Below, piece after piece: positions 1-64,000 of a DNA stretch of 64,000 bases. The position numbers were made by a program, and so were the translations under genes. The stretch is taken from positions 62,001 to 126,000 of the forward strand of contig NZ_CP035502.1 in NCBI RefSeq assembly GCF_004135585.1. The letters run 5' to 3'. How positions within the stretch are numbered: the first letter of the stretch is position 1; every line of letters begins with the position of its first letter. Below the pieces are notes generated by a model that searched no databases, was not told the DNA's origin, and saw only the letters and a list, made by a program, of their open reading frames with translations. The DNA comes from Sphingosinicella sp. BN140058 (lineage in GTDB: Bacteria; Pseudomonadota; Alphaproteobacteria; Sphingomonadales; Sphingomonadaceae).

Positions 1-532
1 GATGAACGTGCCCGTGGTAGAGCAGCATGTTCGCCAGGTCGTCTTCACCCAAGGTGATTTCGGCAGCGCGCCCCTCTTTCTCGGCTGCCGCGATCCTCAG
101 GCGGGTGAGCAGCCCCGAAATGACCTTCAAGAGATGTTCCACGAGTGCGATGAAGCCAGTCAGGAACTCCTCGGCGTCGTCCCGTTTGGCGACCCCTTGG
201 ATGTCCGCGTGGAACACTCGCCAATAATTGTGCGCGATGAGGTTCCGATCCGCGACCAGTCGATCGAGCTCATTGGAGGCCAGGAGCAGAGGCGCGCCGA
301 ATTCTTTGGCGAGCTGCCCGAGGGTAACTTTTAGATCGGACGGATTGCCACGAAGAAAGGCTTCGGGTTCCAGGTCCTTGTACCGCTTCCCCTCCCTGCC
401 AGGCAGCTGCGACAGCTCGGCGACGATGCCGTAAAGTGCAAATTCGAACTTCTGCACAAGGACGATTGCAGCGCCAAGCAGCGCCATTTCGCGAGCAATC
501 GCTTCGCCGGCAGCGTTTTCCGAGGCGTCCAT
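1..532 (-). CDS. HEPN-domain protein, C-terminus cut by window edge
   Basis: The reading frame starts at ATG 530-532 and stays open to base 1, so at least 177 residues are present and the C-terminus lies outside the window. AGAGGAG sits six bases upstream of the start. The protein is helical and soluble, with no signal peptide. The key motif is RNLIAH followed by NYW at about residues 97-105, which matches the RX4H signature of HEPN domains. Many HEPN proteins are metal-independent RNases in toxin-antitoxin or abortive-infection systems; others only bind nucleotides. Activity here is inferred from the motif. No partner antitoxin (for example a MNT nucleotidyltransferase) can be seen on the visible side. 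Confidence 0.7.
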   Translation of the reverse strand, partial: MDASENAAGEAIAREMALLGAAIVLVQKFEFALYGIVAELSQLPGREGKRYKDLEPEAFLRGNPSDLKVTLGQLAKEFGAPLLLASNELDRLVADRNLIAHNYWRVFHADIQGVAKRDDAEEFLTGFIALVEHLLKVISGLLTRLRIAAAEKEGRAAEITLGEDDLANMLLYHGHVH

Positions 533-581
533 ACCCGCTCCTCTCAGGATCCGGTCCTGACATGTGTCTTCTGCTGCGCGG

Positions 582-618
582 CCACAAGCCTCTTCGCAAT
601 TGCCGACGAGGCTTGTGG
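582..618. repeat. Perfect 11-bp inverted repeat
   Basis: CCACAAGCCTC at 582-592 is the exact reverse complement of 608-618, around a 15-base spacer. There is no T-tract on either side. It lies about 50 bases upstream of the HEPN gene start, between it and the minus-strand gene ending at 763. It could be an operator or a Rho-type terminator hairpin; nothing in the sequence decides this. Confidence 0.6.
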
Positions 619-762
619 GTTGGATTGACCGCGGCGATCGGACCAAGGAACCGTGGGCTGCTAGGCTGTCCCTACGAAGGAGAGGCTTCGGCACACTCAA
701 GGGCGGCGGCGACGGCCGCCTAAATCGAATGGCGCTCAGGTGCTTCGATTATGATCCCTCTC

Positions 763-1212
763 CTACGCTCCGATACAGGCCCAGTACCCAGCCCCAGTGA
801 CACGGATCCCGTCGGCTACCACTTCGGTTTCGAGAACCGTTCCGGCCATGAAAATGGCTGAGGCAGCGAGAAGGTCGAGGTTGGCGTCCGGTGGGACGAC
901 TTTGTCGATAGCATCCTTCCAGTGGGTCTCGTTCTGAATCGATGTGAAGGCCTCGCGCAGCTGACGGTTGGAGTAGCCGCGAAAGCTCGGGCGATCATCG
1001 AAGTGGACGTCGCCCATGATCCAGCCGCCGTTGCGCATGTTGCGATAGCCGACGGTTGTGCCTTCCGCGGTGAGCACCCCTTTTGAATAGGGCGTCGGGT
1101 CGGAGGCCATCTCAGCATCAACGTGAGCGCATGCTGCGTCATCGCCGACGGCGTCGAAAGCCAGATCACGCTGTTTCCCGCCGCCCGAGGCGGAGAACTG
1201 ATACTCTCTCAT
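763..1212 (-). CDS. Hypothetical protein, 149 aa
   Basis: I do not recognise this protein. It starts at ATG 1210-1212, whose first base is shared with the stop codon of the upstream gene (TGATG arrangement), so the two are translationally coupled. A longer frame upstream exists but would lie inside the DUF3085-like gene in another frame and is arginine-rich shadow sequence. The product is a soluble, mildly acidic protein with no Cys cluster, signal peptide or membrane segment. A glycine-rich stretch around residues 55-70 (YRNMRNGGWIMGDVHF) is the most distinctive part. Cytoplasmic location is likely. Its function is unknown, but the coupling suggests it acts with the DUF3085-like protein. Confidence 0.7.
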   Translation of the reverse strand: MREYQFSASGGGKQRDLAFDAVGDDAACAHVDAEMASDPTPYSKGVLTAEGTTVGYRNMRNGGWIMGDVHFDDRPSFRGYSNRQLREAFTSIQNETHWKDAIDKVVPPDANLDLLAASAIFMAGTVLETEVVADGIRVTGAGYWACIGA

Positions 1213-1688
1213 CAACGGGACATCACGGACATGGCGTCGTCGGAGAACTCGATCATGAGCTCCTTGGCGCCGTCGGCGATCACCTGCTGGAAGAGGCCGA
1301 TCTCCAGCTTTTCGCAGAAGTCGTCCCCGCCTGCGATCCGGCGCGCCGCGAGATAAGAGTCTTCTCCGTCGGCGGGAGTCTCGACTGCATACGCGCAGAG
1401 GTGTCGGGTGCTGTCCGGGTTGGCGGCAATGAATGCGTCGTCGAGGAGAGGAGGGTTGCCGGGGCTCATGAGGTAGATCCCATTGTCCTTCACCAGCCAC
1501 AGGCCACGGGGGATCTTGGCGAGGTCTATGTCATCCTCTCCGGGGAAGCCGGCCGGGGTGACGCCGGGCTTCAGATTGTCAGGGTCACACATCTCGTTGC
1601 CGTTCGGCCGGATGGTGGGAGCATTGGTTGCGTGCTCGACAATCTGGCGGAGCCTGTCGTCGATGCGGAAGGTGGCGATGCGGTTCAT
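1212..1688 (-). CDS. DUF3085-like protein
   Basis: A 158-residue cytoplasmic protein. The layout resembles DUF3085: an N-terminal helix (RLRQIVEHATNAPT), a central GLWLVKDNGIYLMSPG segment at about 72-87, and a later block around GGDDFCEKLEI. I base the family assignment on remembered motif similarity, not a search. Members are common on plasmids of sphingomonads and rhizobia and their function is unknown. AAGGGCC lies six bases upstream of the ATG. It is the first gene of a two-gene unit with the overlapping 149-residue protein. Confidence 0.7.
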   Translation of the reverse strand: MNRIATFRIDDRLRQIVEHATNAPTIRPNGNEMCDPDNLKPGVTPAGFPGEDDIDLAKIPRGLWLVKDNGIYLMSPGNPPLLDDAFIAANPDSTRHLCAYAVETPADGEDSYLAARRIAGGDDFCEKLEIGLFQQVIADGAKELMIEFSDDAMSVMSR

Positions 1689-1756
1689 CTGAGGCCCTTG
1701 TTAGATGTGCCGAGAAATAGTTGAGCGTCTCGCGAGTGCCAGGCGACATTCGCATG

Positions 1757-1800
1757 GGCACCCTGCGCCGGCGTGGCACTGAATGATGGCGCAGGGTGCC
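1757..1800 (-). terminator. Perfect 13-bp hairpin after the ParB-like gene
   Basis: GGCACCCTGCGCC at 1757-1769 pairs exactly with 1788-1800 around an 18-base loop. It lies 39 bases past the stop of the ParB-like gene, the usual place for a terminator, but there is no U-tract. It could instead stabilise the mRNA end or bind a protein. Confidence 0.45.
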
Positions 1801-1838
1801 GCGAGCTGCGCCCCGAAGATCGGGGGCGCAGAAGGCTG

Positions 1839-3674
1839 TTACGCGGCCTTCGGGAGCGCAGCGTCCACTGCGGCTTCCTGGGCGGCGCGCTTGGCAGCGA
1901 GCTTGTTGAGCACCGCCTGGATCTGTGGCGGCACAAAGCCCCCCGCGTTCAGGAAGTTGCCGGCGAGCGCGTCGGCATCGACGGCTTCGAGGATGGCCTT
2001 CGTGACCTCGCCAGGGCTGCTGCGCGGACCCGGCTGGTTCTGGAGGTCGATGATCTCCAGGGCAAGGGCGCGCTTCTGCGCGTTGCTGAGCTTGCTGATG
2101 TAGGTCTCCTCGACGCGCCAGCCGGTGAGGACGTCCGCGCCGATCGCGTCGAAGATCTCGATCGTCGGCTCGTCGACGGCGCCGGTTACGGAGTCGGCGA
2201 CGGTGTAAGCGAAGACCTGCTCGAGCAGTCCGGCGTCGAGCGCCAGCAGCTTTTGAATCACCGTGGCGGGTGAGTTCATGCCGGCGATACCCGCTTCGAG
2301 GACGATGCGGTCGCGGGCAGAGCGCTTCGCCTGCAGCTGTCCAAACACCTGAGACGTCTGGTCCTTCGGATCGAGGTGAAGACCGGTGACCGAAAGGCTG
2401 GGGCTCGTCGGTCCCCGCTTCGTCAGCGAGCCGGCGATGACGGCTGCCATGGCCAACCGGGGATTGCTGGCGACCTGGAGTTTCAGCGACGCGCTTACCT
2501 GGCCGATGAGGTACGTCATCGTCTCCTTGGTCGGGTTGTCGAGCGGATTGAGGTCGACCTTCGGCGGCGGCGGGGCGGTAGCCGTCGAGCCGGTGTCGTT
2601 TGCTGCAACCGGCCGCACGGCGGTGGGAGCTTCGGAGGCGAAGGCGTCGTGCTCGCTCGCATAGTCGGCGTCGGCTCCGACGAGGAACGCGCCTTCTCCA
2701 TCCTCGTCGGTCGCGATGACCGGCGGGATCAAGCCGCGGCGGATCTCGACCGAGCCGTCGTCATGAGCAATGACCACGGCGGTAGCGTCTGCCTCGTCCC
2801 CGCCTGCGGTCCAGCCGGCGTCGTCGAAGCGCATGCGATCGATGAAGACGACGTCGTTGTGCGACGTCCTGAGGTCAGCGATGATTGCGTCGATCTCGAT
2901 CTTCTGGCGAGCCCAGAACTTGTCTGGGTCGCTGAAGTGGTCACCGTCCTCGAAGAGGTCCCTGACCAGGCAGTCGGCGAGCTCAGTCAGGGGGAAGCGT
3001 GCTGACTTGGCAGGGATGACGCCGCGTGTGAGCTCAGCGCGCACCGCCGCACCGGTGGGGTACGATGTCGGGTTTGCGATGATCTCGTTGACGATCCGCT
3101 CTTGGGCCGCTGGCGAGCCGAGGGTCATGGCCTGGGCCCAGCCCATCTGGCGCGTGCCGCTGCGGATCAGGTCACGTGCGGCGGGGATGAGGTCGCCGAG
3201 GGCGAGCCGCTGGTGGATCTCACGCTGCTCGACGCCTCGCATCTCGGCGATCGCCTTGATCTTCATGCCGGCGCGGGCGAGAGCGGTGTAGGCTTCCATC
3301 TCCTCGATGGGATTCATCGCCTGGCGATCGGTGTTCGCCGCAAGGGCAATCGAGATCAGCTGATCCCGTGTCGTCTCCGGCGGGAAGACGAGGACGCGGT
3401 ACGCCTTTTCCGCGGTGATGATGCCGGCTGCAGCGTTCTTCAGATAGCCGCAGCGGCGGGTCTCGCCGTCGATCACCATCGTCTCGGTATCGCCTGCGGC
3501 GCGCCAGCCGAGGAGCGGGACGAGCTGACCACGGGAGGCGCTGCTGTGTGCGATCTTGTCGACGTCCGCCTCGAGGCGGGTCTTGCGCGGATTGTCCGGC
3601 CATTCCACGAGTAGGCTGAGGGGAATGCGCTCCTCCTCGGCGGATGCGAGAACCGGGTTCTTCGACTTCGTCAT
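1839..3674 (-). CDS. ParB-like partition/DNA-binding protein, large form
   Basis: A 611-residue protein of the ParB/RepB/Spo0J superfamily. Residues about 15-105 form the ParB/Srx-type N-terminal domain with the conserved GETRR box at 70-74, the CTP/arginine-binding patch of ParB proteins. It is followed by helices and a probable helix-turn-helix near 140-165 (KIKAIAEMRGVEQREIHQRL). The C-terminal 300 residues are unlike ordinary ParB and include a Pro/Thr linker near 370 and an Ala/Lys-rich end. Usual ParB proteins have about 300 residues, so this is roughly twice normal size. No parA is adjacent, so it may be an accessory DNA-binding protein rather than the element's partition ParB. It is transcribed alone, with terminator-like hairpins on both sides. 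Confidence 0.85.
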   Translation of the reverse strand: MTKSKNPVLASAEEERIPLSLLVEWPDNPRKTRLEADVDKIAHSSASRGQLVPLLGWRAAGDTETMVIDGETRRCGYLKNAAAGIITAEKAYRVLVFPPETTRDQLISIALAANTDRQAMNPIEEMEAYTALARAGMKIKAIAEMRGVEQREIHQRLALGDLIPAARDLIRSGTRQMGWAQAMTLGSPAAQERIVNEIIANPTSYPTGAAVRAELTRGVIPAKSARFPLTELADCLVRDLFEDGDHFSDPDKFWARQKIEIDAIIADLRTSHNDVVFIDRMRFDDAGWTAGGDEADATAVVIAHDDGSVEIRRGLIPPVIATDEDGEGAFLVGADADYASEHDAFASEAPTAVRPVAANDTGSTATAPPPPKVDLNPLDNPTKETMTYLIGQVSASLKLQVASNPRLAMAAVIAGSLTKRGPTSPSLSVTGLHLDPKDQTSQVFGQLQAKRSARDRIVLEAGIAGMNSPATVIQKLLALDAGLLEQVFAYTVADSVTGAVDEPTIEIFDAIGADVLTGWRVEETYISKLSNAQKRALALEIIDLQNQPGPRSSPGEVTKAILEAVDADALAGNFLNAGGFVPPQIQAVLNKLAAKRAAQEAAVDAALPKAA

Positions 3675-3714
3675 TTTGAATTTGGACCTTTCATCCAGTG
3701 CTTAGCCACACTGA

Positions 3715-3745
3715 ACAAAAAGACCCGAGCGCCCTCTTCTCGGGT
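3715..3745 (-). terminator. Rho-independent terminator
   Basis: ACCCGAG at 3723-3729 pairs with CTCGGGT at 3739-3745. On the minus strand the stem is followed by CTTTTTG. It ends the transcript of the small gene at 3788-4027 and insulates the ParB-like gene. Confidence 0.75.
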
Positions 3746-3787
3746 GCCCGGGGATCAAGCGGCGCCGCCGCTACTACTTCTTTCGCC

Positions 3788-4027
3788 TCATCCCGCGCGG
3801 GCGTGCAGATCAATCCATGCGTCGAAAGCGTCCAGGCTGGCCTGCACAGGCTGAAGTAGCAGACCGTCGGTGTCAGCGCGGTCACCGAGACATGAGAACT
3901 CGCCGGACTGGTCCGAGGTGGCGCGACACAGCTGCTCGGCGTCCGACGTGCTCGTTGCGCCGCAGGTGGGGCAAGGTGCAGGCGCCCAAGCGAGCTGCGG
4001 CATGGTGATGGTCGTAACCAGGTCCAT
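3788..4027 (-). CDS. Small protein with CxxC motif, 79 aa
   Basis: A 79-residue protein of unknown function. GAGGGGAG lies about seven bases before the ATG and a U-tract terminator follows the stop, so it looks like a genuine single-gene unit. An N-terminal PCPTCGAT segment (about 18-25) resembles half of a zinc ribbon; two more cysteines at about 34 and 45 could complete a four-Cys site. There is no signal peptide. It is probably cytoplasmic. Confidence 0.65.
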   Translation of the reverse strand: MDLVTTITMPQLAWAPAPCPTCGATSTSDAEQLCRATSDQSGEFSCLGDRADTDGLLLQPVQASLDAFDAWIDLHARAG

Positions 4028-4060
4028 TGGTTTCTCCCCTCTTCACATCTTTGCCATCAA

Positions 4061-4093
4061 GACGAAAAAGGCCGGGCATGACGGCCCGGCCTT
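4061..4093 (-). terminator. Rho-independent terminator
   Basis: AAGGCCGGGC at 4068-4077 pairs perfectly with 4084-4093 around a six-base loop. Read on the minus strand the stem runs into TTTTTCGTC. It ends the operon whose last gene stops at 4118. Confidence 0.9.
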
Positions 4094-4117
4094 GAGGAAT
4101 GTGCGAAGTCGTTCCGG

Positions 4118-4639
4118 TTATTGCGGCGTGCCGTAGTTTGCGACGGCCTTGGATCCGGTGGCGCTCCCGGCGGGTGTCAAAGGGACGTCCGGCGCGGCGG
4201 GTGGCGGCGTCGACGTGATGTAGCTGGGCGCCGCGTTGTTCGGAGCTGGCTGCTGATAGCCAGAGTCTGCAGCCGTGGCCGGGTAGTTGGAACCGAATTG
4301 AGCGTCGGACTCCGAGGCTTGCTCAGGACCGCTGTCCTTCTGCGCGTTCGCATAAATCAGAACTGGCGCCGGATCGACGATGATCGGTTCCGCCCGTTGT
4401 TCGGGAGTGAGATATCGGACTGGCACGAACGGCTCGGGAGCGCGCTCAGGCCTACGACCAACAGTGGGGGCTACATCAGTCTCGATCTGCGGCTCCTGGA
4501 CGATCTCGACGAACTTCCGCTTGCCCCCGAACATGCCGGCGAACTGGATCTCGGAGCGCTTGGACGTCGCGGCGTAGCGGTCAGCTGGCGCTTGCGTCAG
4601 AGTTGCTATGGCGACGGTGGTGATTAGGGTGAGGATCAT
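4118..4639 (-). CDS. Exported or membrane-anchored Pro-rich protein, 173 aa
   Basis: I do not recognise a family. Residues 1-18 (MILTLITTVAIATLTQAP) form a short hydrophobic segment that could be a signal peptide or N-terminal anchor, though the usual N-terminal positive charge is missing. The rest is low-complexity Pro/Ala/Thr/Gln sequence, as in a flexible periplasmic spacer. It overlaps the upstream gene by four bases (ATGA), so it is cotranslated with the 156-residue protein. A strong terminator follows. It could be a small cell-envelope component of the element. Confidence 0.6.
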   Translation of the reverse strand: MILTLITTVAIATLTQAPADRYAATSKRSEIQFAGMFGGKRKFVEIVQEPQIETDVAPTVGRRPERAPEPFVPVRYLTPEQRAEPIIVDPAPVLIYANAQKDSGPEQASESDAQFGSNYPATAADSGYQQPAPNNAAPSYITSTPPPAAPDVPLTPAGSATGSKAVANYGTPQ

Positions 4640-5106
4640 GCTGCTTGCTCGATGAAGTCGAAGGCGGCGGCTTCGTGCGGTTGAGCGACGAAGCGACCTT
4701 CATGGAAAAACAGGTCACAGATTACGCCGTTGGGTGTGACGAATGGGAACCGGGTGTCAGCGGCTTCTAGGCTAAGCGTGATGCAATCTTCGGGAAGAGC
4801 GTGAACCGTAGTGGCGTCCGAGTTCCAGAGGCGGGCGAAGGACTCGCTTTCCAGGTAGGTGAAGACGGCTTGTTCGTCCGAGCCATCGCCATATGCGAGG
4901 CGGGCTAAGCACTTCCAGGTGTGGCCATCGAGGACAACCTCGATGGCGTGGGGGATTTTCTCCTGGGCAAGCATCTCGCCGATGAAGCCGTCGAAGTATT
5001 GGCGTCCGTCACGACCGAACACGACCGTCGGCACCGGCAGCCATGTCAGGCCACTCGCTTCCGGATCAGCTGCGAACCAGCTGGGAACTCCCTGGATCTT
5101 TTTCAT
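4636..5106 (-). CDS. Hypothetical protein, 156 aa
   Basis: Unrecognised soluble protein. It is acidic and rich in aromatic residues, with segments such as GLTWLPVPTVVFGRDGRQYF and a conserved-looking C-terminal RFVAQPHEAAAFDF. It has no membrane segment or signal peptide. It lies between the large low-complexity protein ending at 5116 and the overlapping exported protein, in one minus-strand unit ending at the terminator at 4061-4093. Function cannot be assigned. Confidence 0.65.
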   Translation of the reverse strand: MKKIQGVPSWFAADPEASGLTWLPVPTVVFGRDGRQYFDGFIGEMLAQEKIPHAIEVVLDGHTWKCLARLAYGDGSDEQAVFTYLESESFARLWNSDATTVHALPEDCITLSLEAADTRFPFVTPNGVICDLFFHEGRFVAQPHEAAAFDFIEQAA

Positions 5107-5115
5107 CGTTCGACC

Positions 5116-7041
5116 TTACCTGCTGCGCCCGCTGGAGTCACCGCGAATTTTGACAAATCGCGCCGTACGATCGTGATCGCGGGACGGCGCGCTGCGTGCA
5201 GCCTGGGCGCGCTCTTCGCCGATGAACTTTCTAATCTCGGTGCCGAGACCGTGCACTCGGCTGACCCCGCCCGAAGTCTTCGGCCCAACGGAGAGTACCG
5301 GGCGCGCAGGCCGTGGTAGGCGGCTAGCCTGCTCGTGTATCGCCCCCGTTCGCTGTTGTTTCGGAGGCAGTGTGACGACAAGAGCGGCATGCTGCTTTGA
5401 TCCTTCTTTCGAAGTCGGCGAGAGCATGAGGACGCGGCGGTTGGGGCCAGGCGATGTAGCGGGCGCCGGCTTAACGGCGGCGGCCTGGAAGCCTTTGGGG
5501 GTGGCCTTTGTGGCATCCGATGCCGCTTTCATTTGGGTGTGGGTTTGCCCGGCCGCCTTCTGAGCACCATGCATCTGTGCGGCGGCCAGACCGACGCCGG
5601 CGACCGGGTTCACGGCTGTCACGGCCATACCAAGGCCGCTGCCGCCGAGCGCGTCCGCGGATTTAGCTGGCTCGTTGGCGCTCGGCTGGGCCGGAGCGAT
5701 GGTTGCCTTGCCTGTCGACGCGGCCGCCGGAGGAGCTTTCGCCTGCACTGGGGCAACTGACTTAGCCTGATCCGGAAGGATGGGAGCCGCGGTGGCTTGG
5801 ATCTCAGCCTTCTGGGAAGGTTGTGCGGTGACGATTGATGCCGGCGGGACGATTTGCGCCGTCTGTTCGGCTGGCTCGGCTGAAGCCCGGGCAGGGACGG
5901 GCGTGGTTTGCTCCGTCACCGCTGGCGCTTCCGGCTGCTGCTGCGGATCGATCGCGATCATGTATCGCTGGTCGGCTATTGATCGAGTCTCTTCGATCAG
6001 CGCGCGATTGGCCTCGTTCTGCATCATCTCAGGGCGGCCAAGGGAGGCCGCAAGCAGATCGTCTTTTGTTGCTCCTTCGAGAAACTCGCTGGGCAACATG
6101 GAGGCTTCCGGAGCCTTCCAGTCTGGGTCCGCGTGCCGACCGTTTATCGCCTCCTGGATCTCACGCCCCATGCGCTCGCCGACGGTCTCCCCGCTATCCA
6201 CGTGGGTGGGGGCCGGCTCGGCCGCGACAGTTGGCTCAGAGCCGCCCGCTGCGGGTCCTTCACCACCATCGCCGCCCGGCGTCTCCGGTCCATCTTTCTC
6301 AGGAGCACCAGCTTTGTCCGTTGCGCGCTGCGCCGCGTTCTCGCTCGCCGCTTTCGCCGCCTCGGCCTCCAGCTCCTTCATGGTCTTCGCTGCGTCTTTG
6401 AGCTCTTGAGCCTCAAGCTCGTCGACGCGACGGCGTCTTGCCTCGCGTTGGGTGCGGACCGACTGCCACATGCCCTTGAAAAATTCGAGCAGCACCGGGA
6501 CGCCTTCGACGACCTCGTTCTTGCTGTGCTGCTGACCCGCGAGATTCTTCGCCAAAGAGTTCTTGGGCAGCTGGTTCTTTTTCAGCTTGGCGATGCGCTT
6601 CGCGAGTTTCTCGGCCGGCTCGGTGTATCGGGTCTTGTTGGGATTCGCTTCTGCGTCGCCCACGAACTTCGATGCCTCCGCACAGGCTGCCGCCACTGCA
6701 CCCTTCGGATCCGAAGCGGAGCTCGCGACGTCGGTGCCGGCAGCGATGACCGCTGCTGTCTGGCGATCGTTGCGGTTGAGCGGGCTGTCGATAGCGACGC
6801 CGGGCCCGAACTCAACGACAGGCTCTTCGCCCGGACGCAGAGCGATGCTCCATGAAGGATCGACCTTGTCAGGCGTGGTCGGCGTAGGATCGATGGTGCG
6901 ATATGTTGTTTCTGCTTCGGGGGTCTGCTCGGAGCCTTGAACCGCGCTTTCCCCCGTTGCCGAAGCAGACGACCCTTGATCGGGATCAATCTGGGCGATG
7001 GGTTCGGGGGGAGACGTATTGCTCGGGTCGGTCGGGTTCAT
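5116..7041 (-). CDS. Large low-complexity Ala/Pro/Gln-rich protein
   Basis: 641 residues if read from ATG 7039-7041; an in-frame TTG at 7101 would add 20 residues, but the ATG has GAGG upstream and begins the protein-like sequence (MNPTDPSNTS). Three zones can be seen: an acidic, Ser/Thr-rich N-terminus; a charged, probably coiled-coil centre (about 180-260; RTQREARRRRVDELEAQELKD); and a long Ala/Pro/Gln/Val C-terminal half that looks disordered. The last 60 residues are basic. There is no signal peptide. I do not recognise a family. Such composition suits a scaffold or DNA-associated protein, but that is inference. Confidence 0.7.
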   Translation of the reverse strand: MNPTDPSNTSPPEPIAQIDPDQGSSASATGESAVQGSEQTPEAETTYRTIDPTPTTPDKVDPSWSIALRPGEEPVVEFGPGVAIDSPLNRNDRQTAAVIAAGTDVASSASDPKGAVAAACAEASKFVGDAEANPNKTRYTEPAEKLAKRIAKLKKNQLPKNSLAKNLAGQQHSKNEVVEGVPVLLEFFKGMWQSVRTQREARRRRVDELEAQELKDAAKTMKELEAEAAKAASENAAQRATDKAGAPEKDGPETPGGDGGEGPAAGGSEPTVAAEPAPTHVDSGETVGERMGREIQEAINGRHADPDWKAPEASMLPSEFLEGATKDDLLAASLGRPEMMQNEANRALIEETRSIADQRYMIAIDPQQQPEAPAVTEQTTPVPARASAEPAEQTAQIVPPASIVTAQPSQKAEIQATAAPILPDQAKSVAPVQAKAPPAAASTGKATIAPAQPSANEPAKSADALGGSGLGMAVTAVNPVAGVGLAAAQMHGAQKAAGQTHTQMKAASDATKATPKGFQAAAVKPAPATSPGPNRRVLMLSPTSKEGSKQHAALVVTLPPKQQRTGAIHEQASRLPRPARPVLSVGPKTSGGVSRVHGLGTEIRKFIGEERAQAARSAPSRDHDRTARFVKIRGDSSGRSR

Positions 7042-7125
7042 GGTCGCAAATGCCCTCAGGGATTTGGGACTTATGGTGATCGACCGACGCAGGCTCGTCA
7101 ACGAGTGTTTGCTGGGAAAATCTAG

Positions 7126-7722
7126 TTATGCAGCCTGAGCAGAGAAAGATCCTGAGAGGACCCGCGTCGCAGAGGCTCCGGGGAGGACTGCGTTTTTCCC
7201 GATTGCGGTGAGGCGATAGCTTGTGGCGTCTTCGGCGCCGGCAGCAGCGTAGCATCGGAGCTGCAACTTTCGGAGAGCGGTGCGCACGGAGGATAAGGGC
7301 AGTCGGGTTGAGGTGGCGAGCCTTGATGGATGCTGGTTGGGCTCGCGGCAGAGGGAACGCATCACCTCTAATTCGTCGGCTGTATAGTTCGGGTTGCCGT
7401 CGAGCCAGGCGCGGGCGGCGAGGCGCAGGCCATCCCGGCGCGCCAGTGAATCAATCCCGCGCTGCGCGATAAGCCAGAGCGCGGACCGCTTGCCGGCCGC
7501 GGCGTGCCGGACGATATATCGATCGTCAGCTAGGCTTTTCATGATGACAGAGAGAGGTCGGGGTGGGAGCTGATCGTCGGCCACCCAGAGCCCGAGCTCG
7601 TATGTCGACCTAGGTCGATGCGGATCTTCGCCAAGCAGGATCAGCACGAGGAACGCTGTCTTGAACCGCGCACGTTCGGCATCGCTGCCGCAAGGCAATA
7701 TCCTGATGTTCTGGATCCCCAT
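7126..7722 (-). CDS. Putative winged-helix DNA-binding regulator
   Basis: 198 residues with no membrane segment. Two parts look like winged-helix units: residues 35-80 (STYELGLWVADDQLPPRPLS, then a wing-like basic strand) and 115-185 (LEVMRSLCREPNQHPSRLAT, then RLPLSSVRTALRKL and a short C-terminal beta region). This pattern suggests a tandem or dimeric MarR-like transcription factor. The family call is inference from the helix pattern only. The recurrent GGGAAAAATTT box lies about 50 bases upstream of its ATG (7771-7783), a plausible promoter or operator. It is monocistronic and lies downstream of the DNA methyltransferase gene. Confidence 0.5.
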   Translation of the reverse strand: MGIQNIRILPCGSDAERARFKTAFLVLILLGEDPHRPRSTYELGLWVADDQLPPRPLSVIMKSLADDRYIVRHAAAGKRSALWLIAQRGIDSLARRDGLRLAARAWLDGNPNYTADELEVMRSLCREPNQHPSRLATSTRLPLSSVRTALRKLQLRCYAAAGAEDATSYRLTAIGKNAVLPGASATRVLSGSFSAQAA

Positions 7723-7786
7723 GTCGTCGATTGTACGGTGACATTTCGGCGCGGGGGAAGCCCAAGGACGAAATTTTTCCCAGGCT

Positions 7787-9202
7787 TTAGCTTCGAGCGG
7801 AGATTGCCCTCACGGCGAGCGCTCTTGGAATGACGAGCTGGCGCAGGAGGGTGGCGGTGTAGCTTCGATATCCACCATCAAGCCGAACGGCCAGAACGTC
7901 CGCTTGCTCTTGCACAGCAGGGTCGTTGAGCATGCGCATGAGCTCAGGAGCATCTACTCCGGCGAGGCAGACCAGGTTGTGATTGATCGGCATGACGCCG
8001 GCCGGGAGCAAGATCGGGCGCAAGCGCTTCGCAATCCGGGGGATGAGGACCGCGTCACGGTCGAGCGGGAGTTTCCCGTCGAAGCGCTCGGGCGGCAACC
8101 AGACAGGTGTGCGGCGGCCGCGCTTCGGCATTGCATCGAGACCGGCTTCGATGTGGGCGACGACGCAATCCTCGGGTCTCGCGCTGTCCGTCTTGAGGGC
8201 CCATCGCGAGTAGCCTTTGATGGTGTCGGTAGCGGGATCGATGTCCTCCGGCTCAACGCATGGGACGAGGCGCGCGGCCGGCAAATCGCCGCGGTCGCGG
8301 ACGTAGAAGATGCCTTCTGGCCCAAGCCAAGGCGCGAGTCGGATCTGCGCGAGATCACGAAGCGGGACGCCGTCGACGTCGGGAAGCTGTTCGATGCGGA
8401 ATGGCGCGGCGGTCAGCGGTCGTCCCGCAGCCGATGGAGTGAGAATGAGGCTGACGGGGTGAACGCGCGCCGGCGTACCTTTCGTGCGAGCTTTGGGTCG
8501 GTAGAAGGCCGAGGATGCGTCCAGCCGCTGGATGTCCAACACGGAATAGACACGGCCGATCCGCTCTCGAAGCTCAGCTGATCCGCTGTTGATCAGCCAG
8601 CGATCGGCGGTCACCAAGCCCATCCGCGCGGCGGGTGCAGCGATGTCCATAGCTCGTTGAAGATACGCGAACAGGAGATCTGCACGGGCGTGCGCTGGAA
8701 CGATCGCCTCGTAGTCGAGGCGATAGGGGCTGTCGGGTGGAAGGTGAGAAAGCAGGCGCCAATAAGGGGGATTGGCAGCGATGACGTCGAAGACCCCGAC
8801 GGGCACGGGAGAAAGGAGGAAGTCCTTCGTTTGAATGATCTGGTTTGCTGCTTCTATCGCAGCGGGCAGCGACCACCCGCGCCCGGTGAGGTGTTGCCGC
8901 ACGTTGACCCGCGCTGCGGTGGCCGCGCCAGGATGGATCTCATAGCCGCGTACACGAGTGGCTGCGGTGGCGACGTCGTTGGCGGCCAGGTTGAGCCGCG
9001 CTAGAGCCGAGACGACGAAGCCCCCGTTGCCGGCGCCGGGATCGAGGAGGCGGGATCCGGTGTTCGGCCAATCGAGGCGATCGAGCAGCGCCTCGATTTC
9101 GGGGACGGCCGTGTAGAAGGCTGTCCCCTGGTGGAGCTTGTCAATGTCCGCGGCGCGGCGATCGCCGGCGAGGTCGAGTTCGGCGAAAAGGGCGTGGGTC
9201 AA
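7787..9202 (-). CDS. N6-adenine DNA methyltransferase (Eco57I-like), orphan
   Basis: 471 residues. SAM-binding motif I is LLDPGAGNGGF at about residue 52, and catalytic motif IV is NPPYW at about residue 143, the N(D)PPY signature of amino-methyltransferases acting on adenine N6. The 250 residues after the catalytic core would hold the target-recognition region. The layout resembles Eco57I-type methylases but there is no nuclease domain and no restriction gene nearby, so it is probably a solitary methylase that protects or marks the element's DNA. Two other genes in this region encode PP-loop enzymes, which may belong to the same modification theme. Confidence 0.85.
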   Translation of the reverse strand: MTHALFAELDLAGDRRAADIDKLHQGTAFYTAVPEIEALLDRLDWPNTGSRLLDPGAGNGGFVVSALARLNLAANDVATAATRVRGYEIHPGAATAARVNVRQHLTGRGWSLPAAIEAANQIIQTKDFLLSPVPVGVFDVIAANPPYWRLLSHLPPDSPYRLDYEAIVPAHARADLLFAYLQRAMDIAAPAARMGLVTADRWLINSGSAELRERIGRVYSVLDIQRLDASSAFYRPKARTKGTPARVHPVSLILTPSAAGRPLTAAPFRIEQLPDVDGVPLRDLAQIRLAPWLGPEGIFYVRDRGDLPAARLVPCVEPEDIDPATDTIKGYSRWALKTDSARPEDCVVAHIEAGLDAMPKRGRRTPVWLPPERFDGKLPLDRDAVLIPRIAKRLRPILLPAGVMPINHNLVCLAGVDAPELMRMLNDPAVQEQADVLAVRLDGGYRSYTATLLRQLVIPRALAVRAISARS

Positions 9203-9224
9203 CGTTGTAGCTCCCCGGGAGAGG

Positions 9225-10034
9225 TTAAGCGGTTGGTCGCAGCGCTTCGACGTCTACCTTGCTGTCGCTGTGATCGTCTGCGCGGACCCAAGCGGCATTC
9301 TTGCCCGTGACCGCCGGTTCCAACCCGTTGATAACGGCTTCCAGATAGAAGCAGTCTGCGCTGCCGCGGTCCACCCAGCCGAATGCACTGCTCCAATAGA
9401 GAGGGTCTTCGGGATCGGCGTTGAAATCGCGGATCATGAACCGCTCGTCCTCAAAGACGGGAAGCCCTTCGCACGCAGTCTCGTCGGGATCGAAATCGAT
9501 CATCCAGGCACCAAGCTTCGTAGCGAGGACGAGCGCAGCTCGCATTTCGGCGGAGATGGCCGGGAGAGTGTCGACGGGATCAGTGGGAACGCGAACGAAG
9601 AAGCCGAAATCTTTCGGCCGGAGATAAAGGCCATTGTATTCGGCGAGAACGAGGCCCCGTGCGCCCTGAAGGACCGGATCGTTGTCAGGACCAAAACCAA
9701 GGGCACGCGTGATCGCGTCGCGCTCGGCCGCTCGGAGGTGAGCTGTGGACAGGTGGAGGATGGTCGAGGTGCGTGGCGGGGCGAACCCGTCCTTGTCGAT
9801 CTCGACGCTGGTTCCCTCGATCGAGAGACCGGCGTCAGGTCCCGCGTGGTCGTAGAGCTGGAGCAGGCACGCGCGCAGATTGGCGCCAGACGCGGCCCCA
9901 AGGAATTCATCGATCTCAAGCTGCACCTGGTCAGAGGCACGGTCGGCGTTGGCAGTCTGATAGGAGGCGACAGCTGCGGCATAGAGCTTTGCCGGGTCCT
10001 GGATTCGGACGTCGATGCTGACAGAGGCGTACAT
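9225..10034 (-). CDS. DUF5983-like protein
   Basis: 269 residues from ATG 10032-10034, which has the purine run AGAGAGAAGAA just upstream; an ATG nine codons earlier is possible. The C-terminal half resembles DUF5983: STAHLRAAERDAI, a FGFFVRVP strand, and LGAWMIDFDPDETACEGLPV. The resemblance is from memory of the family. The function of DUF5983 is unknown; members occur on plasmids and near anti-restriction and DNA-processing genes. The N-terminal 80 residues are predicted alpha/beta (MYASVSIDVRIQDPAKLYAA) and differ from it. It is cytoplasmic and follows the PP-loop gene with a 40-base gap. Confidence 0.6.
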   Translation of the reverse strand: MYASVSIDVRIQDPAKLYAAAVASYQTANADRASDQVQLEIDEFLGAASGANLRACLLQLYDHAGPDAGLSIEGTSVEIDKDGFAPPRTSTILHLSTAHLRAAERDAITRALGFGPDNDPVLQGARGLVLAEYNGLYLRPKDFGFFVRVPTDPVDTLPAISAEMRAALVLATKLGAWMIDFDPDETACEGLPVFEDERFMIRDFNADPEDPLYWSSAFGWVDRGSADCFYLEAVINGLEPAVTGKNAAWVRADDHSDSKVDVEALRPTA

Positions 10035-10074
10035 GCTATTTCTTCTCTCTTCGGTGGTCATCCACCACGGCGGT

Positions 10075-10980
10075 TCAAGCAGCCTTCTTCAAAGCGGTGA
10101 GCCTCAGGATCTCATCATCTGGGTTAGGCGGCAGAGGGCCTTGATGAGGAATAAGCTTCAGGGTGCCGTTCGCCTCACGAGAGGCCAGCTTTTCCTGGAG
10201 AGCCCAGGTAACCCAAGAACCTGGCCGCGTCTTGGTTGATTTGCGCCACAGTCCTTCGATGGTGGTCAGTCGCGGGCGCGCAATCTCCTCCAGTAGCAGA
10301 GCATGCATGAAGAGTTCTGGATAATGTGCATGCAGCCATATCAGCTCGCCTTGCTTTGATGCCGGACAGAAATAGCAGCTGGATTTTATAGGAAGCGGTA
10401 ACTTCTCGGCGAGGATGCTTTCCATGCAAGCGAGGCGATCCATGCCAAACTCCCTCAGTGGGTAGACATAGACGTACCTGTCGTCTTCTGACTTTCCCTC
10501 GCGGCGGGCATCTTTCACGCCGGCGTCGTAGCCTATCGCGCGAACAACCTTCAGGCCGTTTTTCCACGCCTCAAGAGCTGGTTCAAAGCCTGGCGCCTTG
10601 TTGGGTCCGCGGGAGCGCCCTTGCAGAAAGAGTTCTTGGATTTCGGCCTTAAATTTCAGGGAACACGACTTTCCGCCATAGGCCAACGAAGGGAGAACTG
10701 CGTTGGCTTCGCAGGCACCTTGGAGGGTGGAATATCGGCCATGATTGCCCTTGTACCGAACCTCGGTGACCCGAGGATATCCATGCTGCTCCAGCCAGTC
10801 GGAAAAGGTCTCGAGATAGGCGATCGTGGGAGGCTTCTCCCCACCTGTGTTTGCAAACAAAATGCATGGCATCGGGATGCCGCGCTTTACCATCTCGATG
10901 ATCATCGCAGTGGAGTCGACCCCAGCGCCGTACGCTGGAATTACAGGGGCGCGGAGATCGAGCGAATCCAAGGTGTACAT
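10075..10980 (-). CDS. PP-loop ATPase, PAPS-reductase-like family (first copy)
   Basis: 301 residues from ATG 10978-10980; the longer frame upstream is arginine-rich non-coding sequence. The PP-loop pyrophosphatase motif is YGAGVDSTAM at residues 17-26, a variant of SGGxDS. A Cys-rich CYFCPASKQGEL segment lies near 215. The family covers PAPS reductases, tRNA thiolases and DndC-type DNA sulfur-modification enzymes; all adenylate a substrate. Plasmid and phage members with this CxxCP motif are usually of unknown substrate. No DndA, DndB, DndD or DndE is present, so phosphorothioation cannot be claimed. A second, only distantly similar PP-loop gene lies at 11707-12780. Confidence 0.8.
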   Translation of the reverse strand: MYTLDSLDLRAPVIPAYGAGVDSTAMIIEMVKRGIPMPCILFANTGGEKPPTIAYLETFSDWLEQHGYPRVTEVRYKGNHGRYSTLQGACEANAVLPSLAYGGKSCSLKFKAEIQELFLQGRSRGPNKAPGFEPALEAWKNGLKVVRAIGYDAGVKDARREGKSEDDRYVYVYPLREFGMDRLACMESILAEKLPLPIKSSCYFCPASKQGELIWLHAHYPELFMHALLLEEIARPRLTTIEGLWRKSTKTRPGSWVTWALQEKLASREANGTLKLIPHQGPLPPNPDDEILRLTALKKAA

Positions 10981-11045
10981 AGGCGGCCTCTTCGGGCGCC
11001 GGCGAGCGTGGCGGGCGCTGTCAGCCGCACCCGCCGCAGGCGGTG

Positions 11046-11411
11046 TTAATCGTTGTCGTTGGTTTCGGCCGGCAGGGTGACGGCTTCGGGGCCGCCGAGA
11101 ACCTGGTCGACGTAGAAGTCGATGCGCCATGCTTTCGCCGGGCCATCTTCGTAAGGCGCAGCCCCGCTGCAGAAGCCGTCTTCAACCTGCTTGGCGATTC
11201 CATCGAGCTCGTGCTGCTCGAAGACGACCGACGGTGACTTTCGCAGCTTCCACTCGGGGACGATCCCTTGGCGGGCTCCGGAGCGAAGAAGGACGGCGAC
11301 TCGGTCCAGGACCTCGGGCGCGGGTGTCTGGGTTATGAGGACACCGCGGCGGCCGGTCTCGGCAATCGCTGCAATGACATCGATCCTGTTGGCGTAACGT
11401 GCGAGGCTCAT
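11046..11411 (-). CDS. Hypothetical protein, 121 aa
   Basis: The start is ATG 11409-11411 (MSLARYANRIDVIAAIAETG); the extra 49 codons upstream are arginine-rich and unlikely to be coding. It is a soluble protein I do not recognise, beginning like an alpha/beta unit and ending with a probable strand-rich part (WRIDFYVDQVLGGPEAVTLP). It sits directly upstream of the first PP-loop gene and may be cotranscribed with it. Upstream are two direct copies of TGTGGATCTTTC (11490 and 11520) and a TATAAT at 11557-11562 on the coding strand, so this may be the first gene of the transcript. Confidence 0.6.
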   Translation of the reverse strand: MSLARYANRIDVIAAIAETGRRGVLITQTPAPEVLDRVAVLLRSGARQGIVPEWKLRKSPSVVFEQHELDGIAKQVEDGFCSGAAPYEDGPAKAWRIDFYVDQVLGGPEAVTLPAETNDND

Positions 11412-11489
11412 TGTTCGGCTCCGGTGAGAAGCTGGTTGTTGAATGCCCGAGTTTCTCCGGAGCCGGCGCGACACTCTGTCGGCCGGTGT

Positions 11490-11562
11490 TGTGGATCTTT
11501 CGGGCGGAGCGCGCCAGTTTGTGGATCTTTCCAGCAAGCGACACGACCTTGGCACCATTATA
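11490..11562 (-). promoter_or_regulatory. Likely promoter region with two direct repeats
   Basis: On the minus strand a perfect TATAAT lies at 11557-11562. Downstream of it are two copies of GAAAGATCCACA at 11490-11501 and 11520-11531, spaced 30 bases, which are well placed for an operator. No convincing -35 element was found. The remaining sequence between 11412 and 11706 shows no gene. Confidence 0.4.
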
Positions 11563-11706
11563 GAGGTGAAGTGGTTTTTTTGCTGTAAAGCTGGAAGTTC
11601 GCTGTCGTTGCAGCTTCGCTCCTACGGAGTTTTCCTTCCACCCTCCTGCGACGCCATTGCGTCGTTCAGACTGAGCGTGCGGCGATTGGGAGCGACTTAG
11701 GACCGA

Positions 11707-12780
11707 CTAGTTCGGGCCGGCGTTCTCGCCGTAAGCGCCTCGGGGGAGCGTCCACCGATCAAGGATGATCGCTTCGGAATACTCGGTGGACAGTGCCAGC
11801 TGCACGGTTTGCGGATCAAGCTCGAAGGGCAAGCCTTGGTCCGCGACCTGGTCGATGGTAGCTCCACGACGGATCGTGTGGCCGAACTGTGTTTCGAGGT
11901 CGGCGAATTCTCGGAACCGCACCGGCATGATCTTGCGAAGTGTCGCAAGGTGCGATTTGCCAGAGAACACACAGAACGCGCAGGAAGCACGCGCCCAACC
12001 GAGGTGATAGCACGGGTGAGCGTTGACGCGGTGCCGTTCGATGATCTCCCAGACCCGTTGCTCTGACCAGCCATGGATAGGGCGCCAGTGGTGGACGACA
12101 CGCCGGGCGATGGGACCGGGAGCGTGGTTCCGGTGGAGCTCAAACGTCTGGTACTTGGACCGGGAGGCAGACTCTTGAGCGCGCTCGCCGGTGACCACGA
12201 GGATACGGCGCCCTTGGAAACGGCTTTGGTTTGCGATCGCCGCTGCGAAGACGTCGATCTTGCCAATTGAGCTGCACCACCTGGTGCGCAGGTCGGCCGC
12301 GAGAGCCGGCCAGCGCAGGCGAGAGTCGATCTTACCGCGCAAACCACCGGCTGTTCCAACGCCGTCGGGCGTTTCGAACATAACTGGGGCGAGGCGGTCA
12401 TTATCCTTGAGCAGCTCCCGCTTGAGCCCGCCAACCCGCCAAGAGTGATAAATCATCAGCCCAAAGGCGGCGGCGAAAGCATCGCAGTAGGCGGCCGTGA
12501 CGGGCCAGTCGAAGAACGTTCCCTCGTCGTGTCCGTCGATGTCGTGATGCCAGAGCTCCGGCCGGACGCCTTGATCCAGGAGGTGGAGAACGCACGCGAC
12601 GCTGTCTTTACCACCGGAGAACGCGACAATAACGTCGTCGTAGCTGGCGAGGTCGGGCTCTAGAAGTCCGTCGATGCCGGCCGCCCGGCTTATCGCAACG
12701 CCGGGGTGCTGTCGCACATCGAGCACGTCCAGATCACGCGATGGAAGATCGCTTTCGGCGAAAAGGCTGAACTGATCCAT
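11707..12780 (-). CDS. PP-loop ATPase, PAPS-reductase/DndC-like (second copy)
   Basis: 357 residues. The classical PP-loop SGGKDS is at residues 55-60 after a beta strand (DDVIVAF), followed by conserved LWHHDIDGHDEG. A CAFCVFSG cysteine pair near residue 270 resembles the cysteines of DndC and related enzymes, which may bind an Fe-S cluster. An R-rich SRSKYQTFELHRN segment follows a GERAQESASR motif typical of this family. It probably adenylates an unknown substrate in the cytoplasm. It lies in the same orientation as the methyltransferases and the other PP-loop gene. No sulfur-donor desulfurase or Dnd partner is present. Confidence 0.85.
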   Translation of the reverse strand: MDQFSLFAESDLPSRDLDVLDVRQHPGVAISRAAGIDGLLEPDLASYDDVIVAFSGGKDSVACVLHLLDQGVRPELWHHDIDGHDEGTFFDWPVTAAYCDAFAAAFGLMIYHSWRVGGLKRELLKDNDRLAPVMFETPDGVGTAGGLRGKIDSRLRWPALAADLRTRWCSSIGKIDVFAAAIANQSRFQGRRILVVTGERAQESASRSKYQTFELHRNHAPGPIARRVVHHWRPIHGWSEQRVWEIIERHRVNAHPCYHLGWARASCAFCVFSGKSHLATLRKIMPVRFREFADLETQFGHTIRRGATIDQVADQGLPFELDPQTVQLALSTEYSEAIILDRWTLPRGAYGENAGPN

Positions 12781-12834
12781 CGGTGAACGTCTCCGCCGCA
12801 GGCGTCGTCAGGAACCCATTTCCTCACGCTCGCA

Positions 12835-13344
12835 CTATCGGAGCGAAGCAATCCTTGAGGCATACATGGAGAGCGATGAATCGCTATGCTCGCCGAGCTC
12901 GACATGAAGATATTCGGGGAGGCGACGCGGCTGCTGGGAGTCGAAGATCCGGACGACCTTCTTCGAGTCCTGGTCAAAGAGGCATGCGGTGGCCATTTCG
13001 AACCCTCGAAGGGCTAGGCCGTCAATCTGCCTCTCGTCGTTGTACGCCGCGATCCGGCGGGAGGGGAGAAGGCGCGCGGCCGCGGAGAGAACGTCAACTT
13101 CGCTGGCGTTCCATAGGATCGTGATGGTGGCGTCAACCGTGCTGCGCGTCATCTGGGCGCCGGAAAGCGCCGCAATCGAGTGGAAGATGCGCAGTTCGAT
13201 CGGAGAACAGACTAGGTCGCTCGGCCCCAAACCGAGGGAATTCATGACGGCCCAATGAAGCCGCGCGATGCCGTGGGGGCAATGAGCTCCCAGATGCGAT
13301 GCGAACGACCGCTGAGAGGCCATGACAGTCGAAAGCGCGTTCAT
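12835..13344 (-). CDS. Hypothetical protein, 169 aa
   Basis: Not recognised. It is a mostly helical soluble protein with a possible winged-helix stretch (SPIELRIFHSIAALSGAQMT, then a run to NASEVDVLSAAARLLPSRRI) at about 47-110 and a short beta C-terminal tail. An in-frame stop (TGA) lies two codons upstream of the ATG, so the start cannot move upstream. The box CAGGGAAAATTCTGGATC at 13543-13560 (minus strand) lies about 200 bases before the start and may be its promoter region. It ends 54 bases before the second PP-loop gene, so the two may be cotranscribed. Confidence 0.55.
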   Translation of the reverse strand: MNALSTVMASQRSFASHLGAHCPHGIARLHWAVMNSLGLGPSDLVCSPIELRIFHSIAALSGAQMTRSTVDATITILWNASEVDVLSAAARLLPSRRIAAYNDERQIDGLALRGFEMATACLFDQDSKKVVRIFDSQQPRRLPEYLHVELGEHSDSSLSMYASRIASLR

Positions 13345-13577
13345 GGCTTGTCACACCGGCGCGGCGCGGCAATGCCGAGATGCCCATCGAGAGCGCCCGG
13401 CGAAGCCAGCACTGAGACGCGATCATTAGATGCGGCAGGCCGCTGATACAGTTCCACGGAACCCCCTGAGTGAGCGTCATTTGTTGCTCTCAGAAGGGAT
13501 ATTAGCGCTCGGAGAAGATCCGTCCATCAGTTTTGCAAAAGATCCAGAATTTTCCCTGACGCGCTCGTATCGGGGGT

Positions 13578-14396
13578 TTACGCGGCGAGGGCGAGACCTC
13601 GTTGATCACCATCGTCGAAGGCTGTCATGAGGCGGCGGCGATGCGCAGCATCGAAGTCGCAGAGGGCGATTTCGGTCTTGATTTTCGTGCCCCTCCATAG
13701 GTTGTCGGCGAACGAGGTGTCGATACCAAGGTTTGGGAGGATCTCGATGCCGGTCTCATCGACGAACTTCTGGTATGCGTCGTACGCGAAGTCCAGGGGC
13801 GCCTTACGCTCGTCGGTCGGCCTGCGAGGCGCCGAGGCGAGCGGAAGTATGAATGCGCCGGCTCGCGCGTAGTCTGCCGCCAGATCCATGACCGCATATT
13901 CCTGTTTGCGCCCGGTGTACCGCGGCCCGGTTCCCGAGGCGGTGTTCCTTGCGCCGAACGGGGGATTGCTGATCGCGAAGTCGAAGCGTTCTCCAGCGAG
14001 CTGGGCCTGGACGGCGGGGTCGAAGATCGACCCGCAGATCACCGTGGCGTCGGGCAGCAGACGGCGAGCGATCTCGCAGTATGCCGGATTGAGTTCGACC
14101 AGCGTGAAGTCGTGTCGACCATTGTGCTGGTGGTAGACGCGCGCGGCAGCCGAGAGGACGCCGATGCCAGCGCAAAGGTCTAACACCCGGCCGCCATCCG
14201 GGACCTCGAGTGCGAAGGTGATCGCGAGGTCCCAGGGGGTGAAGAAGGCCGAATGGGCGGAGTTCGCGTGGGTCGCGCCTTCGTGATAGCCGTCAGCGAC
14301 GTCGATGATGTCGTCACTGCTAAGCGTCTTCTCGGACGCGACGAGAGACATGGCCCTGTCGTGGGCCTTGAGTTCAGCGTGGGTAAGCTTTGCCAT
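13578..14396 (-). CDS. SAM-dependent DNA methyltransferase, adenine type
   Basis: 272 residues from ATG 14394-14396 (MAKLTHAELK); the 12 upstream codons are not needed. Motif I is VLDLCAGIGVLSAAA near residue 72, the acidic strand after it is FTLVELNP, and motif IV is ISNPPFG near residue 145, pointing to N6-adenine or a related amino group as target. A helical N-terminal 60 residues precede the catalytic core. It is small for a DNA methylase with its own recognition domain, so specificity is unclear, and a non-DNA target (RNA or protein glutamine, which can also use NPPF/Y) cannot be excluded. No restriction enzyme is nearby. Confidence 0.75.
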   Translation of the reverse strand: MAKLTHAELKAHDRAMSLVASEKTLSSDDIIDVADGYHEGATHANSAHSAFFTPWDLAITFALEVPDGGRVLDLCAGIGVLSAAARVYHQHNGRHDFTLVELNPAYCEIARRLLPDATVICGSIFDPAVQAQLAGERFDFAISNPPFGARNTASGTGPRYTGRKQEYAVMDLAADYARAGAFILPLASAPRRPTDERKAPLDFAYDAYQKFVDETGIEILPNLGIDTSFADNLWRGTKIKTEIALCDFDAAHRRRLMTAFDDGDQRGLALAA

Positions 14397-14508
14397 GGGG
14401 TTCCTCGTGCGCGCGCCCCATTTCATCCTCATGGAGCCTCTACGAGGATCTTCCCTTTTGAAGGTCGGGCCGACGCGTGGCGTCGGCCGGATTGGCTTTT
14501 GAAACGGA

Positions 14509-15072
14509 TCAGCAGCCCCAACTGCAGGAGATCTTCGAGCCCCCGGCGACTCCGTCGATCTGGATCGCGCCGCCGCACGGATGTTGGTCCTCGGGCAGTG
14601 CGCGATATTCTCGGGCGATCGGGATTGCGGCGTTGAGCTTGGACTGCAGCGCGCTTTGGACCTGCGCTGGTGTGTCGGCGAAGATCAGCTCACGGTACCA
14701 GCTGCCGTCAGCCTCCTCGAGCTCTATGGAGCGAGTCTGCACGGCTGTGAGGCGCAGCCCGTTCCAGATGGTGCCAGCGGGCGCTGCAAGGGTCTTGGTG
14801 ATGACCGTGGTTCTATCGTCGGGCTTGGTTCGGCTCGCTTGCGGCTTCACGGTGGTTCCGTCGGGGAGCAGGATCGATTGGGGCTGATCGGGTTCGTAGG
14901 ATCCGATAGCCTCAAAGAGGGCCGAAGACTGCGGGGTGAAAATGCAGGCCTCGGCACTCTCGAAATCAGTGAGTCCGTCGAGCCCGACCTTGGCCGCAGG
15001 TGCCGGCGGCGCTCCGTAGCCGATCGAGCTCATGGCCAGCGCCGCGGCAACGAAAGGGTAAAGGTGCTTCAT
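14509..15072 (-). CDS. Secreted protein with signal peptide, 187 aa
   Basis: The N-terminus MKHLYPFVAAALAMSSIGYGAPPAPA is a clear Sec signal peptide with cleavage expected near residue 26. The mature part has three cysteines near its end (HPCGG, then SCSWGC) that could form disulfides, fitting the periplasm. No family is recognised. The start codon overlaps the end of tmk by four bases (ATGA), so an envelope protein is cotranslated with nucleotide-metabolism genes, an odd pairing. Confidence 0.7.
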   Translation of the reverse strand: MKHLYPFVAAALAMSSIGYGAPPAPAAKVGLDGLTDFESAEACIFTPQSSALFEAIGSYEPDQPQSILLPDGTTVKPQASRTKPDDRTTVITKTLAAPAGTIWNGLRLTAVQTRSIELEEADGSWYRELIFADTPAQVQSALQSKLNAAIPIAREYRALPEDQHPCGGAIQIDGVAGGSKISCSWGC

Positions 15073-15755
15073 GGTGATGTCTCCATTCGTTGAGATCCAC
15101 TCGTCGGTCGGGCAGCGCCGTTCGAGAGGTGGTTGATGATGACTTCATAGGCTGATCGGGCGACGGTTTCCGGGTCAGCGGCGCCGTCGATCGTGGCGTA
15201 TGCGTTGTCGAGGAGGCGCCCGCATGCCTGGAACTTTGCAGCAGCGGCGACGTCGAAGGCGTCGTCATATTCTTCGAAGCGATCTGCGGGCGCTCCGGCG
15301 CGCAGGCTCATTCGCTGTCGACGCACGCTCAGAGGCGCTTCGAAATAGATGCTGAGGTCTGGGCGAGCGTCGTCGCAAAACAGCCGATGAGCTGCGAGGA
15401 TCAGATCATCGGATCCATTCGAGCTGCCGTCGGCATCGAGCGACTGAAAGACGTAGCTCGACGCGATGAAGCGATCGCATAGGACGATGCGGCCGGCGGC
15501 GAGATTAGGGCGGATGGTTTCTTCAAGGTGGGACCGTCGCGCCGCGTTGAACAGGCAGAGCTGAGTGGTCGTATCCATCCGATTGCTGGAATCGAGAAGA
15601 AGGGCTCTGATCTGCTCCGCGAGCGGGCTCCCGCCCGGCTCGCGCGTTTCGACAACCTCCTGGCCGTCGTTGCGCAGCATCGTCGCCACGGCCCGAAGGG
15701 CGCTGCTCTTCCCAGCGGCGTTCGGCCCATCGAATACCACCCAGCACCCGCTCAC
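15069..15755 (-). CDS. tmk: Thymidylate kinase
   Basis: Converts dTMP to dTDP with ATP, in the pathway to dTTP. 228 residues from GTG 15753-15755, which overlaps the upstream stop by four bases (GTGA). P-loop FDGPNAAGKSS is near the N-terminus, the DR motif is CDRFIASSYVFQ near 99, and the LID region carries RAGAPADRFEEYDD. The length matches the family (about 210). It is in an operon with a zinc-ribbon protein upstream and a secreted protein downstream, and close to ligA and rnhB. Chromosomes already encode Tmk, so this is probably an extra, element-borne copy that works with NrdAB at 31-34 kb. Confidence 0.9.
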   Translation of the reverse strand: MSGCWVVFDGPNAAGKSSALRAVATMLRNDGQEVVETREPGGSPLAEQIRALLLDSSNRMDTTTQLCLFNAARRSHLEETIRPNLAAGRIVLCDRFIASSYVFQSLDADGSSNGSDDLILAAHRLFCDDARPDLSIYFEAPLSVRRQRMSLRAGAPADRFEEYDDAFDVAAAAKFQACGRLLDNAYATIDGAADPETVARSAYEVIINHLSNGAARPTSGSQRMETSP

Positions 15756-16291
15756 AGCGGCTCCTCGGACGATAGCTCCGCCAGGAGCAGTTGGGTACCG
15801 GGTGCGGGTCCCGTGAGAGTGGGAGCTTCCGCTCGAAAGAGGTCCACAACGCGAGGCCAGTTCGCGGCGAGCCAGCCCCACTTGGGGTCCGCCGAGAGTT
15901 CGGACATCCGCTCGGTCCATTCCGGAACGTGCTCGAGGAGGCGGATACACCTGCGGAGGGCGCTTAGGTCATCCGGCACGCACAGCCCCTCGGTAGAGCC
16001 TGAGAGGAAGTAGCGGTAAAGCGAAACGGCGGAGGCGCCGATCTCGGCGCGGTCGTGCCAGTTCGCGGCCCGGACGTCAGCCGGTCCGTCGATCCGAAGA
16101 GCCATATCCTCTTCCTGGCTCAGATTGGCGCCAATCCCAAGTTGGCCGGTGCCGGCACCGCAACTTGGGCAACGAACTTCGTAGAGAGCGGCAACCCACT
16201 CTTCGACGGGAACATTCGTCGGGAGCTCTGTACGGAAGGCGGTGTTGCAGGACTTGCAACGGCAGAGATTGCTCGTGGTTTGCGGTGCCAT
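15752..16291 (-). CDS. Zinc-ribbon protein, 179 aa
   Basis: The N-terminal 45 residues contain two Cys pairs, CRCKSC and RCPSCGAG, in the spacing of a zinc ribbon. The rest is helical with many Trp residues (HVPEWTERMSELSADPKWGW) and no known domain. It overlaps tmk by four bases and follows ligA by 18 bases, so it belongs to the ligA-tmk transcript. It may be a small nucleic-acid or protein-binding adaptor. I do not know the family. Confidence 0.7.
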   Translation of the reverse strand: MAPQTTSNLCRCKSCNTAFRTELPTNVPVEEWVAALYEVRCPSCGAGTGQLGIGANLSQEEDMALRIDGPADVRAANWHDRAEIGASAVSLYRYFLSGSTEGLCVPDDLSALRRCIRLLEHVPEWTERMSELSADPKWGWLAANWPRVVDLFRAEAPTLTGPAPGTQLLLAELSSEEPL

Positions 16292-16309
16292 CTGGGTCTG
16301 CCCTATTGA

Positions 16310-19099
<2,790 letters not shown>

Positions 19100-19100
<1 letters not shown>

Positions 19101-19615
19101 CAGGCAATCTCGGCTGCTGGCGGAGAAAGGTACGGACGGATGATAGCCTCAAGTGCCGGGACCGTTAAGACGCGGTGTGAGTGGATCCGAAGGGTTGCGA
19201 TGCCGGCTGCGGCTGGAAGCGTATCCCGTGCTGCGTCTGCTCGTTCGCGACCGCGATGCGATGTGTCGTCGAGCTCAACGAGGAGGCGCACATTGCTCGA
19301 ACTGTCGACAAGCGCGAAGTCACAGTGCTTCTGCGAGATGCGATTTCGAGTTGCTTGCCGGATTGTTTTGGGCGTGGACGGAGCGACCTGAAGAAACGCT
19401 TGGAAGCTCACCTGGGGGAAGATGTGAATATCTTCGAATGCTGAGACGGCCTCGGACAGCTTTTCGATGAAGGCGAGCTCGTTGGGGGTAAGGATGGGCT
19501 TGGCCTGGAGCGGCGCGCCCATCGCTGGCGGCTTGATGAAGCGCTTGAAAAGCAGAATCAGCAGGAGGGCGCCGCCGATGGCAACAACCGGCACGAGCAA
19601 CTCAATGGGGAACAT
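19100..19615 (-). CDS. Membrane-anchored DUF2726-like protein
   Basis: 171 residues from ATG 19613-19615 (AAGG eight bases upstream); an ATG at 19654 has no ribosome site. Residues 1-27 contain one membrane helix (LLVPVVAIGGALLLILLFKR). The cytoplasmic domain resembles DUF2726, a restriction-endonuclease-like fold: ILTPNELAFIEKLSEAV, RISQKHCDFALVDSSSN, LLVELDDTSHR and AAGIATLRI fit the D-ExD/K pattern. These proteins may be membrane-tethered nucleases, but activity is not shown. It is translationally coupled to rnhB. Confidence 0.7.
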
Positions 19616-19948
19616 GTCAGCGCCTTCGGCAGGTGGTTTCAGGCTCTCTCCCATTCTAGCTTAAGGACAGACCCGCAGGAAGAATTTTCGGGTCTTTCGT
19701 AGGCTTCTCGGCGCGAGCGTTGTCGAAGCTCTACCCCGGAGATCCCTTAGTCGATAGAGGGTCTTTCGCTCGCGGCCAGACGATCTCCTCCGATCGGTGG
19801 GCATCGGCTGTGAAAGGATGCTCAGGGGGTGGGCCAGCTGCTCTCGCGCAGGCCCCGCCAATTTTCGTCCTAAAGCCTTGCGCGCAGTGCGCATCTCGCT
19901 CGCCTGCGACCAGGAGAACTTACGTCAGCAAGGTTCGAAGTGGTGCGC
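19616..19948. other. Intergenic stretch with regulatory palindrome, no gene seen
   Basis: This 333-base gap lies between the membrane operon ending at 19949 and the DUF2726-like gene. AGACCCG at 19669-19675 pairs with 19689-19695; the loop carries GAAAATTCTTCCTG on the minus strand, one copy of the recurrent box seen before many genes here. It is 54 bases before the downstream start and is a likely promoter or operator for the DUF2726-rnhB-ligA-tmk unit. No open frame in the gap looks coding. Confidence 0.5.
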
Positions 19949-20872
19949 TTAGCCTGTCAGCTCGCCTTCGAGCAGCGTATCGTAGGAATGGTCAGCGCTG
20001 CTTCGTGGTAGCTCCGCGGATGGTTCTCCCGAAACGACGAACGGGTTGCGCTGTGATCCTGCAAGCATCTCGCGGCCGCGACCGGACGGCCGCGCTGCTG
20101 TGACCGATCCGGAGGCGCCGACTGTGAGGCTCAGAGCCGGTCTCGTTGGATCGAGTAAAGCCAAGTCGCCGGCTTCGACAATCGGTTGCTGAATCGCCGC
20201 GTCGTAGGCCATGGAAGTCGGGGCAGTGATCGTCTGCATCCAGTAGCGCCCGCGGGGTAGTTTGATTGCCGCCCGAGCAGCAGCGCGGACGTAGACAGTG
20301 GCGGCGTGTTGCCAGGGCCGCGAGGTATCGCCGGTGGCGATGTAGAAGAGAATCATGCGGTTCGAAAGGCTGCTGTGATTTGCGATGGTCACGGGGAGGG
20401 GCGGTTCCCCCCGTCGAGCAGTGATCTTCCAGTCGACGCGATTGTTTTGCGGAAACCAGGCTGCCTCGTCCACAAGTGGGGTGCTCTGCGGCGCCATAGA
20501 TACGGCCGGCGAGGAGCCACGAGAGACGTCCTGAAGGCGGAACACCTGGCCTCTGTTGCGAAGGTGATCAGGTAGGGAAGACTGGGGCGGCTCCGCCCGG
20601 GCGGATCTCCACGAGAGGACGCTTTCGCTGACCCCGTCCGAAAGCATACCGGCTGCAATCCCGCCGAGGAACATGATCGAACCAACGACGGCCAGGCGCA
20701 AGGGCGCGCTCAGACGTCGCTTGGAAGGCGAGGTTGGAACCGGCCTGAGCCTACGAGACGTGTGCGCTGTCTGCGGCCATGGGGAGTGTGACGCAAGCGA
20801 TCCGTCCGCGATGTCGAGCGTGTGGAGGCCGAAAAGCTGGGCGAGATCGCGGGGGCGGCGTCCGTCGGTCAA
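19949..20872 (-). CDS. Single-pass membrane protein, paralogue B of the RseP cluster
   Basis: About 307 residues from a probable TTG at 20870-20872 (AGGA ten bases upstream, just after the previous stop); the start is uncertain. A cytoplasmic N-tail of about 60 residues is followed by one membrane helix (LRLAVVGSIMFLGGIAAGML) and a periplasmic region. The region contains AAWFPQNNRVDW, NHSSLSNRMILFYIATG, AATVYVRAAARAAIKLP and RGRYWM, which align with the protein at 21665-22483. The two are therefore paralogues sharing a beta-sandwich-like module (a polar repeat ending in VRA..xIxLPxGxY). The last 60 residues are low complexity. Function unknown; the topology suits a site-2 protease substrate or an envelope subunit. 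Confidence 0.65.
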   Translation of the reverse strand: MTDGRRPRDLAQLFGLHTLDIADGSLASHSPWPQTAHTSRRLRPVPTSPSKRRLSAPLRLAVVGSIMFLGGIAAGMLSDGVSESVLSWRSARAEPPQSSLPDHLRNRGQVFRLQDVSRGSSPAVSMAPQSTPLVDEAAWFPQNNRVDWKITARRGEPPLPVTIANHSSLSNRMILFYIATGDTSRPWQHAATVYVRAAARAAIKLPRGRYWMQTITAPTSMAYDAAIQQPIVEAGDLALLDPTRPALSLTVGASGSVTAARPSGRGREMLAGSQRNPFVVSGEPSAELPRSSADHSYDTLLEGELTG

Positions 20873-20891
20873 TTTGTCGCGGTCCTGTGGA

Positions 20892-21353
20892 TCAAATTTC
20901 GCGGGGTTGGTTCCCCGGCGCTGGATCAAAGGAAGGCTTAGGAGCTGCCTTTGGTTCCGGCGGCATGATGAGGATTGAGGGCGGCGTTGATCGGTTGTCC
21001 GGGACTGGGACGATTCCGTCGGGCGCGACATGCTTCACTTGCATCAGCAGCGTGTTGAACTCGCCGTTCGTGACCGGGTGAAGGCGTCTGTTTTGGTCGC
21101 GGGTCTCAAAATATCGCATGACGAAGGCTTGGCCAGCGGGGCTGAGGCCCATAATCTCGGCCTTCATGCGAGACGGAGCGGCGGGCTGGCGGTGTTCGTA
21201 TAGCGTCAGGCCCAACGACAGAACGGTGACGAACGATGCCGCCGCGATCGCTGACAGAAGACGGATGTTCGCTTTGCGGAGCCCAAGGAGAACGAGGAAT
21301 ATGAGTCCGAGCGCTAGGGCGAAGGTCATGCCGCTCAGCGCATATAGGCCCAC
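20892..21353 (-). CDS. Two-helix membrane protein, 153 aa
   Basis: Two N-terminal membrane helices (about 5-25 and 30-52) lead to an external region of 100 residues. That region has a helical part (GLSPAGQAFVMRYFETRDQN), a VTNGEFNTLLMQVKHVAPDG segment, and a Pro-rich tail. No family is recognised. It sits between the two paralogous single-pass proteins, 19 bases before paralogue B, so it is probably part of the same membrane complex. Confidence 0.65.
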   Translation of the reverse strand: MGLYALSGMTFALALGLIFLVLLGLRKANIRLLSAIAAASFVTVLSLGLTLYEHRQPAAPSRMKAEIMGLSPAGQAFVMRYFETRDQNRRLHPVTNGEFNTLLMQVKHVAPDGIVPVPDNRSTPPSILIMPPEPKAAPKPSFDPAPGNQPREI

Positions 21354-21359
21354 CGGGTC

Positions 21360-21575
21360 CTACGAGAGCGTGTGTGGCTGGTATGTGGGCATTCCGCTCT
21401 GCGCTGCTGGAGAGCGGAATTTGGACATCATCTGCGCCCGCATAATGGCTGCGTGGCGCCGGTGCAGATGCACTCGAACTTCGGAAGGTTGCTGGAGCAG
21501 GTTCACGAGGGCGACAATCTCTTGAGGGTCCGGACCCGCAACGGAATGTCGCGAACGGTGACCTCTTTTCCGCAT
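21360..21575 (-). CDS. Possible small basic protein, 71 aa
   Basis: A 71-codon frame fills the gap between the two-helix membrane gene (start 21353) and paralogue A (end 21665). An in-frame stop lies 16 codons upstream, and no good ribosome site precedes the ATG. The central part (PQEIVALVNLLQQPSEVRVH) looks like a real amphipathic helix; the ends are basic and low in order. It may be a genuine small protein or chance. The rest of the 311-base gap shows no other gene. Confidence 0.35.
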   Translation of the reverse strand: MRKRGHRSRHSVAGPDPQEIVALVNLLQQPSEVRVHLHRRHAAIMRAQMMSKFRSPAAQSGMPTYQPHTLS

Positions 21576-21664
21576 ACTCGAACGGACGTCGCAAGCTTTG
21601 GTTTCGGGGGGGTGTTCTCAGGTGGGACAATTCGCGTGGGTAAAAACCCTCCCCCCATCGAGCG

Positions 21665-22483
21665 TCAGACTTCGTCGGGATCGGTCTCGTAAGAGATCTC
21701 GTCGTCATCCAGCGCGGCCGCAGGCTCCTCGGACTGCGCGGCCGCCGATTCCTTCTTCCGCGGGGAAAATTCTTTGATGACCGGTTTTTTGACCTGCCGG
21801 ATCTGGCCATCTTCGTCGAGGAAAAGGCGATCCTCAGGGATTTGGCCCTGCGCGGCAGAATGGAGCGGTATGGAAAATGTTGGGACCGGGGTTTGATCCT
21901 TGGCCTTTTCCCAGGGCAGGTCAGAAGGGGTTGAGGCAACGTCGATACGATAGTCGCCTAGTGGCAGCTGGATGATTGCCTGCTCGCCGGCGCGTACGTA
22001 GAGGATTGCCGCTTGGCGAGGGACGCCAGCCTCAATCAGCTGGAAGATCAGCCTCCGGTTTTGGGTCCGGCTTTCGTTGCGGATGTCTAGGGAGGCTGGT
22101 TGCTGCCCAATCGGCAAAGACGTGGACCACTCGACCTTGTTGTTGTCCGGATACCAAGCAGGGGTGGTATGTTCATCTGCGCCCGCGGCGGCATGGTCGA
22201 TCAGGTCGACGGGGCTTACGGTGCTTGGGGCGGCTTTCCTTGACGCGAGATTGTACGCGTTGAGAACCTCGAGAGATCCGTCGATCGACATCCCTGCGAA
22301 GCCCCCCAACGCGAGTGCAAGGATGGAGGTCGCGATGGTGAAGGCCCAGCCAGGCCCCCGTTCGACGATCACAGTTTCAGGTTCGGCAGGACTCGCCTGA
22401 GCGAGCCGGCGGGGCGGCGTCGATTGGTCCTGGGGAGATCCGGCGACCCGGAGGCCAGCGGGCGCGTCAATCGTCATGCTCAT
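21665..22483 (-). CDS. Single-pass membrane protein, paralogue A of the RseP cluster
   Basis: 272 residues. A 45-residue cytoplasmic tail precedes one helix (WAFTIATSILALALGGFAGM); the rest should be periplasmic. The module AWYPDNNKVEWSTSL, IRNESRTQNRRLIFQLIEAG, AAILYVRAGEQAIIQLPLG, DYRIDV matches paralogue B at 19949-20872 block by block. The C-terminus is acidic and ends in a run of Glu/Asp. Its start overlaps the RseP-like gene by four bases (ATGA), so the two are translationally coupled. The N-in, single-pass layout is what site-2 proteases usually cleave, so it may be a substrate or regulator of its neighbour (inference). Confidence 0.7.
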   Translation of the reverse strand: MSMTIDAPAGLRVAGSPQDQSTPPRRLAQASPAEPETVIVERGPGWAFTIATSILALALGGFAGMSIDGSLEVLNAYNLASRKAAPSTVSPVDLIDHAAAGADEHTTPAWYPDNNKVEWSTSLPIGQQPASLDIRNESRTQNRRLIFQLIEAGVPRQAAILYVRAGEQAIIQLPLGDYRIDVASTPSDLPWEKAKDQTPVPTFSIPLHSAAQGQIPEDRLFLDEDGQIRQVKKPVIKEFSPRKKESAAAQSEEPAAALDDDEISYETDPDEV

Positions 22484-23544
22484 GAGAGTGCCAGTATGTC
22501 CAAAGTGATTGCGAATACGGCCATTGCGATGATGATGATGAGGCCGACCTTCAGAAGGCGCTTAGCGGTTGGGACGGAAATGCTCCGACGCAGCATGCCC
22601 TCCACAGCGTAGGTCGCGAGGTGTCCCCCATCGAGCGTAGGGATGGGCAGCAGATTCATCACGCCAACCGCGATCGAGATCATTGCCATCATGTAGAGGA
22701 AGGGGAGCGTGCCCATCGAGAGAGTGTGCGCTGACATCTTCGCTATTCGGATCGGGCCGGAGAGCTCTTTCACCGAACGATCGCCTTTGACGATCTGGCC
22801 CATCGAGGTGAGCTGGGCATAGGTTGTGAATGCGCCGTCGGAGACGCCTTTCGTGATCGCGGCGCCGATCGTTGGCGAGCGTTCGAAAGCCTTGGGAAAT
22901 TCGATTCCCAGGAATCCAATCTTCGCGCTGTTGCCCATCCCGTCGTCGTAGATGCGTGAGCCTAGTCTGGGGGTGACCTCCAGGCGAGAGGCGTCCCGCA
23001 TGAAGGAGACCGATGTCGGTTTGCCGGGCATCAGCATCACGAGCTGAGTAACGTCGCTCGCGAGGACAACGTTGAAGCCGCCGATCGCCTTGATCTCGTC
23101 CCCAGGTTGCAGGCCAGCAGCGGCAGCGGGCGACCCGGGAGTGACGGCAAGCACGATTGGGCGCCCTGACGGGTAGCCGTAGGAGTAGGCGATCACAGCG
23201 AAGAGGGCGGCGGCGAGAACGAAGTTGATCGCAGGTCCCGCCGCAACCACAATCGCGCGTTGCCAGCGGGGAAGGGCGTTTAGCGTCTTCTGCCCGGGTC
23301 GGAGATCGTCGTTCTCCTCTGGGAAGCGAACATAACCTCCGATCAAGAATGGTGAGATTCGCCAGTCCGTGCCCCAGCGGTTGATGCCAAGCAGGCGCCT
23401 GCCGAAGCCGATCGAAAACACTGTCCCGACGAGGCCGAACGCGCGGCCGGCTGCGTAGTGGCCAAACTCATGAACGGTCACCACGATGGAGATCATCAGG
23501 ACGAATGCAGCAAGGGTGGAGAGAAGGTCGGTCATATCGTCCAT
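22480..23544 (-). CDS. RseP-like site-2 intramembrane protease (M50)
   Basis: 354 residues. The zinc-binding HEFGH motif is at 25-29 in the first membrane helix, and the LDGG motif (LLPIPTLDGGHL) is near 300. Between them lies one PDZ domain (PGSPAAAAGLQPGDEIKAIGG); chromosomal RseP of E. coli is about 450 residues with two PDZ domains, so this copy is shorter. Four membrane helices are expected. Family members cut anti-sigma factors and signal peptides inside the membrane. Here no sigma or anti-sigma gene is near, while two single-pass paralogues are in the same operon. The start may be ATG 23533-23535, which would give an ATGA overlap with the upstream gene instead of the 13-base overlap listed. 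Confidence 0.88.
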   Translation of the reverse strand: MDDMTDLLSTLAAFVLMISIVVTVHEFGHYAAGRAFGLVGTVFSIGFGRRLLGINRWGTDWRISPFLIGGYVRFPEENDDLRPGQKTLNALPRWQRAIVVAAGPAINFVLAAALFAVIAYSYGYPSGRPIVLAVTPGSPAAAAGLQPGDEIKAIGGFNVVLASDVTQLVMLMPGKPTSVSFMRDASRLEVTPRLGSRIYDDGMGNSAKIGFLGIEFPKAFERSPTIGAAITKGVSDGAFTTYAQLTSMGQIVKGDRSVKELSGPIRIAKMSAHTLSMGTLPFLYMMAMISIAVGVMNLLPIPTLDGGHLATYAVEGMLRRSISVPTAKRLLKVGLIIIIAMAVFAITLDILALS

Positions 23545-23918
23545 CTCGCAGGGACGTCGCTGGCGGCGCAGCGGACCAGGTAGTGGAAGCAGGCGCGATC
23601 TAGCCGGACATCCGGGAGATGGCAGAACCGGGGTAACTCAGCGGCAATGACCTGCGCCAGCGCTCGCCCGGCCGCCGACGAAAGTTCCTCCTCGTCGAGC
23701 ATGACGACTTCGCCGTCGTGCTCGATCGGGCAGACCGGCCGGTTGAGGATGGGGTGGGTCTCGAACGAGAGCCGTTGTAGGACTCGGGACATCGACGCGG
23801 CTGCCTGGGCTTCGGTGCGGGAAAGCCGGAACGGATGAACGTCATGAAGGCCAGAAGCTGGTGAGTACAAGCCGGCGGCGAACCCGGATGATGAGCCACT
23901 ATCGATCGACCGAGCCAA
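23532..23918 (-). CDS. Hypothetical protein, first gene of RseP operon
   Basis: 128 residues from a TTG at 23916-23918 with a strong AGGAGAG six bases upstream. It is soluble, with a helical N-terminal half and a His/Cys-containing C-terminal part (RFCHLPDVRLDRACFHYLVRC) that could bind metal. I do not recognise it. It overlaps the RseP-like gene and opens the operon that runs to 19949. The recurrent box CAGGGAAAATATGAC lies 43-57 bases upstream of the start. Confidence 0.6.
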   Translation of the reverse strand: MARSIDSGSSSGFAAGLYSPASGLHDVHPFRLSRTEAQAAASMSRVLQRLSFETHPILNRPVCPIEHDGEVVMLDEEELSSAAGRALAQVIAAELPRFCHLPDVRLDRACFHYLVRCAASDVPARWTI

Positions 23919-23960
23919 GCGGATCTCTCCTGAGGAGGGGAATGACCATCGCGGAGGGTG

Positions 23961-23996
23961 GTCATATTTTCCCTGCCACTCTTGCGGGAAAAGGAT
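23961..23996. promoter_or_regulatory. Divergent regulatory region with a box on each strand
   Basis: CAGGGAAAATATGAC is read on the minus strand at 23961-23975 towards the RseP operon, and GCGGGAAAAGG on the plus strand at about 23985-23995 towards the gene at 24055. This face-to-face pair suggests one control site serving both directions. Confidence 0.45.
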
Positions 23997-24054
23997 GGTT
24001 TGACAAGCAGGAGATTACCCCCCATCCAAAGAGGAGAAGCGAGGAAAAACTTCC

Positions 24055-24360
24055 ATGATCCAGATTGGCGCCGCTCTTTCCGGGCTGGCCTTGCACGCAT
24101 TGTTCTCTTGGCTGCCGATCTGGCGGCTCGCCAACGCTGAAACGGCGGAGAATCTCTTCCGCTACTTTGTTGTCGTGATGATGCTGGTCTTCGGCGTGTT
24201 CATGGTCTCAGGCGGGCGATCGAGCTTCTCGCTCAAGCGCTTTGCGCCAGCATTCGCGGCCGGGGCTATGGCGTCGATGGCCTGGTCGAGCGGAAGCTTG
24301 TGGCTCGCAGCTGTCGCCATGGCGTTGTTCGGGATTTTCTTCGTGATCTTCGGCGAGTGA
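24055..24360 (+). CDS. Small membrane protein, 101 aa
   Basis: The first of the few plus-strand genes. 101 residues with three or four hydrophobic helices (about 3-22, 32-52, 65-80, 82-100) and few charged residues, so an inner-membrane protein. AGCGAGGAAAA precedes the ATG. No family is recognised. It is divergent from the RseP operon and convergent with the lytic transglycosylase gene, separated from it by only 29 bases. Confidence 0.65.
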   Translation: MIQIGAALSGLALHALFSWLPIWRLANAETAENLFRYFVVVMMLVFGVFMVSGGRSSFSLKRFAPAFAAGAMASMAWSSGSLWLAAVAMALFGIFFVIFGE

Positions 24361-24389
24361 CCCCGAGTCCTCGCGAGGCGCTCTGAAGA

Positions 24390-25565
24390 TTAGTCGGAGG
24401 AGGCCGACACTCGGGCAAAGCCGCCCTGTCCTCGACTTGTAACGGGCGGTTCGGCAGCGTTGGTCTCGGCCTGAACGCGTCCGCTCCAATCGGTGGGCCG
24501 AATGGCTTTGAAGGCGGCAGCGCGAACATCGTTGGACGTCGTAACCTCGCCCATTTCAACTCCAGGCGCAGCGAGCTCGATGGACCCAGTGACCCGTTGA
24601 CGCGGCTGCGGCACGTCAAAGCTCTGATCTGCTAGCTGCTGACCTCCAATCGTGGCGATCGGCTCGGCCGGACCGCCTTGCGCAAGCAGCGGCTGCGGGG
24701 CTGGCGTGGATTCCATTGGGGATCCAAGCGGAATTGAGGCGTAGGAGGCGGCCAATGCGTCCGGGGACGGCGCTGCCGAGATCGGGCGTGAGGTCCGCGG
24801 GGCGCCCGGCGCTTGCCGGCCGGTCACGATTGGCTGGCCTCCAATCATCGGTTGCGCTCCCGGCGCGCTGGCAGTCGCTCGGCCAGTCTGGATCGACGCA
24901 TTCTGGGCGTATGCAGGTGCCGACCCGGGCGAGTTGTAGCCGGGGATGTTTAGCGGGCTGGTATTGATCTTGGGACTGGCCGAAGAGGCGACCGACGACC
25001 CCCCTGGCGCACGGCCGCACTGGACATACCCGGTTTGGGCGCCATTGATCCGAAGGTAATTGTTCCAGACCTTGCAGCCGTACCATTGGCGTCGAGCCTG
25101 GCTCGACTTGTTGTGGTAATCCATGACGCCTTCGCGCCACGAGCCGCGGGCTGTGGCCAGCTGGATCAGGTAGTTTGCGCCGTACTCAACATTCGTCGGC
25201 GAATGAAGAAGATCGGTGAGCCGGCTGAACTTGTCACCGTGATACAGCAGGTTGATCTGCATGCAGCCGACATCGATCGATTTGACGCCACGGGACCAGT
25301 TCGCCGAGATTTGGCCAGCCATGTCGTTGAGATCGCGGGCGTGATACGCGCGGCCGGCGATGTTCATCGCGTAAGGATTGGGAATGCCGTTGACGCTGCT
25401 TTCGGTGATCGCAATCGCCATGAGAAGGCCGCGGGGAATCTGTCGGCGGGCTTCCGCTTCCGAGATAAGGCCGGGGCAGCTGATTGCCTGTTGCGCGTGT
25501 GCCACGCCAGGGAGCGCGACGCATGCCGTCAGGGCGCTCGTCGCCCACAAAAGTGTACGTTTCAA
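24390..25565 (-). CDS. virB1: VirB1-like lytic transglycosylase
   Basis: Cuts peptidoglycan to make room for the conjugation channel. About 391 residues from TTG 25563-25565, which directly precedes a signal peptide (KRTLLWATSALTACVALPGVAHA); the longer open frame upstream is not protein-like. The SLT domain spans about 30-200: catalytic Glu in AITESSVNG (residue 55), DVGCMQINL, NVEYGANYL and MDYHNKSSQ. The C-terminal half is Pro/Ala/Ser-rich and disordered, longer than in most VirB1 proteins. It lies 20 kb from the main virB operon but close to virB6, so the transfer genes are split in two blocks. Confidence 0.85.
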   Translation of the reverse strand: MKRTLLWATSALTACVALPGVAHAQQAISCPGLISEAEARRQIPRGLLMAIAITESSVNGIPNPYAMNIAGRAYHARDLNDMAGQISANWSRGVKSIDVGCMQINLLYHGDKFSRLTDLLHSPTNVEYGANYLIQLATARGSWREGVMDYHNKSSQARRQWYGCKVWNNYLRINGAQTGYVQCGRAPGGSSVASSASPKINTSPLNIPGYNSPGSAPAYAQNASIQTGRATASAPGAQPMIGGQPIVTGRQAPGAPRTSRPISAAPSPDALAASYASIPLGSPMESTPAPQPLLAQGGPAEPIATIGGQQLADQSFDVPQPRQRVTGSIELAAPGVEMGEVTTSNDVRAAAFKAIRPTDWSGRVQAETNAAEPPVTSRGQGGFARVSASSD

Positions 25566-25676
25566 TGTCGTGCCCCCGGCAGGATGCGTGATGGATTTAT
25601 AGACAGGATTAGTCGACGGGATGGGGGTGTGTCCACCACATCCTGTTCGAGCTGGCCTACCATGGCTTGCTGCGCT

Positions 25677-25800
25677 CTGGATCTTTCCTCCTGAAGCGCT
25701 CGCCGACCGCGAGAAACCCCGCCGAGTAGGGGAGGGCCCGGGCGGCACTCGCAAAGAATCCACAAAAGATCCAACTTAGCCGCTGACAGGCAGGGAAATC
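25677..25800. promoter_or_regulatory. Divergent promoter region with both recurrent boxes
   Basis: The gap between the transglycosylase and the plus-strand operon holds GGAAAGATCCAG on the minus strand at 25677-25688, AAAAGATCC on the plus strand at 25764-25772, and CAGGGAAATC at 25791-25800 about 50 bases before the plus start at 25849. Their spacing fits control of both divergent units. No gene is seen in 25566-25848. Confidence 0.4.
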
Positions 25801-25848
25801 CGCTTTAGAACTTCGAAATCAATCAACCAAGCGGAAGGGGGCTATGTG

Positions 25849-26262
25849 ATGGCAACCAAATTTGCGGACGAGACGGCTCCGGCCAGCTCCATGGCGGCGA
25901 AGCCGGTGGAGATGGTGAGCGCCAAGAGTATCATGTCTCTGTCGGAGGCGGCTGCGCTCGAGCGACGCCATGCGCACGAAAGCGACTATTACGCGGTGAT
26001 CCTGGAAGACGACGCGAACGGCGGCCCGCTGATCCGGGTCCGCACGTCCTGCTACGAGCTCGACGCCGATCGAAACATCGTGTTCGACGAGGCAGGGAAT
26101 AAGAAGCTGCGGAACCCGCATGACGTCGGGCTGGACGTCTGGGCTGCATACGGAGCGGACGACCACACCTTGAAGATGGTCATGCGCGGGAGCCAGGTGG
26201 TTGCCACGCCGAAGTCGATCACCCAGCAGATTGCGCTCGCGCGAGAAGCGGCGAGCGCCTGA
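25849..26262 (+). CDS. Hypothetical protein, 137 aa, virB6 operon
   Basis: Starts at ATG 25849 with GGAAGGGGG upstream; an ATG at 25844 is out of frame and a GTG at 25846 would add one residue. Acidic soluble protein with a beta-rich centre (YYAVILEDDANGG, LIRVRTSCYELDADRNIVFD) and a helical C-terminus (SITQQIALAREAASA). No signal peptide. Unrecognised. It is one base ahead of the next gene, in an operon with virB6, so it probably has a role in transfer. Confidence 0.65.
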   Translation: MATKFADETAPASSMAAKPVEMVSAKSIMSLSEAAALERRHAHESDYYAVILEDDANGGPLIRVRTSCYELDADRNIVFDEAGNKKLRNPHDVGLDVWAAYGADDHTLKMVMRGSQVVATPKSITQQIALAREAASA

Positions 26263-26263
26263 T

Positions 26264-26551
26264 ATGCGTCGATATGGCGCCATCGCGGTCCTCGTCGCCC
26301 TCTACTGGGTCGCGGCTCAGTTGGGGGAAACCTTCGGATCGACGCTTTTCATCATGTCGGTGTTCTTTTGGACGCTCGCGGCAGGAATGTTCGTGTTCCT
26401 GGTGCTTTTTAGGGGCCTGACACTGCGGCTCTTTTCTAAGCCAGCGGCTGAGCCGGAGGACGACGTGTTAGAAGAGCAGGGTGGAGGCGAGTTTGGTGAT
26501 GATGGCGAGGATCGGGGCCGTGTAGTCGCGCTTCCAGCCTCCCCACGATGA
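26264..26551 (+). CDS. Small membrane protein, 95 aa, virB6 operon
   Basis: Two adjacent membrane helices (YGAIAVLVALYWVAAQLG and LFIMSVFFWTLAAGMFVFLV) are followed by a 40-residue acidic cytoplasmic or periplasmic tail. It starts one base after the upstream stop and its own stop overlaps the start of virB6 (ATGA), so translation is coupled. It may assist VirB6 in the inner membrane. No known family. Confidence 0.65.
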   Translation: MRRYGAIAVLVALYWVAAQLGETFGSTLFIMSVFFWTLAAGMFVFLVLFRGLTLRLFSKPAAEPEDDVLEEQGGGEFGDDGEDRGRVVALPASPR

Positions 26552-27885
26552 GGTTCGCGATGAAGAAGCTTTTCATTATTTTGGCCCTGATGTTCGGCGC
26601 GATGGCGTCGTTCTCTTCGTCGGCCATGGCGCAGACGGCGCCGAGTCCGACCCCGTCTACTGTCCCGGTGGACGACGGCTCGCCGAAGCCGGGTATGGAT
26701 GCGTCATGGACGCTCGCTCAGTGGAAAGCCGGCATGTCCTCGAACGAAGGGTGCTGGGGATGCAAACTGCTGATCGTCATGACGCAGGTGATCACCGAGG
26801 TTGGGGAAAAGGGTGAGGAGCAATTCAAGACGCCTGCGCTGCAGGCGCTCTCGGCGTTCATGAGCGTCTGGGTTACCTGGCAGCTGTACCTCTTGATGAG
26901 CCCCAGCGGAGCAGTGGGTGCTCAACAGAGTATCAATGAGATCTTTCAACGTCTCGTTGTCATGATGATCGTCATGTTCCTGCTGAGCCAGGGGACGTTC
27001 TCCTATCTGATGGTCCAGTGGATCAATCCGACACTTGCTGGGATGATGGGAGCTGGAGGTAAGCTTCTCGGCGGGGGAATGGACCTGTGCGGTTACGACG
27101 TCGGCGGAGACCCGTTGGCTACGCAGGGCGTTAATCTGATGTGCAAGATGCACAAGACGATGAGTACCGGTTTGGCGTTCGGCGGCTACATGGCGGACTC
27201 GGCGGTGTTCGAGATTGGGCTTGGTGGGGCTCAATTCGAGCTGTTACAGCTGGTGGGCGGGGTCATCCTTTTCGCCGCGTTCTTTATGATGATGCTGCTC
27301 CTCCCTCTGCGTTTGTTCGATGCCATGCTTCGAGTTGGTGCAGTTTCGTTCGTGTTGCCCTTGGTGGTGCTAGGCTATCAATTCAAACCGACGAGAGGTG
27401 TCGTGAAGCAGGCCGTCACGTCGGTGTTGGCGGCCGGTCTCACGTTTATGTTCACGGCGTTGGCTGTGAGTATCGCGATCCAGGTTCTTGATCAGATTCT
27501 TGGGCCAGTGTTCGACGTGGAGATCAACGAGACGAACCGGGATGTGTTGGGACCGATGGGAGTGCCCGACTTTCTGATCTGCTTGGCGAGCGCGATCGGC
27601 ATCTCGGGCTTCATCAAGGCGGCGGGGTCGATGGCGACCGAGTTCGCGGGCTTCCAGGGATCGATGGGCAGCGTTGGGAAGGCTACCGAAGGGTTGATCG
27701 GTGACGCTACCAAGTTCGGTGCTCAGAAGGCTGGCGGCGCAACAGCGAGCGCCGGTGGTTTGATCGGCGGCGGCGCGGCGCAGGCAGGGAAGGCTGTCTG
27801 GTCTGGCGCGAAAGGGGCTGTAGCCGCGCGGCCCGGCGCTGCGCCGGACGGGGTCGGGAAAGCAACGAGCAATGGGGCTCGCTGA
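26548..27885 (+). CDS. virB6: VirB6/TrbL-like inner-membrane channel protein
   Basis: 445 residues. A signal-like N-terminus (MKKLFIILALMFGAMASFSSSAMA) is followed by a periplasmic segment with CWGCKL, five or six membrane helices spread over about 95-350 (for example LQLVGGVILFAAFFMMMLLL), and a Gly/Ala-rich tail. This is the VirB6/TrbL plan, the polytopic core of the type IV secretion inner-membrane complex. It is the only VirB6 in the window and completes the VirB set of the operon at 45-58 kb. A strong terminator follows. Confidence 0.85.
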   Translation: MRFAMKKLFIILALMFGAMASFSSSAMAQTAPSPTPSTVPVDDGSPKPGMDASWTLAQWKAGMSSNEGCWGCKLLIVMTQVITEVGEKGEEQFKTPALQALSAFMSVWVTWQLYLLMSPSGAVGAQQSINEIFQRLVVMMIVMFLLSQGTFSYLMVQWINPTLAGMMGAGGKLLGGGMDLCGYDVGGDPLATQGVNLMCKMHKTMSTGLAFGGYMADSAVFEIGLGGAQFELLQLVGGVILFAAFFMMMLLLPLRLFDAMLRVGAVSFVLPLVVLGYQFKPTRGVVKQAVTSVLAAGLTFMFTALAVSIAIQVLDQILGPVFDVEINETNRDVLGPMGVPDFLICLASAIGISGFIKAAGSMATEFAGFQGSMGSVGKATEGLIGDATKFGAQKAGGATASAGGLIGGGAAQAGKAVWSGAKGAVAARPGAAPDGVGKATSNGAR

Positions 27886-27906
27886 GGTCCTCGGCGTATA
27901 AAAGAA

Positions 27907-27940
27907 GGGGCGGCTCCGATGGAGCCGCCCCTTTTTCTTT
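27907..27940. terminator. Bidirectional terminator
   Basis: GGGGCGGCTCC at 27907-27917 pairs perfectly with 27921-27931 around a three-base loop. TTTTTCTTT follows on the plus strand, and CTTCTTTT follows on the minus strand. It serves both virB6 (plus) and the UvrD-like gene (minus). Confidence 0.9.
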
Positions 27941-27965
27941 GCCCGCGCGTCAGCCGGAAGTGGGC

Positions 27966-30086
27966 CTAGAAGGGCACGTCCGCCAGATCGTCGAAGGGGT
28001 TCACTGCATCGGGATCGTAGAGGCCAGCCACCTCTCCAGTGTCCGGACGCTCCACGAAGCCGAGATCTGCGAGAAAGCAGGAGGCCCACGCGTCTTGACC
28101 AAAGCGCTGCAGGCTGTGGGAGATGTGGAGCTTCTTGCGGGCGCGCGTGATGGCGACATAGCCGAGGCGGCGTTCCTCTTCGAGGTCGCCGTCGCCCTTC
28201 ATTGCCTGCTTCGAAGGTAGGACGCCTTGCTCCCATCCAGGCAGGTAGACGTTGAAGAATTCCAAGCCCTTCGCAGCGTGGATGGTTCCGATCCAAACGC
28301 CCTTGCCGTCGTCCTTGCGCGTGTCCTCTGACAGCCCGAGGTGATCAAGGAACTCCGTGAGGTTCTTGTCCTTCGCGATGTTCAGTAGGTCATCGAGGTT
28401 TGTCAGGCGGGTGCTGAGCGCGTCGACGGCGTCGTTGTCGCCATTCTCTTTGGCTTCAGCGAGATCGGCTTTGATCGCATCCGTGTAGCCGGTGTCCTCG
28501 AGGAGCTTGGTGAGAATGACGTCGGCGAGCTCGCCATGTACGGCATCAGCAGCGACGCTCGCGATCGTCCGGCAAAACTGAAGGACCGGGCCGCGAGCGT
28601 TCTGTGGAATGATGCCCCCGAGAGCCATCCGACGCGCCGCGTCGGTGATATCGGTCCTCATTCGTTTGGCGGCCGCGGCGATGTCCTCAAGTAGGCCGGC
28701 GCCGACGTTGCGCTTGATCGAGGTGATCGCGCGCTCGAACGCCATGCTGTCATGGGCGTTGGCGATCAGCCGCAGGTGGGCGCACATGTCTTTGATCTCG
28801 ACGCGGTCCTGGAATTTCTTGCCGCCCGAGAGGGTGTAGCGAATGCCCTTCTGATTGAGAGCTTGTTCGACGAAGTTGAGGGCATGGCTAGCGCGGACCA
28901 GGACGGCGATCTCTTCGCGCGGGACGCCGGCGGCGATGTCTTCCTCGATCCGATCGACGATCCACCGGGCTTCGTCGTAGGCGCTCTCGAATTCCGAGTG
29001 GGCGACCTTCGGGCCATCGTCCTCGAAGGTGTAAAGTTCCTTGCCGAGGCGGTTCTTGTTGTAGCGGATCAGGCGGTTGGCAGCGTCAAGAATGTTCTGC
29101 GTCGATCGGAAATTCAGCTGCAGGCGCACAGTATGGGCGTTCCAGCGCGTTCCGAAGTTGAGGATGTTCTCGATCTTCGCGTGGCGCCAGGTGTAGACCA
29201 GCTGATCCTCGTCGCCGACGACGGTGACGTTGGGGTTGTCCCCGAGGATCTTGCGTAGCAGAGCCTCCTGCCTGCCGTCGGTGTCCTGGTATTCGTCGAC
29301 GAGCACGTATTTGAAGCGCCGCTGGATCTCCTTCAGGACCCATGGCGAGCGCTCGAGCATCTGGGCCATCTCGGTGATCAGGTCCGAGAAGTCCTTCACG
29401 TTCTCGCGAGCCTTGCGGGCCTGGTAGTCCCACACGGTGTGGGCAGAAGCCTCGGCGAGATCCTTCTGGGCCTCCTCGGGTGAGTTCCCCGCGCAGAACA
29501 TCACGTCATGGGCTTGCTCGACGTCGTTGAGCTCGTCCTTGGTCGGAGGAGAGGAGAAGCGATCCTTCCAGCAGTTGCGCATCATCTTGCGCATCTCGTC
29601 CGAGTCCAGAATCGTCCAGTCGGTCTGCCAGCCGATTTCGCCGCCGTAGTCCCGAAGCATGCGGGCGCAGAACGCGTGGAAGGTAGTGGCGGTGACTGCG
29701 ACTGCGTCGAGATCAAGCATCCGCTTGAGGCGGGTGCCCATCTCCTTCGCTGCCTTGTTCGTGAAAGTTAGAGCGAGGATCTCGCTCGGCTGGGCCATGC
29801 CGGCAGTGACCAGTAGTGCGATGCGCACCGTCAGCACGCGGGTCTTGCCGGTCCCGGCGCCAGCCAGGACGAGAAGAGGCTGTTCGTCGAACGTCGCAGC
29901 CTCGAACTGGTCTGGCGTCATTCCTTCGACGAGCTTCACGAGCCTTTGTTGATTACTCGTCGGGTGCGGCGCGTCCAGAGCCGCTTGGACGCGCTCTGAC
30001 AGAGTTCCCTCGAAGACGCCTTGGTTGAAGAACTCGTCATCCGCCCAAGGGCTGAACGGTTCGGCGAAGTCATAGCGTCCGTACAT
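27966..30086 (-). CDS. uvrD: UvrD/PcrA-like superfamily 1 DNA helicase
   Basis: 706 residues of the ATP-dependent 3' to 5' helicase family. All motifs can be read in order: I LAGAGTGKT at about 74-82, Ia LALTFTNKAAKEM, II LVDEYQDTDGR, III VVGDEDQLVYTWRHA, IV LQLNFRSTQNI, V WIGTIHAAKGLEF, VI RRLGYVAITRARKK. An N-terminal extension of about 40 residues precedes the core, and the C-terminal Tudor-like tail is short. It may unwind the element's DNA during replication or repair. It is the first of the DNA-metabolism genes at 28-35 kb and shares a terminator with virB6. Confidence 0.93.
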   Translation of the reverse strand: MYGRYDFAEPFSPWADDEFFNQGVFEGTLSERVQAALDAPHPTSNQQRLVKLVEGMTPDQFEAATFDEQPLLVLAGAGTGKTRVLTVRIALLVTAGMAQPSEILALTFTNKAAKEMGTRLKRMLDLDAVAVTATTFHAFCARMLRDYGGEIGWQTDWTILDSDEMRKMMRNCWKDRFSSPPTKDELNDVEQAHDVMFCAGNSPEEAQKDLAEASAHTVWDYQARKARENVKDFSDLITEMAQMLERSPWVLKEIQRRFKYVLVDEYQDTDGRQEALLRKILGDNPNVTVVGDEDQLVYTWRHAKIENILNFGTRWNAHTVRLQLNFRSTQNILDAANRLIRYNKNRLGKELYTFEDDGPKVAHSEFESAYDEARWIVDRIEEDIAAGVPREEIAVLVRASHALNFVEQALNQKGIRYTLSGGKKFQDRVEIKDMCAHLRLIANAHDSMAFERAITSIKRNVGAGLLEDIAAAAKRMRTDITDAARRMALGGIIPQNARGPVLQFCRTIASVAADAVHGELADVILTKLLEDTGYTDAIKADLAEAKENGDNDAVDALSTRLTNLDDLLNIAKDKNLTEFLDHLGLSEDTRKDDGKGVWIGTIHAAKGLEFFNVYLPGWEQGVLPSKQAMKGDGDLEEERRLGYVAITRARKKLHISHSLQRFGQDAWASCFLADLGFVERPDTGEVAGLYDPDAVNPFDDLADVPF

Positions 30087-30113
30087 CGTCGTCGAAATCC
30101 CGTTGTCATGGCT

Positions 30114-30145
30114 CAGGCCCCACGGCGCTGGCGCCGCAGGGCCTG
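30114..30145 (-). repeat. GC-rich hairpin, possible terminator
   Basis: CAGGCCC at 30114-30120 pairs with 30139-30145, with an inner GGCGC/GCGCC match. It lies 57 bases after the dUTPase-fold gene on the minus strand. No T-tract follows, so it may be a Rho-dependent or read-through terminator. Confidence 0.35.
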
Positions 30146-30201
30146 GTCAGGAGCTTTCATCTAAGCCCCGTCAGGCAGCTACCATTCTCTCATAGAGAGT
30201 T

Positions 30202-31035
30202 TCAGGCGGTCTCGAGCTGCTCGGAGGGAACTTCGGCAGCGGACGCCCCGAAACGGAGCGCCGCGTGTGCAACCGGTGTGATGATGAGGTGCGCGAGCTC
30301 GTCACCAGGGCTAATCACGATCTCTGTCGTGCTGACGTTGGCGATCGTGACGATGGCATCGCGGCCCGGCGAGATTGCGGCGCGTCCTTGCGCCAAGACC
30401 TCGATCGGCAGCGACGAGGACGATTGGACGCGTGCCTCGAAACCAATCGGCAGCGCCAGGAAGAGGCCGGTGGCGATCTGAACCGATCCGTGAGGTGGGA
30501 TCGTGAGTGGCGCCGGCAGATCTGCGGTCAGGGAGATGCCAAAGGACGGGTCGGTGGATGCAGCGGGCAGCATGCGTGCGTCGAGGTGCTTTGGCGCATA
30601 CCGAGCGTTGATCGCGATGTGGGGGGTTGCTGCAGCTTCTGGCACCTGAGCGCCCACCGCGGTGGGGAGGAAGGTCAAAGAGCCGAGGCAGTGGCCTGGT
30701 TGGATTAGCAGGACGGCGCCTGTCTCGTTCACGACGTTGACGGTGACGGTCGTGTGCTCGCCCATCGAGGGGAGGAAATACTCGCCGTAGCTGGGGCGGC
30801 CTTCTTCAGAGCCGCCAAGCGCGCGATTGAGGTTGCCCGTCTTGAGGTCGACGAGAGCGATCGTCGCCCCGTCCCCCGTGAACCTGATCGGCGTCGGCAC
30901 GCGCGAGTGGCTGTATGGAGCGATCTCGAGCGGCTCGGCGAGGTCGGCAATGATGAGAACCGTGTCGCCCTGCAGCAGGCTCTGGGGGTCGAAGCGCGTG
31001 AAATGGGCACCGCTCAGAGCGATTTGGATCGTCAC
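30202..31035 (-). CDS. Tandem dUTPase-fold protein, catalytic residues missing
   Basis: 277 residues. The C-terminal half (163-257) follows the trimeric dUTPase/dCTP-deaminase fold: GISLTADLPAPLTIPPHG, IATGLFLALPIGFEARV, SSSLP, ISPGDELAHLIITP. The motif 2 arginine is replaced (SSSL for RSSL), and motif 3 lacks its catalytic Asp and Tyr (AAISPGRDAIV). The N-terminal half (31-126) repeats the pattern: LEIAPYSHSRVPTPIRF and VNETGAVLLIQPGHCLGSLTFLP. So the protein looks like two dUTPase folds in tandem, neither with an intact active site. Beside NrdAB and Tmk, a nucleotide-sensing or regulatory role is more likely than hydrolysis. The fold assignment is from motif reading only. Confidence 0.7.
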   Translation of the reverse strand: MTIQIALSGAHFTRFDPQSLLQGDTVLIIADLAEPLEIAPYSHSRVPTPIRFTGDGATIALVDLKTGNLNRALGGSEEGRPSYGEYFLPSMGEHTTVTVNVVNETGAVLLIQPGHCLGSLTFLPTAVGAQVPEAAATPHIAINARYAPKHLDARMLPAASTDPSFGISLTADLPAPLTIPPHGSVQIATGLFLALPIGFEARVQSSSSLPIEVLAQGRAAISPGRDAIVTIANVSTTEIVISPGDELAHLIITPVAHAALRFGASAAEVPSEQLETA

Positions 31036-31234
31036 AACATTTTCCTTTGAACTCTATCTCAACCCTAACCGCCAAGCTCGCTGGCGGACTGAGGATGTCT
31101 TTGGGTAGGCACCCAGGTGGCGGCAGTCTGGCGGTGCCGGGGTGTTCGGGGAGGTAGAGCGTCGAGCGCGTGTCGCGGCGGAGGGGGAGTGGTCGGATCC
31201 GTCCGGACGACTCCCCCAAGCGATAGATGTCGCT

Positions 31235-31253
31235 GCGGCGCCGCCGGCGCCGC
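31235..31253 (-). terminator. GC-rich hairpin after nrdB
   Basis: GCGGCGCC at 31235-31242 pairs with 31246-31253 around a three-base loop, eight bases after the nrdB stop on the minus strand. It has no U-tract. The rest of the gap 31036-31260 shows no gene. Confidence 0.4.
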
Positions 31254-31260
31254 GGTTTCG

Positions 31261-32325
31261 TTATTCTGCGGCCGCCGGGAGGGCGAACATGTCGCCTTCG
31301 GCAGGTCGCGAGGCATCCGCTTCTGTAGGGGTGTCGTTTGCCGCTTTGGCCGACTTCCGACGATCGAAATTATCCCAGACTTCGCCCCAATTGCCGCGGG
31401 TCGCTGCCTTCGAATACTCGGTGGCCCGGGTCTCGAAGAAATTGGCGTGCTCGACGCCGTTGAGCAAAGGCGCGAGCCAGGGCAGCGGGTGCTCGTCAAT
31501 CATGAAGATGGGGCGCAGGCCGAGTTGACTGAGGCGCCAATCGGCTATGTAGCGGATGTAGCGCTTGATCTCCTTGGGCGTCATGCCGGGAACCGGGCCA
31601 TGTTCGAAGGCGAGATCGATGAATGCGTCCTCGAGGTCGACCGTGGTGTGGCAGACGTCGCGGATGTCCTTCTTCACCGCCGGGGTGAGGCAATCGCGCT
31701 CTTTGGTGAAGGCGTGGAACAGGCGGGTGATACCTTCGCAGTGGAGGCTCTCGTCGCGGACCGACCAGCTGACGATCTGGCCCATGCCCTTCATCTTGTT
31801 GAAGCGCGGGAAATTCATCAGCATCGCGAAGCTGGCGAAGAGCTGCAGCCCCTCGGTGAAGCCGCCGAACATGGCGAGGGTGCGGGCGATATCCTCGTCG
31901 CTGTCGACGCCGAAGGTGGCGAGATAATCGTGCTTGTCCTTCATTTCCTTGTACTGAAGGAACATGCCATATTCGCTCTCGGGCATGCCGATCGTGTCGA
32001 GCAGATGCGAGTAGGCGGCGATGTGCACTGTCTCCATGTTGGAGAAAGCGGCAAGCATCATCTTGACCTCGACCGGCTTGAAGATCCGGCCGTATTTCTC
32101 GTGGTAGCAATCCTGCACCTCGATGTCCGCCTGGGTGAAGAAGCGGAAGATCTGGGTGAGCAGATTGCGCTCATGATCGGTCAGTTTCTGGGCCCAATCT
32201 CGGCAATCCTCGCCGAGCGGCACCTCTTCGGGCAGCCAGTGCAGCTGCTGCTGCCGCTTCCAGAATTCGAACGCCCAAGGGTACTCGAACGGCTTATATT
32301 GCTTGCGAGATTCGAGGAGAGACAT
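31261..32325 (-). CDS. nrdB: Ribonucleotide reductase class Ia, beta subunit
   Basis: Holds the tyrosyl radical that starts reduction of ribonucleotides to deoxyribonucleotides. 354 residues, normal length. The diiron and radical site can be read: FFTQADIEVQDCY, and Glu98-His101-Tyr105 in NMETVHIAAYSH, where Tyr105 corresponds to E. coli Tyr122. WSVRDESLHCEG gives later metal ligands (Glu and His). The C-terminus is Ala/Glu-rich and ends in a short tail likely to dock on NrdA. It lies 55 bases downstream of nrdA in the same transcript. Confidence 0.95.
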   Translation of the reverse strand: MSLLESRKQYKPFEYPWAFEFWKRQQQLHWLPEEVPLGEDCRDWAQKLTDHERNLLTQIFRFFTQADIEVQDCYHEKYGRIFKPVEVKMMLAAFSNMETVHIAAYSHLLDTIGMPESEYGMFLQYKEMKDKHDYLATFGVDSDEDIARTLAMFGGFTEGLQLFASFAMLMNFPRFNKMKGMGQIVSWSVRDESLHCEGITRLFHAFTKERDCLTPAVKKDIRDVCHTTVDLEDAFIDLAFEHGPVPGMTPKEIKRYIRYIADWRLSQLGLRPIFMIDEHPLPWLAPLLNGVEHANFFETRATEYSKAATRGNWGEVWDNFDRRKSAKAANDTPTEADASRPAEGDMFALPAAAE

Positions 32326-32380
32326 GGCGGAACTCTTTCACTAAAACTTTGAAAAACCGAGAGAGATCAGACACTTGCCC

Positions 32381-34309
32381 TCATTGGCACGAGAGGCATT
32401 CGTCATAATCCGTTTCGTTCGGCAACTCAATCTGTTTGTGGTCGATCGTGTTGTCGGCCTCGACACCGCCGGCGAATCCCGCGCGGTGGATGGCCTTCGA
32501 CCGCAGGTAGTAGAGCGACTTGATGCCCAACTCCCAGGCCCGGTAGTGGAGCATCAGGAGATCCCACTTCTCAACGTCCGCCGGGATGAACAGGTTCAGC
32601 GATTGCGCCTGGTCGATATAGGGCGTGCGGTCACCGGCGAGCTCGAGCAGCCAGCGCTGGTCAATCTCGAAGCTGGTCTTGAACGTGTCCTTCTCGTCCT
32701 GGGTCAAGAAGTCGAGGTGCTGGACCGAGCCGCCCTTCTCGAGGATGCCGTTCCAGATCGCTTCGGAGTTCATGCCCTTCTTGATGAGGAGCTGTTCCAG
32801 GTACGGGTTGCGGATCGAGAAGGAGCCGGACAGAGTCTTGTGGGTGTAAACGTTGGCCGGAACAGGCTCGATGCAAGCGGAGGCGCCGCCGGCGATGATG
32901 GAGATGGAGGCGGTCGGGGCGATCGCCATCTTGCAGCTGAAGCGCTCCATGACGCCCATATCGCCGGCATCCGGGCAAGGTCCGCGCTCGTGGGCGAGCA
33001 TCATCGAGGCTTCGTCGACCTGCGCGCGAATGTGCTTGAAGATGCGCATGTTCCAGGACTTGGCCATGGCTCCTTCGAAGGGGAGACCACGAGCCTGGAG
33101 AAACGAGTGGAAGCCCATTACGCCAAGGCCCACGGACCGCTCGCGCATCGCGCCGTATTTGGCGTTGGCCATCTCTTCCGGGGCGTTCGCGATATAGTCG
33201 CTGAGCACGTTGTCGAGGAAACGCATCACGTCCTCGATGAAGCGCTTGTCGTTCTTCCACTCGTCGTAGGTGACGAGGTTGAGCGAAGAGAGGCAGCAGA
33301 CTGCGGTCCGCGCCTTGCCGAGGTGATCGATGCCAGTCGGCAGGGTGATCTCGGAGCAGAGGTTCGACGTGGTGACCTTGAGGCCGAGATCGCGCTGATG
33401 GCGCGGCATGGTCGAGTTCACCTTGTCGATGAAAACGATATACGGCTCGCCGGTCTGAAGGCGGGTCTCGACGAGCTTCTGGAACAGCGCGCGAGCATCG
33501 ACCTTGGCGCGCTCAGAGCCGTCTTTCGGGCTACGGAGGCTCCATTCACGGCCGTCGCGCACCGCTTCCATGAACTCGTCGGTGACGAGCACGCCGTGGT
33601 GCAGATTGAGGGCCTTGCGGTTGAAGTCGCCGGAAGCCTTGCGGATCTCGAGGAACTCTTCGATCTCCGGGTGGGAAATGTCGAGGTAGCAGGCGGCCGA
33701 TCCGCGGCGGAGGGAGCCCTGGCTGATTGCGAGGGTGAGCGAGTCCATGACGCGGACAAAGGGGATGATGCCCGAGGTCTTGCCGTTCAGGCCGACGGGC
33801 TCGCCGATGCCACGGACATTGCCCCAGTAGGTGCCGATGCCGCCGCCTCGGCTAGCGAGCCAGACGTTCTCATTCCAGGTGCTCACGATGCCTTCGAGGC
33901 TGTCTGAGACGCTGTTGAGATAGCAGCTGATCGGGAGACCGCGCCCGGTACCGCCGTTGGAGAGGACGGGGGTCGCGGGCATGAACCAAAGCTGCGACAT
34001 GTAGTCGTACATGCGCTGCGCGTGATCCCGGTCGTCCGCATAAGCGCCGGCGACGCGGACGAAGAGATCCTGATAGCGTTCGCCCGGGAGAAGGTAGCGA
34101 TCCTGAAGCGTATCCTTGCCGAAGTCCGTCAGCAGCTTGTCGCGCGAGTGGTCGAGCGTCAGTGCGAAACGCGGGGCGGGCGTTTCGTGGACTTTGTCCT
34201 CAGCCGGTGCGGACGCGGCGACGGTCGTCGCGAGAGCCGCGGCAGCGACCGCAAGGTCGCCGACGGTGGTGTCCTGCGCGGAGCTGGAGGTGGATACGTA
34301 GTCGGTCAT
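32381..34309 (-). CDS. nrdA: Ribonucleotide reductase class I, alpha subunit
   Basis: Catalytic subunit that reduces NDPs to dNDPs. 642 residues from ATG 34307-34309 (AAGGACC upstream); an upstream in-frame extension is not needed. The active-site cysteines are visible: LPISCYLN near 127, SNLCSEITLP near 317, and AVCCLSSLN near 338; the C-terminal redox pair is CLSC at the very end. Glycine-rich ASRGGGIGTYWG and the ACIEP segment are conserved. The N-terminal 60 residues are Ala/Ser-rich and contain no ATP-cone, so dATP overall inhibition is probably absent. Length and tail resemble alphaproteobacterial NrdA. It is followed by nrdB. Confidence 0.95.
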   Translation of the reverse strand: MTDYVSTSSSAQDTTVGDLAVAAAALATTVAASAPAEDKVHETPAPRFALTLDHSRDKLLTDFGKDTLQDRYLLPGERYQDLFVRVAGAYADDRDHAQRMYDYMSQLWFMPATPVLSNGGTGRGLPISCYLNSVSDSLEGIVSTWNENVWLASRGGGIGTYWGNVRGIGEPVGLNGKTSGIIPFVRVMDSLTLAISQGSLRRGSAACYLDISHPEIEEFLEIRKASGDFNRKALNLHHGVLVTDEFMEAVRDGREWSLRSPKDGSERAKVDARALFQKLVETRLQTGEPYIVFIDKVNSTMPRHQRDLGLKVTTSNLCSEITLPTGIDHLGKARTAVCCLSSLNLVTYDEWKNDKRFIEDVMRFLDNVLSDYIANAPEEMANAKYGAMRERSVGLGVMGFHSFLQARGLPFEGAMAKSWNMRIFKHIRAQVDEASMMLAHERGPCPDAGDMGVMERFSCKMAIAPTASISIIAGGASACIEPVPANVYTHKTLSGSFSIRNPYLEQLLIKKGMNSEAIWNGILEKGGSVQHLDFLTQDEKDTFKTSFEIDQRWLLELAGDRTPYIDQAQSLNLFIPADVEKWDLLMLHYRAWELGIKSLYYLRSKAIHRAGFAGGVEADNTIDHKQIELPNETDYDECLSCQ

Positions 34310-34313
34310 CGGA

Positions 34314-34568
34314 TCAGGTCCTTGTCGCCGTGGGCGATTGGTAGAGGAGGACGATGCCATGATCTTGGCCCGCCTTCCTGGGGAGGAGCCGGCCGAACCA
34401 GCTCGCGCCGTCGATCTGTGCTTCGACGATGCGGACGTCTTCGGCCATGTCCGTCAGAGTTGCAGGTGCGGAGGGTTCGTCAGCCGGGATGTCCGACTGC
34501 CGACGGCCGTGGACGAACTTCGTCACACGGCCGTTTTCGTACCATCCAAAGCGACAGCTAAGGTTCAC
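34314..34568 (-). CDS. Hypothetical protein, 84 aa, upstream of nrdA
   Basis: 84 residues, overlapping the upstream gene by four bases (ATGA) and ending five bases before nrdA. A basic N-terminus (CRFGWYENGRVTKFVHGRRQ) and a likely beta C-terminus (GQDHGIVLLYQSPT) suggest a small cytoplasmic fold. No family is recognised. Its position in the nrd operon suggests a role linked to dNTP synthesis. Confidence 0.6.
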   Translation of the reverse strand: MNLSCRFGWYENGRVTKFVHGRRQSDIPADEPSAPATLTDMAEDVRIVEAQIDGASWFGRLLPRKAGQDHGIVLLYQSPTATRT

Positions 34569-34963
34569 GCGGTTGGCTCAATCCGACCATCGACCCAGGC
34601 GTCGCCGATCGCCTTGGCGAAGACGGCGTCTGCGAAGGTACCGCCGAAGCGGAACGTGGTGCCCAGATCGGTGCTGATTTCCAGTGTATGGCGGTCCGGC
34701 CCGGCGGGCTGGATGCGGAACGTGCGCTCGTCAAGCACCAGGCCGTTGGCGGTCTGGGACTTGGCCGGCTGTTCGCCGTCGATCGAGAACGTCACGACCG
34801 AGTCTTCGCCGTGAATGTGGGCGGCGATGCCGCGCTCGCTGAAGATCTTGCCGAAATTCTGGTGGCCGTAGGCGATAACGCCTGCAGTCGCGGTGATGTC
34901 CTGCGGGACTGGGCCGATCTTGATGCTGACCGGCGCACGAACGGTGATGAATCTGTCCTTCAT
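34565..34963 (-). CDS. Hypothetical protein, 132 aa, first gene of nrd operon
   Basis: 132 residues, soluble, rich in beta strands (RFITVRAPVSIKIGPV, SVVTFSIDGEQPAKSQ, HTLEISTDLGTTFRFGG). No membrane segment. Not recognised. It opens the transcript 34963 to 31261 that includes nrdA and nrdB. The upstream region has a GGGATTTTGG box and GGGATCTTTCG on the coding strand near 35055-35078; I see no NrdR-type palindrome. Confidence 0.6.
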   Translation of the reverse strand: MKDRFITVRAPVSIKIGPVPQDITATAGVIAYGHQNFGKIFSERGIAAHIHGEDSVVTFSIDGEQPAKSQTANGLVLDERTFRIQPAGPDRHTLEISTDLGTTFRFGGTFADAVFAKAIGDAWVDGRIEPTA

Positions 34964-35337
34964 AATTTATCCTTGTAGAGGCCTCGGGCACGAGGGTGTT
35001 GAAAAGTGTGGATTCTGTACGACGGGCAGGCGGACCTCGAAGGGTCTCCCAGTTGCCCAAAATCCCTCGAAAGATCCCTATTTTGATCCTTCGCCTTGGG
35101 GGCCGTCAAATCGTTTTTCCGTGCTGACGGCCAGTGCTTTTCTCTTTCCACCACCCCTGGAACCTTTTTGCCGCAGGCAACGCCTCATCCGTGTGCTGAT
35201 CAGGCGCCGTCATAATTTGGGGTAACCCTCTCGCTGGTTTCCTATCTCTTCTGCGCTTCGTCGAAGCGCAGCCGATGGGGCATTAAAAAGGGCCCGGCTG
35301 GCGAACCAGCCGGGCCCTCTCCCGTTCGATCGATCGA
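34964..35337. other. Intergenic region upstream of the nrd operon, no gene seen
   Basis: This 374-base gap holds the terminator at 35285-35318 for the large gene beyond it, and a probable promoter region for the nrd operon with GAGGGATTTTGG and GGGATCTTTCG-type boxes (35055-35078, minus strand). The short open frames are not protein-like. No NrdR box (paired ACAnnATAT-type palindrome) was found. Confidence 0.5.
35285..35318 (-). terminator. Rho-independent terminator
   Basis: AGGGCCCGGCTGG at 35289-35301 pairs perfectly with 35306-35318 around a CGAA loop. On the minus strand the stem runs into CTTTTTAATG. It ends the 1413-residue gene. Confidence 0.92.
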
Positions 35338-38300
35338 TTAGCGGCTGAGTGCGGCGCGCTGAGCCAGGAAGTGGCTCTGCGTCTCCGCATCGATCGCTTC
35401 ACGGGCGCTGTCGTTCACCTCGGCGAAGACCGCTTTGACGTCGGAGCGAACGTCGACCTGGCCGGTCTGTTCGCGCCGCAGGCGAGCGGCGTCCGCTGCC
35501 AGCATCGCGTTCGAGCTGTCGAGGAAGCGCTCGTCGTTCCGGCGAGACTGTGCCGCGATGTCGACTTCAGTCGCCAGGATCGGCCGGATCTCACCGGACT
35601 CAACCTTGGAGATGAAGTCGCCCGTGCCGCGCCCGTTCGCAATGAACTGGGCAGGCTCGCGCCACGCGATCTCGGTACGGATCCGACCACCGCTTTCCAG
35701 TTCTCCGCGCGGCGTGGCATCACGCTCCGCATCGCGGTTCTGCAGCCGGTCGTTCGACTTGCCTTCGCTGGAGCCCTCGAACGGGACATAGACCTGCTTG
35801 GCATCGGCCGTCATGTCCGGGATGAAGTTCGGCTGGAACGCGAGGTGCCGGTTTTCCAGCATGACCGAGACGCGATCGCCGCCAGCAAGTAGACGCCGGT
35901 TGGCGCTGTAGTCGGCGGTGCGATAGCGCAGATCGTCCACCGTCGGGTTGACGGGGTCCGACGGGCCAAGCGCGCCGACCGGGCGACCTGCCTGGAGAGC
36001 CGACTTGAGGGCAACCATCTCCATGTCGTTGCCGGAGCTCTTCACGACTACGACCGCAGAAGCCTGACGTCCTTGGAGGTCAAGGGCGCTGCGACGGTCG
36101 GCGGCGTAGACCTTTTCGAGCATCGGATCGGTCTTGGTCTCCGGACCGGACATCGCAACTTCGGCTTCGGTCTTCGGCCGCTCTTCCACGCGAAGGACGA
36201 TGGGAGCAGTCGGGGTGACGAAGCCACCGCCAGCCTTCTCGACAGCGCGAACGGCGTCGAGGAGCTTGACATCGCTGGACCGCGGCACGCCGTCGCCGAC
36301 GAGCAGGATCCGAGGACGTTCGGCCTCGGGCAGCTCGGCGATCGACTTGGCGACACGGGCCGACGTCTCGCCGGAAAGGTGGATCGAGACCGCCCAACCC
36401 TTCTCGTTCGCTTCGGTCGCGACGGCGCGCGCCGCGTCCTGGTCGGCCGGGGAGGGCTTCGTGTCGCCGCCCACGACCAGCGCGATGGTCGGGATGTTCA
36501 GGTCGATGTCGCCCCGAGCATAGATCATATCCGAGCGGCCGCTCTCACGAACGGTTGCCGGATAGTCTGGGCTGCCGACAGCGATCCCGTCGAGGCCGGC
36601 ATTGTCGAGCGCGTTGCCGAGGTGGGCGACGTTCTCGACCGCGTTCTTCCATGTGTTGGCAAGGGCGAGCTCATGATGGAGAGCCTTCGGCAGGGCAGCC
36701 GACGCCTCGCCGGCTTCTGCGGCACGGTAGATGTCGTTGAGAGTGCCGTAGACTTCGCCCATCTCCTGGGCGCGCGCCGGGGTGACGCCCGGCAGCTTCG
36801 AGAGGATCGCCTGAGCGTAATCGGACGAGGCTTCCTCGGCCATGTCCTTCTTGATCGCATTCAGGGTATTGTCCACGATCGTCTGCGAGAACTGCAGGCT
36901 GTGATCGTAAGCGGTCTGCAGCGGGATCGCATTCCCGTCCTTGCCTGTCACGGAGGCGAGCTTGTCCGCGTCCGCGGCGAGGCGGATGAGGTTCGCCGAG
37001 TGATAGTCCTTGCCCATGTCGGTCGCGAGCACCGCTTGCGAGGCGTAGTCGACGAGAGCCTCCTGCATGATCGCGCGGCCGAGCTTGTCGTCGGCCTCCT
37101 TGGGAGTGACGATCTTCGCTCCTTGGTCCGCCCACCACGCCTTTTCAGCTGCGAGGTAAGCGTCGGCAGGAGAGAGGGCATTGCCGGCCTTGCCGTCGAG
37201 CAGCGCCTGCTTGCGCACGGCATCCCACGTTGCAGCTTCCATGGAGCCGCCGCCTCGGATCACAACCACAGCGCCCTTGAGGTCTGCAGCGGTGAATTCG
37301 CGATGGCGAGTCTTGAGAACTTCGACGTCCTTGTTCTGCTTCGGATCGAACTCCTTTGCCTTGTAGGTGACGCGACCGAGATCGAGCTCGGTGCGACGCT
37401 CCGAGACGGTGATGGGCTTGCCGTTCGGACCGATCGGACGCGAGCTTTCGCTCACGCGCCAGGCGGTTGCGTGGATGACCGGACGACCGGAAGCGATCAG
37501 CTCCTTCGAAATCGGGTTGATCGCGTTGTTGCTGGTCAGGATCGGCGTCGTCGGGGAAATGGCGTTGATCCGGTCACGCAAGGCATCGAAACCCTTCTTC
37601 GCGCCCTTTGTCTCCTGGAACCAATTGGAGCCGTCGACCAGGACCGCGTGCGGCTGGGCGCCGCCAGTCCGGATGCCGGCCTGCGTGAAGATGTCGCGCA
37701 TTTGACGCTTGTCATGCTCCTCGCCGCGAAGCAGGGCGCGGGCCTTCTGATGCGCCGTGATCTGGTTCTGATCGGCCAGGTCGCCGGCCTTGGTCTGCAC
37801 GACGGCGCTCTTCTGGCCTTCGGCTGGGATGAAGACCTTCTGAAGCTTGCCCTGCTGGTAGGCGAGATCGACGATGGTGGCGCGAGCCATGTCGCCGGGC
37901 GTCACCATGCGGTGCGGTGCGTCGGCCTGCTGCCTCTTGAGCGTTCCGAGGCGAACATCGGCACTGTGCTTCGCCTTGGTGGCGCCCGAGACGACGGCCG
38001 TCAAACGCGAAACTTCGGCGGTCTTGCCGGCTGCGGTTGCCTCACGAAGAGCCGCCTCTTGAGCTTCGAGGGCCTTGCGCGCGCTGATCGCCTCCGACCG
38101 AGCACGCTCGATCGAACCCACCGACAGGTCGTTGGCGGTGTTGTAGATCATGACCTTGTCGACGTTCGCGACGAAGATCGCGCTGTCGTGCGCGCCTTCG
38201 CCCAGGAAACGATCTGCGCCATTGTCACGAAGGGTCCAGCCGCCGAAGTTGCGGTTGGCATCGGAAGCATCGGCGAACGTGGGCTCGCGACCCGCTTCGA

Positions 38301-39579
38301 CGAGGGCCTGGCGGCGAGCTTCGATGAGACGATCCCGCACCGACGGAATGTCGGCGTGGATGATTACGCGCATATCGGGGTTCTTCGCCGAGGCAGCGAG
38401 GAACGATTCCGCGTGAGCGATCGAAGCTTCGTTATTCGCGACGGCGAGGCCGACGGTGAAACGACCCTGCTCACCGGCGGCGAGCGGCAGCTGCTTCATG
38501 GCTTCGACGGCAGAGTGGGCGGCTTCCGGCCCGGGATAGGCCTTCTGCTGGTCGGCCCAACGCAGGAGCTGGTTCATCACCTGCGCTTCTTCTTCGCTCG
38601 CCATGCGAACGTCGAAACGGCCGATCTCAATCGCGGGCTCGGGGAGCTTGATGGTCGAGGGGAACGAGTTCACCACCTGCATCCCCATGTTGATGCGGTC
38701 GCTCGGACGCAGCGCGATCTTGGTCGCTGCGAACTCGCGCTCGTCCATCGACATGTTGGCGTAAACCGCGTCGCGCGCCTGCTGAGTCAGCTCGTCGTCG
38801 CCGGTGACGAACGAAGAGACGTCGTCAGCCAGCGCGCCTTGCATGCCCGACCACTCGAGCGCGTCGACGGTCGCGGCAACGGCCGCCGGATCCAGCGTAT
38901 CGTCGATCTCGTAGAGGGGCTCGTCGCGATCGAGTGCGATCGGCAGGCTCTGCTCAAGCTGGAAGATCAGCTTGTCGAAGTCCGCGACAAGCTGTTCGTC
39001 GTCGCTGTGGTCGATCCCGGGTGCAGTCGCGAGGGTGCGGATAAGGTCCCGCTGCCAATCGCTGACCTGGGCGGGCTCTTCGCCGCGGTCGAGCTGGGGG
39101 CGCATGTGCGTCGCAGCGCGCAGGGCGTCACGCGTGATGCTGTCGACCTGATCGATGACCGTCTCGGCCTGCTGGCCGGTGGTGGCGACGAGCGGCAGGA
39201 GCTTCGCCGCAAGGCGGGCCTGGAGGTCGATCAGGCCCGGAACGAATTGAATCTGCTCTTCGGTGAGCTCCACATCGTTGTTCGAGAGAGCCGAGATCGC
39301 ACGCTGCGAACGAGCGCGCAGGCGGGCGTCGATGCCTCGATCGTTGCCGGCGCCCTTCAGAAGGGTGCTGCGAAGCTTCGCGAAATACTCCGCGCCCTGG
39401 GCGGGGTCGGCGAGTTCACGCTGCGCGTGGGCGAGAAGCGCGCGGGCAGCGGCCGGGCCGTTGGCATACGGCGGGCGGTGGGCGTTATTGAGAGGGTGGG
39501 TCTGCGAAATCGTGATGAGCTTCGGCTCGTTAGCCTGCTTCTCGCGATGTGCATGACCCTTGAACGAGTAAACCGTCAT
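35338..39579 (-). CDS. Giant protein (1413 aa) with DprA-like domain
   Basis: Starts at ATG 39577-39579 with GGAGGAAA upstream. The region about 1000-1210 follows the DprA/Smf Rossmann fold that loads RecA on single-stranded DNA: DYPATVRESGRSDMIYARG, IPTIALVVGGDTKPSPADQD, GWAVSIHLSGETSARVAKSI, and ASAVVVVKSSGNDMEMVALK ending in AGRPVGALGPSD. DprA proteins usually have 290-400 residues, so this is embedded in a protein over three times longer. The N-terminal 320 residues are helical and acidic; a coiled coil lies near 470-530; a middle block (HAVLVDGSNWFQETKG ... VIHATAWRVS) may be another Rossmann-like unit. No signal or membrane segment. It probably handles incoming single-stranded DNA, but this is inference. 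Confidence 0.8.
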   Translation of the reverse strand: MTVYSFKGHAHREKQANEPKLITISQTHPLNNAHRPPYANGPAAARALLAHAQRELADPAQGAEYFAKLRSTLLKGAGNDRGIDARLRARSQRAISALSNNDVELTEEQIQFVPGLIDLQARLAAKLLPLVATTGQQAETVIDQVDSITRDALRAATHMRPQLDRGEEPAQVSDWQRDLIRTLATAPGIDHSDDEQLVADFDKLIFQLEQSLPIALDRDEPLYEIDDTLDPAAVAATVDALEWSGMQGALADDVSSFVTGDDELTQQARDAVYANMSMDEREFAATKIALRPSDRINMGMQVVNSFPSTIKLPEPAIEIGRFDVRMASEEEAQVMNQLLRWADQQKAYPGPEAAHSAVEAMKQLPLAAGEQGRFTVGLAVANNEASIAHAESFLAASAKNPDMRVIIHADIPSVRDRLIEARRQALVEAGREPTFADASDANRNFGGWTLRDNGADRFLGEGAHDSAIFVANVDKVMIYNTANDLSVGSIERARSEAISARKALEAQEAALREATAAGKTAEVSRLTAVVSGATKAKHSADVRLGTLKRQQADAPHRMVTPGDMARATIVDLAYQQGKLQKVFIPAEGQKSAVVQTKAGDLADQNQITAHQKARALLRGEEHDKRQMRDIFTQAGIRTGGAQPHAVLVDGSNWFQETKGAKKGFDALRDRINAISPTTPILTSNNAINPISKELIASGRPVIHATAWRVSESSRPIGPNGKPITVSERRTELDLGRVTYKAKEFDPKQNKDVEVLKTRHREFTAADLKGAVVVIRGGGSMEAATWDAVRKQALLDGKAGNALSPADAYLAAEKAWWADQGAKIVTPKEADDKLGRAIMQEALVDYASQAVLATDMGKDYHSANLIRLAADADKLASVTGKDGNAIPLQTAYDHSLQFSQTIVDNTLNAIKKDMAEEASSDYAQAILSKLPGVTPARAQEMGEVYGTLNDIYRAAEAGEASAALPKALHHELALANTWKNAVENVAHLGNALDNAGLDGIAVGSPDYPATVRESGRSDMIYARGDIDLNIPTIALVVGGDTKPSPADQDAARAVATEANEKGWAVSIHLSGETSARVAKSIAELPEAERPRILLVGDGVPRSSDVKLLDAVRAVEKAGGGFVTPTAPIVLRVEERPKTEAEVAMSGPETKTDPMLEKVYAADRRSALDLQGRQASAVVVVKSSGNDMEMVALKSALQAGRPVGALGPSDPVNPTVDDLRYRTADYSANRRLLAGGDRVSVMLENRHLAFQPNFIPDMTADAKQVYVPFEGSSEGKSNDRLQNRDAERDATPRGELESGGRIRTEIAWREPAQFIANGRGTGDFISKVESGEIRPILATEVDIAAQSRRNDERFLDSSNAMLAADAARLRREQTGQVDVRSDVKAVFAEVNDSAREAIDAETQSHFLAQRAALSR

Positions 39580-39674
39580 GGCAAATTTCCTCCAAGTGAC
39601 ACTCCATTGTCCCACTCAGATCCCTGCTCATGCAACTGCCCCGTGTAAAAAAATCCTGAGAATTTTCCCTTGCG

Positions 39675-40706
39675 CTACGCCGCCATCTCTGAAACTTCCT
39701 GAGCGCTCCAGTCGCTAAGGGACCACGTGAGTGGAAAGCCGCTCAGCGTGACTGCTTCCCGCACGAGTTCGGTGGTCCAGCCCCGGTCCAGATGATCATG
39801 CATGTCGTCGCCTTCTTGCATGAGGTACATGCCACGCACCAACTTCCCGTCCTCGACGCGATAGGAGGTGGGGAACCTAAGGAGCTTCACTTCGGCACCA
39901 ACCTTGACGAGCTCGGCCGAAACCTGGGCCGCGTATTCGAGCCCGTGCCCATCGTAGTCCGGCGACAAGATAACCAGCCGCCCGGCGAACGCGGAGAAGT
40001 CCGTCAAATGGGGCGCGCTGCCGCCGCCAGCGGTGGTTGTGGAAACCCAATTCGGAAAGAGGATCTCGCCAGCGTCAGCGGCCTTCTCGCCCTCGTGCCA
40101 TAGGATCGGCGCGGTCGGATATTTCGCGATCTTGTCGAGATTGAACGGGACGCGGGGCTCAGGCATCGCATGAACGCACCATTGGCGCTTGCCTTCGCGA
40201 ACGCCGTAGACCCACGGCCAGATCAGTTTAGAGCCAGTCTGGCCCTCGGCCGGCGCGGTCTCGTATCGAGCCACGTATCCCATGACGCGACCAGCGGCGT
40301 TGCGATACGGCCATAGTTTCGTCGGGGCGCCGTGCTTCTTGTTGCGCGCTTTCTTGGCGATCGGCGGGGCGTCGTCGGGTACCGGCACGATTGGCTCGAC
40401 TGGCGATCGAACATTCTTCACCCTGTCCTGCGGCTTTGGAGCCTCATAGTTGCGCGCTGTGCCGCTCAGGGAGCCTCGCTCGAGCCTGAGATGGCTCTCG
40501 ACTGCCTCATAGACTTCACGGGCGTTCGTGCAGGTCGTGGCGAAGCAGCGGAGGAGAATGCGGCCACCTTCGGTCTCCCGAACAGAGAGCGAGGGATTTT
40601 TGTCGTTGTGATTCGGACAGAGCGCCATGAAGCCCTGGGTTGTGCGCTTGGTGCGCGCGCGATTGCCGTTGAGGGCGTCGGCCATGGATTGGGCGGTGTA
40701 CTTCAC
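39675..40706 (-). CDS. Primase-like protein, CHC2 zinc finger plus Toprim
   Basis: 343 residues. Residues 28-62 hold a CHC2-like zinc-binding unit (ALCPNHNDKNPSL ... LLRCFATTC), and 195-260 carry a Toprim-like fold (ILWHEGEKAADAG and VILSPDYDGHGLEY, the Glu and DxD-type acidic groups). This is the DNA primase DnaG/TraC-like layout without the helicase or C-terminal DnaB-binding domain. It may prime second-strand synthesis in the recipient or act in plasmid replication. It overlaps the RNase H-fold gene by four bases. Confidence 0.82.
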   Translation of the reverse strand: MKYTAQSMADALNGNRARTKRTTQGFMALCPNHNDKNPSLSVRETEGGRILLRCFATTCTNAREVYEAVESHLRLERGSLSGTARNYEAPKPQDRVKNVRSPVEPIVPVPDDAPPIAKKARNKKHGAPTKLWPYRNAAGRVMGYVARYETAPAEGQTGSKLIWPWVYGVREGKRQWCVHAMPEPRVPFNLDKIAKYPTAPILWHEGEKAADAGEILFPNWVSTTTAGGGSAPHLTDFSAFAGRLVILSPDYDGHGLEYAAQVSAELVKVGAEVKLLRFPTSYRVEDGKLVRGMYLMQEGDDMHDHLDRGWTTELVREAVTLSGFPLTWSLSDWSAQEVSEMAA

Positions 40707-41407
40707 GAACCTAACCTACTTTCCTTATCCCTCGTGGGCTTAGGAATGTCATTCGCCGTAATAGCGCGAATGGCAAACTGTTGATGCGCTAAGCGCTCAT
40801 TCTCCGCCGCATTCAGGTATTGTTGCGCCGCCTGCTGAACGCGCGGGTTCTTGAGGTCTCCGAATCCAACCACGGAGACGAGATGCTGAAGGGCGGCATG
40901 TACCGTCTTCACATCCTGGTTCTCATTGTAGGCTTCGCCGTTGGGTTCGTAGCGAGCGAGCTGAAGCCTCTCTTCGTGAACCTTCATGTAATTCGGGTGG
41001 CCGGGCGCGAGGAGCGTGCGCCCATAAGAGCGTTCGGCCATCACCGCTGCGTGGCGAGTGGCGTCTGCTACCGCCGCGTTCGAATGGCCAAGAAATCGGA
41101 TCATCTTCCAAGGCTTGAAAGCTTCGGCGAGCGCTTGCTGAGCGACGCGGCCGCGGGTGAGCACCAACGCACGATTGCCGCCGATCTCTTCCGCTAGGCG
41201 AACGGCGAGGAAGCGCATCATCTTCTCGGTGTCGCTCTCAGGCTCGCCGCCGCGGAGAAGCGTCAGGTCCTTCACGTCTGAAGCTTCGATGATGGCGCAG
41301 TAGCCGCCTGCGCCGGGACGTGTGTTCATCACCACGTCCGCTCGGATGAGCAGCGTTCCGGCGGGGATGTCAAGATTCCAGCCAGGCGGGAAGGTGAGGA
41401 GGCTCAT
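40703..41407 (-). CDS. RNase H-fold protein with a missing catalytic residue
   Basis: 234 residues. I see RNase HI-like order in residues 19-127: LLIRADVVMNTRPGAGGYCAI (compare TDGSCLGNPGPGGYGAI), TEKMMRFLAVRL, LVLTRGRVAQQ (compare STDSQYVRQ), and FLGHSNAAVADATRHAAVMA (compare [20 protein letters not shown]). Asp24, Glu61 and Asp115 are kept, but the third acidic ligand is replaced by Arg85, so catalysis is doubtful. A helical C-terminal part of 90 residues follows. It overlaps the primase-like gene, so a role with primers or RNA-DNA hybrids is possible. The fold call is my own reading, not from a search. Confidence 0.6.
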   Translation of the reverse strand: MSLLTFPPGWNLDIPAGTLLIRADVVMNTRPGAGGYCAIIEASDVKDLTLLRGGEPESDTEKMMRFLAVRLAEEIGGNRALVLTRGRVAQQALAEAFKPWKMIRFLGHSNAAVADATRHAAVMAERSYGRTLLAPGHPNYMKVHEERLQLARYEPNGEAYNENQDVKTVHAALQHLVSVVGFGDLKNPRVQQAAQQYLNAAENERLAHQQFAIRAITANDIPKPTRDKESRLGS

Positions 41408-41439
41408 AGGGATTTGCCGATCTTATCTTCGAGATCTCT

Positions 41440-43446
41440 TTACCGAGATGGTTGCGGGGATCGGCTGGCGCCGTAGGACCCTTTCCTTCCGCCGTTGCCC
41501 CCGGAAGGGGCACGTCTCCCGCTGCTGGGACCCGATCGAGGAGATCCTCCCCGAGGACCACCGCTGGCGGCGCCATTGCTTCTTCGACCATCCCCGATGG
41601 GCGTGAGCTTGCGAGGAGCTGGACCCGCTTTGAGTTTGTTGATCTCGCCTGCGAGTTGCGCCTTGTATCGCTCCCAAATGGGCAGCGCTTGCCGTGGATC
41701 CTTCTCGACGAGACGAAGTTCGCGCTCAAGGTCCGCCGTGGCGATGATGTCGGCCAGCCGGTTCCCATCCTCGCGAAGGATACCGATGAACTCGCGAGCG
41801 CGTTGGGTCGACAGGAACTTCTTGCCCTTGAGCTCGCAGAATTTGCGGTATCGCAGCTTCTCCAGAATGTCTTGGCGGGTCGCCTGGGTGCCGAGGCCGC
41901 CGCCTGACAGCAGCTCACGCACTTCAGCGTCGTCGCTCTTCTTGCCGGCGCTCTTCATCGCGGCGAGGAGCGTTCCCTGGGTAAAGTGGACCGGCGGCTT
42001 GGTCATCTTGTTGAGGATCTGGACCGGGTTCGCCACCGCCGGCTCGCCGTCGTACACGGGCGGGAGGATCCGATTGGTCTCGGCCGCCACTTCATCCTCG
42101 TCCTGGTCGTCATCTGCCTTGTCCGCCGGCTCATCTTTACCGCCCCAGACAACTTTCCAGCCGAGATCGGTGATGGTCGTCCCGGCGGTCCTGAAGACGA
42201 CCCCGTCGATGGTGGCGCTGATGCTCGTGGTCGAACCCTTCGCGTCGGGCATTAAGCAGGCGATGAATCGGCGGGCGATGATGTCGAAGAGCTTCTCCGC
42301 GTCGGGGCCGAGACCCTGGATGTCGATGCACTCGTTGGTGGGAATGATACCGTGGTGATCCTCGACCTTCGAGGAATCGAAGACCGACTTGCGGATGACG
42401 GGTGGGTTGATGTCGGCGAGCTGTCGGAACTGAGGCCGCTGACGCAGCGCAGCGAGATGGTGGGGCATGTCGACCTCCATCTCGTTGTTAAGGTGGCCGG
42501 CGTCGGTACGCGGGTAGGTGACGGCACCCTTCTCATAGAGAGACTGGAGAACGTCGAGTGTTTGCTTGGGTGACCAACCCCACCGAGCAGAGGCTGCGAT
42601 CTGGAGATCGGGGAGGCTGTAAGGTGGTGGCGGCGCGAAGGACTTCGGCTTGTGCTCCACCTTGAGGTTGGTCGGAACGCCCTGCGTCCGGCGCACGATA
42701 TCCTGCGCGGCGGCGCGATCGGTGATACGCTTCTCGGCTGCCGGCTGGTGAAGAAGCTCGAGGCGGCCCTCTGGGAGGTCCATGATCGCCTTCAGCTCGT
42801 AGAAGGCCGAGGGAACGAAGCGTGCAATCTCGTTGTCCCGGTCCACGACGAGCGCGAGGGTTGCCGTCTGAACGCGCCCGAGAGAGAGCACGCGGTCAGA
42901 CGGCTCAAGGATGCGCAGATTGTAGTAGCGGCTCCAGTTGACGCCGTCGGACCAATCCATGGAGGATCGGATGCGCGCCGAGATATAGAGCGGAAACTTC
43001 TCTCGGTCGTCGATCAGCTGAAGCACTGCTTTCTTGAGATGGCTTTGGTTGAGGGCGCTGGTCCAAAGACGCTTGCAAGGGCCCCGCCAACCTGCGTGAT
43101 CGAGCACAGACCAGGCGATAGCTTCGCCCTCGCGCCCGGCGTCGGTCGCGATCACGATTTCGGAGGCCTTCTGGATGAGGCCAGTGACGACGCCGAGCTG
43201 ACGCCGCTTATCAGGATCAGGCTTGTTCAGAAATTTCGCAGGAAGAATAGGGAGCTGGGCGAGATCCCACTTGCGATAAGCCTCGTCATAGTCATGGGGC
43301 ATGTAGCTCTCGAGCAGGTGCCCGATCGCCCATGTGACCACCTCGTTCGAGGAGAGGCGGATCATCCCGCCGTTTTCCTGGCCACCGCCAAGGGCTTTGG
43401 CGATGTCGCGCGCTGCGGCCGCCTTCTCTGCTATCCAAAGTCTCAT
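41440..43446 (-). CDS. topB: DNA topoisomerase III
   Basis: Type IA topoisomerase, decatenates replicating or recombining DNA. 668 residues from ATG 43444-43446 (MRLWIAEKAAAARD). The Toprim domain has IATDAGREGEAIAW near residue 100; the active-site tyrosine is in VTYPRTDAG near 310, and SLGRVQTATLALVV precedes it. The C-terminal 50 residues are Gly/Arg/Ser-rich, a DNA-binding tail of the kind seen in plasmid TopB proteins, with no zinc finger. It ends close to the start of the RNase H-fold gene and may be transcribed with it. Confidence 0.93.
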   Translation of the reverse strand: MRLWIAEKAAAARDIAKALGGGQENGGMIRLSSNEVVTWAIGHLLESYMPHDYDEAYRKWDLAQLPILPAKFLNKPDPDKRRQLGVVTGLIQKASEIVIATDAGREGEAIAWSVLDHAGWRGPCKRLWTSALNQSHLKKAVLQLIDDREKFPLYISARIRSSMDWSDGVNWSRYYNLRILEPSDRVLSLGRVQTATLALVVDRDNEIARFVPSAFYELKAIMDLPEGRLELLHQPAAEKRITDRAAAQDIVRRTQGVPTNLKVEHKPKSFAPPPPYSLPDLQIAASARWGWSPKQTLDVLQSLYEKGAVTYPRTDAGHLNNEMEVDMPHHLAALRQRPQFRQLADINPPVIRKSVFDSSKVEDHHGIIPTNECIDIQGLGPDAEKLFDIIARRFIACLMPDAKGSTTSISATIDGVVFRTAGTTITDLGWKVVWGGKDEPADKADDDQDEDEVAAETNRILPPVYDGEPAVANPVQILNKMTKPPVHFTQGTLLAAMKSAGKKSDDAEVRELLSGGGLGTQATRQDILEKLRYRKFCELKGKKFLSTQRAREFIGILREDGNRLADIIATADLERELRLVEKDPRQALPIWERYKAQLAGEINKLKAGPAPRKLTPIGDGRRSNGAASGGPRGGSPRSGPSSGRRAPSGGNGGRKGSYGASRSPQPSR

Positions 43447-43618
43447 GCAGGATAATCTAGCGTCTGGATCAGAGGGTGGCAAAGCGTTCTTCAGGAAGCC
43501 GCGTGGAAAAATATCTTGATTAGCGCTTGCCGAACGGCTGCGCGTCAGGGAGAATAGGTGCAAGCGGTAGTTCCCGGGGCATGAGGCTCCGGTAGTCGGG
43601 CCGCTGGGAGAAGAGAGT

Positions 43619-44737
43619 ATGGCGGAAGCCGAAGACAACTACCTCTATTCCGTCAAGGGCGAAGAGAACGAGCGTCTCAAAGCCACTGCGCGTGAGATCG
43701 GCGCACCCATCCGCTTCGACAAGGAGCACGGTGCCTATATCCTGCAGACGGACGGCAAGTCCACCGAGGAACTCGCCACGTTCCGACAGGGCCTTGCGGC
43801 CTATATCGGCGATGAGGCGAAGGGGCGCTGGCAGGCGGATCGCGACGCGCGGGCAGCCGAGGGCGAAGCCCTGCGGTCCGAAGCGCGGAAGCGTGAAGCG
43901 ACCACGCGTGAGCCGCGGCAGCATGCCAAGGCGGAAGAGACGGGCATCAAGATGTACCCGGCTCATTCGCAGAAAGCGGAATTCCGCAAGCTCGTGCAGG
44001 AGACCGGATCGTCCGCGCCCTTCATCAAGGGCAAGGGCGACGAGCTCCCCTTCTATCGCGTGACGACTGCGGTGCCGGAGCGCTTCGCCGATTACGTCGG
44101 CAAGGCCGCGATGGATCGTTACGTCGCCGAGCATGCGGCGCGTGGCGGGAAGGAAGACAACCAGCAGGGCATCAACACGGCGACCGAGCGCGCGCGTGAT
44201 GAGGCTCGCCAGCGCGGCGGTTCCGCTGCGTTCATGGTCCAATACAAGGATCGTGGGTTCCGTCTTGCTGATCCGGAGAACAGCCGTGACAACCATCAGA
44301 AGCAGCTCAACGAGATGCGCGCCGCAACCCGGCCGCAGCTTCTGGCGGTCGCCGGCGCCACCCGGAGCCAGTTCGAGGCCCTTCAGGCCAAAGAGCTGGG
44401 CCTCCGGTCGAGCGCTTCGGGTCTCTCGGTCGATCAGCTCAAGGCGATGTCGTTCGCCGATCAGAAGGCAGCGGCGCCGGGCGTGGGCCTCAAAGACGAG
44501 GACTTCATGCTCAATGCGCAGCTGGCTCGCGGTCTGGCGGCGATCAACGCCGAGCTCCGGGGCCGTGGCGGCGTGGTTCAGAAGCCCGAGCGGGTTCAGA
44601 ACCGCGAGCAGACCCAGGAGCGTGGTCAGGAGACCGGTCGTGCAACCTCGCGCGGCGTGTCTTCGGAGCAGGCGGCGGACAACGAGCTCGATGTGCTGGC
44701 GGCAGCCGCCGCTCAGCGCGGGGGCCGTGGTCGCTGA
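43619..44737 (+). CDS. Hypothetical protein with two repeated modules, 372 aa
   Basis: A plus-strand gene between minus-strand blocks. Two similar modules of about 60 residues can be aligned: residues 8-70 (YLYSVKGEENERLKATAREI ... LAAYIGDEAKGRWQAD) and about 108-170 (IKMYPAHSQKAEFRKLVQET ... FADYVGKAAMDRYVAEHA). They look like a DUF5710-like nucleic-acid or KfrB-like unit, but the family is uncertain. The C-terminal third is charged and Arg/Gln-rich. No membrane segment. The box GTGGAAAAATATCTTG lies about 100 bases upstream (43503-43518), so it is likely a promoter. A strong terminator follows. Confidence 0.7.
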   Translation: MAEAEDNYLYSVKGEENERLKATAREIGAPIRFDKEHGAYILQTDGKSTEELATFRQGLAAYIGDEAKGRWQADRDARAAEGEALRSEARKREATTREPRQHAKAEETGIKMYPAHSQKAEFRKLVQETGSSAPFIKGKGDELPFYRVTTAVPERFADYVGKAAMDRYVAEHAARGGKEDNQQGINTATERARDEARQRGGSAAFMVQYKDRGFRLADPENSRDNHQKQLNEMRAATRPQLLAVAGATRSQFEALQAKELGLRSSASGLSVDQLKAMSFADQKAAAPGVGLKDEDFMLNAQLARGLAAINAELRGRGGVVQKPERVQNREQTQERGQETGRATSRGVSSEQAADNELDVLAAAAAQRGGRGR

Positions 44738-44762
44738 TCGAGCCGATCCTGGTCGAAACGGA

Positions 44763-44793
44763 AAGGGGGCGCCTCGCGGCGCCCCCTTTTTTT
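44763..44793 (+). terminator. Rho-independent terminator
   Basis: AAGGGGGCGCC at 44763-44773 pairs with 44778-44788 around TCGC and continues into a seven-T tract (44787-44793). It ends the plus-strand gene at 43619-44737. Confidence 0.92.
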
Positions 44794-44835
44794 GTGCCCG
44801 TTCTGGGGCAGAGCAATGTGGATGTCCGGCTTGAA

Positions 44836-44862
44836 CGTCGCTGGTCAATCTGACCAGCGACG
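44836..44862. repeat. 12-bp perfect inverted repeat
   Basis: CGTCGCTGGTCA at 44836-44847 is the exact reverse complement of 44851-44862 around a three-base spacer. It lies between the plus-strand gene's terminator and the end of virD4. No T-tract follows. It could be an operator or a mobile-element remnant; the sequence does not decide. Confidence 0.55.
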
Positions 44863-44984
44863 CTGACCACCGCCTGTGGACGATGGGTAGGATGGTGGCC
44901 GTCCGCCCAAAGGTTTCTGATGACGACCGGTGGCTCCACCGTTTGCTGCGTCGGGTCGCGTGAAGGTGGAGGTCGGGAAGGGAA

Positions 44985-45006
44985 GCCGGCGGCCGGAGCC
45001 GCCGGC
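44985..45006 (-). terminator. GC-rich hairpin after virD4
   Basis: GCCGGCGGC at 44985-44993 pairs with 44998-45006 around a four-base loop, seven bases after the virD4 stop. On the minus strand TTCCCTTCCC follows, only partly U-rich. Confidence 0.55.
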
Positions 45007-45013
45007 AGATGGG

Positions 45014-47110
45014 TCAGTATGCAGCGGGCTCCTGAACGCCGGCCAGGGCGACCTCGGCCAGGCCACGTTCCTGAATGTTGGAATCGAGCTCCTGCTCGCG
45101 GCGTAGTTTCTCCAGCCACTCTGCCTGACGCTTGAGCCGGATGTGCTCCGGCAGCGGATTCGCCGGCGCCGGGCCCTTCTTGGTCCGCGGGTTATAGACC
45201 TTCTTGAGCATCTTCTCGTCCTCGAAGAAGAACGGGCTCTGGACCTTCATCGGACGATTGAGGAAGCTCTGCGGCAGGACGAGCTGGGTGCCAGGGTCCA
45301 TCGCCGTGATGTCTTCCATGCGGAGGAATTCGACACCTTCGGATGCGATGCTCTCGTTCTTGGCGAAGGGATTCGCCGACTTGGAGAGGCCGGCCTGGCG
45401 CGAATGCGACGATTTGCGGATGGTCGTCTTGCCGACGGTCTTCTGGTAGTGGGCAGCCGTCTCAGCATCGTTCTGAGCGAGCAGGACCGTGACACCGCAT
45501 GTGGAGTCGATGATCGTGCCGTCTTCCTTCGAGTAGGTCTTCACCAGCTGCGAACGGGCCTGAAAGATCAGCCAATAGGAGACCTTCTTAGAGCGCCCGA
45601 GGTCGGGCCCGGTGAGGACCGTTTCGGATTTCGGCAGTTTCGCGAACTCGTCCATCATGAAGCAGATGGTCATCGGGCCCATGACGCGGCCGCGCTTGTC
45701 GCGCTCGCCCGGTCCGTACGAAAGGAAGTCGCGGCTGAGCACCTCATAGAGGAGGGCGGTGATGTTGGCGAACGCCTGTGCCTCGGCCTGGTTGACGCAG
45801 ATGTAGAGGGTGACCGGAAGCCACTCGCCCGTATCCGGGTCCTGCATCCCGCGGAGGTCCATGCTCGTGAAGTCGCAGGCTGACGTGCGTTCCTTCACGG
45901 CCATGTTTTTGAACGGGAGCATGGCCGCGTCCATGGTGCCGAGAACGCCTGAGCGCTCCTTGTCTGCCATGTCGATCAGCGGCGCGATCGAAGTGAAGGC
46001 GCGCTGCGAGTAGCCGCCGGCGTTGATCTGCTCGACGAGACCGGTGAGGAACATCTTCATGCCGTCGGCAGTGGGCAGCTGCTTGTTGGCTGCAGCCTCT
46101 CTGTTCGCTTCCTCGGCCTTCTTGCCGGCCTGGAACTGCGCGTCGGCGATCCAATCGACGAGCATCGGCAAGGAAGCCTCCATGCCGCGCCACTGCGTTG
46201 GGATGCCTTCGTACGAGCGGTGATCGTTCACATGGCTGACAAGGTAGTGCATGAAGCCCGTGAGGCAGTCACGACCCTTGTCGGTGAAGTATTTGTCGCC
46301 ACCCTTCGTGTCCGGAATGAGGACCTTGGCGACAGCATCGAGGTAGGTGTCGCGCTCCGCGGTGTTTGCGGGCGGGACCAGGTCCGTCGAGAGGAAGTTG
46401 AAACGCGGGTAGAAGATGCCCTCGTGGGGCTTATCGGTCGCAGACCAATCGATGATGAACACGAAGCCGATCTCGGCCCGGTAGCCGGACGTCATCTCCG
46501 CAAGCTCGGGTTTGGGGTCGTTCACGATCATCGACACCGTGGGCGACTCAACGATGGACGGCACCACGATCGCCGCGGTCTTACCGGCGCCGGGAGGGGC
46601 CGGGATCGCGACAGAAATCGGTTCGATCAGCCGGATGTATTTCCCATCCTTCCACTTGCCGAGGATGCCGACGTAGCCGCCTCTGATGCCGATCTGCCGC
46701 CGGCCTTCCATGCGCCGGATGTCCTTGTCGACCGCCCAGCGGACGTCGCCGTGCGTCATCTCGAAAGATTTGTACGGGCAGACGGCATAAAAGATCGCGG
46801 CAACGAACAGGGCGCTCAGGAAGCTGACGCCGAAGCAAGCGAAGCCAGCTTCCCAATGCAACTTCCAAAGGGAAGAATGGGCGTTCGCGATGTAGTTCGG
46901 CTCACCGAGGTGCGAGAGATAGTCAGCGGTCCAGCGCCAAGCGGTCTGGTCGAAGCTGCGCTCCATTGCCCAGTAGACGAGCGGAGCAACGGCCATGAAG
47001 AGGCAGAAGGAAAAAATTCCTAGCGCGATGGTAGCGACGAGCCAGCGGACCCAAAGATCCTTCTCGCGCCGCATATGTTCGGGGCTGAAGGTTTCGCTCT
47101 GAATGGACAT
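45014..47110 (-). CDS. virD4: VirD4/TraG coupling protein
   Basis: Hexameric ATPase that brings the relaxase-DNA complex to the secretion channel. 698 residues. Two or three N-terminal membrane helices (about 22-45, 85-110) are followed by Walker A PAPPGAGKTAAIVV near residue 170 and Walker B ICFMMDEFAKLPKS near 485. The typical SLW/VND segment appears as SMIVNDPKPELAEMTSGY. The C-terminus is charged and helical. It is the last gene of the virB operon and may also have its own promoter upstream (CATAAT at 47138-47143, minus strand). Confidence 0.93.
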   Translation of the reverse strand: MSIQSETFSPEHMRREKDLWVRWLVATIALGIFSFCLFMAVAPLVYWAMERSFDQTAWRWTADYLSHLGEPNYIANAHSSLWKLHWEAGFACFGVSFLSALFVAAIFYAVCPYKSFEMTHGDVRWAVDKDIRRMEGRRQIGIRGGYVGILGKWKDGKYIRLIEPISVAIPAPPGAGKTAAIVVPSIVESPTVSMIVNDPKPELAEMTSGYRAEIGFVFIIDWSATDKPHEGIFYPRFNFLSTDLVPPANTAERDTYLDAVAKVLIPDTKGGDKYFTDKGRDCLTGFMHYLVSHVNDHRSYEGIPTQWRGMEASLPMLVDWIADAQFQAGKKAEEANREAAANKQLPTADGMKMFLTGLVEQINAGGYSQRAFTSIAPLIDMADKERSGVLGTMDAAMLPFKNMAVKERTSACDFTSMDLRGMQDPDTGEWLPVTLYICVNQAEAQAFANITALLYEVLSRDFLSYGPGERDKRGRVMGPMTICFMMDEFAKLPKSETVLTGPDLGRSKKVSYWLIFQARSQLVKTYSKEDGTIIDSTCGVTVLLAQNDAETAAHYQKTVGKTTIRKSSHSRQAGLSKSANPFAKNESIASEGVEFLRMEDITAMDPGTQLVLPQSFLNRPMKVQSPFFFEDEKMLKKVYNPRTKKGPAPANPLPEHIRLKRQAEWLEKLRREQELDSNIQERGLAEVALAGVQEPAAY

Positions 47111-47137
47111 GGGAGTTCCTCTAAGATCTCTCTACCA

Positions 47138-47192
47138 TTATGGGAGATTGGTCCCGCTGTCGAACGGAAGCTGGATCCTTTGTGGATCTTTT
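47138..47192 (-). promoter_or_regulatory. Possible virD4 promoter
   Basis: On the minus strand TTCGAC and CATAAT stand 16 bases apart (47138-47165), about 30 bases before the virD4 start. Just upstream is AAAAGATCCACA (47181-47192), one of the recurrent boxes of this window. Confidence 0.35.
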
Positions 47193-47279
47193 GAGCGCTG
47201 GCGCGGCTGGCCGCTTGGACGTGCAACAGTGCAAAGCGCCAGCCGGAGGCATTCAGGGCCCAGCTGGTGCTTTGGGGTG

Positions 47280-48344
47280 TCAGGCTGCGATCGTAGTGGC
47301 CGCCGCGTGGTGAGCGGCCTGCTGGTCCCTCGGGACCGGTGCTTTGATATCCGTGATGACGCGAGCGCCGCCCATATCGCGGCTCATCTGGATGATGCAG
47401 AAGTTCTCGCGGATTTTCTCAATTGTCTTGGCGCGATCTAGGTTCGGAATGCAGCCGGAAATGCGCTCGTAGAGCACGTCATAGCAATCCGTGACGCTCG
47501 AGGCGTGGATTGTCGTCATCATGGCGCCGTGACCGGTTCCAGTGAGCCGCCAGAGCGTGCCGGCGTTTGTCGTCGAGATCTCGCCGACGAGCACGATGTC
47601 CGGCGTAAAGCGCATGATGACGTCGATCGCGTCGTCGTAACCGAAGATCGAGTTGCGGTCGGTGCGAGAGAGAACAAGGTGCGCGTGATTGTGGTGCTTC
47701 GGCAGCTTGATCTCGCGCGTGTCCTCAACGGTGATGATCCTGGTGCGCGTGTCCACCTCTTCCAGGATGCGGTTGAAGAGCGTCGTCTTGCCAGTCGACG
47801 TGCCGCCGGAGATGAGAATGTTGCAGCCCTGCTGGACGGCATCCTTCAGAGCTCTGATGGCATCCAGCACGGGATCGTGGATCGTCGGAAGGTGAGCGTG
47901 CCCCTTTTGAACGCCGCGGCCTTCGACGAGGCCCCAATCGGAAAACTCGACCTGGTGGGACCGGCTGGCCTTTGCTCCTTTGCGGATGCAAATGCCGATG
48001 CCACCCTCGGGAAGGGTTTGATCATAGACCATGTGATTGCCGGCGATCGCAGCGAACCGGTGGTCGAAAGGCGGCAGAGTGGCGAAGACCGTCGACGGCT
48101 TCTTCGGGTCGTCTGGATTGAACTTGTGACCAAAGGTGTTCGCGATCGCCTGACAGAGCGTCCGGAGGTACCGCAGCGTCAGCGCTGGGTCGTTGTGACG
48201 GACCCAGATCCGGTTGTACGCGTCTGGCTTGTTACGGCGACACCAGACCTCACCAGGCTGGTTGACGGCGATCTCCTCGTAATGATCGCGCATGTAGTAT
48301 TTTTCGAGCGGGGCGAGCATTCGCTCGATGGTTGCGAGGCTCAT
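47280..48344 (-). CDS. virB11: VirB11 secretion ATPase
   Basis: Ring ATPase that powers and switches the channel. 354 residues from ATG 48342-48344, one base after the virB10 stop; the open frame upstream of the ATG belongs to the overlapping strand. Walker A is GGTSTGKTTL near residue 180, the Asp box TVEDTREI follows, Walker B is DIVLVGEI, and the His box is GHGAMMTTIHA. The N-terminal domain (about 1-150) is typical. It is followed by a 170-base gap to virD4. Confidence 0.95.
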   Translation of the reverse strand: MSLATIERMLAPLEKYYMRDHYEEIAVNQPGEVWCRRNKPDAYNRIWVRHNDPALTLRYLRTLCQAIANTFGHKFNPDDPKKPSTVFATLPPFDHRFAAIAGNHMVYDQTLPEGGIGICIRKGAKASRSHQVEFSDWGLVEGRGVQKGHAHLPTIHDPVLDAIRALKDAVQQGCNILISGGTSTGKTTLFNRILEEVDTRTRIITVEDTREIKLPKHHNHAHLVLSRTDRNSIFGYDDAIDVIMRFTPDIVLVGEISTTNAGTLWRLTGTGHGAMMTTIHASSVTDCYDVLYERISGCIPNLDRAKTIEKIRENFCIIQMSRDMGGARVITDIKAPVPRDQQAAHHAAATTIAA

Positions 48345-48345
48345 C

Positions 48346-49992
48346 TTAGTTCGAGTTCCAAGGAGGAGTTGATCCGGTCGCAGGGATATTTTCGGCCGGG
48401 AATGGATCCTCCTGGCGCCGGGCGGCCTGCCTCGGCTGCGGCGTGTCATAGCCGCTATCATCGGAACCGGCGTACCGAGGAGCGAATTGCGGAGCGCCGC
48501 TCCCGGCGTTCTGAGCTCGCGGGTAGGACTGCACTTCCTGAACTGGTCCCTGCATCGGGCGCATAACGATATCCATGGTCGGGATGATCGTGACGCGGGT
48601 GCCGGCGGGCACGGTGACAATCGGTTGAACGTTGCCGGTACGCTGCTGGATGTCGCTGGTGATCTTCTGCAGGTCCTGACGAACGATGTCGCTGATGATG
48701 GCGCCGTTGTTGCGGGCTCCACCGGAACCGGAGCCCCCAATGTTGATATCGCCGCTGGGCTGCTCTTCAGCCTTGAAGGCAATCGCCGTTCCAGCGCCGA
48801 AGATGGTGCCCAGAAGGATGCTCCCATAGCGCTTGAGGAGGCGCTCGTTGCGTCGGCCGGGCACGCCGGCTTGTCCCATGGCGTCACCAGCCGTCGCTTG
48901 GATGATGAGGCGTGCACCGTCCGGACGAATGATCTGGGTCCACGAGACGGCCATACGCTCGCCGCCGCCGCTGGCGGTGCCGATGATTTGAGAGCCGCGC
49001 GGGATTAGAACGGCTCGGCCATGAGCGCCGTAGACGTTGCGATCGACTTGAGCGACGACCTGCTGAGTGCTGCGACTGTCGAAAGTGCGAGCAAGGACCG
49101 CGGTGATGACGCGATCCATGGTGACGACGCGGCTCATGTCCTGCGGATAAGAGGACATAGACGTCGGGATCTTGAGGTCCGCCCAGGTGCCCTGCGGCTG
49201 CTGTGGCTGGGTGTTGGCCCGTCCTCGAGACTGCACGCCTCCAAGAACTGCCTGGCGCCGGGCGAGGAGAAATTGCTCTCGTGGCGAGAGGGTCGGCTGC
49301 GAGACCGGAACTTGCGGTTGCGTGTATTCGGCTACCGGAGGCGGCGCAGCGGTGTCCGGCGTCCCCGCTGGCGGGGGCGTGGCCACCGGACCGTATGGGT
49401 CCAGGCCAACCGGGGCCGTTGCGCCCGGGATGAGCTGGCCCGCAACTCCGGCGGCGAGAGCGTTTGCATCCGGAGGAAGGATCTTGGCGCGCGCTTCTAC
49501 AGGCAGCGTCGCACCGCCGGGGGTGCGGCTGTTGCCCTGCACGAGCAACTCAGGCTCCACGTAGGGCATATTCGGCTGCTGCTGCGGCGCGGGCAGGGAC
49601 GGGTCGAAAGTGACGGTTGCTGTGCAGCGCTGGCCCATGGGGAGCGGCTTCCCGGCCGTGCAGTCGGTGGTGAGTTTGAGGCGCGGATCGCCGCCGGTGA
49701 TTTGGATCGTTCCCGGCGTGAAGTCTTGGAAGAGTGCGGAAATGGCCGCAGCTTTCTCGATGCTGCCGCTCGGAGCGCGCTCGAGTTGAATTTGGATTGG
49801 ATCGATTGAAACGATGCCAGGCTGCTGCTTTGCATCCTTCAAGGTCGGCGCGGACACGGTCTCGTAGGGTCCTTTCGCGACAGCCTCTTCTGAGGGGCTC
49901 ATCGCGACCATCAGGACGCCCACACCGGTGGCGAGGACGGCGGTCATGATGCCGCCGCCGATCAGGAGCTTCTTCTTCTGCTTGCTATCCAC
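48346..49992 (-). CDS. virB10: VirB10 with an inserted Ig-like domain
   Basis: Core-complex protein spanning both membranes. 548 residues. One helix (KLLIGGGIMTAVLATGVGVL) is followed by a periplasmic region. Residues about 61-169 form an unusual insertion (GTIQITGGDPRLKLTTDC, LPMGQRCTATVTFDPS) resembling a choice-of-anchor D / Ig-like module with a Cys111-Cys123 pair. Then come a Pro-rich linker and the VirB10 C-terminal domain (VQVDRNVYGAHGRAVLIPRG, SWTQIIRPDGARL, GGARNNGAIISDIV). Start and end overlap neighbours tightly, so it is in the virB operon. Confidence 0.9.
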   Translation of the reverse strand: MDSKQKKKLLIGGGIMTAVLATGVGVLMVAMSPSEEAVAKGPYETVSAPTLKDAKQQPGIVSIDPIQIQLERAPSGSIEKAAAISALFQDFTPGTIQITGGDPRLKLTTDCTAGKPLPMGQRCTATVTFDPSLPAPQQQPNMPYVEPELLVQGNSRTPGGATLPVEARAKILPPDANALAAGVAGQLIPGATAPVGLDPYGPVATPPPAGTPDTAAPPPVAEYTQPQVPVSQPTLSPREQFLLARRQAVLGGVQSRGRANTQPQQPQGTWADLKIPTSMSSYPQDMSRVVTMDRVITAVLARTFDSRSTQQVVAQVDRNVYGAHGRAVLIPRGSQIIGTASGGGERMAVSWTQIIRPDGARLIIQATAGDAMGQAGVPGRRNERLLKRYGSILLGTIFGAGTAIAFKAEEQPSGDINIGGSGSGGARNNGAIISDIVRQDLQKITSDIQQRTGNVQPIVTVPAGTRVTIIPTMDIVMRPMQGPVQEVQSYPRAQNAGSGAPQFAPRYAGSDDSGYDTPQPRQAARRQEDPFPAENIPATGSTPPWNSN

Positions 49993-50020
49993 AACTCGAT
50001 CCTTTGGCGCGCGCGCGTTA

Positions 50021-50042
50021 GGGCGCCGCTCTGGCGGCGCCC
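50021..50042 (-). repeat. GC-rich hairpin between virB9 and virB10
   Basis: GGGCGCCGC at 50021-50029 pairs with 50034-50042 around TCTG. It lies within the operon, so it may lower transcription of the downstream genes or stabilise the upstream message. No U-tract. Confidence 0.4.
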
Positions 50043-50047
50043 CTGTC

Positions 50048-51340
50048 TCAGTTTACCGAGACGACCGAGCAGGACCGGCCGGAAGCGGTCATCGCCTTAC
50101 AGACCGCCACGCCCTCCGAGAGCCCGTAGAACGGACCAACGCGGAGGCGAACGTCGCCGGGGCGAGCGTTCGCATCCAGCGTGCCGCCGGTGCGCAGGGA
50201 AGTCGCGTCCGGGAAGCTGGCTTCGCTGGCAGACAGGAGGGAGGCGTTCTGAGCTTTGATGGTCAGGAACGTCTTTTCCATCGACGGACGATCGCCGGCG
50301 CCGAGGTCGACCATGTACTTGCGCCCCGTAGACGGGGAGGAGAGCGACGGAGGGAGCACTTGGCCATCGGCAACGCGCAGGGTCGCCTGCGGCGTCGTGA
50401 CGGGCTGGTTGAAAGACCGGATCTGGGGCGGGCGGTTCGTCTGGCGTTTGATGCAGACAAGTTTCTGACCGTTCCGAAGCACGATGTCGCCCACGCCCTC
50501 GACTACCAACATGCGGCCGTTCGGCCCGGCAGTCCTGACGTTCACGGGCGTCTCAACGCCCTGAACAACGAGGCTGGCGACCGGCCACTCGTTCAAAGCA
50601 TCTGCGTTCGAGCCATAATCGATGTACGTGAACTGGCCATCTCGGAAGACGCGTTCCGGCGCCACGCCCGCCGAGTGATCCTCCGGGACGAAGATCGAGA
50701 GGTCGTGGACGATGTTCTCGGGCTTGAATCCGATGGTGCGGAGCCAGTCAGATTCGACCTTCAGATCAGAGGCCGAAGCCGTTCGGGAAAGCCCGCCCAT
50801 GTTGGCGGGCATTCCGTTTCCCCTTCCGGTCACCATGATGTCGACCGACATGTCCGTGATGATCTTGGTGTTCGCACCTTCGCCGCGGATATAGAACTGG
50901 TACAAGTTGCCAGACTTGCCCATGGCGATGAGATTGCCATCGGCGCCAGGTCGTATCACGCGGATCATCACCACGTTCGAGCGTGGGATGATAGCCTCGA
51001 AAGAGACCGGGTCGGAGTTGAAGACGTCTTCGATGATTTCGTCGGCCGGGAAGCGAATGGTCGTGTTCATCGCCTCCCGGAGGCGGAGCGGGATCACGCG
51101 ATCGGGCCGAAACTCGAAACGATTATAGCCGGGCGACTCCTGGTTGGCAGCTTTGTTCGCACCGGGATTGGACCACGCGTTCTGAATTGCGCCGACTGGC
51201 TCCAGATAGCTGTCGTTGATGGTTCCATAGTCGCCGGCGGCTTGAGCCTTCTGCTGTTTGCTGGGAGCAGCTACGGCCGGGGCGGCGACCGAGAGAGCCA
51301 TCGCAGATACGATGGCGGTGAGGATGATCTTGCGTGCCAT
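50048..51340 (-). CDS. virB9: VirB9 with a C-terminal SPOR-like domain
   Basis: Outer-membrane core-complex protein. 430 residues, longer than typical VirB9 (about 290). A signal peptide (MARKIILTAIVSAMALSVAAPAVA) precedes the VirB9 N-domain (SPGYNRFEFRPDRVIPLRL, VFNSDPVSFEAIIPRSN) and a C-domain (DLKVESDWLRTIGFKPENIV). The last 90 residues (about 340-430) look like a SPOR domain: KYMVDLGAGDRPSMEKTFLT and VRLRVGPFYGLSEGVAVCKA. SPOR domains bind denuded peptidoglycan, so the fusion could anchor the channel to the wall. Confidence 0.85.
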   Translation of the reverse strand: MARKIILTAIVSAMALSVAAPAVAAPSKQQKAQAAGDYGTINDSYLEPVGAIQNAWSNPGANKAANQESPGYNRFEFRPDRVIPLRLREAMNTTIRFPADEIIEDVFNSDPVSFEAIIPRSNVVMIRVIRPGADGNLIAMGKSGNLYQFYIRGEGANTKIITDMSVDIMVTGRGNGMPANMGGLSRTASASDLKVESDWLRTIGFKPENIVHDLSIFVPEDHSAGVAPERVFRDGQFTYIDYGSNADALNEWPVASLVVQGVETPVNVRTAGPNGRMLVVEGVGDIVLRNGQKLVCIKRQTNRPPQIRSFNQPVTTPQATLRVADGQVLPPSLSSPSTGRKYMVDLGAGDRPSMEKTFLTIKAQNASLLSASEASFPDATSLRTGGTLDANARPGDVRLRVGPFYGLSEGVAVCKAMTASGRSCSVVSVN

Positions 51341-51367
51341 GTTGGTGTCCTGCCGTAGTGTTGGACG

Positions 51368-52093
51368 TTAGTCGCGCCGGGCGTCGGTGTTATCGACGAC
51401 GGTCATGCCGAACGGATTGTTGAGACGGTCGGAGTATCGGACATTTTTCGGTTCGAACGTGACCGCGTAGGTGCTGACCCATGACTGAGACTGAGGGGCA
51501 AGGGTCGCGTCAGCGATGGCTCCCTCAGCCTGGTCGGTGGTCATGTATTCAACCTGCCAGAGATTGGGTCCGATCTTCCGCACGGAGTCGATCCGGACGT
51601 TTCTGATCATCCCCGACGCGCGAAGCCGATCGTAGTCGGCTTTCATTGCCATCCCGAACTTGCCGTACGCCTCTGGCGTGCTCATCAGCTCGAGCACCGA
51701 GCCTGGGCCCCAATTTATCGTTTGCTCGGCGGCCGAAGCGACGATCGAGTAGCGCTTCGTCACGTAGTTCCGGAGGTTGATTTCCGTGATGTAGTCGTTG
51801 GTCGGGCTCTCGAGTGTGGCAGGGTTGATTCGAATGATTTCGTCCCCGCGGCTGTTTCCGGTGACGACCATCGGAACAATCTTCTGCAGCGGCATGAGGA
51901 TCGCGAGAGCGAAGCCCTGCGCTGCCACGACGAAAGCGAGAACGACGGCGATAATCGTCATCCAGCGAGCCATTGCGGCTGCGCGGCGCGCGGGAAGTGC
52001 GTCGGTGTCGTATTCGAGCGGAAAGGCGCCGATCTGGTCGGCGCTGGCAGGCGCCGCGTCGGCGCCCTTGGCCAGCGTCACGGGAGCGTTCAT
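51368..52093 (-). CDS. virB8: VirB8 inner-membrane protein
   Basis: Nucleates the channel in the inner membrane. 241 residues from ATG 52091-52093 (overlapping virB7 by four bases). A cytoplasmic tail of 40 residues, one helix (WMTIIAVVLAFVVAAQGFAL), and a periplasmic domain (ITEINLRNYVTKRYSIVASA, SVRKIGPNLWQVEYMT, WVSTYAVTFEP) match the VirB8 fold. It precedes virB9 in the operon. Confidence 0.9.
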   Translation of the reverse strand: MNAPVTLAKGADAAPASADQIGAFPLEYDTDALPARRAAAMARWMTIIAVVLAFVVAAQGFALAILMPLQKIVPMVVTGNSRGDEIIRINPATLESPTNDYITEINLRNYVTKRYSIVASAAEQTINWGPGSVLELMSTPEAYGKFGMAMKADYDRLRASGMIRNVRIDSVRKIGPNLWQVEYMTTDQAEGAIADATLAPQSQSWVSTYAVTFEPKNVRYSDRLNNPFGMTVVDNTDARRD

Positions 52094-52299
52094 GCTCGAA
52101 CCGCAGCGTTGTCGGAGGCGAGGAAGGGGGGGAGACCCGATTTCGACGGCAGCTCGACACAGGCGCACGGGGTGCGCTTGAGCGAGTTGGGCGTGCTCCC
52201 AGCAGACATTGGGCGAGACTGGAACTTCGCGCCCTCACCTCCGCAGCCGGCCAGAACGAATATCGCAGCGAGTGCGGCCATCATACGCATCGGGATCAA
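52090..52299 (-). CDS. virB7: VirB7-like lipoprotein
   Basis: 69 residues. MAALAAIFVLAGCGGEG contains the lipobox LAGC, so the protein is exported and lipid-anchored, as VirB7 is in the outer-membrane core. The start could be any of three in-frame Met codons in the first seven. The mature part has two more Cys residues (CACVEL) that may bond to VirB9. It overlaps virB8 by four bases. Confidence 0.75.
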   Translation of the reverse strand: MIPMRMMAALAAIFVLAGCGGEGAKFQSRPMSAGSTPNSLKRTPCACVELPSKSGLPPFLASDNAAVRA

Positions 52300-52392
52300 A
52301 ACTCCGCTTCTTATTCGGAGGGCGCGCGTAAGGCGGTACCGCCAAGGCGGTGACCGTCCTCCGATCTGGCTACCCCCCTGGGAACCTTATAG

Positions 52393-52469
52393 TGTGGATC
52401 TTAGAGGAGGGAGGAGTTGCGTCAACATCTTTTCCCCCCATCCACTAACAATCCAGACTTTTCCCTGAC
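52393..52469 (-). promoter_or_regulatory. Regulatory region upstream of virB7-virB11
   Basis: On the minus strand CAGGGAAAAGTCTGGAT lies at 52453-52469 and a variant CTAAGATCCACA at 52393-52404, followed by TATAAG. The 52539 gene ends 70 bases away behind a terminator, so a new transcript for virB7-virB8-virB9-virB10-virB11 may start here. Confidence 0.45.
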
Positions 52470-52477
52470 CTGACAAA

Positions 52478-52510
52478 AGGGAAGGGGCGGCCCTTTCGAG
52501 CCGCCCCTTC
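52478..52510 (-). terminator. Hairpin terminator after the VirB5-like gene
   Basis: GAAGGGGCGGC at 52481-52491 pairs perfectly with 52500-52510 around an eight-base loop; on the minus strand CCTTTTGTC follows. It divides the virB operon after the second VirB5-like gene. Confidence 0.8.
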
Positions 52511-52538
52511 GGTCTTGAGGAACTTTGCGAGCGCGGAC

Positions 52539-53921
52539 TTACTGCGAGGAGAAGGTACTCGCCAGGAAGCGATCCCGTTGAGCTCGAAGAAGGGGCGATG
52601 CACCGTCGAGGCTTGCCTTGAGCTGATTGACTTCCGTCGTAGCGGCGGTGATCGCCGCTTGGAGGGCGGCCGGGTCGGATGCCTTGACGCCAAGAGCTTC
52701 GTCGAAATCGGATATCGCCTGCACGGTGGAAGCCTCAATGCCGACGGCGTCATTGTTGAAGCCTGCGAAGAAGGCCTCCTGCTTGAAGGCTTCCGCGCGC
52801 TGCTGCAGGAGCTTGCTCCAGCCGTCGCTCACGTCGCCATTCACCATCGCATCAAGCCGACGCTCGGCCGCTTTGGCGGCGGCTTCGGTGATCTTCTTCT
52901 TCGAGGGATCGTCCCACGTGGTGCGGTCGTTCGCTTGCATGACCATGTTTGCGGCTTGCATGAGCGAAGCGGCAGACACGCCCTTACGACGCGCTTCCTG
53001 CGTAGCCAGGCTCGCGACGGCGGCCTGACTTGTCGCCTTGGCCTGAACCATCTGTTGGTACATGGCTTGGGTATCTCGAACGCTCTTCTGGCCACTGCGG
53101 AGGCTTTGCATCACGCCCAACGCTTGCTTGAGGGCGACGAGCTTCGTTGCAGCGTTGACCAGCTTCCCAAAATCGATGTTTGCTTTGAGACCGGCAGCGT
53201 CGGCGGCTGGCTGGACTTCCGACGCTTCGGTCCGCTGGAGAGGGGCGGGGCCGCTGGCATCCGTCGCCGCCAAGGCGTCCATCGCATGAAGGTTGGAGCG
53301 GTAAGACTGCAGCGTTTGCAGATCGATCATAGCCTTCGTGACGAGCGAGCTGATCTGAGCTCGGTGATAGAGCGACTCCCGCACGCCCGCATCTTCTCCC
53401 TTCGCTATCGGCGGGCGGCTCATGCATGCCAGGTGCTTCGCGGCGAGGATGGTACCGGCTTCTACCTGGGCTTTCATGGCTTGGGCCACTCCGAAGGCGT
53501 CGCCGGCAGCTGCGCGCTGCCGCAGGCGATCGTCAGCCTCTTTCGCCTCGTAGCCGTCCTGAGTGTCGGGATGCTGTTGCAACGAGCCGCTAAGCTGATT
53601 TGCGGCCTCGCTGAAGGAGACTTTGGGCGCGTCCAGTCCAGGGAGCTTTCCGATCGAGATCGAACCCTGCCCGGTGATCGGGCCAACTTTCCCGAGTGCA
53701 CTCTTGATGTCGGTGGCCGATTGCACCTGGGCGACCGCGTTTTCGAGCGCCTTCTTTTTGGCAGCAATCTCCTTGGCCGTTGTCGCAACAGCCGAGGTGT
53801 CGATCACAATGCAAGGCGGAGGCACCAGCGTTGGACATACTCCAAGCTGAGCTTCCGCCGGTGATGAGAGGGCGCAAGCCACCGCGAGGGTCGCGGCGCC
53901 CGCAAGGATACGAGCGCGCAT
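52539..53921 (-). CDS. Large periplasmic VirB5-like protein, 460 aa
   Basis: Signal peptide MRARILAGAATLAVACALSSPAEA, then a helical protein with many Ala/Gln and a coiled-coil look (AKEIAAKKKALENAVAQVQS; LVNAATKLVALKQALG). It shares this plan with VirB5, the minor pilus protein, but it is nearly twice the usual length. It lies four bases from the VirB5-like gene. It may be a second tip or adhesion subunit. Two N-terminal Cys (VCPTLVPPPCIV) could form a disulfide. Family assignment is inference from position and composition. Confidence 0.6.
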   Translation of the reverse strand: MRARILAGAATLAVACALSSPAEAQLGVCPTLVPPPCIVIDTSAVATTAKEIAAKKKALENAVAQVQSATDIKSALGKVGPITGQGSISIGKLPGLDAPKVSFSEAANQLSGSLQQHPDTQDGYEAKEADDRLRQRAAAGDAFGVAQAMKAQVEAGTILAAKHLACMSRPPIAKGEDAGVRESLYHRAQISSLVTKAMIDLQTLQSYRSNLHAMDALAATDASGPAPLQRTEASEVQPAADAAGLKANIDFGKLVNAATKLVALKQALGVMQSLRSGQKSVRDTQAMYQQMVQAKATSQAAVASLATQEARRKGVSAASLMQAANMVMQANDRTTWDDPSKKKITEAAAKAAERRLDAMVNGDVSDGWSKLLQQRAEAFKQEAFFAGFNNDAVGIEASTVQAISDFDEALGVKASDPAALQAAITAATTEVNQLKASLDGASPLLRAQRDRFLASTFSSQ

Positions 53922-53925
53922 TGTC

Positions 53926-54684
53926 TTACTGGTCCGCCGACGTACGGAGACCAGTGCTGTCCGCGGCGAGCGTTCGCGCCGCCTCGAGCTCGAGCAGCTG
54001 GGCGGACATCGCGGTTTGCTTCTGGAGCTCCAGGTAGACGTTCAGCATGATCGCATTGCCGGCCGCGATGTCCTCGCGCATGTTGACAGTGGCGCCGACG
54101 CGCTTGGCAAGAGCATCACTCGTCGAGGAAGCTTCGGTGAGCTTGCCCTTGATTGCCGAAGCGGCCCCATAGGCGTTCACAGCCGTTTCGCGGAGAACCG
54201 TGTTGCGGCGATCGCGAAGGCTGGTGACCGCTTCCTGGGTCATCTTGCCGCCGTTCGAGTAGAACATCTGGCTCGCTGCCTCTCGCCCGTCGTTGACGGT
54301 CTGGATGGCCTTGAGTGTGATCGCCCGTTCGCCCGGGATCTTCGGAAGCTTGGCGGCGAAGTTCGGGACCTGCTGGGCCGTGTTCGCAATCGACTGCACG
54401 TTCTGGAGAACGTTCTGCGGACCTGAGAGGTTGATGCCGGCGTCGCTAAGGATGTTGTTGAAGTTCCCTTGACCGACCTGGCCGATCGAGCTGGCCGTCT
54501 CTTTGGCAGTGTTGAGCTGCTGTTGGGCCGTTGCGAGCGCCTTGCCGGCGGTCGCGAGCTGTTCGCCAGCCTTCGCGATCAGGCTTGGATCGATCGTCGG
54601 GATCTGCGCAGTGGCTGGCGCCCCGGCGAGGGTCGAGGAGACGAGAAGCGCACCAATCACGAGCGCACGGGTCTTGATGATCAT
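53926..54684 (-). CDS. virB5: VirB5/TrbJ-like pilus-tip protein
   Basis: 252 residues from ATG 54682-54684 (AGAGGGA upstream); an upstream frame adds ten residues. Signal peptide MIIKTRALVIGALLVSSTLAGAPATAQ, then a helical domain with long amphipathic stretches (LATAGKALATAQQQLNTAKE). The size matches VirB5. The box GCGGAAAAATCTTCCTGC lies about 70 bases before the start (54753-54770). It is followed after four bases by the larger VirB5-like gene. Confidence 0.8.
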   Translation of the reverse strand: MIIKTRALVIGALLVSSTLAGAPATAQIPTIDPSLIAKAGEQLATAGKALATAQQQLNTAKETASSIGQVGQGNFNNILSDAGINLSGPQNVLQNVQSIANTAQQVPNFAAKLPKIPGERAITLKAIQTVNDGREAASQMFYSNGGKMTQEAVTSLRDRRNTVLRETAVNAYGAASAIKGKLTEASSTSDALAKRVGATVNMREDIAAGNAIMLNVYLELQKQTAMSAQLLELEAARTLAADSTGLRTSADQ

Positions 54685-54773
54685 GAGGATTCCCTCTTGC
54701 TTGAACAGGAACATCTGAATGGTAGCTCGCCCGGCGGATCGGCGATAGCCACGCAGGAAGATTTTTCCGCGGC

Positions 54774-57221
54774 TCAGGCGGCTTCGCGCTCCGCTGCCAT
54801 GGCTTCCATGTAGAGACGACGAAAGTTTTGTGGATCTTTCTGAGCAAGATCGCGGATTAATCTGACCTTGGTCGTGCCGGATGCGAATGTCTGCAGTCCA
54901 TCCCCGAGGACGCCCATGTCCGAGTCGATAATCACGGACTCGACGCCCGCTTCGGACATGCGTCGGAGCAAGAATGCGCGTTTCAGGTGACCGTGGCTAC
55001 GGCCAAGAACGAAATCCAGCTCGCGACCGGTGAGGCCGAAGATCCTGAAATCCTCCTCCTTCGCCTTCACGTTCTTGAAGAAGATCTGTGTGGCGCACTG
55101 GCCGATGATGGTTTGGGCATGTGGGGTCTCTTCGATAGCGTTGGGCCGCTGGAACGCGCAGATGAAGATCTGCCCAAGCTTTCTACCTTCCTGCAGGCCA
55201 GCCGCGAACTTCGCCGCAAAGAACTCGTTCCGCAGGAGCGGGGCTGTCTCATCAACGAAGTAGAGCGCTGGGTGACCGCGGTGAACAGAGACGTCCATCG
55301 TGCGATGCATGATGTACGAGACGACGGCCGGGCCCAGGTTATCCTTCTGCTCGTCGCTCAGAAGCGTGGTGAAGTCGAAGGACGTCATGCGAGCGCCGAG
55401 ATCGAGGCTGTCGTTGAGGGCGTTGAAGACGTGACCGTGCTGGTTGTCGCTGATCCAGGGGCGGATAGCCTCACGAGCGGCCGAGTCTGCGCTGAAGGCA
55501 GAGTCCCAGATCTCCTTGAGGCGGCGATTTTCGCGCGAGGGCTCCGCCTCGAGGATGTCAAGCATCTGCCCGAACTGTTCCGAAGAGGCGTCATCCGTCA
55601 GGCCGGTGATCAGCTTCATCCAGGTTGTTAGGAACTCGCGATTACGGGGCTGCGAGAGATCCATCTGCAGCGGATTCATCGCGCAGCTGTCGTCGTCGAA
55701 GCGCACGTAGTTGCCGCCGGCCATGCGGGTGACGACTTCCGTGCCGTAGAAGCGATCGAAGAAGAAGACTCGGAGCTCCGGAAAGCGCATTGCCATTTGG
55801 GCGAGCCAGGAGACCGTGACCGTCTTACCGGAACCAGAGGGACCGATGACAAGCATGTGCCCGAGGGGTTCTCGGTTGCCCGGATCCGAGGTGTCATGAA
55901 AGACGAAGTTGTAGGGGCTGCCCGTCGAGGTCTTGAGGATCGTGACCGGTCCCTCGCCCCACGGACTGCGGTCCGCGCCCTTGCTATTCCGCTGCATGGC
56001 GAGAAGCGTGGCCACGTTGACCGCGAGGAATTTCCAGGGCCGCGGCAGCTTGTCGTAGGTTGGGAACATCGAGAACCAGACCGCTTGGCTGGCCGGCCCC
56101 TCAACCACGGTAGTGACCTCGTTCTGAGCGGCAACGGTATTGATCTGCGACAAGTAGCGGTCCAACTCCTCGTCTGTGTCAGCCTCGACGATCAGGTTCA
56201 GGTTGTAATTGCAAAGGACCTGAGTGTCCTCCGCGCCGCCCCCGATGATCTCTCCGACCGCGGCGAACTGAGCGTGTGCGTTTTCTGTCATGAAGGTCGT
56301 GCGGGCCATCCGCTTCGCGGTATCCAGCTTCATTGTGCCGGCCGTGCGGGAAAGCGGTTCGATATGGTGGTAGATGGTGTATTCGAACTTCAGGCTGGCG
56401 AGGTCGGCGAGCATGCGTTCTTCCGTTGCGTCGCCCCAAGTTTTGACTCCGACGATCGCCATCGACTTCTTGCGAAGGCCGGACGTCCAGTAGATGCGTC
56501 CGGACTTGTCAGAAGCGAATTCGACGGTGTCGGATGTGATCTGCTCGGAGACGCTGGCGCCCCGGCTGTAATGGGGTGTGGGACGGCTAATCGGCGACGC
56601 TAGGCGGCCGAGGATCTTGAGGGGGGACTCGCCACCGTCCCCGTCCTTCAACACCTGAGGGTCGAAGGGTGACAGAGCGGCCTTCGTGAGGTCGACGGCC
56701 TCGCCAAGAGCAAGCTTGCCGGCCTTTTTGTCGACGGAGATCACGATGTAGTGATCGGTCAGAAAGGAAGAGCCCTCGAACGAGCTTTCCCACGTCGCGG
56801 CAAGCCGCGCCATGTGGGTGTTGGGGTGTGGCATCAGCTGTCCGGGCCGGATCGCGGTCCGAACGGTGAAAACCCGGGCGTGAGCGCCCCGATCGGCGAT
56901 TTGACTGAGCCAAGTGCGGCGGGCGATACCGAGGGCCTCGTGCTCATTCTGACTGGTCACCTGCAGCTCGGCGCCGGCAACCTTGATGACGCGAAGGAGG
57001 TCCCCTCTTTTCGTCTTGATCGTCATTCGATCAGCCATCATCTCTTCGAACGGCAGGAAGTCGACGAGGCGCGTTTCCTTCGGCATCGGCAGCAGCCTGC
57101 GCGAGACAGCAGGCACAAGCATGGCGGCGCCGCCTGCGACCGAGGCCAAGAGACCTGCGGACGCGATAACTGCGCCAACGGTGCTCTGGGTCATGAGGAG
57201 CGCGGAGACGTCAACCGACAT
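54774..57221 (-). CDS. virB4: VirB4 secretion ATPase
   Basis: The largest ATPase of the channel. 815 residues. An N-terminal membrane-associated part (STVGAVIASAGLLASVAGGA) is followed by the VirB4 N-domain, Walker A IGPSGSGKTVTVSW near residue 460, Walker B ALYFVDETAPLL near 655, and a C-terminal VirB4 segment (TIIGQCATQIFFKNVKAKEE). The start overlaps virB3 by 11 bases. Confidence 0.95.
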   Translation of the reverse strand: MSVDVSALLMTQSTVGAVIASAGLLASVAGGAAMLVPAVSRRLLPMPKETRLVDFLPFEEMMADRMTIKTKRGDLLRVIKVAGAELQVTSQNEHEALGIARRTWLSQIADRGAHARVFTVRTAIRPGQLMPHPNTHMARLAATWESSFEGSSFLTDHYIVISVDKKAGKLALGEAVDLTKAALSPFDPQVLKDGDGGESPLKILGRLASPISRPTPHYSRGASVSEQITSDTVEFASDKSGRIYWTSGLRKKSMAIVGVKTWGDATEERMLADLASLKFEYTIYHHIEPLSRTAGTMKLDTAKRMARTTFMTENAHAQFAAVGEIIGGGAEDTQVLCNYNLNLIVEADTDEELDRYLSQINTVAAQNEVTTVVEGPASQAVWFSMFPTYDKLPRPWKFLAVNVATLLAMQRNSKGADRSPWGEGPVTILKTSTGSPYNFVFHDTSDPGNREPLGHMLVIGPSGSGKTVTVSWLAQMAMRFPELRVFFFDRFYGTEVVTRMAGGNYVRFDDDSCAMNPLQMDLSQPRNREFLTTWMKLITGLTDDASSEQFGQMLDILEAEPSRENRRLKEIWDSAFSADSAAREAIRPWISDNQHGHVFNALNDSLDLGARMTSFDFTTLLSDEQKDNLGPAVVSYIMHRTMDVSVHRGHPALYFVDETAPLLRNEFFAAKFAAGLQEGRKLGQIFICAFQRPNAIEETPHAQTIIGQCATQIFFKNVKAKEEDFRIFGLTGRELDFVLGRSHGHLKRAFLLRRMSEAGVESVIIDSDMGVLGDGLQTFASGTTKVRLIRDLAQKDPQNFRRLYMEAMAAEREAA

Positions 57222-57501
57222 AGGTCTTGCCCTTGGTCTTCACGATATTGGGAGTGGCCTTCATGAAGGCCTGTCGCGCGATCAGGATGTTGTGGAGGTG
57301 GGGCTCCTTGAAGCCCGCCACGACCGAGAAAGCGGAGGCCGTGAGCAGGACGATCATCCCGGGGATGATCCCAAACCCCGCGGCCATACCGAAGAACCAA
57401 AGGAACATGCCGCCGCCGATTGAGCAGCCCGCCAATAGCGGCGGCATGTATGCGACCGTCTGAGGGCTCGCGACATACTTGAGGATGGGAGACTTCAGCA
57501 C
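57211..57501 (-). CDS. virB3: VirB3 inner-membrane protein
   Basis: 96 residues from GTG 57499-57501, which has AAAGGA eight bases upstream. Two helices close together (PPLLAGCSIGGGMFLWFFGM and FGIIPGMIVLLTASAFSVV) fit VirB3. It lies between virB2 and virB4 in canonical order. Confidence 0.85.
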   Translation of the reverse strand: MLKSPILKYVASPQTVAYMPPLLAGCSIGGGMFLWFFGMAAGFGIIPGMIVLLTASAFSVVAGFKEPHLHNILIARQAFMKATPNIVKTKGKTYVG

Positions 57502-57530
57502 GGTCGTTTCCTTTGCGGTCGGCGGGTAGA

Positions 57531-57881
57531 TCAGCTCGTGGCGAGCGCTTCGCCGCCACCGAGGGTGGACAGCCAGCCGATAACGTTCGGAACGATCGCC
57601 ATTGCGAAGGAGACACCGACGCCGGTGCTGACCCACTTCCAGTTGAGCTTGCCGAAGAAGCCGAGCATCAGGCAGGCGACCATGCCGATGCCGCCGACGA
57701 CGAGACCGAACGTTGCGAGCGATTTGCGGAAAGTGTTCGCGCCGGCGGTTGCTTTGCCGAGCGGGTTGCTGGTGTCGAAGGCCTGAGCAAGAGCGATCTC
57801 GGGCATGGCAACGGCGGCAAGAGCGAGCGCTAGCTGGGCGAACGCGATCCCGCGACCGACGTGGGTACGATTGATGTTCAT
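57531..57881 (-). CDS. virB2: VirB2/TrbC pilin
   Basis: Major pilus subunit. 116 residues with a long signal peptide (to about residue 33, ending ALAQ) and two hydrophobic helices (LATFGLVVGGIGMVACLMLG and WVSTGVGVSFAMAIVPNVIG), the pilin plan. It opens the virB operon. The box CTGGAAAAACTTCCTGC lies about 110 bases upstream (57998-58014, minus strand). Confidence 0.9.
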   Translation of the reverse strand: MNINRTHVGRGIAFAQLALALAAVAMPEIALAQAFDTSNPLGKATAGANTFRKSLATFGLVVGGIGMVACLMLGFFGKLNWKWVSTGVGVSFAMAIVPNVIGWLSTLGGGEALATS

Positions 57882-58687
57882 GGAAAAACTCCCCGGTGGT
57901 TTGTCGTGCGGCTGGGGGAGTCAGGAAATCTGATGAGGCCCCCGCCAACCCGCTCTCGCATACTATCGGCGGAAAAGACCCTCGCCAACAGGTTTTTGCA
58001 GGAAGTTTTTCCAGGCGCCTGGGGCGCGGTTCCAGGGGCTAGGAAGCCGGCAGGAACATTGGATTCGTCAGTGCAAAGAGCGTAACGCATTCGGCTGGAT
58101 CTTTGGTGCGGTCGATGGCGGCTTTGACTCGCACGCGTGGGCGCCCGCGCGCGCGCGGGGCGGCGCCGGGGGACGAGGCAACGCTCCGTACGCGCTGCGG
58201 CCACGGTGAGGACGCTGCAGTGGATCGAAGGGGGGAGCAGAGACATGCCGAGCCTCGCGCTGAAGGTTGCCGAGCGATTTTCGAAACGGATGATCGTCGG
58301 AGCGAGTAAGGCCAAATCGGACGACCGTTGCCTGGGACGGCCGGGGGTGTCACCGGACCTGAATGGCGAGAAGTTGTGGCTGGCCGCGGTGGGTCCAGAA
58401 TGTGTTCGACGCCGTGGCTTGGCCAGGCGCGCCTCGCGGCCGACCGGGCGGTGTCGCCGGCGCAATCAGGGACCGACTGGTGACCGTGCGCGGCCGACCT
58501 CCCGGGGCTGCTGCCTAGGATCTTGTCGCTGGAACTGCGCCGCTTCTAACCGCCGTTATCCGCGCTCGCGCGGCGCCGAGGCGAACCTGGTCAAACGCAG
58601 GATTGTGGATGCAGGAGGCGTCTCCGCCCCATCCCGCAACGGCCGATCGGAGCCGGGCGGAATGAGGCGGAGAGGGCAGCGGCCAGC
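57882..58687. other. 806-bp intergenic region upstream of virB2
   Basis: No convincing gene. The minus-strand promoter for virB2 is probably here, with the box at 57998-58014 and CCAAAGATCCAG at 58095-58106. A 148-codon plus-strand frame at 58245-58691 has a perfect AGGGGGGAG eight bases before its ATG, but its composition is Arg/Cys-rich and its end overlaps the relaxase stop, so coding is unlikely. An alternating CG run lies near 58146-58157. The size is unusual in this packed sequence. Confidence 0.5.
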
Positions 58688-61600
58688 TTAGCGTTCTCGA
58701 TCGCGATCCCGGCCAATGCCTCGGGCAATCTCATCCGCGTCGTCACGGTAGGTGTTGTAGGCAGTTGCGAGGTCGACGGTGTGGTAATTGACGTCTTCGC
58801 GCGCGGCCGGGTCATCGTAGATTCGCTCGGCGGCCCGCCGCAGCTGTTCATCGGGGGCGATCTCGCGGAGCAGCCGGATGAACTCGGCGACCTGAGGCGT
58901 GTGAGCCTGATCTGGAGTCGGATAGATCCGAGATGCTTCCTCCTTGCGAGTTGCTCGATCTCCGCCCTCGTTGGGCGTCGCCTGCAGGGCTGGTGTTGGT
59001 GAGTGAGGAGCAGTCTTAGCGAGCTCGGCACGCCGAGCGTGTTCGTGTCTCAGAGCCTCTATCACAGCGGGCGCACGGCCCCAGTTTCGGAACAGGGTTC
59101 GCACAGCTTGCCTGGCTTCCTTGCCCAATTCCACGGTCCTTCCCTCAAGGCTCAGTGCGGTCGGGTCCTGGCCTTGCGTCTGGATCCATCTAACAAGCCG
59201 CTGGACCTCATGCTGCTGCCGTTCATACACGGATCCTAGCCGCCCGTTTGTGCGAGCGGCGAAGCGTGGTGTGCGGAGCAAGAGTTGGTCTGCTCGATCG
59301 AGCGCAGGCGCGCTGTACGAGAAGGCACCGTTGGGCAGCTTCTCCTGCTTCACGGGAATGCGCTGATCGGCAATGCGTTTGATGAGTGCGTCCCAATCGG
59401 CGTACTCGGCTCGGGTGGTCCCGGGCTTCACCGGCGGCGTCTGATCGGGGAGCTCGAAGAGCGTCGGATCGGCTTGTCGGCGGCGCCGGTCGACCTTCTC
59501 CTCGGGACGGTCGGCTGGAAGAGAATCCCGTCCGTGAACGGCGGCCTGATCAGTGCGAGCGGGTGTTTCGCTTGGATCTGAACCTGGAATGCTGGTTGCT
59601 ATTGTGGAAGGCGTCTCAAGAGTTCGCGGGTCAACGACGTTGGTCGGCTCGGAGGGGCCCTGAAATGCGGGAGCCTCCGGATTGTTGAGGTCCGGGATAA
59701 TGACCTCTGGCGCCATTTCCCCGGCCGGACTTGGGGCGTGCTCCCGCAGCGGGTCGAGGCCGACGGGAGTAGCCTGCGGATCGTCCGCCAAAGGTGCGTC
59801 CAAATCCTGTCGGGGCCCAATCGTTGGTTGGACAATCGGAAGGCCTTCGATGCTCGCCGGGTCTATGGCGACGAACGGCGGGTTAGCGGGTTCGGTGACA
59901 GGCTCCGCGAGTTGGTTGGCCACGGGGGGCGTGGCGGACGCGGTACCCGCGTCGACGGGCGCAACGACGCTGGAGTCGGCAGGCAGCCTCGGGCTCTCGG
60001 CGTCGGCGTCGATAGAGGCCGGCGATGCCCCTGTGGATGACTGGGCGCGTCGGCGCGTATCCAGAGGTGCAGGAACTTCACCGTCGAGGAACGCGTGGCG
60101 GAGGGTGGACATTCCGAGCCGCTCCTCGAGCACGGTCTTGAGAGGTTCGAGCAGCTCATTGATCTCCCTGATCCGACGCTCGCGATCCTCCACGTTCCGC
60201 GCCGCTGCCGCGAGTGCGGGACGATGTGGAGCTAGGGCAGCGTCGATGTCGTTGATATGATTTTGGGCGCCCTGCCAACGGTCTTGGATCGCCTGCCTCA
60301 TAATGCGAGTGTTGAGGTCGGCGCGTCCTTTTTGAATGTCCGTCAGATATTGGAGGCAGGTCTGTCGAGTCCTGATCGCTCGGGACTTAGCCTTGGCTTC
60401 CAGGTGGTCGAACGTCATGATCTCCCGGCGGTCGTCGGCAACACTCTCGACCAGGCGAGCACGCTCGGCGGTGAGAGCACGGTATTGCGTCATGGCGGGG
60501 TGTGCTGGGTCCACGCGTCCAACAGTCCGCGCGAGATTGTCGAGCTCGTGTTGAGTTGTCTTGTAAGCCTTCTCCGACTCCTTGGCCTGGCGCTCAATTG
60601 ATCGCTCCGCGTCGCTCCAGATGGCTATGGCGTTCAGCTTGCCAACTGTGGTCGGCACGCCAATCGATTCCAATGCGGCAGCCTTGGTCCCGAGGTGTTC
60701 GGTCGGGGTTCGGTCGATGCCCATCTCGGTGTACCGGCGGGCGTCGATCCTGCGTTGAACGCCGCGTGCCTTAAGGACTCGGTTCGTGATCTCCGCGAAT
60801 TTCATGCGATGGCGCTTCACGAAGTTCTCGTCCCAGCGGCGCTCCTTCCTTTTGTCGCCGCGAGTGGGGTCCTCAATCTTGTTCTGGCGGAAGGGGTGCC
60901 GCACGCGAGCCTCGCCCTTGTGATCGAAGTGCTCGGCGTATTCGAAATCCCAGAGCCCTTCCTCTGGAATGAAGCGGGCTGGTCGATCGTAGGCAACGAT
61001 GTGGAGGTGGTAGTTGCGGCTGTCATTGTGCGCGTCCGGCGCGTGGATGACGGCCGTGTACATGAGGCCAACCTTGCCAACGGTCCCGTCCTCGCGAGAG
61101 CGCTGTTCGAGGTTCCCGAGGTAGTCGCAGAAGTTTTGGACAATGAGCGCTCGATCCTCAGCGGAGATCTCGTACGGCAGCTCCGCGACGAAGCGGATTT
61201 GCGTTCTTCCGCCGCGTCCGGATTTGAACTCGAGGGGCGACAGGCGTTCGTCGTATTTGGCCATGCCACGAGCCGCGGCGATGATCTTGCCGGCGCGTTC
61301 GGCGGTGGAGATGAACGGCTTGGCTTTGAACGGCTTCTTGCCCCGTTCGGCGTCGGGAGATGCGAGGTAATCCTGGTAGGCTGCTTGCACTTGTAAGGCA
61401 TGCTCTTTGAAGCCTGCGTCCGGGAACGAATAGTGCCTCAACTCGGCCCACCAGGCGGGCAAGATCTCCGGATCCAGGAGGAGCTCGTGAACCTTCGGCT
61501 CACGCTCGATCCGTTCGACGGCGCGCCAGAATTCCTGACGTTCGAACGGATCCTCAGAGATGTTAGAGAAGATCGAGGGCACGCCGTTTCGGAACTCGGG

Positions 61601-62125
61601 TCGGTCGCCCATAATGGCGACTTCATCCGTGGTGGGAGCTTCGCCAATCAGGCCCTCAGCGACGCCTCTGGGGTCGGCGGCCATGCGACTGGCGGCGTGC
61701 TCGACGACGTCGTCGCGCTCTACGTAAGCGGCGTGCTGAGCGCCACGGCTAACCTCGGCGGCTCCATCTCGCTCGATGTACTTGGAGTGGTCGAGTGCAG
61801 CTGTCTTCGCACGCCCGACGCGGCCTTCCAGCGGCTGCCCGCCGACAGTGGGAGACGCGGTCTTGTTTACGGGGATGTATGAGAAGTGGAAGGAGGTAGC
61901 GCCGGCGGCGGTTCGAGGACGGTCAATGAGTGGAGAGGGCGCCTTATAGTCTGGCTCCATAGCCCAGCGAGCACGGCCGCCCGGGAGGCGGACCTCATCC
62001 CGTTCGAGTTTTGGTTTTCGCTTGCCGATCTGGAGGATCATCTCCTCTTCCTGTTGGCGGCGGAGGAATTGAGCGAGCTTGGAATTCGCCGCCTGGACGT
62101 CGGCGGAGAGCGGTGACTTGGCCAT
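58688..62125 (-). CDS. Relaxase, MobA/MobL-like
   Basis: Nicks the origin of transfer and carries the strand. 1145 residues, start ATG 62123-62125 with AAGGGA nine bases upstream. An N-terminal extension of about 270 residues (variable, charged) precedes the relaxase core: YTAVIHAPDAHNDSRNYHLH (HxH near 370, metal ligands), RWDENFVKRHRMKFAEITNR, DARRYTEMGIDRTPTEHLG. Then a coiled coil (about 520-690), a Pro/Ala/Thr-rich disordered region and a charged C-terminal end. Usual MobL proteins have the relaxase at the N-terminus, so the N-terminal extension is odd. It is transcribed towards the 806-bp gap. Confidence 0.85.
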   Translation of the reverse strand: MAKSPLSADVQAANSKLAQFLRRQQEEEMILQIGKRKPKLERDEVRLPGGRARWAMEPDYKAPSPLIDRPRTAAGATSFHFSYIPVNKTASPTVGGQPLEGRVGRAKTAALDHSKYIERDGAAEVSRGAQHAAYVERDDVVEHAASRMAADPRGVAEGLIGEAPTTDEVAIMGDRPEFRNGVPSIFSNISEDPFERQEFWRAVERIEREPKVHELLLDPEILPAWWAELRHYSFPDAGFKEHALQVQAAYQDYLASPDAERGKKPFKAKPFISTAERAGKIIAAARGMAKYDERLSPLEFKSGRGGRTQIRFVAELPYEISAEDRALIVQNFCDYLGNLEQRSREDGTVGKVGLMYTAVIHAPDAHNDSRNYHLHIVAYDRPARFIPEEGLWDFEYAEHFDHKGEARVRHPFRQNKIEDPTRGDKRKERRWDENFVKRHRMKFAEITNRVLKARGVQRRIDARRYTEMGIDRTPTEHLGTKAAALESIGVPTTVGKLNAIAIWSDAERSIERQAKESEKAYKTTQHELDNLARTVGRVDPAHPAMTQYRALTAERARLVESVADDRREIMTFDHLEAKAKSRAIRTRQTCLQYLTDIQKGRADLNTRIMRQAIQDRWQGAQNHINDIDAALAPHRPALAAAARNVEDRERRIREINELLEPLKTVLEERLGMSTLRHAFLDGEVPAPLDTRRRAQSSTGASPASIDADAESPRLPADSSVVAPVDAGTASATPPVANQLAEPVTEPANPPFVAIDPASIEGLPIVQPTIGPRQDLDAPLADDPQATPVGLDPLREHAPSPAGEMAPEVIIPDLNNPEAPAFQGPSEPTNVVDPRTLETPSTIATSIPGSDPSETPARTDQAAVHGRDSLPADRPEEKVDRRRRQADPTLFELPDQTPPVKPGTTRAEYADWDALIKRIADQRIPVKQEKLPNGAFSYSAPALDRADQLLLRTPRFAARTNGRLGSVYERQQHEVQRLVRWIQTQGQDPTALSLEGRTVELGKEARQAVRTLFRNWGRAPAVIEALRHEHARRAELAKTAPHSPTPALQATPNEGGDRATRKEEASRIYPTPDQAHTPQVAEFIRLLREIAPDEQLRRAAERIYDDPAAREDVNYHTVDLATAYNTYRDDADEIARGIGRDRDRER

Positions 62126-62199
62126 TTCATTTTCCCTTGGGAGGCTTCCAAAACCATGATGGATTGTGGAAGGGCTGGCAAGCGAGATTGCCTGCCCAC

Positions 62200-62212
62200 A
62201 AAAGATCCACAG
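62200..62212. promoter_or_regulatory. Recurrent AAAAGATCCACAG box
   Basis: AAAAGATCCACAG at 62200-62212 (plus strand) lies 75 bases upstream of the relaxase start. It is the same box found near 11490, 47181 and other starts here. Confidence 0.35.
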
Positions 62213-62273
62213 TGTGTGCCTGCCGGAAGCTGGTCGGTGACCAGGTGGAGGCCCCGACGCGGTGCGTCGCCAA

Positions 62274-62517
62274 GGTAACGGGCTTGGGCCGCCAAGCCGT
62301 TACGGTATCCCTCGGAGAGCGCACAGAGGGAATTTTGGCCGCGCCGGCGGCAAAATTCCCTGCAAAATTGGGGCTCCCCAAGTTTGCGTTATTGCGCCTA
62401 TTCCACACAAGGTAACGTGGGCGCCGCCCCGTTACCATTAGAGTGGAGAAATCCTCAGATTTCTGGCCCTCGGCGTTACCAAAACGACGATCCGGTAGGA
62501 TCCGTCGTGGAGGTAAC
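62274..62517. repeat. Three inverted pairs of GGTAAC(G), candidate oriT or operator
   Basis: Six copies of GGTAAC, or near copies, form three inverted pairs: 62274-62280 with 62298-62303, 62411-62417 with 62430-62436, and 62475-62480 with 62512-62517. The arms of pair 1 continue as GGGCTTGG/CCAAGCC, and pair 3 encloses a hairpin (ACGACGATCC/GGATCCGTCGT). The cluster fills the space between the divergent relaxase and the gene at 62642. Such arrays are typical of relaxase-binding sites, replication iterons or operators. I cannot choose among them from the sequence. Confidence 0.6.
62327..62361. repeat. Long hairpin with 11-bp perfect arms
   Basis: AGGGAATTTTG at 62327-62337 pairs exactly with 62351-62361, with a further CCGC/GCGG match inside. 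Both strands read AGGGAATTTTG, so the recurrent GGGAAAA-type box is present in each direction. It stands between pairs 1 and 2 of the GGTAAC array and may be a transfer-origin hairpin or a bidirectional control site. Confidence 0.55.
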
Positions 62518-62641
62518 ACGGGGCGGGAAAGTCCCTTCGGAGATCTTGTTGACGACCTCGGAGCCGGGGCATAGATTCCCTCACGTTCATCGGGAGGGCC
62601 GAAACTCCGTTTCGGAGGGCTTCGCCCATAGGGGAAATAGT

Positions 62642-63532
62642 GTGGCAACAGGCAACGAAGGTGAGACGGACGGCGGCCAGAATGGTCCGTCCGGGAGTGT
62701 TGGAGATGCTGTCGAGATCCTCGCGGGTTTCGCCGGGCAGCTGTCTAGGCGGGTGTTGGATCCGAGCCGTGGTGAAACTGTGGAAGCGAGCTTGCAGCGC
62801 AATCTTCTGAGCGAGCCGGAACGAGCGCGGTTTCTGAATGAGCTGCTCGTTCAGATTGTCCCAGCCAGGGCAAACGTGGATCTCTGGATGGCCTATCTAG
62901 AAGGTGGCAGAAGCCCGTTCGGAGATAAGGTTCTGCAGAAGGTGGCATCCGGAGATGAGAAGCCGATCCAGTCGCTTCAAAGGGCGGGTCCGCGAGTAGC
63001 CAGGCAAGAGAAAAAGGTGGCCGGCTTGCGAGCGCAGCGGGACCTGCTCGACGTTCAGATACGGGCCGAGGAGGACAAGCAAGCCTACTATCAGGCGATC
63101 GAGGCGGCGGCCCTTCAATGGTTCGTAACCGACGAACTTCTGAAGATGACGGCCGGCGTTTTCGCGATGGGCCCGGCGTGGACGGTTATGCGTGCGATCT
63201 CGTCGTTCTTAAGTGACGAGGCGGTGGAACGCGAGACGATGTTGGCGATCGGGGACGAGAAGCAACACGAGGCCGCAAGGCTGCGGGCGGAGCGCGCATC
63301 CGAGACCGAGTTGATGCTCGGATCGTTGGACTTCTTTTGCGGTTACGAGCCGTACGAAGCTGAGCTTCGGCGAGCGCTTTTGGAGGTCGCACGAAAGTTC
63401 GAAGTAAGGCGCGATGAGGCCGCCGGCGACGGAAGGAGAGCGAGATCTAAGCGGACCGCCGCAGAGAGGGCTCGCCCCGAAGCCCAGAAGGATCGGCGGC
63501 TGGTCCTTGATGGTCTGGAGGCGGCGGCCTAG
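62642..63532 (+). CDS. Hypothetical protein divergent from the relaxase, 296 aa
   Basis: Starts at GTG 62642 with AGGGGA eight bases upstream; the 86 upstream codons cover the repeat array and are not protein-like. A helical protein: a Gly/Ser-rich start, charged helices (RQEKKVAGLRAQRDLLDVQI), a hydrophobic stretch at about 165-185 (LLKMTAGVFAMGPAWTVMRA), more helices, and an Arg/Ala-rich end. It may be a mobilisation accessory or relaxosome factor because it shares a control region with the relaxase, but no family is recognised. A terminator follows. Confidence 0.65.
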   Translation: MATGNEGETDGGQNGPSGSVGDAVEILAGFAGQLSRRVLDPSRGETVEASLQRNLLSEPERARFLNELLVQIVPARANVDLWMAYLEGGRSPFGDKVLQKVASGDEKPIQSLQRAGPRVARQEKKVAGLRAQRDLLDVQIRAEEDKQAYYQAIEAAALQWFVTDELLKMTAGVFAMGPAWTVMRAISSFLSDEAVERETMLAIGDEKQHEAARLRAERASETELMLGSLDFFCGYEPYEAELRRALLEVARKFEVRRDEAAGDGRRARSKRTAAERARPEAQKDRRLVLDGLEAAA

Positions 63533-63558
63533 CCTCTCGGTACAAGCGGCTCATCAGG

Positions 63559-63592
63559 CCCCGGTCATCCGCAGGATGGCCGGGGTTTTTTT
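63559..63592 (+). terminator. Rho-independent terminator
   Basis: CCCCGGTCATCC at 63559-63570 pairs with 63574-63585 (one mismatch) and is followed by seven T (63586-63592). It ends the plus-strand gene at 62642-63532. Confidence 0.9.
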
Positions 63593-63664
63593 GTGTGAGT
63601 TGCGGATGCCTTGCGGGTACCGCTGGCCGACTTCGAGCGGCCAGGGGTTTCGTAGAAGCGCGTC

Positions 63665-63696
63665 AAAAAAAGTACCGCCCGTTCTGTAACGGGCGG
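63665..63696 (-). terminator. Rho-independent terminator
   Basis: CCGCCCGTT at 63675-63683 pairs with 63688-63696 around CTGT. On the minus strand a seven-T run follows. It ends the small gene at 63756-63917. Confidence 0.9.
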
Positions 63697-63755
63697 GTTG
63701 TCCGGGTCGGGGAGAATGGTGAACTCGGTGGCCTCGCGCCGCCGCGCACTGAGAC

Positions 63756-63917
63756 TTAGTCGAAGGCGCGAGCCCCGTGTTTCGGCTTGCGGGAGAACGA
63801 ACCTTTACCCTTACGGGGACGAACGACCCGGGTGTAGCCGTCGGTAGAGGTCGTGGCTGCGAATGCCATGCGGCGCGAGACATCCTGCGGCGCAATCTTG
63901 ATGGTCATCGGCGGCAT
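63756..63917 (-). CDS. Small basic protein, 53 aa
   Basis: 53 residues from ATG 63915-63917 with AGAAGGGA upstream and a strong terminator after it, so it is very likely real. It begins MPPMTIKIAPQDVSRRMAFA and ends in a highly basic part (RVVRPRKGKGSFSRKPKHGARAFD). It may bind nucleic acid or associate with ribosomes. Not recognised. Confidence 0.65.
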   Translation of the reverse strand: MPPMTIKIAPQDVSRRMAFAATTSTDGYTRVVRPRKGKGSFSRKPKHGARAFD

Positions 63918-63957
63918 CTTTCATTCCCTTCTCTGCTTACATTTCGAGCAGCGAAAT

Positions 63958-63976
63958 GACGGGGAGGGGCCCCGTC
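63958..63976. repeat. GC hairpin at window edge
   Basis: GACGGGG at 63958-63964 pairs with 63970-63976 around a five-base loop. It may be the terminator of a minus-strand gene beyond the window; the sequence beyond is not visible. Confidence 0.35.
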
Positions 63977-64000
63977 GGAGCCGGATCAATCGGGAGGCGC

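What the first reader, a model, noticed from the sequence alone, without database searches (positions are those of the whole stretch)
19949..23918. Site-2 protease operon with two paralogous single-pass membrane proteins
An RseP-like M50 protease (HEFGH, one PDZ, LDGG) is coupled by a four-base overlap to a single-pass protein whose periplasmic module recurs in a second protein at the end of the operon (WYPDNNKVEW versus WFPQNNRVDW; YVRAGEQAIIQLP versus YVRAAARAAIKLP). Both have the N-in, one-helix layout that site-2 proteases usually cut. A two-helix protein lies between them. There is no sigma or anti-sigma gene, so this is not the classical RseP system. I infer an element-borne membrane signalling or quality-control unit, possibly tied to conjugation.
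Basis: partly seen in the sequence, partly recalled or inferred. Interest (0 to 1): 0.8.

Follow-up and report, generated by a model that had tools for sequence, protein, structure and literature searches.

The report
Plasmid membrane protease with paired partners
A large conjugative-type plasmid carries its own membrane-cutting protease next to two related membrane proteins whose outer domain is elsewhere joined to another protease or to a chaperone domain, which hints at a membrane protein-control unit that has not been described.

Summary
An intact-looking RseP-like M50 site-2 protease (one PDZ) overlaps by 4 bp the gene of a single-pass protein (P1); a true paralogue (P2) lies downstream. 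The window is part of a 347-kb plasmid. The core (small gene, M50, P1, P2) recurs at the same backbone position on one other plasmid, of Erythrobacter aureus (33 of 57 window ORFs match it). The M50 is not a recent copy of the host's rseP. This partner type was found nowhere else.

New here: the partner module is a divergent branch of a wider family without a Pfam or NCBIfam model (hhalign 96.8%, score 66.6; 100 shuffles reach 19.9). That family is mostly single-pass proteins beside MobF/TraD genes on sphingomonad plasmids, without M50 beside them. It is also fused to retropepsin-like proteases in two domain orders (one full-length in 8 of 61 genomes) and to a J domain.

Best reading: P1 and P2 are membrane-tethered recognition or regulatory partners of a plasmid-borne protease rather than signalling substrates. 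Interaction, substrate and any role in transfer are untested.

The parts
23532..23918 (-). Small soluble protein at the head of the cluster (TTG start 23918; ATG 23792 also possible)
   Evidence: Homologue of the 108-aa gene upstream of the E. aureus M50: BLASTP 6e-17, 37% over 91 aa; no Pfam or NCBIfam family
22480..23544 (-). RseP-like M50 site-2 protease, HEFGH / LDGG, one PDZ; start probably 23535
   Evidence: Pfam M50 5.7e-57, TIGR00054 3e-67; best solved relative 7w6y, 5.4e-55; 55% to E. aureus plasmid copy
21665..22483 (-). P1: single-pass protein with periplasmic module (module about 21800-22160)
   Evidence: 4-bp overlap with M50; paralogy 2e-13; found by the A6 profile at 21932-22162, E 3e-7
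20892..21353 (-). Two-helix protein between P1 and P2
   Evidence: Two hydrophobic stretches; no counterpart found in the E. aureus stretches
19949..21031 (-). P2: paralogue of P1 (ORF start 21031; likely start TTG 20872)
   Evidence: E. aureus orthologue 35% over 227 aa
19100..19654 (-). DUF2726 gene, the next gene after P2; context, not shown to belong
   Evidence: Pfam DUF2726 3.9e-20; DUF2726 is also the immediate neighbour of the wider module family in 4 of 10 plasmid loci
24390..25763 (-). SLT lytic transglycosylase (VirB1-like); conserved neighbour, context
   Evidence: Pfam SLT 2.5e-6; 50% to E. aureus
26548..27885 (+). VirB6/TrbL-like T4SS protein; conserved neighbour, context
   Evidence: Pfam TrbL 3.4e-5, 24.2 bits, just below the cut-off of 25.9; only E. 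aureus matched among plasmids
45014..62125 (-). T4SS block and MobA/MobL relaxase of the same plasmid; context
   Evidence: VirD4-, VirB10-, VirB9-, VirB8-, VirB4-like and MobA/MobL by Pfam

Best explanation
A plasmid-encoded envelope proteolysis unit. Shown: an apparently intact RseP-like site-2 protease is coupled to P1 and kept with P1, P2 and a small soluble protein at the same backbone position of two diverged plasmids. Shown: the P1/P2 module is a divergent branch of a wider family that is fused elsewhere to retropepsin-like proteases in two orders and to a J domain. Inferred: P1 and P2 sit beside the protease in the inner membrane; their periplasmic beta-sandwich binds a client or a signal; their helices bring the client to the M50 active site or gate access to it, so they are recognition or regulatory subunits. 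Further inferred: the clients are envelope proteins or signal-peptide remnants of the plasmid's T4SS, or host proteins that have to be cleared for transfer.
For: Coupling and order kept in both plasmids although M50 is only 55% and the partners only 33-35% identical. Partner and M50 were found only together: the one other plasmid record with the partner also has the M50. The plasmid M50 pair groups at 100% and falls outside the 20-row group of the own, same-genus and two same-family copies (quick tree), so it is a long-kept plasmid gene. Module relationship: hhalign 96.8%, score 66.6, against at most 19.9 in 100 shuffles, 14.1 reversed and 15.2 for M50; A6, built without window rows, finds P1 at E 3e-7. 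Fusions: Azonexus protease-module (Pfam 1.3e-21); TM-module-protease full-length in 8 of 61 genomes; J domain-TM-module. No family model matches P1 or P2, so no known output domain to release.
Against: Only two plasmids, of one backbone family. Most relatives of the module have no protease next to them (10 of 10 plasmid loci without M50; 19 of 27 matches are protease without the fusion). The module may be a general-purpose extracytoplasmic domain, so its fusions need not tell its role here. P1 and P2 lack the C-terminal W-G / FG..T signature of the wider family, and A6 did not find P2. The helix region is not more conserved than the module: P2 12 of 29 against 44 of 100, P1 11 of 38 against 41 of 99. 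No interaction was tested.
Confidence: 0.4

Rival explanations
1. Bystanders: P1 and P2 are envelope components of the transfer system, like their relatives beside MobF/TraD genes; the M50 is merely co-located and does separate membrane housekeeping.
For: The wider family sits by MobF/TraD genes in 9 of 10 loci and has no M50 beside it in 10 of 10. DUF2726 follows P2 in the window and adjoins the wider family in 4 of 10 loci. No plasmid accession is shared between the 35 records and the 60 of 64 M50 records listed.
Against: 4-bp M50-P1 overlap and gene order kept in both plasmids; module-protease fusions elsewhere.
Confidence: 0.25
2. Substrates: M50 cuts P1 and P2 in the membrane after a first cut of the periplasmic module, as a signalling or turnover step.
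For: One-helix layout with helices rich in Gly and Ala; co-encoding. In C. crescentus, PodJ is cut first by PerP in the periplasm and then by MmpA (PMC10202637 and PMC10790692, passages).
Against: No recognised cytosolic output domain; tails short in E. aureus (about 20-25 residues before the helix, by eye); no site-1 protease gene beside them; E. aureus P1 helix below the hydropathy threshold.
Confidence: 0.2
3. The M50 is chiefly a signal-peptide or pilin-remnant peptidase for the plasmid's T4SS, with P1 and P2 as its local scaffold.
For: Known M50 activities include signal-peptide cleavage and Eep-dependent sex-pheromone production in enterococci (PMC10202637, passages). T4SS genes lie close by.
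Against: The host's own RseP-like protein could do this; nothing found here is specific to it.
Confidence: 0.1

Closest known systems
RseP / MmpA-type site-2 proteases (M50B, TIGR00054)
   Same: Catalytic HExxH and LDGG, PDZ, overall length; TIGR00054 above cut-off
   Different: Plasmid gene, one PDZ instead of the two of E. coli RseP, own partner pair, no sigma or anti-sigma gene in the ORFs scanned
Unnamed single-pass module family beside MobF/TraD on sphingomonad plasmids
   Same: Helix, linker, FP motif, beta-rich VYVRA...P.G.Y block; DUF2726 neighbour in some
   Different: P1 and P2 lack the W-G / FG..T signature, come as a pair, and sit with M50
Module fused to a TIGR02281 retropepsin-like protease (Azonexus; genus g470) or to a J domain (Acinetobacter)
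   Same: Related module; membrane-linked proteolysis or chaperone theme
   Different: One polypeptide, other enzyme class; relation to P1/P2 is through the wider family
SpoIVFB-SpoIVFA-BofA complex of B. subtilis
   Same: M50 protease controlled by two membrane partners inside the membrane (PMC9042235, abstract and outline)
   Different: No sequence relationship tested; the two-helix gene here is not conserved in E. aureus; SpoIVFB carries a CBS domain in place of PDZ (recalled)
PerP-PodJ-MmpA cascade of C. crescentus
   Same: An alphaproteobacterial M50 acting after a periplasmic protease (passages)
   Different: No PodJ or PerP gene here; that PerP is a retropepsin-type aspartic enzyme is recalled and was not confirmed

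Membership tests
RseP-like M50 site-2 protease | Family score above curated cut-off | tested here: met
   TIGR00054 227.3 bits, cut-off 147.55; Pfam M50 193 bits, cut-off 27.2
RseP-like M50 site-2 protease | Catalytic HExxH and LDGG motifs | tested here: met
   HEFGH and LDGG in window and E. aureus copies
RseP-like M50 site-2 protease | Two PDZ domains (E. coli-type RseP, PRK10779) | tested here: not met
   One PDZ region; PRK10779 161.1 bits, cut-off 477
RseP-like M50 site-2 protease | Intramembrane proteolytic activity | not testable with these tools
   Needs an assay
RseP/sigma-E type regulated proteolysis system | Sigma and anti-sigma genes beside the protease | tested here: not met
   None in 47 of 57 picked ORFs; 10 not scanned
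Wider single-pass module family (A5/A6) | Profile similarity | tested here: met
   hhalign 96.8%, shuffle control; A6 finds P1 at 3e-7; P2 not found directly, linked through P1
Wider single-pass module family (A5/A6) | C-terminal W-G and FG..T signature, invariant in A6 | tested here: not met
   Absent from P1, P2 and the E. aureus pair; the A6 match to P1 covers positions 5-77 of 134
SpoIVFB-SpoIVFA-BofA type regulated M50 complex | Conserved two-helix partner | tested here: not met
   Two-helix gene not found in the E. aureus stretches
SpoIVFB-SpoIVFA-BofA type regulated M50 complex | Physical complex that gates the protease | not testable with these tools
   Only single chains could be folded here

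The most novel reading that the evidence does not exclude
The module is an uncatalogued membrane-tethered periplasmic sensor or client-binding domain shared by several envelope proteostasis devices (site-2 protease, retropepsin-like protease, J-domain chaperone), and this plasmid uses two copies as dedicated subunits of its own site-2 protease to remodel the host envelope for conjugation.
Probability: 0.25. Interest if true: 0.75.

Novelty: new variant of a known kind. Interest (0 to 1): 0.55.

Why it matters
How site-2 proteases choose substrates, and which partners control them, is known for few cases. If P1 and P2 are such partners, a compact plasmid system makes the question testable, and it would be a conjugative-type plasmid that brings its own intramembrane protease. 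The module also ties a set of unannotated plasmid envelope proteins to proteolysis and chaperone domains.

Tried and rejected
Close relatives by pattern scan: M50 in genome contigs, partner module in genome contigs, partner in viral contigs gave no confirmed relative; partner in phages none. These scans use narrow peptide patterns, so they show absence of close relatives only. Partner profile in whole genomes: only the own genome in 60 relatives and in 396 of the order. In the family draw 5 of 397 at E 0.01: the own genome, two leads that proved real for the wider family (L021, L022) and two that read as chance (L023, L024). In the class draw 3 of 385: the own genome and two that read as chance (L025, L026). 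The draws overlap. Wider module A6: 4 of 299 in the phylum draw and 2 of 60 relatives, own genome included in both.

PRTRC cassette, suggested by the Pelobacter neighbour: only a ParB similarity below cut-off; rejected. Ubiquitin-like (ThiS) reading of the small protein: E 0.027 in E. aureus only; not pursued. Genes beside other plasmid M50s (Bosea twice, Microvirga, Pelobacter, Geobacter, Thermovibrio, Teredinibacter) were searched with the module profile: no hit. Module profile against solved structures by sequence: one hit at E 1.8, chance. Fold search: generic beta-sandwiches (2mca, transthyretin, domains of cholesterol-dependent cytolysins), low TM-scores, as most of the model is disordered. 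Helix conservation as a sign of a protease interface: not distinctive. The careful M50 tree did not finish; the quick tree is used and it warns of long branches, the window pair with Microvirga among them. The module tree is also a quick one; it supports the P2 pair (97) and leaves the P1 pair unresolved. The second permitted structure job was not used.
Full report
WHERE IT LIES. The window is G000:C2:62001-126000; C2 has 347,485 bases and C1 5,722,500. Genome G535, of the same family as the host, has a 310,228-base second contig with a gene 100% identical to one on Rhizorhabdus wittichii pSWIT01, also 310,228 bases, so the host is in the same GTDB family as Rhizorhabdus (inference). The window has VirD4-, VirB10-, VirB9-, VirB8- and VirB4-like genes above Pfam cut-offs, VirB6- and VirB5-like ones below them, an SLT transglycosylase and a MobA/MobL relaxase, with many DNA and nucleotide metabolism genes.

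THE CLUSTER. On the minus strand: small soluble ORF 23532-23918, M50 22480-23544, P1 21665-22483, two-helix ORF 20892-21353, P2 19949-21031 as ORF. M50 and P1 overlap by 4 bp. If M50 starts at 23535 (MTDLL, against MTDFL in E. aureus) it also overlaps the small gene by 4 bp, as in E. aureus. P2 has few start choices; TTG 20872 with AGGA upstream is the best placed. No sigma-70-like promoter was found in 19600-24100, and no terminator-like site on the minus strand between P1 and the two-helix ORF (consensus scans only).

CONSERVATION. E. aureus plasmid NZ_CP031358.1 (408 kb) has small gene-M50-P1-P2 in this order between the virB6/transglycosylase block and ligA, with recJ and radA genes interspersed. 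Of 57 picked window ORFs, 33 match two stretches of that plasmid by tblastn; two of the 33 (47103-47441 and 47505-48566) run antisense to its VirB11-like gene and are probably shadows. Identities: M50 55%, P1 33%, P2 35%, small gene 37%, VirB4 73%, VirD4 82%. DUF2726 and the two-helix gene had no match in those stretches. The partner matched no other plasmid record (1 of 72,556).

THE PROTEASE. It is 41% identical to the copy on C1. In a quick tree of 69 rows (59 genome rows, 10 from plasmid records) the window and E. aureus proteins pair with 100% SH-aLRT support and lie outside the 100%-supported 20-row group of the own copy, 17 same-genus copies and two family copies. Deeper placement is open: the careful search did not finish and long branches are flagged. 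Other large plasmids carry M50 genes (Bosea twice, Microvirga and others), without this module beside them.

THE MODULE. P1 and P2 have no match in Pfam, NCBIfam or PHROGs up to E 1. The alignment of the four modules (A2) gave weak hits in two sphingomonads. One of these proteins matched 35 plasmid records, 33 of them of Sphingomonadales genera, 20 typed conjugative. I aligned 11 (A5). hhalign of A2 against A5: 96.8%, score 66.6, E 2.3e-10 for this single comparison; 100 column shuffles reach at most 19.9, the reversed alignment 14.1, the M50 profile 15.2. A6, 10 rows without the window, found P1 in the own genome at E 3e-7; P2 did not reach the limit. The match covers model positions 5-77 of 134. 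The W-G and FG..T signature of A6 is absent from P1 and P2, so they are a divergent branch. Within the four partner modules orthologues are closer (36%, 38%) than paralogues (28-31%); the P2 pair has 97% support, the P1 pair is unresolved. The duplication therefore most likely precedes the split of the two plasmids.

CONTEXT OF THE WIDER FAMILY. In ten plasmid loci (L086-L095, flanks 1.5-6 kb) no M50 is annotated; a MobF or TraD-type gene is near in nine (not in L093); DUF2726 is the immediate neighbour in four (L086 by Pfam; L089, L090 and L095 by annotation). In the window DUF2726 follows P2 after 294 bp. None of the 35 records is among the 60 M50 records listed; four of its 64 were not listed.

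FUSIONS. Azonexus L085:5494-6309: retropepsin then module (Pfam gag-asp_proteas 1.3e-21, TIGR02281 above cut-off). L101:5228-6265: helix, module, retropepsin (2.2e-20, TIGR02281 above cut-off). Of 61 genomes of the latter's family 27 match, 8 with the full-length fusion (E 1.5e-92 or better, all in one genus) and 19 with the protease part only. All 8 fusions have an N-terminal helix, the module and DTG[AS]; three show a second hydrophobic stretch at the catalytic site. Acinetobacter L113:1416-2381: J domain (6.4e-19), helix, module (71.4 bits). L103: CxxC...CxxC N-terminus (by eye), helix, module, next to a J-domain gene. L102 and L104 appear to start with a signal peptide (by eye). No M50 lies in the four 10-12-kb stretches L101-L104.

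STRUCTURE. AlphaFold2 of P1 with P2 as the only other row: mean pLDDT 55.1, 82-90 over residues 131-200, almost all beta; the helix region is not modelled with confidence. PDB neighbours are generic beta-sandwiches.

MECHANISM. With no known output domain on P1 or P2, release of a regulator is not favoured, though an unknown one is not excluded. The module has been joined to proteolytic and chaperone domains in at least three architectures, which favours client binding or sensing. Coupling to M50 then suggests a protease with dedicated partners. Everything from binding onward is inference. The helix region is about as conserved as the module in P2 (12 of 29 against 44 of 100) and less so in P1 (11 of 38 against 41 of 99), within the range seen in the wider family, so it says little.

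LITERATURE. Held open-access library only. Site-2 protease + conjugative plasmid + RseP: one paper, a bacteriocin review (listing only). Intramembrane protease + plasmid-encoded + conjugation + M50: none. Site-2 protease + conjugation + plasmid + pheromone: three. Site-2 protease + plasmid-borne + type IV secretion: none. I saw no description of such a unit in these. Seen: passages of PMC10202637, one passage of PMC10790692, abstract, outline and passages of PMC12239564 on retropepsin-like proteases in P. aeruginosa stress tolerance, abstract and outline of PMC9042235.

VERDICT. Observation confirmed; interpretation partly supported; a new variant of a known kind. What is new is the plasmid-specific pairing and its tie to a wider module family that the searched libraries do not name.

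Noticed in passing
window 47103-48566: The ORF picker chose plus-strand ORFs here that run antisense to the place where E. aureus has its VirB11-like ATPase; the real gene is probably on the minus strand.
   Followed up: partly
window 15069-43638: Plasmid carries a nucleotide and DNA metabolism set: thymidylate kinase, NAD-dependent ligase, RNase HII, UvrD-like helicase, dUTPase, both ribonucleotide reductase subunits, CHC2 zinc-finger protein, topoisomerase.
   Followed up: no
L005:7693-10125 and L006:8147-10116: On two Bosea megaplasmids a different M50 gene sits beside a DUF1849 gene (predicted envelope protein); these two M50s form their own fully supported pair.
   Followed up: partly
L008, L009, L010: M50 genes also lie on plasmids typed MPF_F of Pelobacter, Geobacter and Thermovibrio, so plasmid-borne M50 genes next to transfer systems may be a wider pattern.
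   Followed up: no
L113:1416-2381: Small Acinetobacter plasmid protein with J domain, one helix and the module; a second Acinetobacter plasmid record matches too.
   Followed up: partly
L103:5641-7578: In a same-genus genome a CxxC...CxxC-helix-module protein lies 9 bp from a J-domain gene.
   Followed up: no
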